Below are positions 1 to 48,839 of a DNA stretch of 48,839 nucleotides, in pieces. Below the pieces are notes generated by a model that searched no databases, was not told the origin of the DNA, and was given only the letters and a program-made list of their open reading frames with translations. Position 1 is the first letter of the stretch, and the number at the start of each line of letters is the position of its first letter. Source of the DNA: Candidatus Coproplasma avistercoris. GTDB taxonomy: Bacteria > Bacillota > Clostridia > Christensenellales > Borkfalkiaceae. The stretch spans positions 1 through 48,839 of the forward strand of contig DVIK01000080.1 of assembly GCA_018711385.1 (NCBI GenBank), in the 5' to 3' direction. The translations under genes were made by a program, and so were the position numbers.

Positions 1-37
1 GTGGGATGATTTGAAGGACAACCTGTAGCAGGATAAG

Positions 38-71
38 AAAAACGCAGTTTCGTGTACCACGCTGCGTTTTT
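38..71 (+). terminator. Intrinsic terminator-like hairpin
   Basis: AAAAACGCAG (38-47) pairs with CTGCGTTTTT (62-71), with an inner CGTG/CACG stem and a 3' T-run. Confidence 0.7.
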
Positions 72-162
72 GCTTTCCGAAGCAGGAAACCTGCGTTCGG
101 TTTGCCTGCGGCAAATAGAAAATAAATCAGCATAAAAATCAAACGGGAAAGGAGGAAAGACA

Positions 163-1476
163 ATAAGCAATCAACCAATTATCTTTAACATCACCTACAC
201 GCCGTGGAAGTTAAAAAGCAACGCCACGGCGGAAGAGCGCAAGAAGTTCGAGCGCGAGCGGCCGTACTACGAAATGTCGGACGGCGGAAACAATATCTAC
301 AAGTACATGACTTCGGACAGGAAGCTGAACGGAGAAAATTCTAAATCGGATATGCGCGACATGATCTCGTACTTCGAAAAGAGTACGGGCATATTCAACG
401 GCGACGGCTTTATCTCACAACACAAACTCAAAGTGATACAGGAACGAGCGAAGGCAAACAAAATGCTGTGGCACGGCTTTATCTCGCTCAACGAAGAGAT
501 GAGTTATAAGATCGACACGCCCGAAAAGTGTATGCGGCTTGTAAAGCGCACCTTCGGGGAGTTCTTTCGGGATATGGGGCTCGATCCCAAGAATATAGAT
601 TTGATCTGTTCGCTGCACAAGGACAAGCCCCATCATCTGCATATTCACTTCTGGTTTGCCGAGAAAGCACCGAAGTGCAAGTATCGGAAGAAGGAGCTCG
701 AATACAGGCACAAGGGGAAGATCTCCAAACCCGTCCTCGACCGTATGCACGTCCGCTTAAACAGCTATGTCTGCGGACACGAGGAGCGGCTCTACATGAC
801 GCGGGACGAGGCGCTGCGAGAGTTGAAGAAAATAACATTTCCGAAAAGTCTCGTCAGCGAAAACGAGGTGCGCAAGGCGCTTGTTGACCTTGCCAAGAAA
901 ATTCCGAAGGACGCGAGCTTCTTCTACGGCAAGCGGGATATGGAGCCATACCGCAAACAGGTGGACGAAACGGTGAAAAAGATATTGCTCTATGACAGGC
1001 GGGCGCGGAAGGCGGACAGAGCCTTTCATGAACGGCTTGCAAAATATGAGACCGACATCTTCGCGCCGTTCGCCAAAGACATTATAAAGACCGATCTTTT
1101 CAAGAAGGAATTTATCGACCACTATAAAGTCGAACCGCAAAATATCACCGTCATCGACGAACTTCGCGCGGACTACAAGCGTCGGCAGGCAAATATCGTA
1201 CTGCGCGCCGTGAAGAGTATCAAGCCCGCGATCTACGAGAGCAAATTTCGGCACAAGGTCAACGACAACGGCTTAAAGCGCAGGCTTGCCATCTCGCACT
1301 ACAAAGTAGGCAAACTCATCGGCGGCTTTCTCGCCTCGTTCGGGGAAGAAAGCGAATATCTGAGCCGCGACCATACTGACCGCCTGAAAGAGATCGAGGA
1401 CGAGATGGAACAAGAGCGCAAGCAGCGCGAGGAACGGGAAAATAAGGTAAGCCGTTATCAGTACGGCAAGGAATAA
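163..1476 (+). CDS. mobL: MobL-type HUH relaxase (mobilization protein), probable AUA start
   Basis: The ORF track begins at ATG 274, but the frame is open back to TAA 133-135. GGAGG (151-155) sits 7 nt before ATA 163, and codons 163-273 read SNQPIIFNITYTPWKLKSNATAEERKKFERERPYYE. HLHIHFWF resembles the HUH metal-binding motif. Confidence 0.8.
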   Translation: MSNQPIIFNITYTPWKLKSNATAEERKKFERERPYYEMSDGGNNIYKYMTSDRKLNGENSKSDMRDMISYFEKSTGIFNGDGFISQHKLKVIQERAKANKMLWHGFISLNEEMSYKIDTPEKCMRLVKRTFGEFFRDMGLDPKNIDLICSLHKDKPHHLHIHFWFAEKAPKCKYRKKELEYRHKGKISKPVLDRMHVRLNSYVCGHEERLYMTRDEALRELKKITFPKSLVSENEVRKALVDLAKKIPKDASFFYGKRDMEPYRKQVDETVKKILLYDRRARKADRAFHERLAKYETDIFAPFAKDIIKTDLFKKEFIDHYKVEPQNITVIDELRADYKRRQANIVLRAVKSIKPAIYESKFRHKVNDNGLKRRLAISHYKVGKLIGGFLASFGEESEYLSRDHTDRLKEIEDEMEQERKQREERENKVSRYQYGKE

Positions 1477-1492
1477 AAGTTGATATGAGCGC

Positions 1493-1521
1493 TTGACTTA
1501 TCGGGCAGAGTATGATAGAAT
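1493..1521 (+). promoter_or_regulatory. Sigma-A-like promoter
   Basis: TTGACT (1493-1498), 17-nt spacer, TAGAAT (1516-1521), upstream of the small ORF at 1557. Confidence 0.55.
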
Positions 1522-1556
1522 TAGTGTTAATACGAGACGCAATTTTCGGAGGCGTT

Positions 1557-1820
1557 ATGCAGCGGAAAGAAAATACGCCGGGCAGAGAGAGCCGCAGGCG
1601 GTATGAGGAACGCAATAAAGAAAAAAGAAAGCAGGCAAGCGGGAACTTCGGGACGATGATTCCGCGGGAATTGTTTGACGAGATCAACGCTTTCCTGAAA
1701 GCGCACGGCCTTACGAAGGTAAAGCTGATCGAAGAAGGATATCAAGTTCTGCAAGAAAAAGTCAAGGAAGAAAACGGACAACTGAATATCATGAACCGTC
1801 CGTCGGGGCAAAGCGGGTGA
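1557..1820 (+). CDS. Small accessory protein of the mobile element (possible DNA-binding/RHH-like)
   Basis: ATG 1557 is preceded by GGAGG. Product MQRKENTPGRESRRRYEERNKEKRKQASGNFGTMIPRELFDEINAFLKAHGLTKVKLIEEGYQVL: basic N-terminus, then a helix-rich segment. Confidence 0.6.
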   Translation: MQRKENTPGRESRRRYEERNKEKRKQASGNFGTMIPRELFDEINAFLKAHGLTKVKLIEEGYQVLQEKVKEENGQLNIMNRPSGQSG

Positions 1821-1956
1821 GCCTGAACAAGGCCTCCGCACGGCCCGGCGGACTTATTATTTCATAAAGGAGAGGGGCTTTGTGGAATGGTGAGAGAACA
1901 TTGCAGCCATATCGGGAGAGGGAACACGATATCCGCACAAACAAAAATAAGGAGAA

Positions 1957-3812
<1,856 letters not shown>

Positions 3813-3822
3813 GACACAAAAC

Positions 3823-3847
3823 GGGCGGAGCAATTTCCGCTCCGCCC
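3823..3847. terminator. Perfect 9-bp hairpin, possible terminator (T-run on the minus strand)
   Basis: GGGCGGAGC (3823-3831), 7-nt loop, GCTCCGCCC (3839-3847). Confidence 0.45.
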
Positions 3848-3864
3848 AAAAAGTGTCCTTAATT

Positions 3865-3906
3865 CTACCTTACGAGGATAAGGTAGGTGGTATAATTCCC
3901 ACCTAC
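3865..3906. promoter_or_regulatory. Two overlapping, mutually exclusive hairpins
   Basis: CTACCTTA (3865-3872) pairs with TAAGGTAG (3879-3886). GTAGGTGG (3883-3890) pairs with CCACCTAC (3899-3906). GTAG is shared by both. Confidence 0.5.
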
Positions 3907-4227
3907 GAGAAATTTTGCTTGCCGCAAAATGACAAGCGGGAAACCCGCCAAACTTATCGCTTATAAACTAAAATATTTAAATGGCAAAAGAAGTGGTTGC
4001 TAAGTTTAAAAATTTAAGCAGTGAGTCGCGGAGTGGCGACTATAATGCAAAATAATTCTGCGTGACGTTGCGCAGGGAGAGAAAAATTAAAAAACTTCTG
4101 CGGCATACGGTTGAGAAAAGGTGCCGAAGTGATATGTTCCGCCAGAAGTAAAAAATTATATAGAAGCGCCGTGAATACGGAAAGGAGAACTATTAGCAAA
4201 ACAACGAATAAATTTTAAGGGGAAAAT

Positions 4228-4389
4228 ATTACGGAAAACAAATGCAATGACAGGGTTGCGCGATACAGCATACAGCTTTCTATGTTGAGAACGCTGTTAT
4301 CGTGCGGATTGATTTCTAAGGAGGAATATAACGCTATTAAAAAAGATCTTATGAATGATTATGGCGTCAGGTCAGATTTGACCGCTTGA
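4228..4389 (+). CDS. Small SHOCT-like protein, probable AUU start
   Basis: In-frame TAA 4216-4218, SD AAGGGG 4217-4222, then ATT 4228. Reads (I/M)TENKCNDRVARYSIQLSMLRTLLSCGLISKEEYNAIKKDLMNDYGVRSDLTA. The GLISKEEY..IK pattern is SHOCT-like. Confidence 0.6.
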   Translation: MTENKCNDRVARYSIQLSMLRTLLSCGLISKEEYNAIKKDLMNDYGVRSDLTA

Positions 4390-4422
4390 CAACTGATAAT
4401 AGTTAGTGTATAATACACACTA
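4386..4422 (+). promoter_or_regulatory. Consensus sigma-A promoter with palindromic operator-like sequence over the -10
   Basis: TTGACA (4386-4391), 17 nt, TATAAT (4409-4414). 4404-4422 TAGTGTATAATACACACTA is a 19-bp palindrome with one mismatched pair. Confidence 0.75.
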
Positions 4423-4453
4423 TAAAGTTAATACGATTTTTTATGAAAGGTGA

Positions 4454-6232
4454 ATGATGAACGTTGAAGTAATTAAAGGCAATAATCGTGTTTATGCCCG
4501 CAGAAAAGGTGGCAACGCAAAGGGAAAACTGCGCGTAGCCGCCTATTGCAGGGTGAGCACGAACGACGAAGACCAGCTAAACAGCTATCGTTCGCAGGTT
4601 ATATACTATACAGAGCTCATAAAAAAGAAAGACGATTGGCTGTTCGCTGGAATCTATGCCGATGAGGGCATTACTGGTACACAGGTTGCCAAACGCGAGG
4701 AATTCCAAAGGCTCATCAATGATTGCATGAACGGCGAGGTGGATATGGTCATAACCAAGTCCATTTCGCGTTTTGCAAGGAATACTCTGGACACGTTGAA
4801 ATATGTGCGTATGCTCAAAGAGAGGAATATTGCCGTATTCTTCGAGGAAGAGAACATCAACACGCTGACGATGGACGGCGAGCTTTTGCTCGTCGTCCTG
4901 AGCTCAGTCGCCCAGCAGGAAGTGGAGAACATTTCTGCCAATGTCAAAAAGGGCTTAAAGATGAAGATGCAACGCGGTGAAATGGTCGGCTTTCAGGGCT
5001 GCCTCGGATACGATTACGACCCTGTAAGCAAATCCATATCCGTCAACGAAGAGGAAGCGGAGATTGTGCGCTACATTTTCAGAAGATACATTGAAGGCGC
5101 AGGCGGCAGCGTTATTTCAAAAGAGCTGCGGAATCTCGGCTATAAAACCAAGCGCGGCGGCACGGCTTGGCCCGAATCTACGGTTATAGACATTATAAAA
5201 AACGAAAAGTACAAGGGCGATTTACTAATGGGCAAAACTTTTACTGTTGACCCCATATCAAAGCGCAGGCTCACCAATTTCGGAGAAGAGGACAGGTATT
5301 ATCTGGCTGACCACCACGAGCCGATTGTTTCGGAAGAAATTTTTGAAAAGGCACAGGAAATATTACACCGCAGAAGCAATCCTCGCAAGACCGACGGCGG
5401 AAAACGCGAAATTTTTACGCGCAAGTACGCTTTCAGTTGTCTGATTAAATGCGGATTTTGCGGCGGGACTCTGACGCGTAGGTGTTGGCACAGCGGAACT
5501 ACTCACAGCAAGGTGGTATGGCAGTGCGTCGAAGCTACGAAGGGCGGTAAAAAATTCTGCCCCGACAGCAAGGGCGTGGAGGAAGTGCAGATAATAAAGG
5601 CGTTTGTCGAGTCGTACAAACTGCTCAGCGAAAATGCCGACGGTGTATTGGAAGAATTCCTTGCACGCGTTGAAAAAAATCTCTCGGAAGATAACTCTTT
5701 AAAACAGCTCGAAAAAGCTAAACGCGATGTCGCCGCGCTTGAAGGGAAAAGGGCAAAGCTCGTCGATATGAGGCTGGACGAAGTTTTGAGCAAAGAAGAT
5801 TTTGAGTTGAAATATTCGGAGCTGTCTGCTAAAATAGAGGTAGCCAAGGGCGAGCTCGCTCAATGCGAGGAGGCGGCAAAGGTTTACGGCAACGTTAGGG
5901 AGAGAATAGCGGTATTCCGCAAGACGTTGGAAGAACACGCCGTGCTTGAAGAATTCGACAGATATGTCTTTGAAAGCATTGTCGAAAAGGTAATCGTCGG
6001 CGGTTATGATGAAGAGGGCAACAAAGACCCCGAACTTATAACTTTTATCTATAAATCCGGCTTTAAGGACAGCCTGACATCGCACGATTTCAGAAGTCCG
6101 CGCAAGAGCTATGCCGCCCGAAAAGAATCGTATCACTCGTCGGAATACGAGGGCGAAGATGTGTATCAAAAAGGCAGCGGCGACACACGTCGAGACTATG
6201 GTAGTGCTACGTCGAAATTAGAGCAAAAATAA
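4454..6232 (+). CDS. Large serine recombinase (second)
   Basis: RVAAYCRVSTNDEDQLNSYRSQ catalytic Ser block, VITKSISRFARNTLDTL, Cys ribbon CGFCGG, coiled coil. Start at 4454 or the adjacent ATG 4457. Confidence 0.92.
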   Translation: MMNVEVIKGNNRVYARRKGGNAKGKLRVAAYCRVSTNDEDQLNSYRSQVIYYTELIKKKDDWLFAGIYADEGITGTQVAKREEFQRLINDCMNGEVDMVITKSISRFARNTLDTLKYVRMLKERNIAVFFEEENINTLTMDGELLLVVLSSVAQQEVENISANVKKGLKMKMQRGEMVGFQGCLGYDYDPVSKSISVNEEEAEIVRYIFRRYIEGAGGSVISKELRNLGYKTKRGGTAWPESTVIDIIKNEKYKGDLLMGKTFTVDPISKRRLTNFGEEDRYYLADHHEPIVSEEIFEKAQEILHRRSNPRKTDGGKREIFTRKYAFSCLIKCGFCGGTLTRRCWHSGTTHSKVVWQCVEATKGGKKFCPDSKGVEEVQIIKAFVESYKLLSENADGVLEEFLARVEKNLSEDNSLKQLEKAKRDVAALEGKRAKLVDMRLDEVLSKEDFELKYSELSAKIEVAKGELAQCEEAAKVYGNVRERIAVFRKTLEEHAVLEEFDRYVFESIVEKVIVGGYDEEGNKDPELITFIYKSGFKDSLTSHDFRSPRKSYAARKESYHSSEYEGEDVYQKGSGDTRRDYGSATSKLEQK

Positions 6233-6240
6233 GCAATTTT

Positions 6241-6270
6241 AGGTCAAAAACTTCGTTTTTTGACCTTTTT
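6241..6270 (+). terminator. Intrinsic terminator after recombinase
   Basis: AGGTCAAAAA (6241-6250) pairs with TTTTTGACCT (6257-6266), followed by a T-run. Confidence 0.75.
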
Positions 6271-6420
6271 CATGCTGAAATTTTCTTATATTTATTTAGG
6301 AGATACGATGTCAGTGTAATTTTGGTTATGTTACAGCACATAAAATTTACCCCGCCTAGTATGAGTAGATATGTCAATTTAGTGCGAGGATAGTAACTTT
6401 GGATATGTCAGATATGGTGC

Positions 6421-6449
6421 TTGATTTAAGCTTGGTTTTATGCTAAAAT
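6421..6449 (+). promoter_or_regulatory. Sigma-A-like promoter
   Basis: TTGATT (6421-6426), 17 nt, TAAAAT (6444-6449). Confidence 0.5.
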
Positions 6450-6476
6450 ATGCGAAAGATAATGGGGATAGCAAAT

Positions 6477-7862
6477 ATGATAGCAATAATTTTGGAAAAC
6501 AATGAAGAATATGTTTCGCCCGTCTTTGCAATCAGGCAGGCTGGGTGGCAATCGGAAGTGCTTGCATTCAATAAAGAACGCTCGCATTTAAGGCGCATAA
6601 AAATGTGGCATCCTCGTCGTCAGGTGTTTATTGTCGATTGGGAAAAGTTTGATTGCAAAAAATTTGCTTGGGAAGGGTATGACTGGGTACTTCAAAACAA
6701 AGAATTATGGAAGACCGTGCGCTTCGGTAAAAAAGCCGCAACTGATGACTTCCCGCAATTCAAAGAGTACTCCAAAGAGGTAATTCTGCCCGAATGGTTT
6801 GGACTGAAAGACGAAAGAGATATTATAAGTTTGATGAATGTTTCAATGTCTTTTCACGATTCGATACCGATAAGAATAGACAAAAGCGAAAACAATACGG
6901 AAATTGAATTTGATACCACTTGGGATTGTATAATTACGGTAAAATTTGAGGGGGTGCGGGCAAGCGAACTTGTTGACCGCATAGGCATAATTTACGATTC
7001 TGTCCTTCAAAAAACGGATAGTGGATATCTTTGGAAGGTGCCGTGCTTCGACTCGGGAGAAGTGGGCGGAATTGTTGACTTTTTGCCCGTTTCGGGAGAG
7101 CCTTATATCGTCTGCGATAAGATAGAATGGAGCATAAAAATCGGCAAGAGCGCATATTGCGCCCAAACCAAAGAATATGATAGCCTTTATGATTTTTACC
7201 TTGATTTGAAGTCTGTGTCTGAAAATGTGTTTCTCAAAGAGGATAAACTCATTTTACATCATAAAAATGACACACTAATAATCGAAGAAGGCAGCAAAGG
7301 CTATAAAACAACTCTTAACGGCAGGAAAGAAAGGGGACAATGGGAGGAGCAGGACATTTTCGAGTATGCCAGAGAATTTTTAACGCAGGTCAATCCCGAG
7401 GATATAAAAGAGGAGGTGCTGTTAGACGTAATTTCTGCTAAGCCGCTATATTTTTGGCATTACATGAAATACGCTTTTCTTTTTGCAGTGGCTTGGGCGC
7501 TTGTTGGGGTACTTATCCTGTTTCTAACAAATTTCCAAAAAGGCGGGGTGCTTGTTGCGGCATTGTTTTTTGCGCTTTGTCTGGTTACGATTATATTTCC
7601 GTTATGCTCTTTGATAAATGGAAAAGAAATAAGATATATAATTACGCCAACAACCATTTATTATTTTAACGGGAATGTTTCAAATTTATCGCTGAACATA
7701 TTGCAAATCAAGGATATAAAGCTATATCGCAGTTTAATTAAAAGGGGAATAGGGACGATAAAAATCAAACAAAAAGGCGGTATAACATTCGGCTATGGAC
7801 TGATCGCCGTAAATGATGCTGAAAAAGTTTACAATCTTATCAAACAAAATTGTGCATTTTAA
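6477..7862 (+). CDS. Hypothetical membrane protein with C-terminal PH-like (bPH) region
   Basis: Start moved from 6450 because that ATG abuts the -10. Two TM segments (YMKYAFLFAVAWALVGVLILFL; VAALFFALCLVTIIFPLCSLI), then IRYIITPTTIYYFNGNVSNLSLNILQIKDIKLYRSLIKRGIGTIKI, typical of bacterial PH domains. Confidence 0.55.
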   Translation: MIAIILENNEEYVSPVFAIRQAGWQSEVLAFNKERSHLRRIKMWHPRRQVFIVDWEKFDCKKFAWEGYDWVLQNKELWKTVRFGKKAATDDFPQFKEYSKEVILPEWFGLKDERDIISLMNVSMSFHDSIPIRIDKSENNTEIEFDTTWDCIITVKFEGVRASELVDRIGIIYDSVLQKTDSGYLWKVPCFDSGEVGGIVDFLPVSGEPYIVCDKIEWSIKIGKSAYCAQTKEYDSLYDFYLDLKSVSENVFLKEDKLILHHKNDTLIIEEGSKGYKTTLNGRKERGQWEEQDIFEYAREFLTQVNPEDIKEEVLLDVISAKPLYFWHYMKYAFLFAVAWALVGVLILFLTNFQKGGVLVAALFFALCLVTIIFPLCSLINGKEIRYIITPTTIYYFNGNVSNLSLNILQIKDIKLYRSLIKRGIGTIKIKQKGGITFGYGLIAVNDAEKVYNLIKQNCAF

Positions 7863-8041
7863 TTAATATATCAAAACAGACGTTACTGGTAGTTGTGCTT
7901 ATATCCTAAAGAGGCGAACTACGCTTGAATTTTTATGTTAAAAAGAGATTAGCGCTTCACGTCGAGACGTTGGTTGTTCTGCGGAGGAGATAGCGCCGCG
8001 GGCGGGAGAAGGCGGTTTTGCCGTGAAATATCCGGAAACAT

Positions 8042-8067
8042 AAAAGCAGGGCGGCAGCCCTGCTTTT
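8042..8067. terminator. Hairpin terminator
   Basis: AAAAGCAGGGC-GGCA-GCCCTGCTTTT. Confidence 0.7.
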
Positions 8068-8073
8068 TATATG

Positions 8074-8110
8074 AAGCCGCCGCGGCGGGGATTCCCCGCC
8101 GCGGCGGCTT
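8074..8110. terminator. Strong bidirectional hairpin
   Basis: 17-bp perfect stem AAGCCGCCGCGGCGGGG (8074-8090) / CCCCGCCGCGGCGGCTT (8094-8110). Confidence 0.7.
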
Positions 8111-8128
8111 TTGTGTGACGTAAAAGCG

Positions 8129-8457
8129 TTAAAGCGAGCGTATGCTCTCTACCGGCTTGCGCTTTGCAATGGAGTAGACGGGCAGGAACGTCGCTATGAA
8201 CGAGGTCACGACTGCTATCCCGAGCATCACTATCCACGAAAGGGGGCCGAATACGAATATCGTAGCGCCGAGCGCGCCCGCAAGTTCGGCGTTCAGCACG
8301 CCGCACACCACGAAACTTGCCGCCATGGCGAGCACGAAGCATATGGCCGTGATGATGATCGATTCCGAATAGAAGATCTTGAATACGTCCGCGCTGCGCG
8401 CACCTCGGCGCCGCCCTTGGCCTTGTAAACTTTTACAAGGTTTCTTATCTCCGGCAT
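8129..8457 (-). pseudogene. Internally deleted ABC transporter (ATPase N-terminus joined to FtsX/MacB-type permease C-terminus)
   Basis: Minus strand starts MPEIRNLVKVYKAKGGAEVRA (ATPase N-terminus with SD), then switches frame to DVFKIFYSESIIITAICFVLAMAASFVVCG...GIAVVTSFIATFLPVYSIAKRKPVESIRSL (permease C-terminus). Confidence 0.75.
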
Positions 8458-8673
8458 TTTCTGTCTCCTCCGATAAAAATAATTCATCATGCAAGCTAAC
8501 CGGTATTTTATACATTTCGCATATAGCTGTCAAACAAATAATAAACATTGCCGGGAGATCATATCGGCGCATATTGCCGCCGCGGCGCTGTGCACTCTGC
8601 ACTTATATATTAAAAAGAGCGGCACATATGCCCGTATCAAACGCATTTTTGAGCCTGCCTGAAAAAAAGGCCA

Positions 8674-8702
8674 TTGACAAATCGCGCAAAAAGAAGTAAT
8701 AT
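8674..8702 (+). promoter_or_regulatory. Sigma-A-like promoter of LytTR regulator
   Basis: TTGACA (8674-8679), 17 nt, TAATAT (8697-8702). Confidence 0.55.
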
Positions 8703-8783
8703 ATTTACAAATGTCAAAGCGGATGGGGGATTTCCCGCGGGGCTGGCAAAGTCCTGCGGGGAAATTCTCTCCGGGAGGGAGAA

Positions 8784-9515
8784 ATGTTACGCGTCGCCAT
8801 CGTAGAGGACGAAACCGAGGCAAAGGAAGTCATAAGCGCGCACCTTAAGCGCTATTGCGGGGAGAAAAATATACCCTATCAGCTCGTGTGGTACAACAAC
8901 GGGCTGGATTTTCTGGCGGTCTACAACAAGAATTTCGACGTCGTGCTGCTCGACATTATGCTGCCCGACATCAACGGCATGGAGACCGCCCGCAAGCTGC
9001 GCGACATGGACAATTCCGTGGCGCTCGTCTTCGTCACCAACATGGCGCAGTTCGCCATCAAGGGCTACGAGGTCGACGCCGCCGATTTCATGGTCAAGCC
9101 CGTCAGCTACTACGACTTCGCCATGAAGTTCGAACACGTGCTCAGGCACATGGATTTCGACGGCGAGGTCAAACTGTGTCTGAACAACAAGGGCGAGCTG
9201 AAATATCTTTCCGCCAAAGACATAAGGTACGTCGAGGTCATCCGCCATAACCTGATTTATCATACGGGAGGGGGCAGTCATGAGACGCGCGGCACTCTTA
9301 AAAAATTGGAGGAGCAGCTGCGCCCCGCCGACGGGTTCGTGCGGTGCAACAACTACTGCCTTGTAAATCTGCGCTACGTCACGGGCATATCGGGCTATGA
9401 ACTCAGCCTGTCCACCGGCGTCGCCGGCAGCGAACGGGAGGTCTTGCAGATAAGCCACCCGCGCAAAAAGGGCTTTGTCACCGCGCTCAACGAATATCTC
9501 AGGGAGCATGTCTGA
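8784..9515 (+). CDS. LytTR-family response regulator (AgrA/LytR-like)
   Basis: Receiver domain VVLLDIMLPDINGMETARKL, FVTNMAQFAIKGYEVDAADFMVKPV; LytTR DNA-binding domain RCNNYCLVNLRYV...LQISHPRKKGF. Confidence 0.92.
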   Translation: MLRVAIVEDETEAKEVISAHLKRYCGEKNIPYQLVWYNNGLDFLAVYNKNFDVVLLDIMLPDINGMETARKLRDMDNSVALVFVTNMAQFAIKGYEVDAADFMVKPVSYYDFAMKFEHVLRHMDFDGEVKLCLNNKGELKYLSAKDIRYVEVIRHNLIYHTGGGSHETRGTLKKLEEQLRPADGFVRCNNYCLVNLRYVTGISGYELSLSTGVAGSEREVLQISHPRKKGFVTALNEYLREHV

Positions 9516-9518
9516 GGT

Positions 9519-9645
9519 ATGACGCAGCTTGAATTTTACAAGTCCTTCCAGTTCGTGTTCGAGCTTATCATCGCCGAGCTGCTGTACGTTTACAAGCTGC
9601 CGCGCAAGCCGCACTTTGCTTTAAGGCTCACAGGCGCGGTGGTGG
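9519..9645 (+). pseudogene. N-terminal remnant of a sensor histidine kinase
   Basis: MTQLEFYKSFQFVFELIIAELLYVYKLPRKPHFALRLTGAVV starts 3 nt after the regulator stop, like the start of a membrane sensor partner, then is interrupted. Confidence 0.6.
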
Positions 9646-10195
9646 CGCCACGACCTACACTATGGAGGCGGAGTACGTAGACATAGTGGACGTGGTAGGT
9701 TCGGGCCTCTCCAGCGATCAGTCCGGCTATAACCTCATCTACGGCGACGGCACGCAGGCGCAGAAGGATCTCGGCTGGAGCAGCGGCTACTATGTGGGCT
9801 ATACGTACACCACCGAGTTCAAGCTCGATTTCGTGTTCAAGGCCGACAAGGCGACTACCGCAACAATTATAATACGCCTCGGTTCGGAGCTGGGCGATAT
9901 AATGCTCACGCCCGACAACTTCGAGGTGTCGCTCAACGGCACGCCCATAAATTATGCCGCGATGACCATACAGAATTCCGAAAGCATGGCTAAGATGAAG
10001 TTTGAGGACAAGACGCTCACGAGCAACGCTTCCCTGCTGCAGGGCGAAAACACCATATCCGTAAGGATACTCGACAACGACCTGCGCGGCAGCACCACGG
10101 GCGGCCCCACCATCGACTGCGTAAAGATCCGGACGGACGCAATACTCCGCTATACGGAAAACACCGATAACCCCGCAAACCGCGGTTCCATCTGA
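9641..10195 (+). pseudogene. 3' fragment of a surface protein with CBM6-like beta-sandwich
   Basis: Frame reads ..GATTYTMEAEYVDIVDVVGSGLSS... to ...DLRGSTTGGPTIDCVKIRTDAILRYTENTDNPANRGSI. No plausible signal peptide or start; abuts the kinase fragment. Confidence 0.55.
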
Positions 10196-10247
10196 CAGGG
10201 CAGACCGCAGCTTCCCGCGGGAGCAAACTGCATAACTTCCCCCCTAT

Positions 10248-10281
10248 GGCGGGCCGCCGTTCTCCTCTTCGGCGGCCCGCC
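10248..10281. terminator. Hairpin terminator
   Basis: GGCGGGCCGCCG / CGGCGGCCCGCC, 12-bp stem. Confidence 0.6.
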
Positions 10282-10400
10282 GTCCCGTTACAGGGCGCAA
10301 GGTATGCCCCGCGCGCATGGCGGCAAATATATAACAGGTATTTTACAATGTGTCCACCCTGCGGTTATAATTGAATGTAAGGGAACGGGCCGACTGCGCA

Positions 10401-11171
10401 ATGAACGGAGAAAAGGGTATATACAACGGCTTTTTAAGCGGAAATGCGCTCAAAATCATAGCCTGCATAACCATGCTCATCGATCACGTCGGGTGGATAC
10501 TTCTGCCTGATGTTTTGGCGTTGCGCATGATAGGCCGCATCTCAATGCCGCTGTTCGCCTTCACCTTCGGCGAGGGCTGCGCCTACACGCGGAACAGGGC
10601 AAAGCACTTTGCGCTCGTGCTGCTCTGCGGCGTGGCCACGAGCCTGGTCATGTCGTTTGCGATGAACAGGATATATGCGAACATACTCATAACGTTTTCG
10701 CTCTCCTGCCTGGTGATATATGCGCTCGACGGACTCAAAAGGTACGCATATATGCGGCAGATACGCGCCGCCGTGCTGTGCGCCGCGGCGCTCTTGTGCG
10801 CGCTCGGCGCCGCTGTGTGGCTGTGCTGTTTTTCACCCGTGTACGTCGATTACGGCATTGCGGGCGTGCTGCTGCCCGCGTGCGTGCGCCTCACCGACTT
10901 CCGCAGGCCCGGGCAGGAGGGTCCTACAGCGCTGTACAATCCCGCCGTGGTGTGGCTGCTGTTCACGCTCGATCTTGTCGCCCTTTCGGTAACGCTGGGC
11001 GCAGTGCAGCTTTTTTGCCTGTTTTCGCTGCCGTTGCTGTTCGCATACAGCGGCAGGCGGGGCAGATATAAGCTCAAAGCGCTGTTCTACGCCTTCTACC
11101 CCGCCCACCTCGCCGTGCTGGCGGGCATATATCTCGTCCTGCACCCAGACTATCTTGCGGCGCTATTCTGA
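10401..11171 (+). CDS. TraX-family membrane protein
   Basis: MNGEKGIYNGFLSGNALKIIACITMLIDHVGWILLPD..LRMIGRISMPLFAFTFGEGCAYT matches the TraX-family N-terminus; multiple TM segments. Confidence 0.8.
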   Translation: MNGEKGIYNGFLSGNALKIIACITMLIDHVGWILLPDVLALRMIGRISMPLFAFTFGEGCAYTRNRAKHFALVLLCGVATSLVMSFAMNRIYANILITFSLSCLVIYALDGLKRYAYMRQIRAAVLCAAALLCALGAAVWLCCFSPVYVDYGIAGVLLPACVRLTDFRRPGQEGPTALYNPAVVWLLFTLDLVALSVTLGAVQLFCLFSLPLLFAYSGRRGRYKLKALFYAFYPAHLAVLAGIYLVLHPDYLAALF

Positions 11172-11201
11172 AAGCGCATGAAAGGGATACCGGCAAGGCA
11201 T

Positions 11202-11230
11202 TGGACATTTGCCGCGAGCAGCGGTATAAT
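11202..11230 (+). promoter_or_regulatory. Promoter for the CMD/cupin/flavodoxin cluster
   Basis: TGGACA (11202-11207), 17 nt, TATAAT (11225-11230). Confidence 0.5.
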
Positions 11231-11293
11231 CGTGTACGTAAAAATATAAGTGATGTGCCGACGGTTTGTTGCGGCATATCTGCGAGGTGATTT

Positions 11294-12049
11294 ATGAACA
11301 GAGTGGAAAATTGCAGGCAGAAATTTGCCGAACTTTTCGGCGGCAAGCCCACCGAAAACGAGGGCAACGACCCCGAATTCATGCGCATATTGCAGCGGTT
11401 CATCTTCGGCGAGGTGAGCTACACCGGCTCGCTCGGCGATCGCATGCGCGAACTCATAACTGTGACCGTTTTAACTGTAAACCAGACGCTCCCGCAGCTT
11501 AAAGCTCATGTCGGGGCGTGCCTGAACATAGGCGTATCTCCGGCTGAAATACGTGAAGCCGTCTATCAGTGCGCGCCGTTCATCGGCTTCCCCGGGGCGC
11601 TCAATGCAATCGCTGCCATGGACGAAGCATTTGCGGCGGCGGGCATATCGCTGCCGCTTGCAAACGGCGAAACGGTGACCGAAGAGGACCGCTATGAAAG
11701 CGGCCTCGCCGTTCAGGCGCCCATATACGGCACCGAGATCAAAGACCGCTATACCTGGCTGCCCGCAGAGTTTGCCGAGGCGGTTCCCCGCTTCCTCACG
11801 GAGCTCGGTTTTGCCGATTTCATGACGCGCCGCGGCATGGACGGCAAAACGCGCGAACTGCTCACCGTGGTGATCCTTGCGGCTATGGGCGGCGCCGAGG
11901 TGCAGGTGCGCTCGCACGTCGAAGGCGCGCTCAAAGCCGGCAATACAAAGGAAGAGGTGGTGTGCGCGCTCGTGCACGCCATGCCCTATATGGGTATTCC
12001 CAGACTTTTCAACGCGCTCAACTGCTCCAAAGAGTTATTGTCCGAATAG
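11294..12049 (+). CDS. Carboxymuconolactone decarboxylase (AhpD-like) family protein, duplicated domain
   Basis: Two CMD-like units: LGDRMRELITVTVLTVNQTLPQLKAHVGACLNIGVSPAEIREAVYQCAPFIGFP and KTRELLTVVILAAMGGAEVQVRSHVEGALKAGNTKEEVVCALVHAMPYMGIP. Confidence 0.88.
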   Translation: MNRVENCRQKFAELFGGKPTENEGNDPEFMRILQRFIFGEVSYTGSLGDRMRELITVTVLTVNQTLPQLKAHVGACLNIGVSPAEIREAVYQCAPFIGFPGALNAIAAMDEAFAAAGISLPLANGETVTEEDRYESGLAVQAPIYGTEIKDRYTWLPAEFAEAVPRFLTELGFADFMTRRGMDGKTRELLTVVILAAMGGAEVQVRSHVEGALKAGNTKEEVVCALVHAMPYMGIPRLFNALNCSKELLSE

Positions 12050-12067
12050 ATTCAGGAGGTGATAAAG

Positions 12068-12493
12068 ATGGATAAAGATTTCGAAAAGCAAAACGTATTC
12101 GGTTTAGGCAACGAAAACTCCGCCTACGCGCAATATTTCATCGGCAAGTCGTATCTCAACCCGCTTACGCCGGCGGGCACTCAGCCTTTCTTCGCCAACG
12201 TCACGTTCGAACCGGGCTGCCGCAACAACTGGCATATCCACCACGCAAGCAAGGGCGGCGGACAGATACTTTTATGCGTTGCGGGCAGCGGCTGGTATCA
12301 GGAGTGGGGCAAGCCCGCACAGTCGTTGACCCCCGGCGACGTGGTGGTAATTCCCCCCGAAGTAAAGCATTGGCACGGCGCAAAGAAGGACGGCTGGTTT
12401 TCGCACATAGCCGTCGAAGTTCCCGGCGAAAATGCCTCCAACGAGTGGTTGGAAGAGGTGGGCGACGCGCAGTATTCCGCGCTCGGCGACTGA
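12068..12493 (+). CDS. Cupin-domain protein
   Basis: NNWHIHHASKGGGQILLCVAGSGWYQEWGKPAQSLTPGDVVVIPPEVKHWHGA, a cupin metal-site pattern; SD GGAGG upstream. Confidence 0.88.
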   Translation: MDKDFEKQNVFGLGNENSAYAQYFIGKSYLNPLTPAGTQPFFANVTFEPGCRNNWHIHHASKGGGQILLCVAGSGWYQEWGKPAQSLTPGDVVVIPPEVKHWHGAKKDGWFSHIAVEVPGENASNEWLEEVGDAQYSALGD

Positions 12494-12503
12494 CGGCGCA
12501 GAT

Positions 12504-13040
12504 ATGAAAAAGGTGATCGTGGTAACTTCCTCGCCCCGCAGGGGCGGCAACACCGAAATGCTCGCAAGGCGCTTTGCCGAGGGAGCGGAGGCCGCGGGCA
12601 ACGAGGTAAAGTTGGTAGCCGTGCGCGACCTCGGGCTCAAATTCTGCACGGGGTGTCTGTTTTGCCAGTCGCACGACAGGTGCGTGCTGGACGACGGCAT
12701 GAACGCGCTATATCCCGAAATACAGCAGGCCGACGTGCTCGTATTCGCCACGCCCGTATACTACTATTCGGTTTGCGGGCAGCTCAAGACCTTTTTAGAC
12801 AGGCTCAACCCGCTCTTCCCGCGCGAAAACAGGTTCAGGGAGATCTACCTTCTGGCCGCCGGCGCCGAGGACGAGGACGGGCTTGAACGCGGCGCACTGT
12901 CCGACATTCAGGGCTGGGCCGACTGTTTCGAGGGCGTGCGCATAGCGGGCGTGCTGTGCGCAAAGGGCGTGCAGGACAGGGGCGATGTGGCAAAGACCGG
13001 TTACCCCGAAAGGGCATACGCGCTCGGCCGCGATGTTTAA
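12504..13040 (+). CDS. NAD(P)H-dependent FMN reductase / flavodoxin-family protein
   Basis: MKKVIVVTSSPRRGGNTEMLARRFAEGAE...CTGCLFCQ...FATPVYYYSVCGQLKTFLDR. Confidence 0.9.
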   Translation: MKKVIVVTSSPRRGGNTEMLARRFAEGAEAAGNEVKLVAVRDLGLKFCTGCLFCQSHDRCVLDDGMNALYPEIQQADVLVFATPVYYYSVCGQLKTFLDRLNPLFPRENRFREIYLLAAGAEDEDGLERGALSDIQGWADCFEGVRIAGVLCAKGVQDRGDVAKTGYPERAYALGRDV

Positions 13041-13488
13041 GTTTTCAAGGGCGCTGCCCGCGCTCGCAGCCGCGGCAATTATCGCGCTCGCTGGGTGCGG
13101 CGGGGCCGCGCAGCAGGGTACGCCGGAGGAGGATATCATGTACATAACCGTCAACGGCAACAGGCTTACGGTGGATACCGAAGACAACGCCTCGTCCCGC
13201 GCGTTGCTCGAACGGCTGCGCCCGGGCGACGTGGAGGTGGAGATGTCCGACTACGGCGACATGGAAAAGGTGGGCTGTCTCGGCTTCGACCTGCCGCGCA
13301 GCGACAGCCGCATAAGCGTCGCGCCCGGCGACGTCATCTTGTACCTCGGCAATCAGATAACCGTTTACTACGATGTCAACAGCCGGAACTTCACCCGCAT
13401 CGGTCATGTGCGCGGGGTAAATTCGCGCGCGGATATGCTGCAATTACTCGGCGGAGCGGGGGATATTACGGCGGTCTTTTCCGTCTGA
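13033..13488 (+). CDS. Lipoprotein with cyclophilin-like domain
   Basis: MFKFSRALPALAAAAIIALAGCGG lipobox; ITVNGNRLTVDTEDNASSRALLERL...GDVEVEMSDYGDMEKVGCLGFDLPRSDSRISVAPGDVILYLGNQITVYYD. Overlaps the upstream gene by 8 nt. Confidence 0.85.
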   Translation: MFKFSRALPALAAAAIIALAGCGGAAQQGTPEEDIMYITVNGNRLTVDTEDNASSRALLERLRPGDVEVEMSDYGDMEKVGCLGFDLPRSDSRISVAPGDVILYLGNQITVYYDVNSRNFTRIGHVRGVNSRADMLQLLGGAGDITAVFSV

Positions 13489-13524
13489 AGAGGTCCGTCC
13501 GGAACATCCTGTCATGAATTTTGC

Positions 13525-13549
13525 GCCGCCGCGGCAGAGCCGCGGCGGC
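13525..13549. terminator. Hairpin terminator
   Basis: GCCGCCGCGGC-AGA-GCCGCGGCGGC. Confidence 0.6.
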
Positions 13550-13575
13550 ATTTGCATGTTTGCGCCATTTTGTTC

Positions 13576-13604
13576 TTGTAATATGTGAATTTGTGTGATA
13601 TAAT
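13576..13604 (+). promoter_or_regulatory. Promoter for CAT/TIR pair
   Basis: TTGTAA (13576-13581), 17 nt, TATAAT (13599-13604). Confidence 0.5.
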
Positions 13605-13632
13605 GGTTAAAAGATAATGAAAGAGGTGCAGC

Positions 13633-14316
13633 ATGCAGCAAGTAGGCTATACGGCCATAGATATCGCGAACTGGAGGCGCCGCGGCCAGTACGAAAATTT
13701 CATCGGCTACGACTATCCCGTATTTTCGGTGGCCTCGCGCATAGAGGTGACGGAGCTGGTGCGCTTTTGCAGGCGGCGCGGCCTTTCGGTGTTCAGCACT
13801 ATGCTGTATATAGTGTCGTCCGAGCTCAACGGCATAGAGGAGTTCCGCACCCGCATAACGGGCGGCGTGCCCGTGCTCTTCGATGTCGTCCATCCCAGCT
13901 ACGTGGTGATGTACGACGGCGACAGGATAGCCGGCAAATGCACTCCGTTCGCACGCGATTTCGGCGATTTTTACGCCCGCAACCGCGCCGACATTGCAGA
14001 GGTGCGCGCGCAGAAGGGTTTTGTGCCGTTCGAAGGCGGCTGCGGATGCGGCTGTTTTTACGTCTCATGCCTGCCGTGGCTGGACATGTGCTCCTTCTCC
14101 AATCCCTATAATTTCAAAGACTTGTCGCAGTCGAGCATACCCCGCATAACGTGGGGCAGGATATGCGAAGAGGATGGCAGGGCGTTCGTGTATTTCGACG
14201 TGCAGATGCACCACGCGCTCGCCGACGGATTCCATGCGGCGGAACTCATAAACAAAATAGCCGCGGCGGCAGCCGTCGCCGAGGCATATACAGGGGGAAA
14301 CGGCGATGAAAGATAA
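13633..14316 (+). CDS. Chloramphenicol acetyltransferase-like (CAT superfamily) protein
   Basis: Catalytic-type motif HHALADGFHAAELI near the C-terminus; PRITWGR and overall CAT-like layout. Confidence 0.85.
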   Translation: MQQVGYTAIDIANWRRRGQYENFIGYDYPVFSVASRIEVTELVRFCRRRGLSVFSTMLYIVSSELNGIEEFRTRITGGVPVLFDVVHPSYVVMYDGDRIAGKCTPFARDFGDFYARNRADIAEVRAQKGFVPFEGGCGCGCFYVSCLPWLDMCSFSNPYNFKDLSQSSIPRITWGRICEEDGRAFVYFDVQMHHALADGFHAAELINKIAAAAAVAEAYTGGNGDER

Positions 14317-15652
14317 GATATTCATAGCATGGAGCGGCTCCAACGGCGAGGCGCTCAAAGTAAAGAGCATACTCGAAAGCAAGTTCAACTACGTATGCTG
14401 CATAGGCGGCAATGCCGACAACAGCTCGCGCTATTCCTCCGTGGGCGACACGGTGATCCAGCAGATAAAGGAGTGCAACCAGGCGATAGTAATCTTTCAG
14501 AACAGGGCGGACGGCGCGGTCAGCAACAACCTGTTCTTCGAGCTCGGCTACGTTCTGGCGATGTACGGCACCAAAAAGGTGCACTGCGTAAAGCGCAAAA
14601 ACGAAAAGGTGGTGCTGCCCTCCGACTTCGACAATTCCTTCGTCGAGCCGCTGGACGACGAGGGCGGCGAAAACGCCTTTGCCGACGGGATAGTGGAATA
14701 CTTCATGGGCAGGCAGAAGATGTCGATAAACGACAACAAGATGTATCTGATAAACAACAGATATCTCATGCACGACAAGCTCATGGCGCACTACTCGGAA
14801 TCGGGCTCCAAGTGCTCGGACTACGAGCTTGCGCAGTACGTTCTGTTCTATATGCAGGCGGCGCACATGTTCGGCGACGTGAAAAAGATACAGAAAGAGA
14901 TAGAGGAGTTCAAGCAGAAGCACAACTTCGAATTTTCGCCCGAACTGTCGCTGGCGGTAAATCTATGCTTATCTTTCTTTGAACTGCTGCTCGGGATAAA
15001 GTCCGGGGGCGAAAATTCCGAGGTGTACATCGACAAGAACACCTACTGGGAGTTCCGCAGCGACTATATGCACTATCTCAAACAGATCGTGCCCGACGAC
15101 CTTGGCATATTCGACGAATGGGCGGAGGTCTTCATATATGACCACTTGAACTTTGCCAGCATGCTGTTTGCCAACAACGAAACGCTGCCCGCCGAGATGC
15201 GTCAAAAGCTCTACGGCGCGTGCGCAGAGTATGCGCTCAGGTGCCTCGACAGCATCGCCGTGCTCGAAAAGGCGGCGCCCTGCAAAGAGAACAACGACGA
15301 GATCGGCCTCATTTCGCTGCTCAGGGCGTACATATACCGCAACCTGTTCGTGGCAAAGCAGCAGCTTGGCGAAAGGGAGGAGGCTGAAAAATGGCTCGGG
15401 CTTACGCTTAAAGAACGCTCTTCTCTGAAAAATAACTTCGGCAAAGGCACCATAGATACCCAGCTGTACAACAATTTCCGCATGGAGTACTATCTCGCCC
15501 TCGTAGATTACCTCTCGTATATGCAGGACGTCGACGAATTCGAAGTGGATATGTACAGGAGCGAGATGGTCGATTATCTTCACTCTGTAAGAAACGACGA
15601 TTCGGAAAACGTCTATCTGAAACAGATAGCCTACTGGTGCGACAAACGCTGA
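14306..15652 (+). CDS. TIR-like (predicted nucleotide-binding, PF10137-type) domain fused to alpha-helical C-terminus
   Basis: KIFIAWSGSNGEALKVKSILES...IQQIKECNQAIVIFQN...NLFFELGYVLAMYGTKKVHCVKRKNEKVVLPSDFDNSFVEPLD. The FELGY and LPSDF spacing matches TIR-like/CAP12 families. The remainder looks helical/TPR-like. Confidence 0.75.
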   Translation: MKDKIFIAWSGSNGEALKVKSILESKFNYVCCIGGNADNSSRYSSVGDTVIQQIKECNQAIVIFQNRADGAVSNNLFFELGYVLAMYGTKKVHCVKRKNEKVVLPSDFDNSFVEPLDDEGGENAFADGIVEYFMGRQKMSINDNKMYLINNRYLMHDKLMAHYSESGSKCSDYELAQYVLFYMQAAHMFGDVKKIQKEIEEFKQKHNFEFSPELSLAVNLCLSFFELLLGIKSGGENSEVYIDKNTYWEFRSDYMHYLKQIVPDDLGIFDEWAEVFIYDHLNFASMLFANNETLPAEMRQKLYGACAEYALRCLDSIAVLEKAAPCKENNDEIGLISLLRAYIYRNLFVAKQQLGEREEAEKWLGLTLKERSSLKNNFGKGTIDTQLYNNFRMEYYLALVDYLSYMQDVDEFEVDMYRSEMVDYLHSVRNDDSENVYLKQIAYWCDKR

Positions 15653-15690
15653 ATTTTCCGTTGCACCGCATAGTTGTGCCTTATACAGGC

Positions 15691-15721
15691 GCCGCCGCGC
15701 GCAATTTATGCGCGCGGCGGC
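15691..15721. terminator. Intrinsic terminator
   Basis: GCCGCCGCGCGC / GCGCGCGGCGGC followed by ACATTTTT. Confidence 0.7.
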
Positions 15722-15803
15722 ACATTTTTCTGCCCGCAATCGCTTGATAAAGAGGGCAAAACCGTGTAAAATTTAATGGCAGATCACTTTACAGAGGAAG
15801 ACT

Positions 15804-16448
15804 ATGCAGGGAGTAATTTTCGATCTTGACGGCACGCTGCTCGATTCCATGCCGCTCTGGCGCACGGCGGCGCGCAACTATTTAAGGGATAATTACGGCA
15901 TATATGCCGATGAATCGCTTGCGGACGAGGTGCTTAAACTCACCATAACCGAGGCGGCGGAGCTCGTCAGAACACGCTACGGCCTCGCGGCGGACACGGC
16001 GGAGGTGGCGGCGGGCGTAAACGGCATAATGGAGCGGGGCTACTTTCACACCATAGCCCCCATGCCGGGCGCGGAGGAGCTGCTCAAAGCGCTCAAAGCC
16101 CGCGGCATACCGATGGCCATAGCCACCGCGACCGACAGGTACCTCGTCGAGGCGGCGCTTGCAAGGCTGGGCTGGACGGGCTATTTCTGCACCGTATCCA
16201 CCTGCACCGAGGCGGGCGCGGGCAAGCGGGAGAGCGCCGCCGTGTACGACGTCGCCATGAAGAGCTTCGGCGGCAGCAGAAAGGAGTGCACCGTGGCAGA
16301 GGACTCGGCGCACGCCGCGCGCACGGCGCTTGCGGCGGGATACAGGGTAGCGGGTGTGGGCGCCGACCCCGCGCTTATCTCCGCATGCACCGTGCATATC
16401 CCCTCGCTCGTACCCGTAAAACGGGCGCTCGAAGCTCTGCTCGGCTGA
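15804..16448 (+). CDS. HAD-family hydrolase (beta-phosphoglucomutase/phosphatase-like)
   Basis: GVIFDLDGTLLDSMPLW motif I; AIATATDRYLVEAAL; VAEDSAHAARTALAAGYRVAGV. Confidence 0.92.
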   Translation: MQGVIFDLDGTLLDSMPLWRTAARNYLRDNYGIYADESLADEVLKLTITEAAELVRTRYGLAADTAEVAAGVNGIMERGYFHTIAPMPGAEELLKALKARGIPMAIATATDRYLVEAALARLGWTGYFCTVSTCTEAGAGKRESAAVYDVAMKSFGGSRKECTVAEDSAHAARTALAAGYRVAGVGADPALISACTVHIPSLVPVKRALEALLG

Positions 16449-16627
16449 AATAAATTGTAAATTCAATCGAATATATATGGCTGGCAATTTTAATTGGCGG
16501 CCATATATACTTAAATTATTCTGTTTTACCGGCGCTCAAATTTTTCGGCGGCCTTTACGGCAACTCGAATAATGCAGGCGCTGCGCGCAAATATGCATAA
16601 ACCTGCGCAATTTTCCGCGCGCCGGCG

Positions 16628-16656
16628 TTTACATCGGCACATTTTTGTGTTACAAT
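16628..16656 (+). promoter_or_regulatory. Promoter of MscS gene
   Basis: TTTACA, 17 nt, TACAAT. Confidence 0.5.
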
Positions 16657-16686
16657 ATCTGCATAATAAAGTATAAGGAGGCTACC

Positions 16687-17523
16687 GTGGAGGAACTCTG
16701 GCAGGCCATTCGGGATTTCTTCAAAAACTTCGCAAGCGACGGCGGGCTTGTAATAGTGCGCACCGTGGCGTTTGCGCTGCTCGGCCTTGTGATACTCAAA
16801 ATAGTGCGCTCGCTCACGCGGCGCGCCGCTCTGAGGAGCAAGCTCGACAACGCCGCCGCGACCTTCGTCATCTCGCTGATAACCGTGCTGCTGTATATCG
16901 CGCTGGTCATAGTCATCGTAAGTTCGCTCGGGGTGTCTACGGCGGGCATAATCGCAGCATTTTCGGCGGTGGCGCTGGCGGTGGCGCTCGCCCTTAAAGA
17001 CAGTCTTGCCAGCCTTGCCAACGGCGTGATAATAATCTTCACCAAGCCCTTCAAAAAGGGCGACACTGTGATGATAAACGGGCAGGAGGGCACCGTGCAG
17101 GACATACGCCTGTTCAATACCAAGATCCTCACCTTCAACAACGATGAGGTGATAGTGCCCAACAGCGACGTCCTTTCGGAGACGCTCGTCAACGAGAGCA
17201 ACCGCCCGCTGCGCCGCGTGGAGATATGCTTCTATATCTCGTACGACGCCGACGCGGAAAGGGTGCGCGACGAAATAACCGCGCGCCTTGCCGCCGACGA
17301 CAGCATATTGGGCACGCCCGCGCCCTCCGTCGGTTTCGACGGCTTCGGCGAAAGCACGGTGCGCTGCACCGCGTATGCGTGGTCGTCTACCGAAGACTAC
17401 TCCGCCGCAAAGGCGGCAACAAAGGACATAATCTACGCCGTTATCCGCGAATACGGCGCCGAGCCTTCCTCGCGCAGGCTCAGCGTAAGCGTGCGCGGCG
17501 GAAAGGAGGGGGAAGATGCGTGA
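16687..17523 (+). CDS. Small-conductance mechanosensitive channel (MscS family)
   Basis: GTG start with AGGAGG upstream. AAFSAVALAVALALKDSLASLANGVIIIFTKPFKKGDTVMINGQEGTVQDIRLFNTKILTFNNDEVIVPNS is classic MscS. Confidence 0.95.
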   Translation: MEELWQAIRDFFKNFASDGGLVIVRTVAFALLGLVILKIVRSLTRRAALRSKLDNAAATFVISLITVLLYIALVIVIVSSLGVSTAGIIAAFSAVALAVALALKDSLASLANGVIIIFTKPFKKGDTVMINGQEGTVQDIRLFNTKILTFNNDEVIVPNSDVLSETLVNESNRPLRRVEICFYISYDADAERVRDEITARLAADDSILGTPAPSVGFDGFGESTVRCTAYAWSSTEDYSAAKAATKDIIYAVIREYGAEPSSRRLSVSVRGGKEGEDA

Positions 17524-18010
17524 ATTTCTGCTCGCCGCCGAAAGCGGCGCCGCTGCGGGACTTTCGGGCTGGGACCTTGCGCTGCAATATATAATCTACG
17601 GCGCCGTAATAGTGCTCAGCATAGTCATCCTCATTCTGATACGCAAGCGCACCCGCCTGCCCCGCCATGCCGAAATAAAGGCGCGGCTGGATAAGTTGCT
17701 CGAACAGGCGCAGTCGCTCTCGGGCCCGGCCGAAAACAGGATGGACTTCATAAAGCGCGTCTCCCGCACGCTGTACCTCACCGACGACCTCGCCTACGTC
17801 ACCGCGCTCGTGTCCTCAAAGGAGCGTTATTCCGACATAGGCAACATCTCTACGCTGCTCGAACAGGCGCGTGCCGAACTCGCGCCCTACAAGTACGGCA
17901 AGAAGGAGAGCGACGATCCCGATGGTATTTCCGCCGCCGTCGGTAAAATAGAGCAGGCCGTAAAGGTGATGCAGGGCGTGCTCGACCGCGACAGGGACAT
18001 GAAAAAGTAA
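17516..18010 (+). CDS. Hypothetical membrane protein
   Basis: Overlaps the mscS stop. One TM (YIIYGAVIVLSIVILILIRKR), then a cytosolic helical region. Confidence 0.7.
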   Translation: MREFLLAAESGAAAGLSGWDLALQYIIYGAVIVLSIVILILIRKRTRLPRHAEIKARLDKLLEQAQSLSGPAENRMDFIKRVSRTLYLTDDLAYVTALVSSKERYSDIGNISTLLEQARAELAPYKYGKKESDDPDGISAAVGKIEQAVKVMQGVLDRDRDMKK

Positions 18011-18037
18011 AAAACCGGCCGCGCCATGCGGTGCCCG

Positions 18038-18064
18038 CCTCTCCCGGCAGGGAGAGGTTTTTTT
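18038..18064 (+). terminator. Intrinsic terminator
   Basis: CCTCTCCC-GGCA-GGGAGAGG followed by TTTTTTT. Confidence 0.85.
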
Positions 18065-18552
18065 GTTGCGTGTGCATTGGTTATGGCCTTGCCCTCTTGC
18101 CGCAAATGTGCGCAATATCCCTTATCCATTGCATGGGGGGGACATCGTCCTTTGCCCCTTGCCGTAAAGGGGGACGAGCAAGGCATTTCATAGCACAGCG
18201 GATACCCGCTGTGCGTGCCGCAGCGAGATGAGCGAGCACATTCGCAGAGTGCGGGCGGTGACCGAGCTGCAATGTTAACATTGATTGCGGCGAGAAGGCT
18301 TGCACGAGCTTGCGAGCCGAGGGGGGATACGAGGTGTTGAAAGCAAATATAATGTTGTAAAATACGATTAGCACCGCGTATTCATATCCCTCAGTCGCGG
18401 CGCGGCGGCGGTTCAAGCTCCCTCTATTACTTCGTAAAAAAAAATTTTTAACAAAGTGTTTAAGCGCGTTCAAATGGCGTTATAATTAAAGTGAAAAAAG
18501 AATCAGGGCGCAAGGCCCGCGATCCTCTTTAATCTTTGAATAAGGAGATTGA

Positions 18553-18981
18553 ATGATTATGAAAAACTATTTACAGAAAAGAAATAACTATGAACGCGAC
18601 CCCTTCTTTGCGGCTTTCGACGACTTTTTCAGGCCGGTATTTTACGATGACAGGGCAGACAGCATGCGCACCGATATAAAGGAAACCGATAACGGCTATC
18701 AGCTCGACATCGAAATGCCCGGCTTCGATAAAAAGGACATAAAGGTATCGCTGGAAAACGGCTACCTTACCGTGACCGCCGAAAAGAACGAAAAGGAAGA
18801 GGAAAAGAACGGCAAGTACCTGCGCAAGGAGCGCAGCGTATCGTGCAGCCGCAGCTACTATGTCGGTGACGATATCGAAAAGGAAAGCGTAAAGGCTAAG
18901 TACGAAAACGGCATGCTCACGCTCGCCGTTCCCAAGAGTCAGCCCAAACAGCTGCCTTCGCACAATATAGAGATTGAGTAA
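18553..18981 (+). CDS. Hsp20/alpha-crystallin small heat-shock protein
   Basis: TDIKETDNGYQLDIEMPGFDKKDIKVSLENGYLTVTAEKNEKEEE...RSVSCSRSYYVGDDIEKESVKAKYENGMLTLAVPKSQ. ATG 18559 is the alternative start. Confidence 0.97.
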   Translation: MIMKNYLQKRNNYERDPFFAAFDDFFRPVFYDDRADSMRTDIKETDNGYQLDIEMPGFDKKDIKVSLENGYLTVTAEKNEKEEEKNGKYLRKERSVSCSRSYYVGDDIEKESVKAKYENGMLTLAVPKSQPKQLPSHNIEIE

Positions 18982-19126
18982 GGCGGCTTTTGTATGCCGC
19001 GGAAAAGCGGCAGTTGCCCCGGGAGCGGAGGAAAATCCGCCTTGCAGGGCTCGCGGAAAGCAATTTCCGCAAAATAACGGCACTACTTCCCGCCGCAGGG
19101 CGGATTAAAAAGTAAATCTCTCCGGT

Positions 19127-19169
19127 AAGGGGAGGGCGGCACTTTCGTGCCGCCCTCCCCTTTTTTTTT
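19127..19169 (+). terminator. Strong intrinsic terminator
   Basis: AAGGGGAGGGCGGCAC-TTTC-GTGCCGCCCTCCCCTT followed by a T-run. Confidence 0.9.
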
Positions 19170-19307
19170 ACGTTTCCGGCGGATTTTTCGCCCGAAACCG
19201 CTTGCAGAAAAAATTTTTTCAGGTTTGTAAAAAAAATTTTACACGCCGCAAAAACGGCAATAAAAACGCATTCGTTCGGGCATATCCCCGCATGTTTTAT
19301 TTTGGTC

Positions 19308-19318
19308 GGGGGGGGGGG
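19308..19318. repeat. 11-nt poly-G tract
   Basis: Uninterrupted GGGGGGGGGGG, 44 nt upstream of the -35 at 19363. Confidence 0.9.
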
Positions 19319-19362
19319 TGCTTTTTCGGTATCGAAACGTCGGGAATGTTGTTTTTTTGTTG

Positions 19363-19391
19363 TTGACTTTATGTAAAACGTACACTATAAT
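19363..19391 (+). promoter_or_regulatory. Sigma-A promoter of the 1791-aa surface protein
   Basis: TTGACT (19363-19368), 17 nt, TATAAT (19386-19391). Confidence 0.75.
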
Positions 19392-19434
19392 ATATATACT
19401 TATTGCTCGCGTTTAATATGCAGTGTGGATTTTC

Positions 19435-19473
19435 AGCCCCCGCGGGGGCTGTGTGCTGTTCTTAACAGCACAC
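19435..19473 (+). promoter_or_regulatory. Tandem 5'-UTR hairpins
   Basis: AGCCCCCGCGGGGGCT is a 16-nt perfect palindrome (19435-19450). GTGTGCTGTT-CTT-AACAGCACAC has a 10-bp stem (19451-19473). Confidence 0.65.
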
Positions 19474-19528
19474 AAACAAACACTCTTAAACCGTGCGGTA
19501 AAGTATTGTTCAGGAGGAAATTAAATTT

Positions 19529-22500
19529 ATGTCCAAGGCAAAGAAAAAAGGCTTATTTGCATTTTTGCTTGCCCTGCTCGCATCGGCAATAGTTTCGGGC
19601 GCGCTGCTGCTTTCGCCCGCAACCGTAAACGCCGCCGCGGGCGCAGAGACTGCTGAAGACGGCACTGTCACCATTTCAGGTGTCAGCAATGGCAACGAGC
19701 TGTTTTCGGCGGTAAGGGAGGGAGGCACCGCAGGTCAGCCCCTCGTTATCCGCTTTGCGGAAAATACCGGCATGAATTTTACTGTCGGTGAAGGCGGAAA
19801 CCTTTACGATTCCGCTACCGGGGAACCGCTTGGTGCGGGCAACTTTATTATTTACGACGAATATACCGCGGCGAGCAGCATAAACGATCCCGACCTCGAC
19901 GAAAAGTACATAGCAGACGGTTATGTAATGATAGAAAAGGACGGCGTGCTTAACGTTTATACTCACGACGAGGCAGCCGAGGCGGGCATGACCGCCGTTA
20001 TCGGCAACGTGGCATATGAAACGCTTGAAGCTGCCGTTGCAGCAGTACCTGCCGATAATACAGAGGTGCTTATAACCCTTATCGGCGGCGAAGACGGCGT
20101 TATAACCGGCAACGGCGTCAAGTTCAACGACGGGCAGAACATAGTAATAGATTTCAACGGCAAGACCTATAATGTTGACGAAACCGTCGGTTCAGCCGGC
20201 ACGGAAACCAACGGCTTCCAGCTGCTCAAAGGTTCAGTCGTTACGCTTAAAAACGGCGCAATGACTTCGGATACGGCAAAAATACTTTTGCAAAATTACT
20301 GCAACTTGACGCTCGACGGCATGATCTTGGATTTGTCGGATAAAAAGAAGATCCAGTATGTCATTTCGAATAACTTCGGCAACACGGTTATCACCGGCAA
20401 AACGCAGATAATCGCACCCGAAGGCGGCGTTGCGTTTGACGTGTTCTATGGCTTAGGCCCGAGCTATTACGACGGCGTAAGCGTTACTTTCGACGAGAAC
20501 TTCACCGGCAGAGTGGAAGGCACCGTCGAATACGGTGCGCAGGTTGCCAACGAAAACTGGCAGAATGTAACCGGGCTTACCATTAAAAACGGCAATTTCG
20601 ATATAACATTCAGGGTCAATACCGGCGACGCAACCGAAGCCAACATCACCGCAAACGGCGGTAACTTCGGCTTTGTACTGCCCGAAGAGTACCTCGGCGA
20701 GGGCGCGTCGCTCTACACCGACGGCGAGGGCGGCTATGCGGTGGCTCCCGCAAACGCGGCTCCCGAAGGCATGAATAAGGTTGCCGTAACGGTAAACGGC
20801 AAGGGTTATTCCTCTATAGCAGCCGCTCTTGAGGCAACCGAGGGCGAAGTTGAAATTAAACTCTACGACGACCTCTTTGAAGACGTTGTAATACCCGAAG
20901 GCAGAGTGGTGACGCTCGACCTCAACGGCAAAACTATTACCAACGTTACCAACCACACCATAACCAACTATGGCAACCTTACCATAAAGGACAGCTCCGA
21001 ACAGAAGTCCGGCGTTGTGGATAATATCACGCACGCAAGGGCTGCCGTATATAACGAAGTGGGCGGCGTGTTCGTCCTCGACGGTGCAAGGCTTGCAAGA
21101 AGCCTTGAAAACGGTGCGTCGAGTTCGGATAACGGCGGCAACAGCTATTATGTGCTGCTCAACCACGGCACCGCAACGCTCAACGGCTATATTTCGCAGG
21201 ACGGCGCATATTCGTCGCTCATTGAAAACGGCTGGTACAACGGCAGCGAGAATACGACGGGCGCGGCTTCGGTAATGAACATAATCGGAGGCGAATACTC
21301 CGGCGGCCTCAATACCGTAAAGAATGACGACTACGGCGTGCTCACAATTTCGGCAGGTACGTTCAGCAACGTCGAACAGTCGGCGGTACTCAACTGGAAC
21401 GAAGCCACCATATCGGGCGGCACCTTCCAGGTAAACAGCAACTATGCTGTAGTGCTCAACGGCTACCTGAACGACACCATGGACAAGGGCGAGCTTACGA
21501 TCACCGGCGGCAGCTTCCATGGCCAGACGATGATCGCACAGATGGGCGGTTCGCAGTCGATAGGCGAAGTTGCCATAAGCGGCGGCGAATTCAGCAATAT
21601 GCCCAAGGCTGCGTACTTTGCAGAAGGTTTTGTTGCAGACTGTGATAATTTTGGTATATATAAGGTAACGAAAGGCACCTTTGCAATCGAGGTCGGCGAA
21701 TACAAGTTTGTAGGCAACGATTTAAGGCAGGCTATTCTGTTTGCAAAGGACGGCGACACTGTAAAGCTGCTCGACGATACCAAGGCAACGATGCAGTCTA
21801 CAACAGTAAAAGCGGAAATAACCATCGACCTCAACGGCAAGACTATTACGGCGGCCCAGGATATGTCGTTTATCCTAAACCTTAAAGCTGAAAAGGATAT
21901 CACAATAAAGAACGGCAGACTTTCCGGAAAGGCCATAAACGTGGTTGCCGCAGCCGATGATGTGCACATTAACATATCCGGGATAACTGTTGAAAGGCTC
22001 AATGATAAGTATACTGAAGAAAGCGATAATCCTTATAAGGGTGTCACTCCTCCGGTACTTGTGATAGGGTCGTCGTCGGCAGAGTATGCAGAGTATATTA
22101 CCAATGCGACTCTTGAAGAAGTGCATATAAATGTATATGTCAACGCACAGGGTTACAGCGGCCAAAAAGCTGTTGAAATTTACAACGCTGATGTAACGAT
22201 TAAAGATTCTTACATATTTGCAGACAGTAAGGAAGGCATTACAATAAACGGCGTTGCTATTGAAAATTCCGATGTAACAGTGACCGGCTCCAAAATAATT
22301 TCGGCTACCGGTTCGGCCATGGGCTTCCTTGGCGCGCTTAGTTTTAAAAATGCTGTTGAAGGGGACGCGGAAAATTTCAATACGCTGACCGTTGAAAACA
22401 GCATGCTTACCGGTTACACTATCGCGCTTTCGGGCAACGGCAGAGAAGGCAATTCCGGCACCGTCATAAACGTTATTGATTCGCGGCTCAACTCGACCGG

Positions 22501-24904
22501 CAAAATAGGCCCCGCGATTTATCACCCTCAGTACGGCATAATCAACATAAGCGGCGATAAAACCGTACTTAAAGGCAGTTCCGGCATAGAGATCCGCGCC
22601 GGTATCGCCAACATCTCCGGCGGTGAGTTCACTGCCAATGCCGAAACTTTCTCTGCAGTGGCAAGCGATCACGGCACTACAACCGACGGCGCTGCCGTTG
22701 CCGTGGTTCAGCACACGTCTAAACTTCCCGTTCAGGTCAATATAACCGGCGGCACGTTCAATACGGAAACCGAAAGCGGCAAAACGCTCTATCAGGCAGA
22801 CTTGCAGAATAACGGCGAGGAAGCCGTTGCAAAGATAGCGATGGATGTTTCGGGCGGCCAGTTCAACGGCGCTGTTGAAAGCAAAAACGTAAAGGGCTTC
22901 ATTACGGGCGGTCAGTTCAGGGAGCTTCCCGCAGAGGATGCGTTTGCAGAGGGCCTTGAAGGCGAACTTTACAACGGCTACTACGTGGTAGTAAACGCAA
23001 GCGAGGCTGGCACGGCGGCAACCATAGCCGACAGGCTTGCCGCACAGAACGATTTGCGCGCATACCTTGCGGCATTCGGCCTTACCCTTGCAGACATGGA
23101 GGCGGCTGAATCGGACGAGTTCGCAGCAGCAGTTACCGCCGCTTACGAAGAAATCTTCCTTGCAAACACCAAGGACGACATAGCCACCGCGCTTGCGGCA
23201 GCTATGGACGCGGTAGACGCTTACAAGCTCGGCCTCGATATCGAAAAGGCTGCGGCGCTCACCGAACTCACCGAATACGCCATGGGCGCACAGGGCGGAG
23301 ACCTTGCGATAGTCGTAGTTCCCACCTATGCGATCTCGGCTATCAACGCCGCCGTCACCGCGGACGAGATAGAAACTTACGTTTCCCTCGCCAAGGCGGA
23401 GATGGACGACATACGCGCACAGCGCGCCGAGGCGGAACAGCAGTATCAGGCGGTAAACGACAGGTTCGACGCAATAATGCAGGCGCTCGGCATAACGGGC
23501 AGCGCGGAAGAGGGCTACACCTCCGAAGTGCTCGACAAGCTCAACGGCGTTATAGAGGCGCTGGGCATAACCGAGGCGGACGGCGCATGGAGCACCGACC
23601 TGCTGGACGGCATAACCCGAGACCTCGAAACGGCGAATGAAAATATCGCGGCCATGCAGGAGCTGCTCGGCACCGCTGCCGACGAAGCCACCGCGCAGAC
23701 CATCATCGGCATGATAAAGGCCACGCAGAACAGCGTTGCCAAAGCCGAAGATAATATCAAGCAAGCCATAAGCACGCTTTCTTCGGATATACAGACCAAG
23801 TATGAAGCGCTCGTGCAGGCGGTAGGCGAACTGCCCGCCGACGTGGCAGGTGCGCTCGATGGCCGGCTGGCAGCGCTTGAAGGCACGGTAAGCGGGCTGG
23901 ATACCGCCGTGGGCGATCTCGGCACCGATATCGGCGAGCTTGAAACTGCGGTAGGTGGCCTCACCACGGCGCAGCAGCAACTCACCGAGGCGATAGGCGG
24001 CTACAAGTCGTCGGTGGATACCCTGATAAGCAGTATGACCGAGGAGTTCGCAGAGATCTCTGCTAAGCTCGACAATCTTCCCACCAACGACGAGCTTGCG
24101 CAGGCGCTCACAAATGCGCTCAGCGGCGTAACCGAACAGCTTACCGCGATCAAGGCTGAAGTCGACAAGATAGACGGGCTGGACGAAGCCGTGATAGGCG
24201 GCGTAAGCAGCGCGATAACCGAGGCGTTTGCATCCTTCACGCAGACTTTCAATACGGCTATGAGCGGCATAAACACCAAGCTCAATAGCCTCACCTCGGC
24301 GGTAGCGGCCCTGCCCGACGACAGCGACATAACTGCGCTCAAAACGGCGATAGCGGCGGCACAGACGGCTGCGGAAACCGCGGGCAATAAGGTCGACACC
24401 CTCGGCAACACGCTCGGCGGCAGGCTGGACAGCGTAGACACCGCTCTTAGAGGTATCGACGGCACGATAGCCGGCCTCACCACGGCGCAGGAAGCGCTTA
24501 CTCAGGCGATAAGCGGCTACAAGGCGGCTGTAGACAGCGCGCTTGCAGGCATAGAGAAGGATATCGCGGGCGTAAAGGCGGACATAAAGAACCTTGCCGA
24601 TACGGCTGCGGCAGATAAGCTCGAACTGCTCGGAAAGCTGAATGCATTGCAGACCTCGGCAGACAAATTGGAGCAGGCGATAGCTTCGCTCGACGGCGAC
24701 AGCAGCGCAGATCTTTCGGCCATCTCGGCAGAGCTTGCGGCGCTGCAGACCTCGCTCGGCGACGTTGCAGACGTGGTCGACGAAGTTGCGCTGGGCAACA
24801 CCAACTCCTCCTCGAGCTTCGCGGGCATCTACGTTTATCTCTCCGCAATACTTGTGCTTGCGGCGGTGATACTCATCGTGCTTGCGGTAAAAAAGCGCAG
24901 GTGA
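19529..24904 (+). CDS. Giant cell-surface protein: signal peptide, beta-helix-type repeat region, long coiled-coil stalk, C-terminal TM anchor
   Basis: GGAGG SD; N-terminal KKKGLFAFLLALLASAIVSGALLL signal. Many ..VTISGGTF/..LTITGGSF.. units; residues about 1290-1760 heptad-rich (LEGTVSGLDTAVGDLGTDIGELETAVGGLT). Ends YVYLSAILVLAAVILIVLAVKKRR; no LPXTG seen. Confidence 0.85.
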   Translation: MSKAKKKGLFAFLLALLASAIVSGALLLSPATVNAAAGAETAEDGTVTISGVSNGNELFSAVREGGTAGQPLVIRFAENTGMNFTVGEGGNLYDSATGEPLGAGNFIIYDEYTAASSINDPDLDEKYIADGYVMIEKDGVLNVYTHDEAAEAGMTAVIGNVAYETLEAAVAAVPADNTEVLITLIGGEDGVITGNGVKFNDGQNIVIDFNGKTYNVDETVGSAGTETNGFQLLKGSVVTLKNGAMTSDTAKILLQNYCNLTLDGMILDLSDKKKIQYVISNNFGNTVITGKTQIIAPEGGVAFDVFYGLGPSYYDGVSVTFDENFTGRVEGTVEYGAQVANENWQNVTGLTIKNGNFDITFRVNTGDATEANITANGGNFGFVLPEEYLGEGASLYTDGEGGYAVAPANAAPEGMNKVAVTVNGKGYSSIAAALEATEGEVEIKLYDDLFEDVVIPEGRVVTLDLNGKTITNVTNHTITNYGNLTIKDSSEQKSGVVDNITHARAAVYNEVGGVFVLDGARLARSLENGASSSDNGGNSYYVLLNHGTATLNGYISQDGAYSSLIENGWYNGSENTTGAASVMNIIGGEYSGGLNTVKNDDYGVLTISAGTFSNVEQSAVLNWNEATISGGTFQVNSNYAVVLNGYLNDTMDKGELTITGGSFHGQTMIAQMGGSQSIGEVAISGGEFSNMPKAAYFAEGFVADCDNFGIYKVTKGTFAIEVGEYKFVGNDLRQAILFAKDGDTVKLLDDTKATMQSTTVKAEITIDLNGKTITAAQDMSFILNLKAEKDITIKNGRLSGKAINVVAAADDVHINISGITVERLNDKYTEESDNPYKGVTPPVLVIGSSSAEYAEYITNATLEEVHINVYVNAQGYSGQKAVEIYNADVTIKDSYIFADSKEGITINGVAIENSDVTVTGSKIISATGSAMGFLGALSFKNAVEGDAENFNTLTVENSMLTGYTIALSGNGREGNSGTVINVIDSRLNSTGKIGPAIYHPQYGIINISGDKTVLKGSSGIEIRAGIANISGGEFTANAETFSAVASDHGTTTDGAAVAVVQHTSKLPVQVNITGGTFNTETESGKTLYQADLQNNGEEAVAKIAMDVSGGQFNGAVESKNVKGFITGGQFRELPAEDAFAEGLEGELYNGYYVVVNASEAGTAATIADRLAAQNDLRAYLAAFGLTLADMEAAESDEFAAAVTAAYEEIFLANTKDDIATALAAAMDAVDAYKLGLDIEKAAALTELTEYAMGAQGGDLAIVVVPTYAISAINAAVTADEIETYVSLAKAEMDDIRAQRAEAEQQYQAVNDRFDAIMQALGITGSAEEGYTSEVLDKLNGVIEALGITEADGAWSTDLLDGITRDLETANENIAAMQELLGTAADEATAQTIIGMIKATQNSVAKAEDNIKQAISTLSSDIQTKYEALVQAVGELPADVAGALDGRLAALEGTVSGLDTAVGDLGTDIGELETAVGGLTTAQQQLTEAIGGYKSSVDTLISSMTEEFAEISAKLDNLPTNDELAQALTNALSGVTEQLTAIKAEVDKIDGLDEAVIGGVSSAITEAFASFTQTFNTAMSGINTKLNSLTSAVAALPDDSDITALKTAIAAAQTAAETAGNKVDTLGNTLGGRLDSVDTALRGIDGTIAGLTTAQEALTQAISGYKAAVDSALAGIEKDIAGVKADIKNLADTAAADKLELLGKLNALQTSADKLEQAIASLDGDSSADLSAISAELAALQTSLGDVADVVDEVALGNTNSSSSFAGIYVYLSAILVLAAVILIVLAVKKRR

Positions 24905-24942
24905 GCGGATAATGCAAAATGATTTATAAATTTTGCGCACAT

Positions 24943-24978
24943 GGCGGCGCGGGCTTCGGCCCGCGCCGCCGGTTTTTT
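24943..24978 (+). terminator. Intrinsic terminator (UUCG loop)
   Basis: GGCGGCGCGGGC-TTCG-GCCCGCGCCGCC followed by GGTTTTTT. Confidence 0.9.
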
Positions 24979-25052
24979 ACTTTCCGGCGCAACGCATCGG
25001 GGCGCTTTCAGTCCCACCAAATTTAGGAAGCGGTAAAATAAGTTTACGAATT

Positions 25053-28000
25053 GTGTATTGCAATAATTCTTTTTTAACGGTGGGCGTATCCGGCATCGCC
25101 ACGGTAACTTCATACAAGGCGATGATCAACACCGTGCTGGGCGGCGAGACTGCGCAGGCAGGCTCTGCCGAGGCATACGCATTTACTTCCGATTACGACA
25201 GTACCACCGAAATGCTTACTGCGCGCAAGGCCGTTGCCGAACAGCTCTCGGAAGAGGGCAGCGTTCTGCTCAAGAACGAAAATGGCGCGTTGCCCCTTTG
25301 GAAGGACGGCGATTCATCGGAGGTAAAAAAGGTAACCGTTCTCGGTTCGCGCGCATACACATACGACAGTAACGGCGGCGTGCGCGATGCCGTGCAGGGT
25401 TCCAGCGGCGGTCTTTCCTTTTACGGAGGCATAACGGGCAGCCGTGTCTATGCCGACACCGTAATGGTGGAAGAGGGTACCATTGATACGCCCATAACTC
25501 TGGAGACGGCGTTTGCCGCGCAGAATATCGAAATAAACCCGGGAATGGTAAACTTCTATTCCGGCAAAAACTTTCCTTCGCCTCCAAACGGAAGCGAGGC
25601 CAGCGGCGAGGCGGGCGTAGGCAACGAAAAGTTTGCCGTAAACGAACCTGCGGTGGCTTACGGCGATATCCCGAACGCCGCAGAATACAGCGACGCCTGT
25701 TTCGTGGTGATAGGCAGGGCGAGCGGCGAGGGCCGCGACTATCGCCCCGGTACGCGCGGAATAACGGGCACCGACGGCGCGAAGAGCGCGTTGCACCTGA
25801 GCGACAGCGAACGCGGACTGATAGAAACGGCAAAGCAGGTCTCCGATAATGTGATAGTGCTTGTAAACAGCGCCGTTGCAATGGAGCTGAAGGAGGTGCA
25901 GGAGGACGACGGCGTAGACGGCATACTGTGGATAGGCCTTCCCGGCGCCTATGGCATGAACGGCGTGGCGCGCCTTGTAAGCGGCGAGGCCTCACCCTCG
26001 GGCCACCTGCCCGATATCTATGCCTCCGACGCCTCTGCTTCTCCTGCTGCACAAAATTTCGGTACCGGCGCGCCCGACGGCACGGGCAGCTTTACGTGGA
26101 GCAACGCCGGCTCTTTTACTCATGCCTACGACAACCACTACGTTGTAATGGCGGAGGGCATATATACGGGCTATTACTATTATGAAACGAGGTATGCCGA
26201 CAGCGTGCTCGGCAATGGCGGCGCAGACGGCGCTACGGGCGCGGGCAGGTATTCCTCTGGCGGCTGGAACTACGCCGACGAGGTAGTTTATCCCTTCGGC
26301 TACGGCCTCTCTTACAGCACGTTTACGCAGCGCCTGCTGCCCGAAACGTTTGTTGCCGACTACGAAAACAAGACCGTATCGGTGGACGTGGAGGTGCAGA
26401 ACACGGGCAACGTCGCAGCAAAGTGCGCGGTGCAGCTGTATGCACAGTCGCCCTATACTCAGTACGATAAAGAACACGGTGTGGAAAAGAGCGCCGTGCA
26501 GCTGGTCGCCATAGGCAAGACGGACGTGCTCGAACCGGGCAGCGAACCTGTGACGCTCACGCTCACCGTAGATATGAAGTACCTTGCCTCTTACGACGAA
26601 AGTTACAGTCACGACAACGTCACCGGCGGCTGGATAATAGAGAATGCCGAATACGGCCTTTCGATAGGCAACGGTGCACACGACGCGCTCAACAACATAC
26701 TCAAGGCACAGGGCGCCGACAGCGGCGACCTGTATGAGATAGACGGCACCATAGCGGCGGAAGGCTATGTCGGTTGGACGCCTTCCTACGAAGGAATAAC
26801 ATTTGACGGAAATGGTGTGAACGGCACGTTCTTCTCGACTACCGAAAGCGGTGGGCTGGTGCAGAATCAGCTGCAGGACGCCGATTACAACTACTATAAC
26901 GAAGGTACGGTCACCTACCTTTCGCGCAGCGACTGGCAGGGCACTTTCCCCAAAAGTTACGGCTCGCTATCCATAGCGGGCGATATGGCGGACAGGCTGG
27001 ACAACAGGGTATATACCTACCGGACGGGCAGCTCCGATATAGAGTTCGGCGTAGACCATACGCTTGAATACGACGAAGACGGCAACCAGCTCGAAAACAT
27101 GTCCGTCGCGGAAATGAAGCTCGCTTCGTTCGACGACGAGCGGTGGGACTACCTTCTGACGCAGATAACGGTGGACGAGGCTTGGTACTTCGCGCCGGAC
27201 GGCGGTTCGCGCTGCCGCGCGCTGTCGTCGGTGAGCGCGCCCGAGGTATGGCAGATAGACGGCCCCAACGGCAGCATCAACCGCACGCTCGGCCAGCGCG
27301 CCCCTTCCGAAGGCACGATGGCAATACCGAGGAGCGACCCCAACTACGGCTACTATACCAGTGATATGTGCTGCCAGCCCGTTACCGCCGCTACGTTCAA
27401 TCTTGAACTTATACGCGAACAGGGCAAGATATACGGCGAGGATACGCTGTGGAACCGCAGCCCCATAATGTGGGCGCCCGGCCTTAACCTTCACCGCACG
27501 CCGTTCAATTCGCGCAATCACGAATATTACAGCGAAGATCCCATGCTTACAAACCTGTGCGGCACGGCGTTCGTGGGCGGCGGGCTGGAAAAGGGAGCCA
27601 TACTTGCGGCAAAGCACTTCGCCTTCAACACACAGGAGACCTACCGCGAGGGCCTTTCGCAGTTCTTCAACGAACAGTCCGGCAGAGAGACGGAGCTGCG
27701 TGCCTTCCAGGGCATAATCGAGGATATCGACTATGTGAACTCGCTCGGCCACACGGTGAACGCGCTCGGACTGATGTCCTCGTTCTCGCGCGTGGGCGTC
27801 ACCGACGGCAACGCGCATACCGGCATGATGAAGGATATCCTGCGCGGCGAGTGGGGCTTCAAGGGGCTTATATCCACCGACTATGTTTCGGGAGATTACT
27901 ACTTCAATCCCACCGACTGCGTGATAAACAACGTCACGTTCATGGCTTACGGCTCTTACAATTCGGCGAACAACTGGACGGAATATAACGCCGCGTCAGT

Positions 28001-28274
28001 TTCGCGCGATCCGAACATGATGCAGGCGCTCTACGACAATATGCACTACTATATGTATTCCATAGCCAATTCAAGCGCGCTCAACGGTTACGATGCGGAC
28101 ACCCCCGTGACCGCCGACGTGAAGGAATGGTGGCAGACTATGTTAGAAGCGTTCACCGGCGTGTTCGCAGTGCTCGGCATAGGCGGCGCGGCTGCGGCAT
28201 GCGTATTGTATGTGCTGGGTGAACGCAAAAAGAGCAATGCGGCTGCAGAGGAGGCGGAAAATGAAACGGCTTAA
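25053..28274 (+). CDS. Glycoside hydrolase family 3 protein, permuted domain order, C-terminal TM anchor (5' end uncertain)
   Basis: GH3 C-domain first (SEEGSVLLKNENGALPL; FVVIGRASGEGRDY), Fn3-like, then N-domain (ILAAKHFAFNTQE; RGEWGFKGLISTDY with putative nucleophile Asp). TM near the end. GTG 25053 has only a weak upstream SD-like AGGAAG. Confidence 0.85.
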   Translation: MYCNNSFLTVGVSGIATVTSYKAMINTVLGGETAQAGSAEAYAFTSDYDSTTEMLTARKAVAEQLSEEGSVLLKNENGALPLWKDGDSSEVKKVTVLGSRAYTYDSNGGVRDAVQGSSGGLSFYGGITGSRVYADTVMVEEGTIDTPITLETAFAAQNIEINPGMVNFYSGKNFPSPPNGSEASGEAGVGNEKFAVNEPAVAYGDIPNAAEYSDACFVVIGRASGEGRDYRPGTRGITGTDGAKSALHLSDSERGLIETAKQVSDNVIVLVNSAVAMELKEVQEDDGVDGILWIGLPGAYGMNGVARLVSGEASPSGHLPDIYASDASASPAAQNFGTGAPDGTGSFTWSNAGSFTHAYDNHYVVMAEGIYTGYYYYETRYADSVLGNGGADGATGAGRYSSGGWNYADEVVYPFGYGLSYSTFTQRLLPETFVADYENKTVSVDVEVQNTGNVAAKCAVQLYAQSPYTQYDKEHGVEKSAVQLVAIGKTDVLEPGSEPVTLTLTVDMKYLASYDESYSHDNVTGGWIIENAEYGLSIGNGAHDALNNILKAQGADSGDLYEIDGTIAAEGYVGWTPSYEGITFDGNGVNGTFFSTTESGGLVQNQLQDADYNYYNEGTVTYLSRSDWQGTFPKSYGSLSIAGDMADRLDNRVYTYRTGSSDIEFGVDHTLEYDEDGNQLENMSVAEMKLASFDDERWDYLLTQITVDEAWYFAPDGGSRCRALSSVSAPEVWQIDGPNGSINRTLGQRAPSEGTMAIPRSDPNYGYYTSDMCCQPVTAATFNLELIREQGKIYGEDTLWNRSPIMWAPGLNLHRTPFNSRNHEYYSEDPMLTNLCGTAFVGGGLEKGAILAAKHFAFNTQETYREGLSQFFNEQSGRETELRAFQGIIEDIDYVNSLGHTVNALGLMSSFSRVGVTDGNAHTGMMKDILRGEWGFKGLISTDYVSGDYYFNPTDCVINNVTFMAYGSYNSANNWTEYNAASVSRDPNMMQALYDNMHYYMYSIANSSALNGYDADTPVTADVKEWWQTMLEAFTGVFAVLGIGGAAAACVLYVLGERKKSNAAAEEAENETA

Positions 28275-28725
28275 AATAAAAAAGCCCGGCATCGGCTTTT
28301 ATCTGCTTGCGGCGTCAATGCTGTTTACGGTTATAGGTTTCTGCTACTTCTTTTCCTCCTACGATGTGTTCGGCTTTGTATACAGCCGCACGGTCATAGC
28401 GCTCACGGTGCTTGCGCTGTGGTCTATGATAGTGTTGCTCGCCGGCGCGCTCTATAACGGCGAAAGGCCGCTGTGGCTGGCGGCGTTCTACCTGATAATA
28501 GTGTTCGGACTGGCCGTTTCGGCGGTGGAATTCATAAAGCCGGGCCTCGGTAATATAGCTACATATTTCACTGTAAACATGGGCGATATGGAGACCTACG
28601 CCGTGGCGGTGCCGCAGACGATAACCGGTGTGGCGATGTACGCCGTGGCTGCGGTGCTTGCCATAGCGGCGTCCTTCTTCCGCATTACTCTCCGTTCCGC
28701 AGAGGAGAAGGGGGACAGAGCATGA
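28261..28725 (+). CDS. Hypothetical multi-TM membrane protein
   Basis: ATG overlaps the GH3 end. About 4 hydrophobic segments (FYLLAASMLFTVIGFCYFF; VIALTVLALWSMIVLLAGALY; etc.). Confidence 0.75.
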   Translation: MKRLKIKKPGIGFYLLAASMLFTVIGFCYFFSSYDVFGFVYSRTVIALTVLALWSMIVLLAGALYNGERPLWLAAFYLIIVFGLAVSAVEFIKPGLGNIATYFTVNMGDMETYAVAVPQTITGVAMYAVAAVLAIAASFFRITLRSAEEKGDRA

Positions 28726-29768
28726 AAGTTTTGCAGGCAGTAAAAGATTTTGTTTCACACAACAGGCGCAATGTAATAATCTATGGCGCAGTAATAATCG
28801 TTACCATCGTGCTTGCCGTTCCCCTGCTTGTATGGGCGGGCGGAAGCACCCCGGTTGGCGAACTCATATATGCCCCCGCAACGGTGAAGCTGCGCGAGGG
28901 TATGCGTACCGAGTACCTTGTGAACGAGACTATTTCTCCCGAGGACTACTCCTTAGAGCTGGAAGACGGAACGGTCATAGACGGCGCGGACTGCACGGTG
29001 GAGGCGGACATGACCTCCGCGGGATTAAAGAACGTGCAGGTCAGCTGGCAGGAAGGCGACACCGTGCACAGCGGTACATTCCCCGTAAAGGTGTTCGGCG
29101 TGCGCCACATAAGCATAGAAGAATATCCCTCGCAGTACTGGATAGACGCGAACGGCAGCCCCGTATTTACGGGCAGCGACCAGCTTGTGGTATGGGCGGA
29201 GCTCACGGGCGAACCCACCGAATTTGCATTGCCCGCCGAACACCCCGACTGGACGACCACAGTGGTGCTCGAACCGGAGATGTACTCCGTCTCCTGCACC
29301 GCCACGACCGAGGGCAGTGCATTTGAGGTAAAGTGCGGCAACGTCAGCACCGGCTTCGCGCTGATAGATAACGGTCAGGGCGGTACAATGTCGCTGCCCA
29401 TGCAGAGCATGTCGCATTACGTTTCTTTCGATAACGTTTCCGGCGGTGCGGAAACGCTTACTCTGTACATAGAGCAGGCGGAGCGCAACACCGAGGACGG
29501 CGATGCCGAAGGATCGCGTGCGCGCGGCACATATGTATATACCGCGGCAGACGGCACGGTCACCACTTACAGGTTTGAATACTATCTGCAGGGCTGGTCG
29601 AGCAATTTCCTCTCGGCGGCGCTTAATAACTGGGCCGTACAGGACGGTGTGGACGACGCCAACTGGGGCGGCGACATGCGTGTGACGGTGACTGTGAATT
29701 ACGTAAGCACCGTATTCCGCGGCGCGCGTGCAGACTGGCATTTTGCCGTGCTCGACAACAGGGCATAA
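28722..29768 (+). CDS. Membrane-anchored extracellular protein with Ig-like region and shared 'LTLYI' domain
   Basis: N-terminal TM NVIIYGAVIIVTIVLAVPLLVWAGG. AETLTLYIEQAERNTED...GTYVYTAADGTVTTYRFEYYLQGWSSNF resembles segments of the ORFs at 32447 and 36298. Confidence 0.75.
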   Translation: MKVLQAVKDFVSHNRRNVIIYGAVIIVTIVLAVPLLVWAGGSTPVGELIYAPATVKLREGMRTEYLVNETISPEDYSLELEDGTVIDGADCTVEADMTSAGLKNVQVSWQEGDTVHSGTFPVKVFGVRHISIEEYPSQYWIDANGSPVFTGSDQLVVWAELTGEPTEFALPAEHPDWTTTVVLEPEMYSVSCTATTEGSAFEVKCGNVSTGFALIDNGQGGTMSLPMQSMSHYVSFDNVSGGAETLTLYIEQAERNTEDGDAEGSRARGTYVYTAADGTVTTYRFEYYLQGWSSNFLSAALNNWAVQDGVDDANWGGDMRVTVTVNYVSTVFRGARADWHFAVLDNRA

Positions 29769-29780
29769 GGAGGCGGAAAA

Positions 29781-30473
29781 ATGAAAAAGGCGCTTAAAAT
29801 AATTGTTTTTGCCGCCGCGCTGTGCGGTTCGGCAACGCTCTTTGCCGCCTGCGGAGACGGGGAGGAAAAACCTGACCCCTCGTCGTACAGCACACTCACT
29901 GGAAACTTCGATTATTCGGAACAGCTCGCCTGCATCGTCAATCAGCCGGCGGCAGACAGGACAACTCTCACCAGCACTGTATATCCTGCGGCTCAGGATG
30001 GTGCTCTCGTAGATTATGTCATCAATGCACGCTTAAAGCTCGTGCGTGACTATACCTATACATATACATACACCATAGATCTGCGCAACAGCGGATGGGC
30101 GGATGCCGCCGTTACGGTAGAGGCTGAATTTACGGGCACGTATACTTATCTGCCCCGCGCAGAAGCTGGCGAAGGACAGTATGAAGTATCGCTCTCGGCT
30201 CCCGCGGGTGGCACATTTTCGGTGACGGGTGCAAATATGTATTCTTACATGAGCGGCAGCGGACTGAATAAGTGGACACAGCACGAAACTCCCGACCTCG
30301 TGCTCGACATCTCCGCGGGGCTCGACTCACTCGCCGCGCAGGGCTATGACATTTCGGATTATTGTAAGGCGAAGGCGGTCAATGTCGATACTGCCGAAAA
30401 GCAGCTCTCGGGCGACAGTCTGTTCTTTGCGGATATCCTGGATTTCACTGCGCCATACAATACCTATCAGTAA
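29781..30473 (+). CDS. Lipoprotein, unknown function
   Basis: MKKALKIIVFAAALCGSATLFAACGDGEEK lipobox. Confidence 0.8.
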   Translation: MKKALKIIVFAAALCGSATLFAACGDGEEKPDPSSYSTLTGNFDYSEQLACIVNQPAADRTTLTSTVYPAAQDGALVDYVINARLKLVRDYTYTYTYTIDLRNSGWADAAVTVEAEFTGTYTYLPRAEAGEGQYEVSLSAPAGGTFSVTGANMYSYMSGSGLNKWTQHETPDLVLDISAGLDSLAAQGYDISDYCKAKAVNVDTAEKQLSGDSLFFADILDFTAPYNTYQ

Positions 30474-30474
30474 A

Positions 30475-32427
30475 ATGAAAAAGATAATTCTGCTCACACT
30501 TGCCCTCATAAGTACGTTCTGTCTTGCCCTTGCGTTCGGCTGCAGGCCGGACGGGGGCGGACAGGGCGGAACTGAAGGCGCAAACATAATTTGGAGCGGA
30601 ACGGAGGGCGCGACCTCCTACGATATCTATCGGGCGCCCTCCCGCTTCGGGAACTATGCCCTCATCGCGGAAGACGTGCGCGGCACGGGGTATAAGTACG
30701 ATGATTATAAATTCACCGACTATTACAGGATAGTCGCCCGCAGGGGCGACGCCGTGCTCGGCGGCGAACTCGTAGGCGGCGAACTTGAACTGTTCGGCGA
30801 AAACGTGTATATCTTTTCCCCTTCGGACGACCCCGGGGACGTCGCCCGCGTTATAGAGAACGCATACGGGGAGCAGGAGGAGGCGCATTTCACCTCCGCG
30901 CGCTACGCCTTTTACTTCAAGCCGGGCGAATATTCCGATGAAATAACTCTCTCTGCGGGCTTTTACACCACATTTTCCGGCCTGGGCAGGTCGGCGGAGG
31001 AGGTAAGCCTGCGCACGCTGCGGTGCACCGACACATGGAACACCAACGCGCTGATAAATTTCTGGCGCGGCGCAGAAAATCTCAGCTTTCGCAGCGACAT
31101 ACTGTGGGCCGTTTCGCAGGGTTGCTACCTGCGCGGCATAGATGTTTCGGGCGGCGCCAATCTCTGGCACACGGGCGCGTCCAGCGGCGGATTCATGGCA
31201 AATTCAAGTTTTACCGGCTCCGTAAACTCGGGCTCGCAGCAGCAGTGGCTCTCGCGCAACAGCAGCTGGGGCGGCTGGCAGGGCAGCCTGTGGAATATGG
31301 TGTTCGCGGGCAACGCGGAGGGCTGCTCGCCCTCGGACGGCTGGGAGGACGGCGCATGGAACACCGTCGTCGATGCCGTGCCCGCCATACGCGAAAAGCC
31401 CTATCTCATATTCGAGGACGGCGCGTACAGCGTGTTTGTCCCCTCTTTAAGGACGGACAGCTCGGGGCTGTACCTGCCCGAAGAGGACGGGGAAGCGCGG
31501 GTGATACCCCTTTCGGACTTCTATGTGGCAAGGGAGGGCGACAGCGCGAAAACGCTGAATGCCGCGCTCAAAGATGGCATGCATCTGCTGCTTACCCCGG
31601 GCATATACACTCTCGAAGAGCCTCTCTCCGTCGCAAACGACGGCACGGTGGTGCTCGGCGCCGGGCTTGCCACGCTCGTGCCCGCAAACGGACAGGGCTG
31701 CATGATGACCTCGGGTGAAGACGTCACCGTCGCGGGGCTGCTGTTCGACGCGGCCGACAGCGACTTTCTGCTGAAAGTGCAGGGCGGCAGCGGCGCGCAG
31801 CGCATACTGCTTGCCGACTGCTTCTTCCGCGCGGGCGGGGCTAGCGACGCCTCGACGCGCGTCGGCACCTGCCTTGTGATAGAGGCGGACGGCGTGGTGG
31901 CGGACAACATCTGGACGTGGCGCGCCGACCACGGCCATCGCTGGCGCGAACAGGCAAACTCGCTTGCGGGCGTCGGCTGGGAGGTGAACAGGGCGGATAC
32001 GGGCGTAGCGGTATACGGCGACGACGTGACTTTCTACGGGCTGTTCTCCGAACACTTCCGCAAAAACAACGTATATTGGGCGGGCAACGGCGGCAAGGTC
32101 ATTTTCTTCCAGAGCGAGATAGCCTACGACATACCCGCGGGCGGCGACGGCGGCAGCGCGGCGCAGATCTCGTTTTTCGTGGACGGAAACGTGACCTCGT
32201 TCAGAGGCACGGCGATGGGCGTATATACCCATTTCTGGAACGGCGGCGTGGTGCTCGATTGCGGCATATCCGTGCCCGATTCGGCGGGCGTAACGCTTGA
32301 AAACGTGGTGGCGATAGCCCTTTCCGCGAACAACGATTCTCATCTTACAAACGCAGTAAACAACGTCGGCGGCGTTGTGGGCGCGGGCAGCACTCAGGTG
32401 CGCGTGCCTGCATATCCCGCGGCGTAA
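30475..32427 (+). CDS. Lipoprotein with right-handed beta-helix (pectate-lyase/GH55-like) fold
   Basis: MKKIILLTLALISTFCLALAFGCRPDGG lipobox. DNIWTWRADHGHRWREQANSLAGVGWEVNRADTGVAVYGDDVTFYGLFSEHFRKNNVYWAGNGGKVIFFQSEIAYD resembles beta-helix proteins with W-RADHG motifs. Start re-set from 30346. Confidence 0.75.
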   Translation: MKKIILLTLALISTFCLALAFGCRPDGGGQGGTEGANIIWSGTEGATSYDIYRAPSRFGNYALIAEDVRGTGYKYDDYKFTDYYRIVARRGDAVLGGELVGGELELFGENVYIFSPSDDPGDVARVIENAYGEQEEAHFTSARYAFYFKPGEYSDEITLSAGFYTTFSGLGRSAEEVSLRTLRCTDTWNTNALINFWRGAENLSFRSDILWAVSQGCYLRGIDVSGGANLWHTGASSGGFMANSSFTGSVNSGSQQQWLSRNSSWGGWQGSLWNMVFAGNAEGCSPSDGWEDGAWNTVVDAVPAIREKPYLIFEDGAYSVFVPSLRTDSSGLYLPEEDGEARVIPLSDFYVAREGDSAKTLNAALKDGMHLLLTPGIYTLEEPLSVANDGTVVLGAGLATLVPANGQGCMMTSGEDVTVAGLLFDAADSDFLLKVQGGSGAQRILLADCFFRAGGASDASTRVGTCLVIEADGVVADNIWTWRADHGHRWREQANSLAGVGWEVNRADTGVAVYGDDVTFYGLFSEHFRKNNVYWAGNGGKVIFFQSEIAYDIPAGGDGGSAAQISFFVDGNVTSFRGTAMGVYTHFWNGGVVLDCGISVPDSAGVTLENVVAIALSANNDSHLTNAVNNVGGVVGAGSTQVRVPAYPAA

Positions 32428-32446
32428 AAAAAAGGGGGCAACCTAT

Positions 32447-35092
32447 ATGAAAATTTTCAGAATTTTTGCAGTATCTGCAGCATGTGCAGCGGCGGCGTGC
32501 GTATTTGCATTCGCAGGCTGCGGTGATGGCGGCGGGGACGAGGTAAAGCTCGAATCCCTTTCGCTGGATACTTCCGCCGTAAAGGTGGAGTATGTCCTCG
32601 GCGAGGCGTTCTCGGCGCAGGGGCTTAAAGTAAGCGCGGTATATTCGGACGACACTTCAAAGGAGGTCGCCGATTATACTATAACCCCTCCCGATATGTC
32701 CTCCATCGGCGAAAAGCAGGTGGAGGTAAGCTACACCGAATCGGAAACGACCGTTACGGCGAATTACAAAATAACGATCAGCGAAAGCGTCCTTCCTCCG
32801 GAGGAGCAATCTGCACTCCGCCTCGACCTCACTGAAGTACAGCGCGAATTCCAGCCGGGTGAAGCATTCACTGCGGCAGGGCTCAAAGTATTCTTAAAGG
32901 ACGGCGAGGATGAGACCGGGCTTGCCGAAGGCGAGGGCGGCTATACCGTTACCGCTCCTGAATTCAGCGGTGCGGGCGCCTATACGGTAACTGTAACTTA
33001 CGGCGAAGACAGCGCTCAGTACACTGTTGCCGTAATTCCCGACGTCGACGAGGATATGACGATCGGATTTGTCAGCAGGGACGAAAACGCTTCGCTCACG
33101 CTGTACATAACCGAGCGTATGCCCGATAAGAGCACCAACACCACCGATTCCACGGCAAAGGGCATATACATCTACAAAGACGCGAGCGGCTATCAGTCGT
33201 TCAACTTCGATTTCGCCTATGTTGCTTCGGGTTGGGCGAGTCAGTTCAACACCGTAGGCGTGTATGAAACCCCCTTCAATGATTTCTGGAGCGAGGATAA
33301 CAGCGCGCTGTTTGTAGAGCTGGGCGACGAAACCAAGGGCGTGGAGGCAATGCGCTTCAAGGCGAGCGGCAACGAATGGCACACCAAGGTACTCGGCTGG
33401 ACGGAAGTCGCCTCGATAGATAAAGTTACCATTCCCGAGGACAAGGTGTTCAGCGCCAATCTTCCGTTCGACGGTACGGGCATAATTATAGATTACACTC
33501 TCACCGACGGTCAGAAGGGTCAGATAACCGCGACCGAAGCCAACATAAATGACGGCACGATACAGTTCTTCGACTGCGAAACGCGCGAAAGCATGAGAGC
33601 GGATGACTACGATCTCGTCGTGGGCGAACTGGAAATGCGCGTCATGTACGACAGTAAAGTGTTCGATATAACCATCGAGGTGACCGAAGGTACGGCATAC
33701 CTTGAAATTTCCGGCGGCACGCGCACGTTTACTGAGGGCGACACGCCTTCCGCAGCGGGACTGGTCGTTACCTTAATAGATGAAAACGGCGTTGCAAAAC
33801 AGCTTCCTGAGGGCGAAGGCGGATATACCGTCACGCTGCCCACGGCAGAGCAAATGAAAACGCCGGGCACCTATAAAGTAACTGTAACTTACGGCGAGCT
33901 CTCTGTCTCCTACGATATAACTGTAAATCACAACTTTACTTCTTCACGCGATGAAGACGGTACGTTCCACCGCACCTGCAGTTCCTGCGGGTACAGCGAA
34001 GAGGTGGAAGTTTACGGCGACAGAAAGGTAAGCATAAACGGCACGGATTTCTTCCCCGCAACGGGCTATGATTCGGCAAACGCGGCATACGGCGTAACTT
34101 ATGATGTTTCCAAAGGCGAAATGGACGCCGAGTTCGTCATAACGCTCACTGCCGAAAATACGGGAGCAGGCGGCGTCTATGCGGAAGGGCTGAATATCGC
34201 TACGGCCAATAATAACGTCATAGTCAATTTCGAAGAGGGTGCAGCAAAGATAAACGTAAACGTAACGCCCAACGGAGCCAACACGGTAACGCTTAACATT
34301 GCGCAGAATATGGCCGTGGGCACTGTAAATTTCGGCGACGGTTCGAACGGCGTAAACGCAATCGTCGCGGTAATCAATGTCGGGGCAAATTCCTCGGTCG
34401 ACGCAATAAGCATGGCTATATTCAAAGGAGTGAACCTCTCGCTTGCCGACGGCGCTCATGTGGGCAATTATACCACAGTGGATGACCATCACGAGATAAT
34501 TGAAGTCAGCGGCGAGGCTTCCATTGGTACCATAACTATAAACGGCAGTAACGGCTCCACGACTGTTCAGGGCACCGGCTGCCTTACCGTGGAAAACTTT
34601 GTGGATCAGGGTAAGGGTTCGTTCAACGTGCTTGCCGACATGGTATTCACAAATCCGCTCATGGTGCGCAACTTCAATATCGGCAACGAGGCCGGCACCG
34701 TTACACCTGAAGTATATGTGCATATAAATGCAGAGGCAAACGGCATAGGCGGCGTGAGTGGCGGTTCCATGCAGGTGCGCGTGCTCAGCGGTACGCTTAC
34801 AGTACACAACGACATGAACGCTTATTCGGGCGTCAACTTCGGTGCACCCGGCGACCGCATGTATATCGCCGAGGGTGCAACCGTAAACGTAGTCAACTTC
34901 GGCGCGGCATACGGCGTATGGGGCGGCTCGCAGTACTACCTGCAGGTCGAAGGCACGTTCAACGCCTACGGCTGCGGCGCTCCTCAAAACAATTCCGAAG
35001 CCGCCTCGTCTGACCAGGCAGGCACTTATGTGGGTGAAAACGGCGCATATAACGGTGAACTTGCGCTTGAAGACTGGCAGGGCGCCGAATAA
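32447..35092 (+). CDS. Lipoprotein with bacterial Ig-like (Big_3-type) domains and shared 'LTLYI' plus C-terminal beta-rich module
   Basis: MKIFRIFAVSAACAAAACVFAFAGCGDGG lipobox; VEYVLGEAFSAQGLKVSAVYSDDTSKEVADYTI Ig-like units. Extensive similarity to the ORF at 36298. Confidence 0.82.
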   Translation: MKIFRIFAVSAACAAAACVFAFAGCGDGGGDEVKLESLSLDTSAVKVEYVLGEAFSAQGLKVSAVYSDDTSKEVADYTITPPDMSSIGEKQVEVSYTESETTVTANYKITISESVLPPEEQSALRLDLTEVQREFQPGEAFTAAGLKVFLKDGEDETGLAEGEGGYTVTAPEFSGAGAYTVTVTYGEDSAQYTVAVIPDVDEDMTIGFVSRDENASLTLYITERMPDKSTNTTDSTAKGIYIYKDASGYQSFNFDFAYVASGWASQFNTVGVYETPFNDFWSEDNSALFVELGDETKGVEAMRFKASGNEWHTKVLGWTEVASIDKVTIPEDKVFSANLPFDGTGIIIDYTLTDGQKGQITATEANINDGTIQFFDCETRESMRADDYDLVVGELEMRVMYDSKVFDITIEVTEGTAYLEISGGTRTFTEGDTPSAAGLVVTLIDENGVAKQLPEGEGGYTVTLPTAEQMKTPGTYKVTVTYGELSVSYDITVNHNFTSSRDEDGTFHRTCSSCGYSEEVEVYGDRKVSINGTDFFPATGYDSANAAYGVTYDVSKGEMDAEFVITLTAENTGAGGVYAEGLNIATANNNVIVNFEEGAAKINVNVTPNGANTVTLNIAQNMAVGTVNFGDGSNGVNAIVAVINVGANSSVDAISMAIFKGVNLSLADGAHVGNYTTVDDHHEIIEVSGEASIGTITINGSNGSTTVQGTGCLTVENFVDQGKGSFNVLADMVFTNPLMVRNFNIGNEAGTVTPEVYVHINAEANGIGGVSGGSMQVRVLSGTLTVHNDMNAYSGVNFGAPGDRMYIAEGATVNVVNFGAAYGVWGGSQYYLQVEGTFNAYGCGAPQNNSEAASSDQAGTYVGENGAYNGELALEDWQGAE

Positions 35093-35244
35093 CTTGATTA
35101 CCCGTTTCAGCTAAATTCCCGCCATACGGCTCAAGCGTTGCCGGAGTGAATTACCGGCGGGCAGTCCGCCTTTATAACGGCATAACTGATCTTGCCCGGA
35201 TCATTCAAATATCAAAAAACTTATTGATTCTGGAGGAAAATTAA

Positions 35245-35706
35245 ATGAAGGCAACCACTGCCAAAAAAATACTTATCGGCGCGGTGGCGGCGCTGTGCGT
35301 GACCGCCATTGCCGGCGTCACCGCTCTCGCGGTCTATCAGAGCCGCACCCTCAATGCCGACAACACCCTTACCGTGGGCAAGGAAGTCGACACCGTAGTT
35401 ATAAGCGGCGGCGAAGATCATACAACGCCGCTCTATCCGGGCGACAGCGCGACTTTCACCTACGATATCGACCTCACAGGCCATACTGCCGACGATGTTA
35501 CGATAAGCTGGGAACTTAAAGACGAAGGCGAGAGCAATGTGGATAGTGACTTTACCGTAACGGCAATGCAGACGGAAGCAGTTCCGGAAAACGGCGCCGT
35601 TGAAGACGGTTCTATCATCATTACCGTAACGATGAACGAAAGGGAGAGCGCGCCCGAATATAATACAGTTACCCTCTCCGTATTGCTTACGGTTGCTGGG
35701 GAATAA
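35245..35706 (+). CDS. Small TasA/camelysin-like protein with SipW-type signal peptide
   Basis: KKILIGAVAALCVTAIAGVTALAVYQSRTLNADNTLTVGKEVDTVVISG has the layout of SipW-dependent signal peptides (long hydrophobic core, then a short N-T-x-x-x-G segment). SD GGAGG. Confidence 0.65.
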   Translation: MKATTAKKILIGAVAALCVTAIAGVTALAVYQSRTLNADNTLTVGKEVDTVVISGGEDHTTPLYPGDSATFTYDIDLTGHTADDVTISWELKDEGESNVDSDFTVTAMQTEAVPENGAVEDGSIIITVTMNERESAPEYNTVTLSVLLTVAGE

Positions 35707-35827
35707 GGGCACTAATTCCAAAACAGGCAAACACGGTTCGGGCAATATCGTTTTTCCGGAATGTCGAGGCGGGGAGGAAACTCCCTGCCAAAGGCGTTTT
35801 TACCGCATGGAAAGGAGGCGGCATTAA

Positions 35828-36286
35828 ATGAAGAAAAAATTGGCGGCGCTGGCATTTGCGGCCGTATGCGCGCTGGGGCTTGCCGCGGGCTGCGGCGACG
35901 GCGAAGAGCAGCCGATAACGCTGAGTTTCGACAGTCAGACGGCGTACTTCACATCGCAGACGGAGCTTTACCCGATAGCGGGCGAGGTCCCCGCCGACGG
36001 CGACGCGGTAGAGAGCGCAACTGTCAGGATAAGTTCGGACGCTGCCGTGCGCATGGTGCTCAGGGTGGTCTACGACGAAGGACAGCAGGATATCCCGGGG
36101 CTGGTCGTCTCGGTGAACGGAGGCACCGCTTCAGACTTTGCAGACGGCATGGCGCTGTATACCAGCCCGAAGGCGGAGACCTCCGCCGAAGTAGGGCTGC
36201 AGATATGGCTGGAAAAGGATTCGCCCGCAGCAAATGCGGGCAGGACGCTCGGCTTTTCGCTCGAGCTTTCGGCACTTGAAGAGTGA
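35828..36286 (+). CDS. Small lipoprotein, unknown function
   Basis: MKKKLAALAFAAVCALGLAAGCGDGEEQ lipobox. Confidence 0.8.
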   Translation: MKKKLAALAFAAVCALGLAAGCGDGEEQPITLSFDSQTAYFTSQTELYPIAGEVPADGDAVESATVRISSDAAVRMVLRVVYDEGQQDIPGLVVSVNGGTASDFADGMALYTSPKAETSAEVGLQIWLEKDSPAANAGRTLGFSLELSALEE

Positions 36287-36297
36287 GGAGAGGTAAG

Positions 36298-39252
36298 ATG
36301 AATAAAAAAAGGACTATAGTTGCGCTGGCAACGGTGTGCGCGCTGTCTGTGGCGGCGAGCGTGGGCACTGCCGTTTATGCCTATTACGTAAGGCACCAGC
36401 TCAACAGCCGGAACACTTTACAGATCGGCAATGCGCAGATGTTTCTGACCGACGAGGGCGGGTCGGACTCTGCCATATTCAGCGCGGACCTTACGCCGCT
36501 GACGGGCGGACAGTTTGCGCCCGAAACTTACGCGCAGGCGACGGAACTCGCCGCGCAGGACCCCGCCGGCGTTGCCCAGGCAAAGTTCAACGTCTCGCGC
36601 GAGGTGCAGAGCCCCATATTTTACGGGCTCGAGCTGCTCACGGGTGAATATCCGAATTCCGCCGCGCTGCTCGGCAATGTATACGTCACCTGCTTTGCGC
36701 TCAACGCAGAGGGCACCGACGGCACGCTCACCGGGTGGAGCCACGTCGCGCTGGAAGACGCGGGCTATATCGAAGGCAATATGGGCGAGGGCAGAGTCAC
36801 ATACCATATGTTCATAACTTACGAAAACACTGCGGGTGCGGGCACGGGCAGCGTGCAGTTCGATATTTCGCTACAATCGAGCCCCGCTCCGCTCACCGCC
36901 GAATACGATATATCCGCCGTAGAATCGGAAATCGAGGTGGAGGGCGCTTCAGGCGAGGCCACCCTCATTGCCGAGGCATGGTACGGCGGCAGCGACGGCT
37001 ATAAGATAATGCAGGGCGGCAGCGAGCTATACAGCGGCACGGGCACCCTTGCGGACGGCTGGCAGACTATAAGAGTTGACGGAGTCAATTTTGACGAAGG
37101 CAGGGCAACGCTTTCGCTGCAGGGCGAAGGGACGCTCTACCTTAAAGATCTGCGCACAATGGCGCTGGAGAGCATCACCGTAGACGCCTCCGGGGTGCAG
37201 ACGCTGTTCACGGCGGGCGGTACGTTCGGTTACGACGGCCTCGAAGTTACCGCGCACTATACCGATGGTTCCGAATCGCTTATCTATAGCGGCTTTGATG
37301 TAGTCGCCGACATATCCGCCGCGGGCGTAAAGCAGGCCACGGTAACTTACGGCGGCAAGCAGGCCGGATATCAGATAGCCGTGGTTCCCGATGTCGCAGA
37401 CGAAGAAAGGGATGTCATAGAGTTTACCAATTCAAAAGCCGACGACGCAAGCCTCACTCTGTATATAAGCGACCGCGCGGGCGGCGGCAGCAATGAAGAA
37501 AGCGCCACGATGAGCGGCATGTACCTGTACAGCGACGGGGAAGGCTATAAAATGTTCGGCCTTGAATTCAGTTATACCATGCCCGGCTGGAAGAGCGAAT
37601 TTGCAAGCGAGGGCATATCCGAGGCAGTGCTCAACGATATCTGGAGCGATAACAACGGCGCGCTATTCGTGGAGTTGGGCGACGACGAAAAGGACGTGGA
37701 GGCAATGCGCTTCAAGGTGAGCAGCAACGAATGGCACGCCAAGTTCATGGGCTGGACGGAAACTAAGGAGATAATCAAAGTTACTGTCCCCGAAGATAAG
37801 CAGTTTATCGCGGGCAGCGTATTCGACGGCACAGGCATCACCATAAATTATACCCTCACCGATGGCCGGAACGACAATATAGTTGCCACCGCCGAAAACA
37901 TTGCCGATGGCACGATACAGTTCTACGATGCCGAAACGCGCGAAAATCTCAACAGCTATGGTAAAGAACTCGAGGCGGGCACTCTCAAAGTCCGCGTGCT
38001 GTACGACAGTAAGGTGTTCGACATAGAGATAACCGTTTCCGACGACTCTGTTACGGGCATACGGGCGGACGCTTCCGGCGCAAAGACGCAGTTTTTGCAC
38101 GGCGAGACCTTCTCGTCCGACGGGCTTGCGGTCTACGAGGTATATGCAAGCGGCAGGCAGGTAGCCGTCGATGGCTTTGAAGTGCAGGCGATCGAAGATC
38201 TCGGTTCGCTCACCGGCGAACAGTCCGTCAAGGTAACTTACGACGGGCACGAGACGGCTTACAGCATTAACGTAGGTCACAACTACACCTCTTCGCGGTA
38301 CGAGGCGGGCGTCGACGGCGCCAACGGTACTTTCTACCAAATTTGTGTCTGTGAACACGAAGAGCGTGTGGAAGTTTACGGCAATCGAAAGGTAACGATA
38401 AACGGACAGGCTTTTGATTCGCCTTATGCATGCTACGATGAGCAGTTCGCCGGTTACGGCATAGAGTATGACGTAACAAAGGGTGGCGATAACGCCGAGT
38501 TCGTTATAACACTCACCGCCGAAAACACGGGCGAGGGCGGCGTCTATGCGGACGGGCTGAACATTACCACGTTCAATAACAATGTTGTTATAGAAGTCGC
38601 TGAGGACGTGACTATACCGTCGTTCAATGCAAGTATAGATTTGGGACACAACAATGTATCTGTCACTATTCGCGGTGCGGGTAAACTTACCGTGACCAAC
38701 GAATTTATATCAACTCTCGATAATCTTGTGATTTTGTCGGACGTAAGCACTACCTGCACATTTAAGGTGGCAAACCTTACGTTTGGTGCGGAGGACGGCT
38801 CCGTTGCGCCTGAACTTTATATACTTGTAGACGGCGCGGTAAACGGCGTTGAAACCAACACGTTCAGCGACAGTGGCTACAACGGTATGGACTGGAAACT
38901 TTACAGCGGTACTGTTACATTGGAAAACAAGCAGGCGGCAAATCCTGCGTTCAGTATGAATACCGCTGGCGGCAGCCTGTATATCGGCGTAAACGCAACG
39001 CTCAACAGTGTGGGTTTTGTTGCGGCTTACGGGATATGGGACGGAGCGCAGAATAATTACCGCGTGGAAGTTTACGGCACATTTAATGCTTACGGCACTA
39101 ATCAGACTCCGCCCAACGTGGTTTCCGGCGCTGATCCTGATGCGGCTACGGGCACATATGTAGCAGACGGCGCCACATATCAGGTAACAGATCTTCCGCT
39201 TGAAGACTGGGCCGGGAGCAGCGGCGGATCGTCCGAAGATGTTACGGAATAA
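36298..39252 (+). CDS. Large secreted protein with SipW/TasA-type N-terminus, Ig-like domains and shared 'LTLYI' plus C-terminal module
   Basis: MNKKRTIVALATVCALSVAASVGTAVYAYYVRHQLNSRNTLQIGNAQMFLTDE (TasA-like N-terminus). C-terminal two thirds paralogous to the ORF at 32447. Confidence 0.8.
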   Translation: MNKKRTIVALATVCALSVAASVGTAVYAYYVRHQLNSRNTLQIGNAQMFLTDEGGSDSAIFSADLTPLTGGQFAPETYAQATELAAQDPAGVAQAKFNVSREVQSPIFYGLELLTGEYPNSAALLGNVYVTCFALNAEGTDGTLTGWSHVALEDAGYIEGNMGEGRVTYHMFITYENTAGAGTGSVQFDISLQSSPAPLTAEYDISAVESEIEVEGASGEATLIAEAWYGGSDGYKIMQGGSELYSGTGTLADGWQTIRVDGVNFDEGRATLSLQGEGTLYLKDLRTMALESITVDASGVQTLFTAGGTFGYDGLEVTAHYTDGSESLIYSGFDVVADISAAGVKQATVTYGGKQAGYQIAVVPDVADEERDVIEFTNSKADDASLTLYISDRAGGGSNEESATMSGMYLYSDGEGYKMFGLEFSYTMPGWKSEFASEGISEAVLNDIWSDNNGALFVELGDDEKDVEAMRFKVSSNEWHAKFMGWTETKEIIKVTVPEDKQFIAGSVFDGTGITINYTLTDGRNDNIVATAENIADGTIQFYDAETRENLNSYGKELEAGTLKVRVLYDSKVFDIEITVSDDSVTGIRADASGAKTQFLHGETFSSDGLAVYEVYASGRQVAVDGFEVQAIEDLGSLTGEQSVKVTYDGHETAYSINVGHNYTSSRYEAGVDGANGTFYQICVCEHEERVEVYGNRKVTINGQAFDSPYACYDEQFAGYGIEYDVTKGGDNAEFVITLTAENTGEGGVYADGLNITTFNNNVVIEVAEDVTIPSFNASIDLGHNNVSVTIRGAGKLTVTNEFISTLDNLVILSDVSTTCTFKVANLTFGAEDGSVAPELYILVDGAVNGVETNTFSDSGYNGMDWKLYSGTVTLENKQAANPAFSMNTAGGSLYIGVNATLNSVGFVAAYGIWDGAQNNYRVEVYGTFNAYGTNQTPPNVVSGADPDAATGTYVADGATYQVTDLPLEDWAGSSGGSSEDVTE

Positions 39253-39288
39253 GGCAATATAAGGCAATTTTGCAAAAAACTGTGCAGG

Positions 39289-39312
39289 GAGCCCGCAAGT
39301 AATTGCGGGCTC
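39289..39312 (+). terminator. Hairpin terminator
   Basis: GAGCCCGCAA-GTAA-TTGCGGGCTC followed by TTGTG. Confidence 0.55.
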
Positions 39313-39390
39313 TTGTGCAGAATTTAGTTTTCATGGACGGAGGAATGTGCTATAATGGTGCTTGAAAAGAATGTAAGGGACGGAATTTTG

Positions 39391-40104
39391 ATGCGCGTCG
39401 TAATAGTGGAGGACAACAACGAGGATGCAAAGCATCTCACCGACTGCCTGAATAAATTTTCAAAGAGCCACGGCGTGGAATTTCAGATCGTGCGTTTCGA
39501 CAATGCCAACGACTTCATGGCGGAACGCAAGCTGATGGCAGACCTTGTGTTCATGGATATCCTCATGCCCGGCACCGACGGCATGGCGGCCGCCGAGTAT
39601 TTCCGCAAATTCGACAGGCACACCCGCCTGATATTCGTCACCAACATGGCAAAGTATGCCATAAAGGGATATTCCGTCGATGCGATAGATTTTATCTTAA
39701 AACCGGTAAAATACAGCGATTTCGAGGTGAAGATGCGCAAGGTGGTCGAGCTTATCCGCACCGATCCCGACGACCACATCGTGGTAACCAACATCGACGG
39801 ACTGAACAGGATCTCCGTGCGCACGCTGTATTATGTTGAGATCATAGGGCATAAACTTGTATACCATACCCCGGGCGCCGACGTCGTTTCGCACGGCACG
39901 CTCTCCAAGGTGGAGGAGCAGCTCAGGTCCTACTCCTTTCTGCGCTGCAACAGCTGTTATCTCGTAAACCCCAAATTCATCGAGGCTGTCGACGGATTCG
40001 AGATCAGAATGACCAACGGCGATGTGTTGCAGATAAGCCACCCTCGTAAGGCCCGGTTCATGCGCGAGCTTGCCGAGTGGATGGGTAAAGGTAATTTCGT
40101 TTAA
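39391..40104 (+). CDS. LytTR-family response regulator
   Basis: MRVVIVEDNNEDAKHLTDCL...LVFMDILMPGTDGMAAAEYF; LytTR part RCNSCYLVNPKFIEAVDGFEIRMTNGDVLQISHPRKARF. Start re-set from 39355. Confidence 0.93.
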   Translation: MRVVIVEDNNEDAKHLTDCLNKFSKSHGVEFQIVRFDNANDFMAERKLMADLVFMDILMPGTDGMAAAEYFRKFDRHTRLIFVTNMAKYAIKGYSVDAIDFILKPVKYSDFEVKMRKVVELIRTDPDDHIVVTNIDGLNRISVRTLYYVEIIGHKLVYHTPGADVVSHGTLSKVEEQLRSYSFLRCNSCYLVNPKFIEAVDGFEIRMTNGDVLQISHPRKARFMRELAEWMGKGNFV

Positions 40105-41399
40105 TGGGCGATTTCATTGAATTTCTCAATCTGCACGGTTATATAATCGAGCTGGTGTTCAGCATATTTATCTTTGCCGTGCATTTCCCCCGGCGCAGGA
40201 TGTTCGCATTGCGCGCGGCGGGCAGCTTTCTGTTGCTGTGCGCTATTTCGGCGTTCTGGGCTTATGCCATAGGCGAGCGCGAAGTGCTCTTTGCGGGGCT
40301 GGAGATAGTGCCCGTAATAAAGTTCGTGCTCTATTTCGCGCTGTCGGTGGGGATGATATTCTTTTGTTTCGAGCGCAGTTTTTCGCTCAGCCTGTTCACG
40401 GGCATAGCTGCATACTCGGCGCAGCACGGTTCTTACAAGCTGGGCGAGCTGATAAGGCGCGCCCTGCCCCAAAGCGTGCCCTCGGCATGGGGCGGAGTTA
40501 TATATTTCCTGATAATAGCTGCGGCATATGTGGCCATCTATTTCATTTTCAGGCGCAGTTTCAGGGACATAGAAAAGGACTATATCCCCGGTCGTCAGGC
40601 GGTTTTGCTGGCAGTACCGCTCGTTCTGTACACCACCGTATTTCAGTATTCCAGTGCGCTGGATTTTTCACTTTACGTCATCTATGCACTCTACGATATA
40701 CTGTGCTGTTTCTTCACGCTGTATATCCAGTACAGCCTTATAAAGGCGGGCAGGCGCGAGCATGAATACAGGCTGTTCCAGCACCTGCACCATCTCGAAA
40801 AGCAGCAGTACGACATCACAAAGAAGAACATGGAGATGTTCGACATAAAGATGCACGACGTAAAGCACATGCTGCTGGGCATGCGCAACATCCTTACCCC
40901 CGAACAGATCGCCGAGATAGAAAAGGTGGTCACCATCTACGACAGTACCGTAAAATCGGGCAACGAAGTGCTCGACGTCATCTTCACCGAAAAGAGCCTG
41001 CAGTGCGAGCAGAAGGATATATCCTTCGAGCGGATAGTCGACGGCAGCCTGCTGCGCTTCATGCACGTCTCCGACGTGTATTCGCTGTTCGGCAACGCCA
41101 TAGACAACGCCATAGAGGCCGTCTCCAAAGTGGATAAAAGGGAAAAACGTACCGTCAGCTTAATGGTGCGCGAGTCGCGCGGCATGGTGTATATCGGGCT
41201 GGAAAACGGATATACCGGCACCATCGAGTTCGAAGATGGCTTGCCGGTAACCACCAAGCATGATAAGCAGTTTCACGGCTTCGGCACCAAGAGCATGCGC
41301 AATGTGGTGGAGAAGTACGGCGGGACAATGGTGATAAACGCAAGCGACAATATTTTCAGGCTTAACATCCTTTTGCCGGTGCCCGGGGCAAAGGTGTAG
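40104..41399 (+). CDS. GHKL-type sensor histidine kinase (AgrC-like)
   Basis: Overlaps the regulator stop (TAATG). N-terminal multi-TM, H-box MHDVKHMLLGMRN, N-box LFGNAIDNAIEAV, G-box HGFGTKSMRNVVEKYGG. Confidence 0.92.
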   Translation: MGDFIEFLNLHGYIIELVFSIFIFAVHFPRRRMFALRAAGSFLLLCAISAFWAYAIGEREVLFAGLEIVPVIKFVLYFALSVGMIFFCFERSFSLSLFTGIAAYSAQHGSYKLGELIRRALPQSVPSAWGGVIYFLIIAAAYVAIYFIFRRSFRDIEKDYIPGRQAVLLAVPLVLYTTVFQYSSALDFSLYVIYALYDILCCFFTLYIQYSLIKAGRREHEYRLFQHLHHLEKQQYDITKKNMEMFDIKMHDVKHMLLGMRNILTPEQIAEIEKVVTIYDSTVKSGNEVLDVIFTEKSLQCEQKDISFERIVDGSLLRFMHVSDVYSLFGNAIDNAIEAVSKVDKREKRTVSLMVRESRGMVYIGLENGYTGTIEFEDGLPVTTKHDKQFHGFGTKSMRNVVEKYGGTMVINASDNIFRLNILLPVPGAKV

Positions 41400-41414
41400 G
41401 CGGAGGAGGCGGCC

Positions 41415-42005
41415 GTGCGGGCTGTTGAAATTGAAACGGAATACTCCGAAAGGCTGGAAGAGAGGCGCGACCCCGACGGCGATTTTTACGGCACGGTGCG
41501 CTTTCTTTTGGGACTCACCGCAGTGTTCCTGGCTTTCGTGGCGATATTCACCAACGTCCTCATCGGCGTACGCGTCAGCGGCGATTCGATGAATCCCACG
41601 CTGCACGGCGGCGACTACCTGTTCATATACGCCTGGGGCGAACCCGACTACGGCGACATAGTGGTGTTCGAGCACGGCAACGAGGAATACATCAAGCGCG
41701 TGGTAGGCCTGCCGGGCGACACCGTGTGGGCAGAGGACGGCGTGCTCTGGCGCGCGGGCGCGGACGGTCAGCCCCATACGGTCGAAGAGCCGTATATAAT
41801 AGAGGGCTGGACGGGCGATATACGCCCGACGGAGGTGCCGGAAGGCTGCATGTACGTGCTGGGCGACAACCGCGTGAACAGCACCGACAGCCGCTCGTTC
41901 GGGCCGGTGGATATGGAGCTTTTGAGCGGCGTGGTTACGGGCTGGTCGCTCTCCGCGCGCTCGTCCATAACGCGGATAATGGACTTCATCACGTTCAGGT
42001 GGTAA
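41415..42005 (+). CDS. lepB: Type I signal peptidase (S26, Ser/Lys type)
   Basis: VSGDSMNPTLHGGDYLFIY; YIKRVVGLPGDTVW; VLGDNRVNSTDSRSFGPV. One N-terminal TM. Confidence 0.93.
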   Translation: MRAVEIETEYSERLEERRDPDGDFYGTVRFLLGLTAVFLAFVAIFTNVLIGVRVSGDSMNPTLHGGDYLFIYAWGEPDYGDIVVFEHGNEEYIKRVVGLPGDTVWAEDGVLWRAGADGQPHTVEEPYIIEGWTGDIRPTEVPEGCMYVLGDNRVNSTDSRSFGPVDMELLSGVVTGWSLSARSSITRIMDFITFRW

Positions 42006-42052
42006 GCAAAACGGCGGCATATATGCCGCATTTAACTGATATAAGATAAAGA

Positions 42053-42080
42053 AAGCCGACGCGGCACGCCGCGTCGGCTT
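42053..42080. terminator. Bidirectional terminator between convergent genes
   Basis: AAGCCGACGCGG-CACG-CCGCGTCGGCTT. Confidence 0.8.
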
Positions 42081-42096
42081 ATGATTTTGTAAGTTT

Positions 42097-42960
42097 TCAG
42101 AATGCGAGGTGGAAGAACCCGGCCAGCTTCCTCAGCGGCCTGCGTATGCCCTTGTCCCAGGGGAAAAGGCTTGCGCCGCGGTCCATTCTGTCTATTTCGG
42201 CGATCTCGCTTTCGCTCAGCTTTACCCTGAAGAAGTCGCCGTTTTCGGCTATGCGTTCGGGGCGGACGGACTTGGGTATGACTGCCGCGCCCTGCGCGTG
42301 CAGCCACGCGAGTATCACCTGCGCCGCCGTGCAGCCGTGTACCCCGGCTATCTCGGCGAGTATGGGGCTTTGAAATATGCCGTGCTTTCCCTCGGCAAAG
42401 GGCGCCCACGCCTCGGGCAGGATGTCCTTTTCGCGCAGGAATCCGAGCAGTTCCCTGCGCTGATAGAAGGGGTGCAGCTCTATCTGGTCCACTGCGGGCT
42501 TAATGCGCGCGTCGTCCATGATGTTTATCAGGTCGTTTATGCCGAAGTTGGATACGCCTATCGCGCGTACCTTGCCCTCGTCGACGCACTCTTCGAGCGC
42601 GCGCCACGTCCGCTTCAGCCAGCCGTAGGGCTCGTGTATCAGGTACAGATCGATGTAGTCCAGCCCCAGTTTTTTAAGCGAGCTTTCAAGCGCCCTCTTC
42701 GCCCGGCCGTAGCCGCAGTCGGAAAACCACAGCTTGCTGGTAACAAACAGCTGTTCGCGCGGCACGCCGCACAGGCGTACGGCTTCGCCAACGGCCTCCT
42801 CGTTGCCGTAAACGGCGGCGGTGTCTATCATGCGGTAACCGTTTTCGATCGCGCATATCACCGCATCTATGCACTGTTTTCTGTCCGTTACCTGAAATAC
42901 GCCCAGCCCCGCGGCGGGCATCTTTACGCCGTTGTTCAGCGTGAATGTAACGTTCTCCAT
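42097..42960 (-). CDS. Aldo/keto reductase
   Basis: NNGVKMPAAGLGVFQV; GYRMIDTAAVYGNEEAVGEAV; IHEPYGWLKRTWRALEECVDEGKVRAIGVSNF; AQVILAWLHAQGAAVIPKS. Confidence 0.96.
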   Translation of the reverse strand: MENVTFTLNNGVKMPAAGLGVFQVTDRKQCIDAVICAIENGYRMIDTAAVYGNEEAVGEAVRLCGVPREQLFVTSKLWFSDCGYGRAKRALESSLKKLGLDYIDLYLIHEPYGWLKRTWRALEECVDEGKVRAIGVSNFGINDLINIMDDARIKPAVDQIELHPFYQRRELLGFLREKDILPEAWAPFAEGKHGIFQSPILAEIAGVHGCTAAQVILAWLHAQGAAVIPKSVRPERIAENGDFFRVKLSESEIAEIDRMDRGASLFPWDKGIRRPLRKLAGFFHLAF

Positions 42961-42976
42961 CTTTCCCCCTTCCGTC

Positions 42977-43504
42977 TTAAATGCTTACGTTTTTATATTC
43001 TTCGCCGTCAAGCGTCCTGAACGAAAACTTTTTGTCCGAATACAGTATATATCCGCGCCCGCTGTTCTCCTTGGGCAGGCTTACCGAGCCGGGGTTGAGG
43101 TGTAAAAAGCCCTCTCTTTCCGCAAGCGGGACGTGCGTGTGCCCGGTCACATACACGTCGCCGCCGCGCATGGGCGGCACGGCGCGGTGCCCGTGCGAAA
43201 GGTATATGTTCACGCCGTCGGCGCACACCAGCGCGTAGTCGGAAAGGCATGGAAAGCCGAGCACCATCTGGTCGACCTCGCTGTCGCAGTTGCCGCGCAC
43301 GCAGATCACCTTTTCCGCTACGCCGTTCAGCATTTCCGCCACTTTGTGGGGCGCGTAGCCGTCGGGCAAGGGGTTCCTCGGGCCGTGGTAGAGTATGTCG
43401 CCCAAAAGCAGCAGCCTGTCCGCCTCTTCGCGTTCAAACGCTTCGAGCAGCTTTTCGCACCATGCGGCCGAGCCGTGTATGTCGGAAGCTATCAAAAGTT
43501 TCAT
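42977..43504 (-). CDS. YfcE/MJ0936-family metallophosphodiesterase
   Basis: MKLLIASDIHGSAAWCEKLLEAF; LLLGDILYHGPRNPLPDGYAPHKVAEMLN; CVRGNCDSEVDQMVLGF; VTGHTHVPLAEREGFLHLNPGSVSLPK. Confidence 0.95.
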   Translation of the reverse strand: MKLLIASDIHGSAAWCEKLLEAFEREEADRLLLLGDILYHGPRNPLPDGYAPHKVAEMLNGVAEKVICVRGNCDSEVDQMVLGFPCLSDYALVCADGVNIYLSHGHRAVPPMRGGDVYVTGHTHVPLAEREGFLHLNPGSVSLPKENSGRGYILYSDKKFSFRTLDGEEYKNVSI

Positions 43505-44286
43505 AACAACTCCTTGATCTTTTCTATCACGCCGTTCTGCGCGTTCGAAGGTATCACGTTGCCTATCCTCGCCTTAAGTTCGGGGAAGCCGTTGGCGGTG
43601 ACGAACGCCCTGCCGCTCGCCTGCAGCATTTCAAGGTCGTTCATGTGGTCGCCGAAGGCAACGCACTCAGAACTGTCTGCATGCAGTTCATGCAGCAGCG
43701 CTTTCAGCGCCTCGCCCTTGTTGGCGCCGGGCGTGCACACGTCCAGCCAGTCGTAGCCCGAGACCTTTACGCGCAGCCCCTCTATGGCGGGCATCAGCGC
43801 GCCGGCGGCGTGTTCGGCTGCGGGCAGCTTGTCCCACACCGAAATTTTTAGTATGGTGTTGTGCTTTACCGCGCTCTCAAGATCCGTTACCCTGCGCGCG
43901 CTCGAATAGGAGCGCAGCAACACTTCTTCGAACAGGCTGTCGTCCGAATCGTAATAGGCGCAGTCCACTCCGCTGCACAGCGGGAACAGGTCCTTTTCCC
44001 GTTTTATTATGTCCAGCGCGTACAGCACGTCGTCGGCGGGGGTGGGATTGCAGTAGATTATTCTGCCGCCCAGCCAGGCAAGCCCGCCGTTTTCGGCGAT
44101 AATGGCTATACTGCCCAAGGCGGGGGCAAACAACTTTTTAAGATTGGGCAGCTGCCTTCCGCTCGCCGGCACGAACGTAATGCCGCGCGCGTACATCTTT
44201 TCTATCAGCGGAAAGATCTCCGCGGGCATTATTTTGCTCGGCGGGAGCAGCGTCCCGTCGAGGTCGGAAACTATCACTTTCGGCAT
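43501..44286 (-). CDS. Cof-type HAD hydrolase
   Basis: MPKVIVSDLDGTLLPPSKIMP; NKGEALKALL; CVAFGDHMNDLEML. Start re-set from the longer ORF. Confidence 0.94.
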   Translation of the reverse strand: MPKVIVSDLDGTLLPPSKIMPAEIFPLIEKMYARGITFVPASGRQLPNLKKLFAPALGSIAIIAENGGLAWLGGRIIYCNPTPADDVLYALDIIKREKDLFPLCSGVDCAYYDSDDSLFEEVLLRSYSSARRVTDLESAVKHNTILKISVWDKLPAAEHAAGALMPAIEGLRVKVSGYDWLDVCTPGANKGEALKALLHELHADSSECVAFGDHMNDLEMLQASGRAFVTANGFPELKARIGNVIPSNAQNGVIEKIKELL

Positions 44287-44294
44287 ATCGCGGC

Positions 44295-45314
44295 TTATAT
44301 TATCAGTTTGAATATCGTCATCTTGTTGCGCTTTGCCGACGCGCTCTCCGCAAGCGATCTGTACACGGCGTTGGGATCGAATTCTGTTAGTATCTCCTTT
44401 TCGAATACCGAGGTATCCACCGCCCTGTGCACGAGCAGGTTTATCGCGGTGTCGGTGTAGCCGTAGCCGTTCATCACGCTCGAAAGGGTGGCATCCTTGT
44501 CGCACAGTTCGCGCGCGGGTATGTTGAAATTTATTGGTGCGAAGCCTGCAAGCACGGCAAGTTTTCCGTCGGATATGGTGCGTATGGTCAGCGCGGGGTC
44601 CAGCCTGGAGCAGGTGGTGTACACCGCGGCGTCGCACAGCTGTCCGCTCGTCGCCTCCATTATGTTTTCGGTGAGCGTTTCGTCGGCCTCGTACGAATAG
44701 TAAATGCCGCAGCTGCGCGCCTTTTCAAGCGAAGCGGGGTTGTTGTCTATCACGATGGGTATCAGTTTGTGATATTGCAGCACCTGCGCAATTATGTTGC
44801 CCGTAAAGTTGCCGCCTATCACCGCCACCCTGCTGCCCGTGGGCAGTTTCAGTCTGTCGCAGACCTTTTCGGCCACCGCTACGGACTCGGCGCACAGCGC
44901 GTCTATGTCGCTCACAGAATCGGGCAGCGGCGCCACGTCGGCGCTTTTGCACACCACAAAGTCGCGCAAAAAGCCGTTGAAGTCCCTGCCCGCTATGGCG
45001 GGGGAGGCGCACTTCTCCTCTTTGCCCGTCCTGCAGCTTAAACAGTTGCCGCAGCTGCGCGCGGGACAGAGCAGCACGCGCATATTCTTTTCCACGCCGT
45101 AACATTCGCCGCAGGTCTCGGTCACCCTGCCCACGGCAAACCTGCCTATCGTCTTGGGATAGCGCACTCCGCCGTCGCCCGAATAGAGCACGGCGTCGTA
45201 GTTCGAGGCGAGCACATAGCTCACCTTTACCTTCACCTCGCCCTCTGCGACGGGGCGGTCCTTTGCCGGCTCGTTTACGAGCAGAGCGGCATTTTTCAAA
45301 ATCCAGTTATCCAT
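44295..45314 (-). CDS. Zinc-type alcohol dehydrogenase-like (MDR) protein
   Basis: MDNWILKNAALLV; CPARSCGNCLSCRTGKEEKCASPAIAGRDFNGFLRDFVVC structural-Zn region; RVAVIGGNFTGNIIAQVLQ Rossmann. Confidence 0.85.
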   Translation of the reverse strand: MDNWILKNAALLVNEPAKDRPVAEGEVKVKVSYVLASNYDAVLYSGDGGVRYPKTIGRFAVGRVTETCGECYGVEKNMRVLLCPARSCGNCLSCRTGKEEKCASPAIAGRDFNGFLRDFVVCKSADVAPLPDSVSDIDALCAESVAVAEKVCDRLKLPTGSRVAVIGGNFTGNIIAQVLQYHKLIPIVIDNNPASLEKARSCGIYYSYEADETLTENIMEATSGQLCDAAVYTTCSRLDPALTIRTISDGKLAVLAGFAPINFNIPARELCDKDATLSSVMNGYGYTDTAINLLVHRAVDTSVFEKEILTEFDPNAVYRSLAESASAKRNKMTIFKLII

Positions 45315-45514
45315 AATTACGCTTACATTATACTCACAATTTGCCGCAAACGCAACTAAAAAATTACGGCCGGCGCATTTTGAAGGCGGACGCGCGGCCG
45401 CAAAAAAGAACGGGGCGTCCAAAATTTTTTGCGCGCGGGCGGAAAATTGGTTGACGGGCGGGCAATTATGATATATAATATGTGAGTATTCAAATCTAAT
45501 GCGAGGTGAAGAAA

Positions 45515-45718
45515 GTGAAGCCCGATATACATCCCAAATATCACGAAGTGACGGTTGTATGCGCATGCGGCGAAACCTTCAAGACGGGTACCACCAAGAA
45601 TGCGGACACTCTTAAAGTGGATATCTGCAACAAGTGCCACCCGTTCTTTACAGGCAAGCAGAAGCTCGTTGATACCGGCGGCCGTGTGGATAAGTTCAAG
45701 AAAAGATACAATATGTAA
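45515..45718 (+). CDS. rpmE: 50S ribosomal protein L31 (Zn-binding form)
   Basis: [70 protein letters not shown] start with GAGGTG SD. Confidence 0.97.
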
Positions 45719-45816
45719 AAAAGAGCGGCTCCTTCATTTTCGGGGGCCGCTTATTTTCCTTTTGTAGGCGTAGTGCCGCGCACGGGCGGCATATAATATA
45801 TGCGGACGCTTGAATT

Positions 45817-47637
45817 ATGGCAAAGAATAAAAGAAAAAAGCGAATAACCTGTTCGATAGGCGGGCAGGCTGTGCTCGAGGGCGTGATGATGATGGGCAAG
45901 ACGTGCATGGCCACCGCCGTGCGCGATCCAGACGGCCAGATACAGATCGAAACCAGGCGCATCTCGAGATCTCCCGCCGCCGCGCGCGCCGCAAAGATAC
46001 CCTTCGTGCGGGGCGTTGTTAACATGTTCAACAGCCTCGTAAGGGGCACGCGCACCCTCATGCGGTCCGCCGAAGTCTACGGCGAGGAAGAGGAGGCCGG
46101 CGGGCTGGAAAAGTGGCTTGCCGAAAAGTGCAAGATAAGCCTGATGAGCGTGATCTCCACGATATCGGTGATAATCGGCGTCGCGCTCGCCATAGGCCTT
46201 TTTATAGTGTTGCCTAACTTTGCGACGGACGCGCTCGTCCGCGCGTTCCCCTCGCTTGAAGACAGCGCCTGGCGCTACGTGTTGCTCGGCGTGTTCAAGC
46301 TGGCCATCTTTTTCGCATATCTGGGACTGATCCTCATCATGAAGGACATCCGCAGGCTGTACATGTATCACGGCGCCGAACACAAGACGATCACCTGTTA
46401 CGAGCTGGGCATGCCCCTCACCGCGGAAAACGTCATGAAGTGTTCCCGCCTGCACCCGCGCTGCGGCACCTCTTTCCTGTTCATAGTCATAGCCATAAAC
46501 ATCCTCGTCATTTCGCTGGTGACGTGGGCGCTCAACGTCGGTTCCATCGAAAACGGCGTGCTGGAATTTCTGGCGCGGCTGGGCATCGAGGTGGTGCTCC
46601 TGCCCGTCATCGCCGGCATCTCTTACGAGATCCTCAAGCTCGTGGCAAGGTTCGACAATCCCGTCATAAACGTGCTCAGGCTGCCCGGTTACTTCATCCA
46701 GAAGGTGTTCACCACCCGCGAACCGGACGAGAGCATGGCCGAGGTCGCCATCGCCGCGTTCGAAAAGGTGCTCGAAATGGACGCCGACCCCGCCCTGCCC
46801 GAAACTTCGTTCATAACGAGCGGCAGGCTCACGCAGAAGCTGGCGGACACCAAAAAACTTTTCGCCGAAAACGGCATCGACGAGAGCGACGCCGAGTGGA
46901 TATATTCGCTCACGCTGGGCATAAACCGCAGCGATCTTGCAACCGAAAGGGTGGTCTCCGCTTCGGAGAGCAAAAAGATAGAGGCCATCGTAAAGGAGAG
47001 GCTCACCGGCCGCCCGCTGTGGTATATAATGGGCGACGTGGACTTTTACGGCTGCAAAATAAAGGTCGACGAGCGCGCGCTCATCCCCCGCCAGGAGACC
47101 GAACAGCTTGCCGAAATAGCGGTAAAGACTGCGGAGGCGGGCGACAAGGTGCTCGATATGTGCACCGGCAGCGGCTGCCTCGCGGTGGCCATAGCCAAGG
47201 GTTGCGCGGGTAAAAACGTATCCGTCACGGCGGCGGATATCTCCGACGCGGCGCTCATGCTCGCGCAGGAGAACGCAGAGCTCAACAACGTAACGGTGCA
47301 CTTCGTGCGCACCGACCTGTTCGAAAATATCCGCGGCAGGTTCAACCTCATCGTCTGCAACCCGCCCTATATCCGCAGCGGCGAAATAGCTTCCCTCGAC
47401 AGGGAGGTAAAGGACTTCGAACCGCGCATCGCCCTCGACGGCGGCGCCGACGGCCTCGACTTTTACCGCAGGCTGGCAAGGGAGGCCAACCGCTACGTCG
47501 CGCGCGGCGGCATGCTCATCCTCGAGGTGGGCGAGGACCAGGCAAGCGACGTGCTCCGCCTGTTCGAAAAGCGCGACTACGCCATTGTCATCAAGGATCT
47601 CGAGGGCAAGGAACGATTCCTTAAAATAGCCTTCTGA
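45817..47637 (+). CDS. prmC: DUF1385 (YqhQ-like) membrane protein fused to PrmC release-factor glutamine methyltransferase
   Basis: N-terminal CSIGGQAVLEGVMMMG...YHGAEHKTITCYELG...CSRLHPRCGTSF (DUF1385). C-terminal IMGDVDFYGCKIKVDERALIPRQETEQL...VLDMCTGSGCLAVAIAKG...LIVCNPPYI (PrmC). One uninterrupted 606-aa frame. Confidence 0.93.
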   Translation: MAKNKRKKRITCSIGGQAVLEGVMMMGKTCMATAVRDPDGQIQIETRRISRSPAAARAAKIPFVRGVVNMFNSLVRGTRTLMRSAEVYGEEEEAGGLEKWLAEKCKISLMSVISTISVIIGVALAIGLFIVLPNFATDALVRAFPSLEDSAWRYVLLGVFKLAIFFAYLGLILIMKDIRRLYMYHGAEHKTITCYELGMPLTAENVMKCSRLHPRCGTSFLFIVIAINILVISLVTWALNVGSIENGVLEFLARLGIEVVLLPVIAGISYEILKLVARFDNPVINVLRLPGYFIQKVFTTREPDESMAEVAIAAFEKVLEMDADPALPETSFITSGRLTQKLADTKKLFAENGIDESDAEWIYSLTLGINRSDLATERVVSASESKKIEAIVKERLTGRPLWYIMGDVDFYGCKIKVDERALIPRQETEQLAEIAVKTAEAGDKVLDMCTGSGCLAVAIAKGCAGKNVSVTAADISDAALMLAQENAELNNVTVHFVRTDLFENIRGRFNLIVCNPPYIRSGEIASLDREVKDFEPRIALDGGADGLDFYRRLAREANRYVARGGMLILEVGEDQASDVLRLFEKRDYAIVIKDLEGKERFLKIAF

Positions 47638-47668
47638 TAATTGCGGATAAAGAATACGGCCGCACGGT

Positions 47669-47694
47669 GCGGCGGCGCGGCAACGCGCCGCCGC
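47669..47694. terminator. Hairpin
   Basis: GCGGCGGCGCG-GCAA-CGCGCCGCCGC. Confidence 0.5.
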
Positions 47695-47725
47695 TTAAAA
47701 TTAAGGCGGCCTTTACGGGGGGGCG

Positions 47726-48166
47726 ATGAAAAAGGTCATACGCCGTTGGGGAGCCCGGCCGGTGTTCACGGACGACGGAATAGCGCTTCGCCGCGGCATA
47801 TCCGGCAGGCAATGCAAGTTTCTGCGCTGGGAGGAGGTGGCTGCCGCAGGTTACTTTGTGGGCAGCGGCACGCATGTCGCCTACGACGCGGACGCCGCCT
47901 CGCTGTATCCGCATATGCAGCTCGTCGCCCGCGAATACAATGCCCCCGAGCTGTTCGTGTATTTCTCCGTCGCGGAGCCTAAGGGCTTCGGCAGCGACGC
48001 CGTCCTGCCGCTGCTGCGCGACGGGCGGAACATCTTTTTCAACCTGGGCGGCGGCGACTTCTGCGCGCTTGAAAATATAAAAAAGATCGCGGACAGAACG
48101 TCTGCGGTGATCGGTAAATTTTACGGCGGAAAGATATTAAACCGCTCCGCAACATTTCACGACTGA
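47726..48166 (+). CDS. Hypothetical protein
   Basis: Intact 146-aa ORF, plus-strand codon pattern, between prmC fusion and prfA; no family recognised. Confidence 0.6.
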   Translation: MKKVIRRWGARPVFTDDGIALRRGISGRQCKFLRWEEVAAAGYFVGSGTHVAYDADAASLYPHMQLVAREYNAPELFVYFSVAEPKGFGSDAVLPLLRDGRNIFFNLGGGDFCALENIKKIADRTSAVIGKFYGGKILNRSATFHD

Positions 48167-48240
48167 ACTTCTGCGGCGCGGTTTACCCGTTATCTGCGGC
48201 ATATGTGCCGCTCAATTTGTAAGCAATTGCGGAACAGGGT

Positions 48241-48839
48241 ATGGTATTTTTTGAAAAACTCGAAGAAATTTACGATAAATATGCCGCGCTCTCGCGCAAA
48301 ATGGCAGACCCCGACGTCATAGCCGACAGCGCGCAGTGGGCAAAACTTGCCAAGGAGCAGGCCGAACTTTCGGAGACTGCGGAAAAATACGGCGAGTACA
48401 AGGAGACGGACCGCAGGCTGAAACAGACCCGGGAGGCACTGGCCGCCGAGGAGGATGCCGAGATGCGCTCGCTGCTCTCCGAAGAGGAGGAGGGGCTGAA
48501 AAAGCAGCTCTCCGCCATAACCGAGGAGCTCAGGATCCTCCTTTTGCCCAAGGACAGGAACGACGACAGGAACTGCATAGTCGAGATCCGCGGCGGCGCG
48601 GGCGGCGACGAGGCGGCGCTGTTCGCGGCAGAGCTCTACCGCATGTATCTGGGCTACTGCGAAAGGCACCGCCTGAAGACTGAGGTCGTGGACATGAACG
48701 AGACCGAGCTGGGCGGCATAAAGGAAGTGGTGTTCAACGTCAGCGGCAGGGGCGCCTACAAGCTGCTCAAATTCGAAAGCGGCGTGCACCGCGTGCAGAG
48801 GGTGCCCGAAACGGAGTCGCAGGGCAGGGTGCATACCTC
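48241..48839 (+). CDS. prfA: Peptide chain release factor 1, 5' portion (runs off window)
   Basis: [29 protein letters not shown]...[23 protein letters not shown]...[35 protein letters not shown]. Confidence 0.95.

Follow-up and report, generated by a model that had tools for sequence, protein, structure and literature searches.

A previously undescribed small protein domain marks a probable operon for surface glycan degradation in an uncultured gut Clostridia bacterium

Analysis of 48,839 nt of contig DVIK01000080.1 (GCA_018711385.1) from Candidatus Coproplasma avistercoris, hereafter the window, revealed a previously undescribed small protein domain, termed X, that characterises an operon for glycan degradation at the cell surface. 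The reading that we favour, with modest confidence, is that the locus as a whole serves surface glycan degradation in an uncultured gut Clostridia bacterium and that X binds the glycan. The operon is carried by uncultured bacteria of gut and rumen communities in animals.

Domain X and its three carriers

X comprises roughly 110 residues and was found in the products of three genes on the + strand. It forms the C-terminus of a signal-anchor protein with one N-terminal transmembrane segment (TM) and two Ig-like regions (TM-X, 28722-29768; X at 29394-29765), and lies internally in a lipoprotein (32447-35092; X at 33047-33412) and in a secreted protein (36298-39252; X at 37396-37755). The latter two share Big_3 domains and a long C-terminal region and are paralogous across more than 500 residues, well beyond X (44% identity, E 1e-118); the secreted protein additionally has an unassigned N-terminal domain. 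A domain shared by these three proteins had been reported in the initial annotation, and both the open reading frames and the segments quoted there were recovered exactly. The similarity was reproduced by BLASTP within the window (28722 against 36298, E 2e-4; 28722 against 32447, E 6e-4), by Smith-Waterman scores of 83-108 (shuffled sequences averaged 40-47, with an sd of about 6-7, and reached at most 74 in 300 shuffles) and by a family-wide profile of X built from 47 copies, which matched exactly three places in the 1.38-Mb assembly, all in the window (E 1e-27 to 1e-30).

That the domain is uncharacterised was likewise borne out, as X had no match in Pfam, NCBIfam or PDB (0 matches at E<=10 in the PDB profile search). 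X could be assigned to no known Ig or carbohydrate-binding module (CBM) family and merely stands beside Big_3 domains. An Ig/Big_3 identity was rejected since the best Big_3 matches adjoin X, none falls on it and the predicted fold differs; a CBM identity was rejected on the lack of Pfam, NCBIfam or PDB-profile matches and of any Foldseek match at E<=0.001. The AlphaFold2 model of X (pLDDT 89) is a small beta-barrel followed by a C-terminal helix, and its conserved aromatic residues (W115, F108, F72 and Y63) could belong to the core. A Foldseek search of the model against solved structures returned nothing at E<=0.001, the best values being E 0.03 and a TM-score of at most 0.46. The nearest folds were those of lipocalins, proteins whose ligands are small and hydrophobic, at a weak and not significant level (Ex-FABP, E 0.03, TM-score 0.35), and no sequence similarity between lipocalins and X was detected. 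Occurrence of X in viral proteins was rejected upon a Foldseek search of BFVD without a match at E<=0.001.

The three membrane topologies described in the initial annotation hold by sequence. The 28722 protein has an N-terminal K/K/R/R stretch followed by one TM, which makes it a signal anchor with X outside, the 32447 protein has an FAGC lipobox and the 36298 protein has a signal peptide and neither lipobox, LPXTG motif nor C-terminal TM. The three topologies nevertheless represent only two lineages of X, since in the tree the copies of the lipoprotein and the secreted protein form one recent clade (UFBoot/SH-aLRT 99/96), with 28722 the sole window member of an old anchored lineage. In relatives X occurs in 1-4 copies per protein, and copies are strongly divergent, at 15-53% identity to the first copy. 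Matches in 40 of 101 relatives, which would have implied a wide distribution, were found to be driven by Big_3; when X by itself was the query, matches remained in 2 of 93 congeners.

The operon and its conserved neighbourhood

All genes of the locus lie on the + strand. A strong intrinsic-terminator-like hairpin (24942-24971; 13 pairs, 12 of them G-C, then TTTTTT) parts the operon from an upstream 1791-aa ORF. The first gene (25071-28274) encodes a GH3 beta-glucosidase with a C-terminal TM, in which GH3_C (85.3 bits) precedes GH3_N (54.5 bits; curated Pfam cut-offs 31 and 27, respectively) and a Pfam Fn3-like domain is also present; its PDB profile matches are beta-glucosidases, and it is 50-83% identical to relatives. 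The ORF is open from 24933 and an N-terminal TM is unreadable in this frame. The GH3 is followed by TM4 (28261-28725), a membrane protein with four TMs, by TM-X and by LP230 (29781-30473), a lipoprotein of about 230 aa whose conserved family matches nothing in Pfam or PDB. No solved relative was found for the AlphaFold2 model of LP230 (pLDDT 85), nor any Pfam or PDB match for long fused LP230 proteins (1034 aa), and LP230 as a distant form of X was rejected (hhalign probability 1%). TM4 and LP230 are leads to two further unnamed families.

Conservation was evaluated in close relatives of the GH3 (clade A, 29 loci from 23 other genomes) and in a sister GH3 clade (clade B, 50 loci). TM4 and TM-X adjoin the GH3 in 29/29 clade-A loci, X itself was present in 28 of them, the contig ending too early in the remaining one, and LP230 was next in line in all 27 loci with room. 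A TM at both ends of the GH3 was seen in 28/29 clade-A relatives, and in genome G441 TM4 is fused to the GH3. Clade-B loci had TM4 in 46/50 and X in 0/50. It is because clade-A loci keep X, clade B never carries it and the relatives carry glycan genes that X is regarded as characteristic of an operon for surface glycan degradation. The neighbourhood is accordingly strongly conserved, and scattered matches were not seen. MoxR/DUF58/BatA genes beside the operon in two genomes (G417 and G302) were judged incidental, as they are absent from GH3-centred loci.

The initial annotation had proposed that the X proteins co-assemble as a surface structure comprising a membrane base, a lipid-anchored linker and a released subunit. 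Three topologies at one locus, the paralogy of the lipoprotein and the secreted protein, and a second small exported protein (35245-35706), whose first 76 aa resemble the N-terminus of the secreted protein (BLASTP, 34%, E 3e-5), are in keeping with such a structure. The architecture is however unconserved: TM-X is found at all 29 related GH3 loci, X lipoproteins at 10/29, and the secreted form is restricted to the window genome and a single congener (2/93 congeners), with no other clade-A locus having it. The operon moreover encodes glycosidases, and no sortase motif was found. The 36298 protein, previously described as SipW/TasA-type, had an N-terminus that matched no NCBIfam model at E<=10 and gave no TasA structure match, and no SipW profile match was obtained. 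The link to SipW through the adjacent signal peptidase I (41415-42005) also failed, as this peptidase is of the bacterial type (TIGR02227, 4e-35) rather than the archaeal/ER type (TIGR02228, 6e-4) and is not conserved beside the locus. We therefore consider a co-assembling structure very improbable. On the whole, the initial interpretation is partly supported, with regard to novelty, varied surface exposure and a conserved neighbourhood, and is not with regard to structural assembly.

Downstream of the secreted protein lie a LytTR response regulator (39388-40104) and an AgrC-like GHKL histidine kinase (40104-41399), a pair that probably regulates the operon. Co-occurrence of X with these downstream genes, suggested earlier as a check, was found in the congener G018 for the two-component pair, which there too is located 3' of the secreted X protein, and not for the signal peptidase. 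The latter does not adjoin the homologues in G018 and occurs in no related GH3 locus; it was rejected as a part of the module and probably lies outside it. A small lipoprotein of 152 aa (35828-36286) has a homologue at the same position in G018, and a G018 paralogue of the secreted protein gave a sub-threshold CBM_6 match (E 9e-6). It is conceivable that X and TM4 are sensory, X binding released sugar and signalling across the membrane to the LytTR/GHKL system, as the position of the pair in both genomes and the frequency of LytTR regulators (33/50) and GHKL kinases (29/50) at clade-B GH3-TM4 loci might suggest. Yet clade-B loci have these regulators without X, while clade-A loci mostly have X without regulators (response regulator 1/29, histidine kinase 2/29), and we rate a sensory role lowest of all the explanations considered.

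Glycosidases and probable substrate

The gene following LP230 (30475-32427) encodes a predicted lipoprotein (FGC lipobox) that by homology is a GH55 beta-1,3-glucanase of the double beta-helix type. Both beta-helix domains are covered by a profile match over 526 residues to SacteLam55A (4PEW/4PEX/4TZ1; E 1e-164). Alignment to 4PEW showed that Glu502 (general acid), the Tyr505 helper, Glu480, His481 and Asp449 are kept, as are Trp444, Trp446, Ser198, Gln174 and Phe152; these residues have been named for SacteLam55A (PMC10637969). Thr149, which in subsite -1 takes part in the proton relay, is replaced by Leu in 6/6 members of the window's GH55 group, and its equivalent in the fungal endo enzyme is Glu. 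As this position varies across GH55, the homology stands and specificity may differ. The lipid-anchored GH55 with its altered active site is a further lead from the operon. The GH3 and GH55 were overlooked in the initial annotation. Their presence in the same operon points to extracellular glycan breakdown.

For the window operon the substrate would be a beta-1,3/1,6-glucan, for example laminarin, callose or fungal wall. About two thirds of clade-A loci have no GH55 downstream, and beta-1,3-glucan can therefore not be the general substrate; that of the relatives may be rhamnose-containing beta-glucosides. Sugar genes around the clade-A loci were GH55 (12/29), GH78 (10/29), GH128 (6/29) and RhaA (7/29), and in genome G346 RhaB, RhaA, RhaD, GH78 and MFS_2 genes directly adjoin the X operon. 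This leads to the alternative that the locus scavenges rhamnoglucosides (rutinoside or saponin) rather than beta-1,3-glucan, the GH55 being a rhamnosyl-beta-glucosidase or altered exo-glucosidase and the freed rhamnose being used through GH78 and rhamnose catabolism. GH55 does include hesperidin 6-O-alpha-rhamnosyl-beta-glucosidase (EC 3.2.1.168; PMC10637969), and the change of Thr149 to Leu, the RhaA and GH78 genes of clade A, GH78 at 23/50 clade-B GH3 loci and RhaA at <= about 6 kb from the X locus in 4 of the 8 X genomes having RhaA are all in its favour. Then again, RhaA is on a different contig in the window genome and in G018 and is common in the genus (27/93), GH128, a beta-1,3-glucanase family, is found in 6 clade-A loci, and the GH55 profile is nearest to laminarinase. 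We regard the rhamnoglucoside alternative as unlikely; it concerns the substrate and is compatible with either role of X discussed below.

Proposed role of X and comparison with known systems

In the glycan-degradation reading, the proteins of the operon would be extracellular. The membrane-anchored GH3 with its 4-TM partner and the lipid-anchored GH55 would trim beta-glucosidic chains outside the cell, with the X proteins as the non-catalytic part. Ig-like stalks would hold X at differing distances from the membrane, near it on the signal anchor and further out on the longer stalk of the lipoprotein, while the secreted form may coat the substrate. X would most likely bind the glycan or its fragments in the manner of surface glycan-binding proteins (SGBPs) or CBMs, thus keeping substrate and enzymes together. 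The conserved aromatics of the confidently modelled barrel and the CBM_6 match of the G018 paralogue speak for glycan binding; the lack of any CBM or solved-structure match, the lipocalin-like nearest folds, the Leu at position 149 of the GH55 and the absence of a transporter from the operon weigh against this reading. As GH3 and GH55 are encoded in the same operon, X is likelier a sugar-binding or enzyme-docking part than a piece of a filament, and glycan binding or enzyme docking is our best guess.

If docking applies, X would be a protein-protein module without sugar contact that joins GH3-TM4, LP230, the GH55 lipoprotein and the secreted protein in one surface enzyme complex. This amounts to the earlier co-assembly idea moved from a filament to an enzyme complex. 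The strict co-inheritance of TM-X, TM4 and LP230 with one GH3 clade would fit docking, as would the repetition of X (1-4 times per protein in relatives), its place at the distal end of Ig-like stalks and the fact that one locus presents it with three kinds of anchoring. Against this, neither GH3 nor GH55 was found to bear a cohesin/dockerin-like partner, both enzymes are themselves without X, and the divergence of X would equally suit diversified ligand binding. We regard docking without sugar contact as unlikely.

Among known systems, the window GH3 is alike to domain-permuted GH3 beta-glucosidases, with GH3_C before GH3_N and an Fn3-like domain, while its relatives differ by the TM at both ends and the ever-present 4-TM partner, which in one genome is fused to the enzyme. 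The GH55 is homologous to SacteLam55A (PDB 4PEW, 4TZ1), keeping the general acid together with most residues of subsite -1, and differs by the lipid anchor, an N-terminal extension and the Leu at position 149. Pfam Big_3 (PF07523) serves as the stalk next to X in the lipoprotein and the secreted protein.

Gram-positive polysaccharide utilization loci (gpPULs) are defined by a polysaccharide-degrading enzyme, a carbohydrate transport system and a transcriptional regulator (Sheridan et al. 2016, PMC5320581). The operon likewise belongs to a gut Firmicute and groups genes for glycosidases and a regulator, having GH3 and GH55 and, directly downstream, the LytTR/GHKL pair, whose control of the operon is presumed, and differs by its dedicated non-catalytic proteins, anchored or secreted, that carry a new domain. 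No transporter gene was identified in 24933-42005 from the ORF list and Pfam; some relatives do have one, for instance MFS_2 at locus L071. The operon would hence work like a gpPUL and is not classed as one.

Retention of polysaccharide at the cell surface is less understood in Gram-positive gut bacteria than in Bacteroidetes. The X proteins resemble the Bacteroidetes SGBPs, SusD and SusE/F, in being lipid- or membrane-anchored and multi-domain, with an Ig-like stalk and a terminal domain, and in being encoded beside surface glycosidases. They differ in that X has no sequence or detected fold relation to these proteins, belongs to a Gram-positive host and has a predicted binding role. More tentatively, and with less confidence than in glycan degradation as such, X might be a new beta-barrel glycan-binding domain unrelated to any CBM, and the GH3-TM4-TM-X-LP230 quartet a Gram-positive counterpart of the SusD/SGBP system, that is, a membrane-embedded complex of glycosidase and binding proteins across uncultured gut Clostridia and Bacilli. 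In a study of Blautia producta, Gram-positive PULs were described as lacking SusD/SGBP-type binders and relying on enzyme-fused CBMs (PMC10318527), which leaves a vacant role that X could fill. Strictly co-inherited with one GH3 clade and presented on anchored, lipidated and secreted stalks, the X family is a testable candidate for the missing binder of gpPULs.

Domain X and the proteins that carry it

The initial annotation had placed one shared domain in three proteins of the window, and both the three open reading frames and the domain were recovered, the latter by within-window protein matches, shuffles and a family profile. The protein encoded at 28722-29768 matched those at 36298-39252 (E 2e-4) and 32447-35092 (E 6e-4), with real alignment scores among the X proteins above every shuffle, and the 32447 and 36298 proteins are paralogous along a stretch exceeding 500 residues (44%, E 1e-118). 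Scanning the 1.38-Mb assembly with a profile made from 47 X domains located X at three sites and no others, namely 29394-29765, 33047-33412 and 37396-37755. The strongest columns comprise an LTLYV strand, a G-Y-Y/V-Y strand, a turn glycine, F/Y positions and a near-C-terminal WH. The three membrane topologies proposed for these proteins also held, as judged from predicted signals: a positive N-terminus and single TM segment (28722), a putative lipobox, FAGC (32447), and a putative cleavable signal without an anchor (36298).

The description of X as uncharacterised stood, as no Pfam, NCBIfam or PDB match fell on X. Pfam and NCBIfam searches of the X proteins matched only the Big_3 domains adjoining X, and a PDB profile search with X returned nothing at E<=10. 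An AlphaFold2 model built from 47 divergent sequences (pLDDT 89, pTM 0.84) predicts roughly eight strands together with a helix at the C-terminus. Foldseek gave no match to this model at E<=0.001, the nearest folds (E 0.03-0.04, TM-score 0.35-0.46) being those of lipocalins and designed beta-barrels. No publication describing X was found in a limited open-access search, which does not establish its absence from the literature.

In the X tree, the window lipoprotein copy, the secreted copy and two secreted proteins of the related genome G018 grouped in one clade (support 99/96) distinct from the anchored lineage. At the corresponding position, the G018 lipoprotein carries a different X type at its extreme C-terminus. 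The window X lipoprotein thus seems to have arisen locally, as a duplicate of the secreted protein that gained a lipoprotein signal, rather than as an independent third presentation.

The GH3-X operon and its conservation

The locus was read on account of its neighbouring genes, a GH3 and a GH55. A strong hairpin terminator (24942-24971) ends the upstream unit and is followed by the GH3 gene (25071-28274), in which GH3_C precedes GH3_N and which is related to solved beta-glucosidases. Between GH3 and GH55 lie TM4 (28261-28725) and LP230 (29781-30473), a four-TM protein and a 230-aa lipoprotein of unnamed families. From 28261 to 35092 neighbouring genes overlap or are 1-20 bp apart. The GH55 (30475-32427), situated between the anchored X protein and the X lipoprotein, had no Pfam match; an alignment of six homologues matched structures of the beta-1,3-glucanase SacteLam55A (PDB 4PEW, 4TZ1) at E 1e-164. 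Using the working residues listed for GH55 (PMC10637969), located by counting along the alignment (chain number + 44), we found Glu502, Tyr505, Glu480, His481, Asp449, Trp444, Trp446, Ser198, Gln174 and Phe152 all kept in the window GH55. Thr149 (subsite -1) is Leu throughout the aligned group, possibly reflecting a changed specificity. The window's genome holds two more GH55 genes (G000:C1:5228-7192 and G000:C45:3269-5230).

The window GH3 starts without the N-terminal TM segment present in 28/29 relatives, and at 25000-25080 this segment is not readable in frame. A short hydrophobic segment, CIAIILF, followed by a stop lies in another frame, just ahead of a TTTTTT run and the homologous GH3 frame; a frameshift or assembly fault is possible.

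A GTDB-wide scan with the window GH3 gave 79 loci, which fell into two groups separated by a wide score gap (>1500 vs <930 bits). Group A comprised 29 loci in 23 genomes, all of them metagenome bins or uncultured isolates as judged by contig titles, with several contigs stopping inside the operon. TM4 was found in all 29, fused to GH3 in one, and the anchored X protein followed GH3-TM4 in 29/29, X itself being visible in 28 and lost at a contig end in one. LP230 was present in 27/27 loci with room, GH55 lay downstream in 10/29, and the X lipoprotein was present in 10/29. Group B comprised 50 loci from Lachnospiraceae, Bifidobacterium and others; TM4 was present in 46, and X, the anchored X protein, LP230 and GH55 in none. 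X therefore marks one GH3 clade. GH3 and TM4 form a single ORF in G441 (L072 16481-19999 / L085 9941-13606), which is evidence that the two act together. Separately, LP230 is fused to ~800 more residues, without Pfam or PDB match, at L102 15176-18280, L098 16864-20022 and L080 4286-7366.

One G018 contig kept the order GH3, TM4, anchored X protein, LP230, GH55 and X lipoprotein up to its end, and a second opened with a small lipoprotein, a secreted X protein, LytTR and GHKL. In the genomes sampled, X was carried by only 2/93 congeners (the window genome and G018), by 7/396 genomes order-wide, mostly with several X genes per cluster, by 2/391 class-wide (the window's own and one member of its family) and by none of 398 phylum-wide except the window's own. 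X is rare beyond the order.

To the left of the operon, 274-6232 encodes a relaxase of the MobL type together with two large serine recombinases, a mobile island that may explain the patchy distribution. The window further encodes a protein with a CAP12/Pycsar-type TIR domain (14306-15652, E 1.5e-9), possibly an anti-phage effector, adjoined by a CAT-like acetyltransferase (13633-14316), and an exported 1791-aa protein (19529-24904) with a long coiled-coil portion, a C-terminal TM and only low-complexity-type Pfam matches; its opposite strand holds an open 1021-aa ORF.

Candidate substrates

Homologues of GH78, GH55, GH128 and RhaA occurred in 10, 12, 6 and 7 of the 29 group-A loci. Group-B loci held GH78 (23/50), an MFS_2 symporter (39/50, in 28 within 1.5 kb of GH3), LytTR regulators (33/50) and GHKL kinases (29/50). 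Given these sugar enzymes, the module functions in breaking down glycans or glycosides, and the precise sugar varies from locus to locus. The group-B set of GH3-TM4, MFS_2, LytTR, GHKL and GH78 (L106-L157) is itself a glycoside module widespread in Lachnospiraceae and Bifidobacterium, of which no description was found.

In the window, GH55 speaks for beta-1,3-glucan. The main alternative is a rhamnoglucoside, because the GH55 family includes a rhamnosyl-glucosidase (PMC10637969). Genes for RhaB, RhaA, RhaD, GH78 and a symporter come after the X operon in G346. Among the genomes sampled, RhaA lay about 6 kb or nearer to the X locus in 4/8 X genomes possessing it, but RhaA is common in the genus as well (27/93).

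Role of the X proteins and comparison with known systems

The sequences establish the enzyme families, the operon, and X as a family tied to one GH3 clade alone. Judging from their signals, GH3, the anchored X protein, LP230, GH55 and the X lipoprotein would face outward at the membrane, while the secreted X protein would leave it. The gene company suggests that X is a non-catalytic part holding either substrate or enzymes. We favour substrate binding, since X copies are strongly diversified, often tandem and borne on Ig stalks, and one relative has a CBM-like domain (a third G018 paralogue, sub-threshold CBM_6 match, E 9e-6); the chief rival is that X docks enzymes instead. The LytTR/GHKL pair probably regulates the operon, as group B keeps the same company.

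The initial annotation had envisaged a surface structure with a SipW/TasA-type subunit and had suggested checking co-occurrence with the signal peptidase. Nothing positive was obtained for a filament of X proteins: 36298-39252 had no TasA or SipW match, the signal peptidase is a bacterial-type enzyme whose position is not conserved, and the secreted form is nearly private to two genomes. Another comparison is with Gram-positive polysaccharide utilization loci (gpPULs), defined by an enzyme, a transporter and a regulator (PMC5320581). The window locus would work alike but contains no transporter gene, and was therefore not filed as a gpPUL. As gpPULs are reported to be without surface glycan-binding proteins (PMC10318527), the X proteins could fill this missing role.
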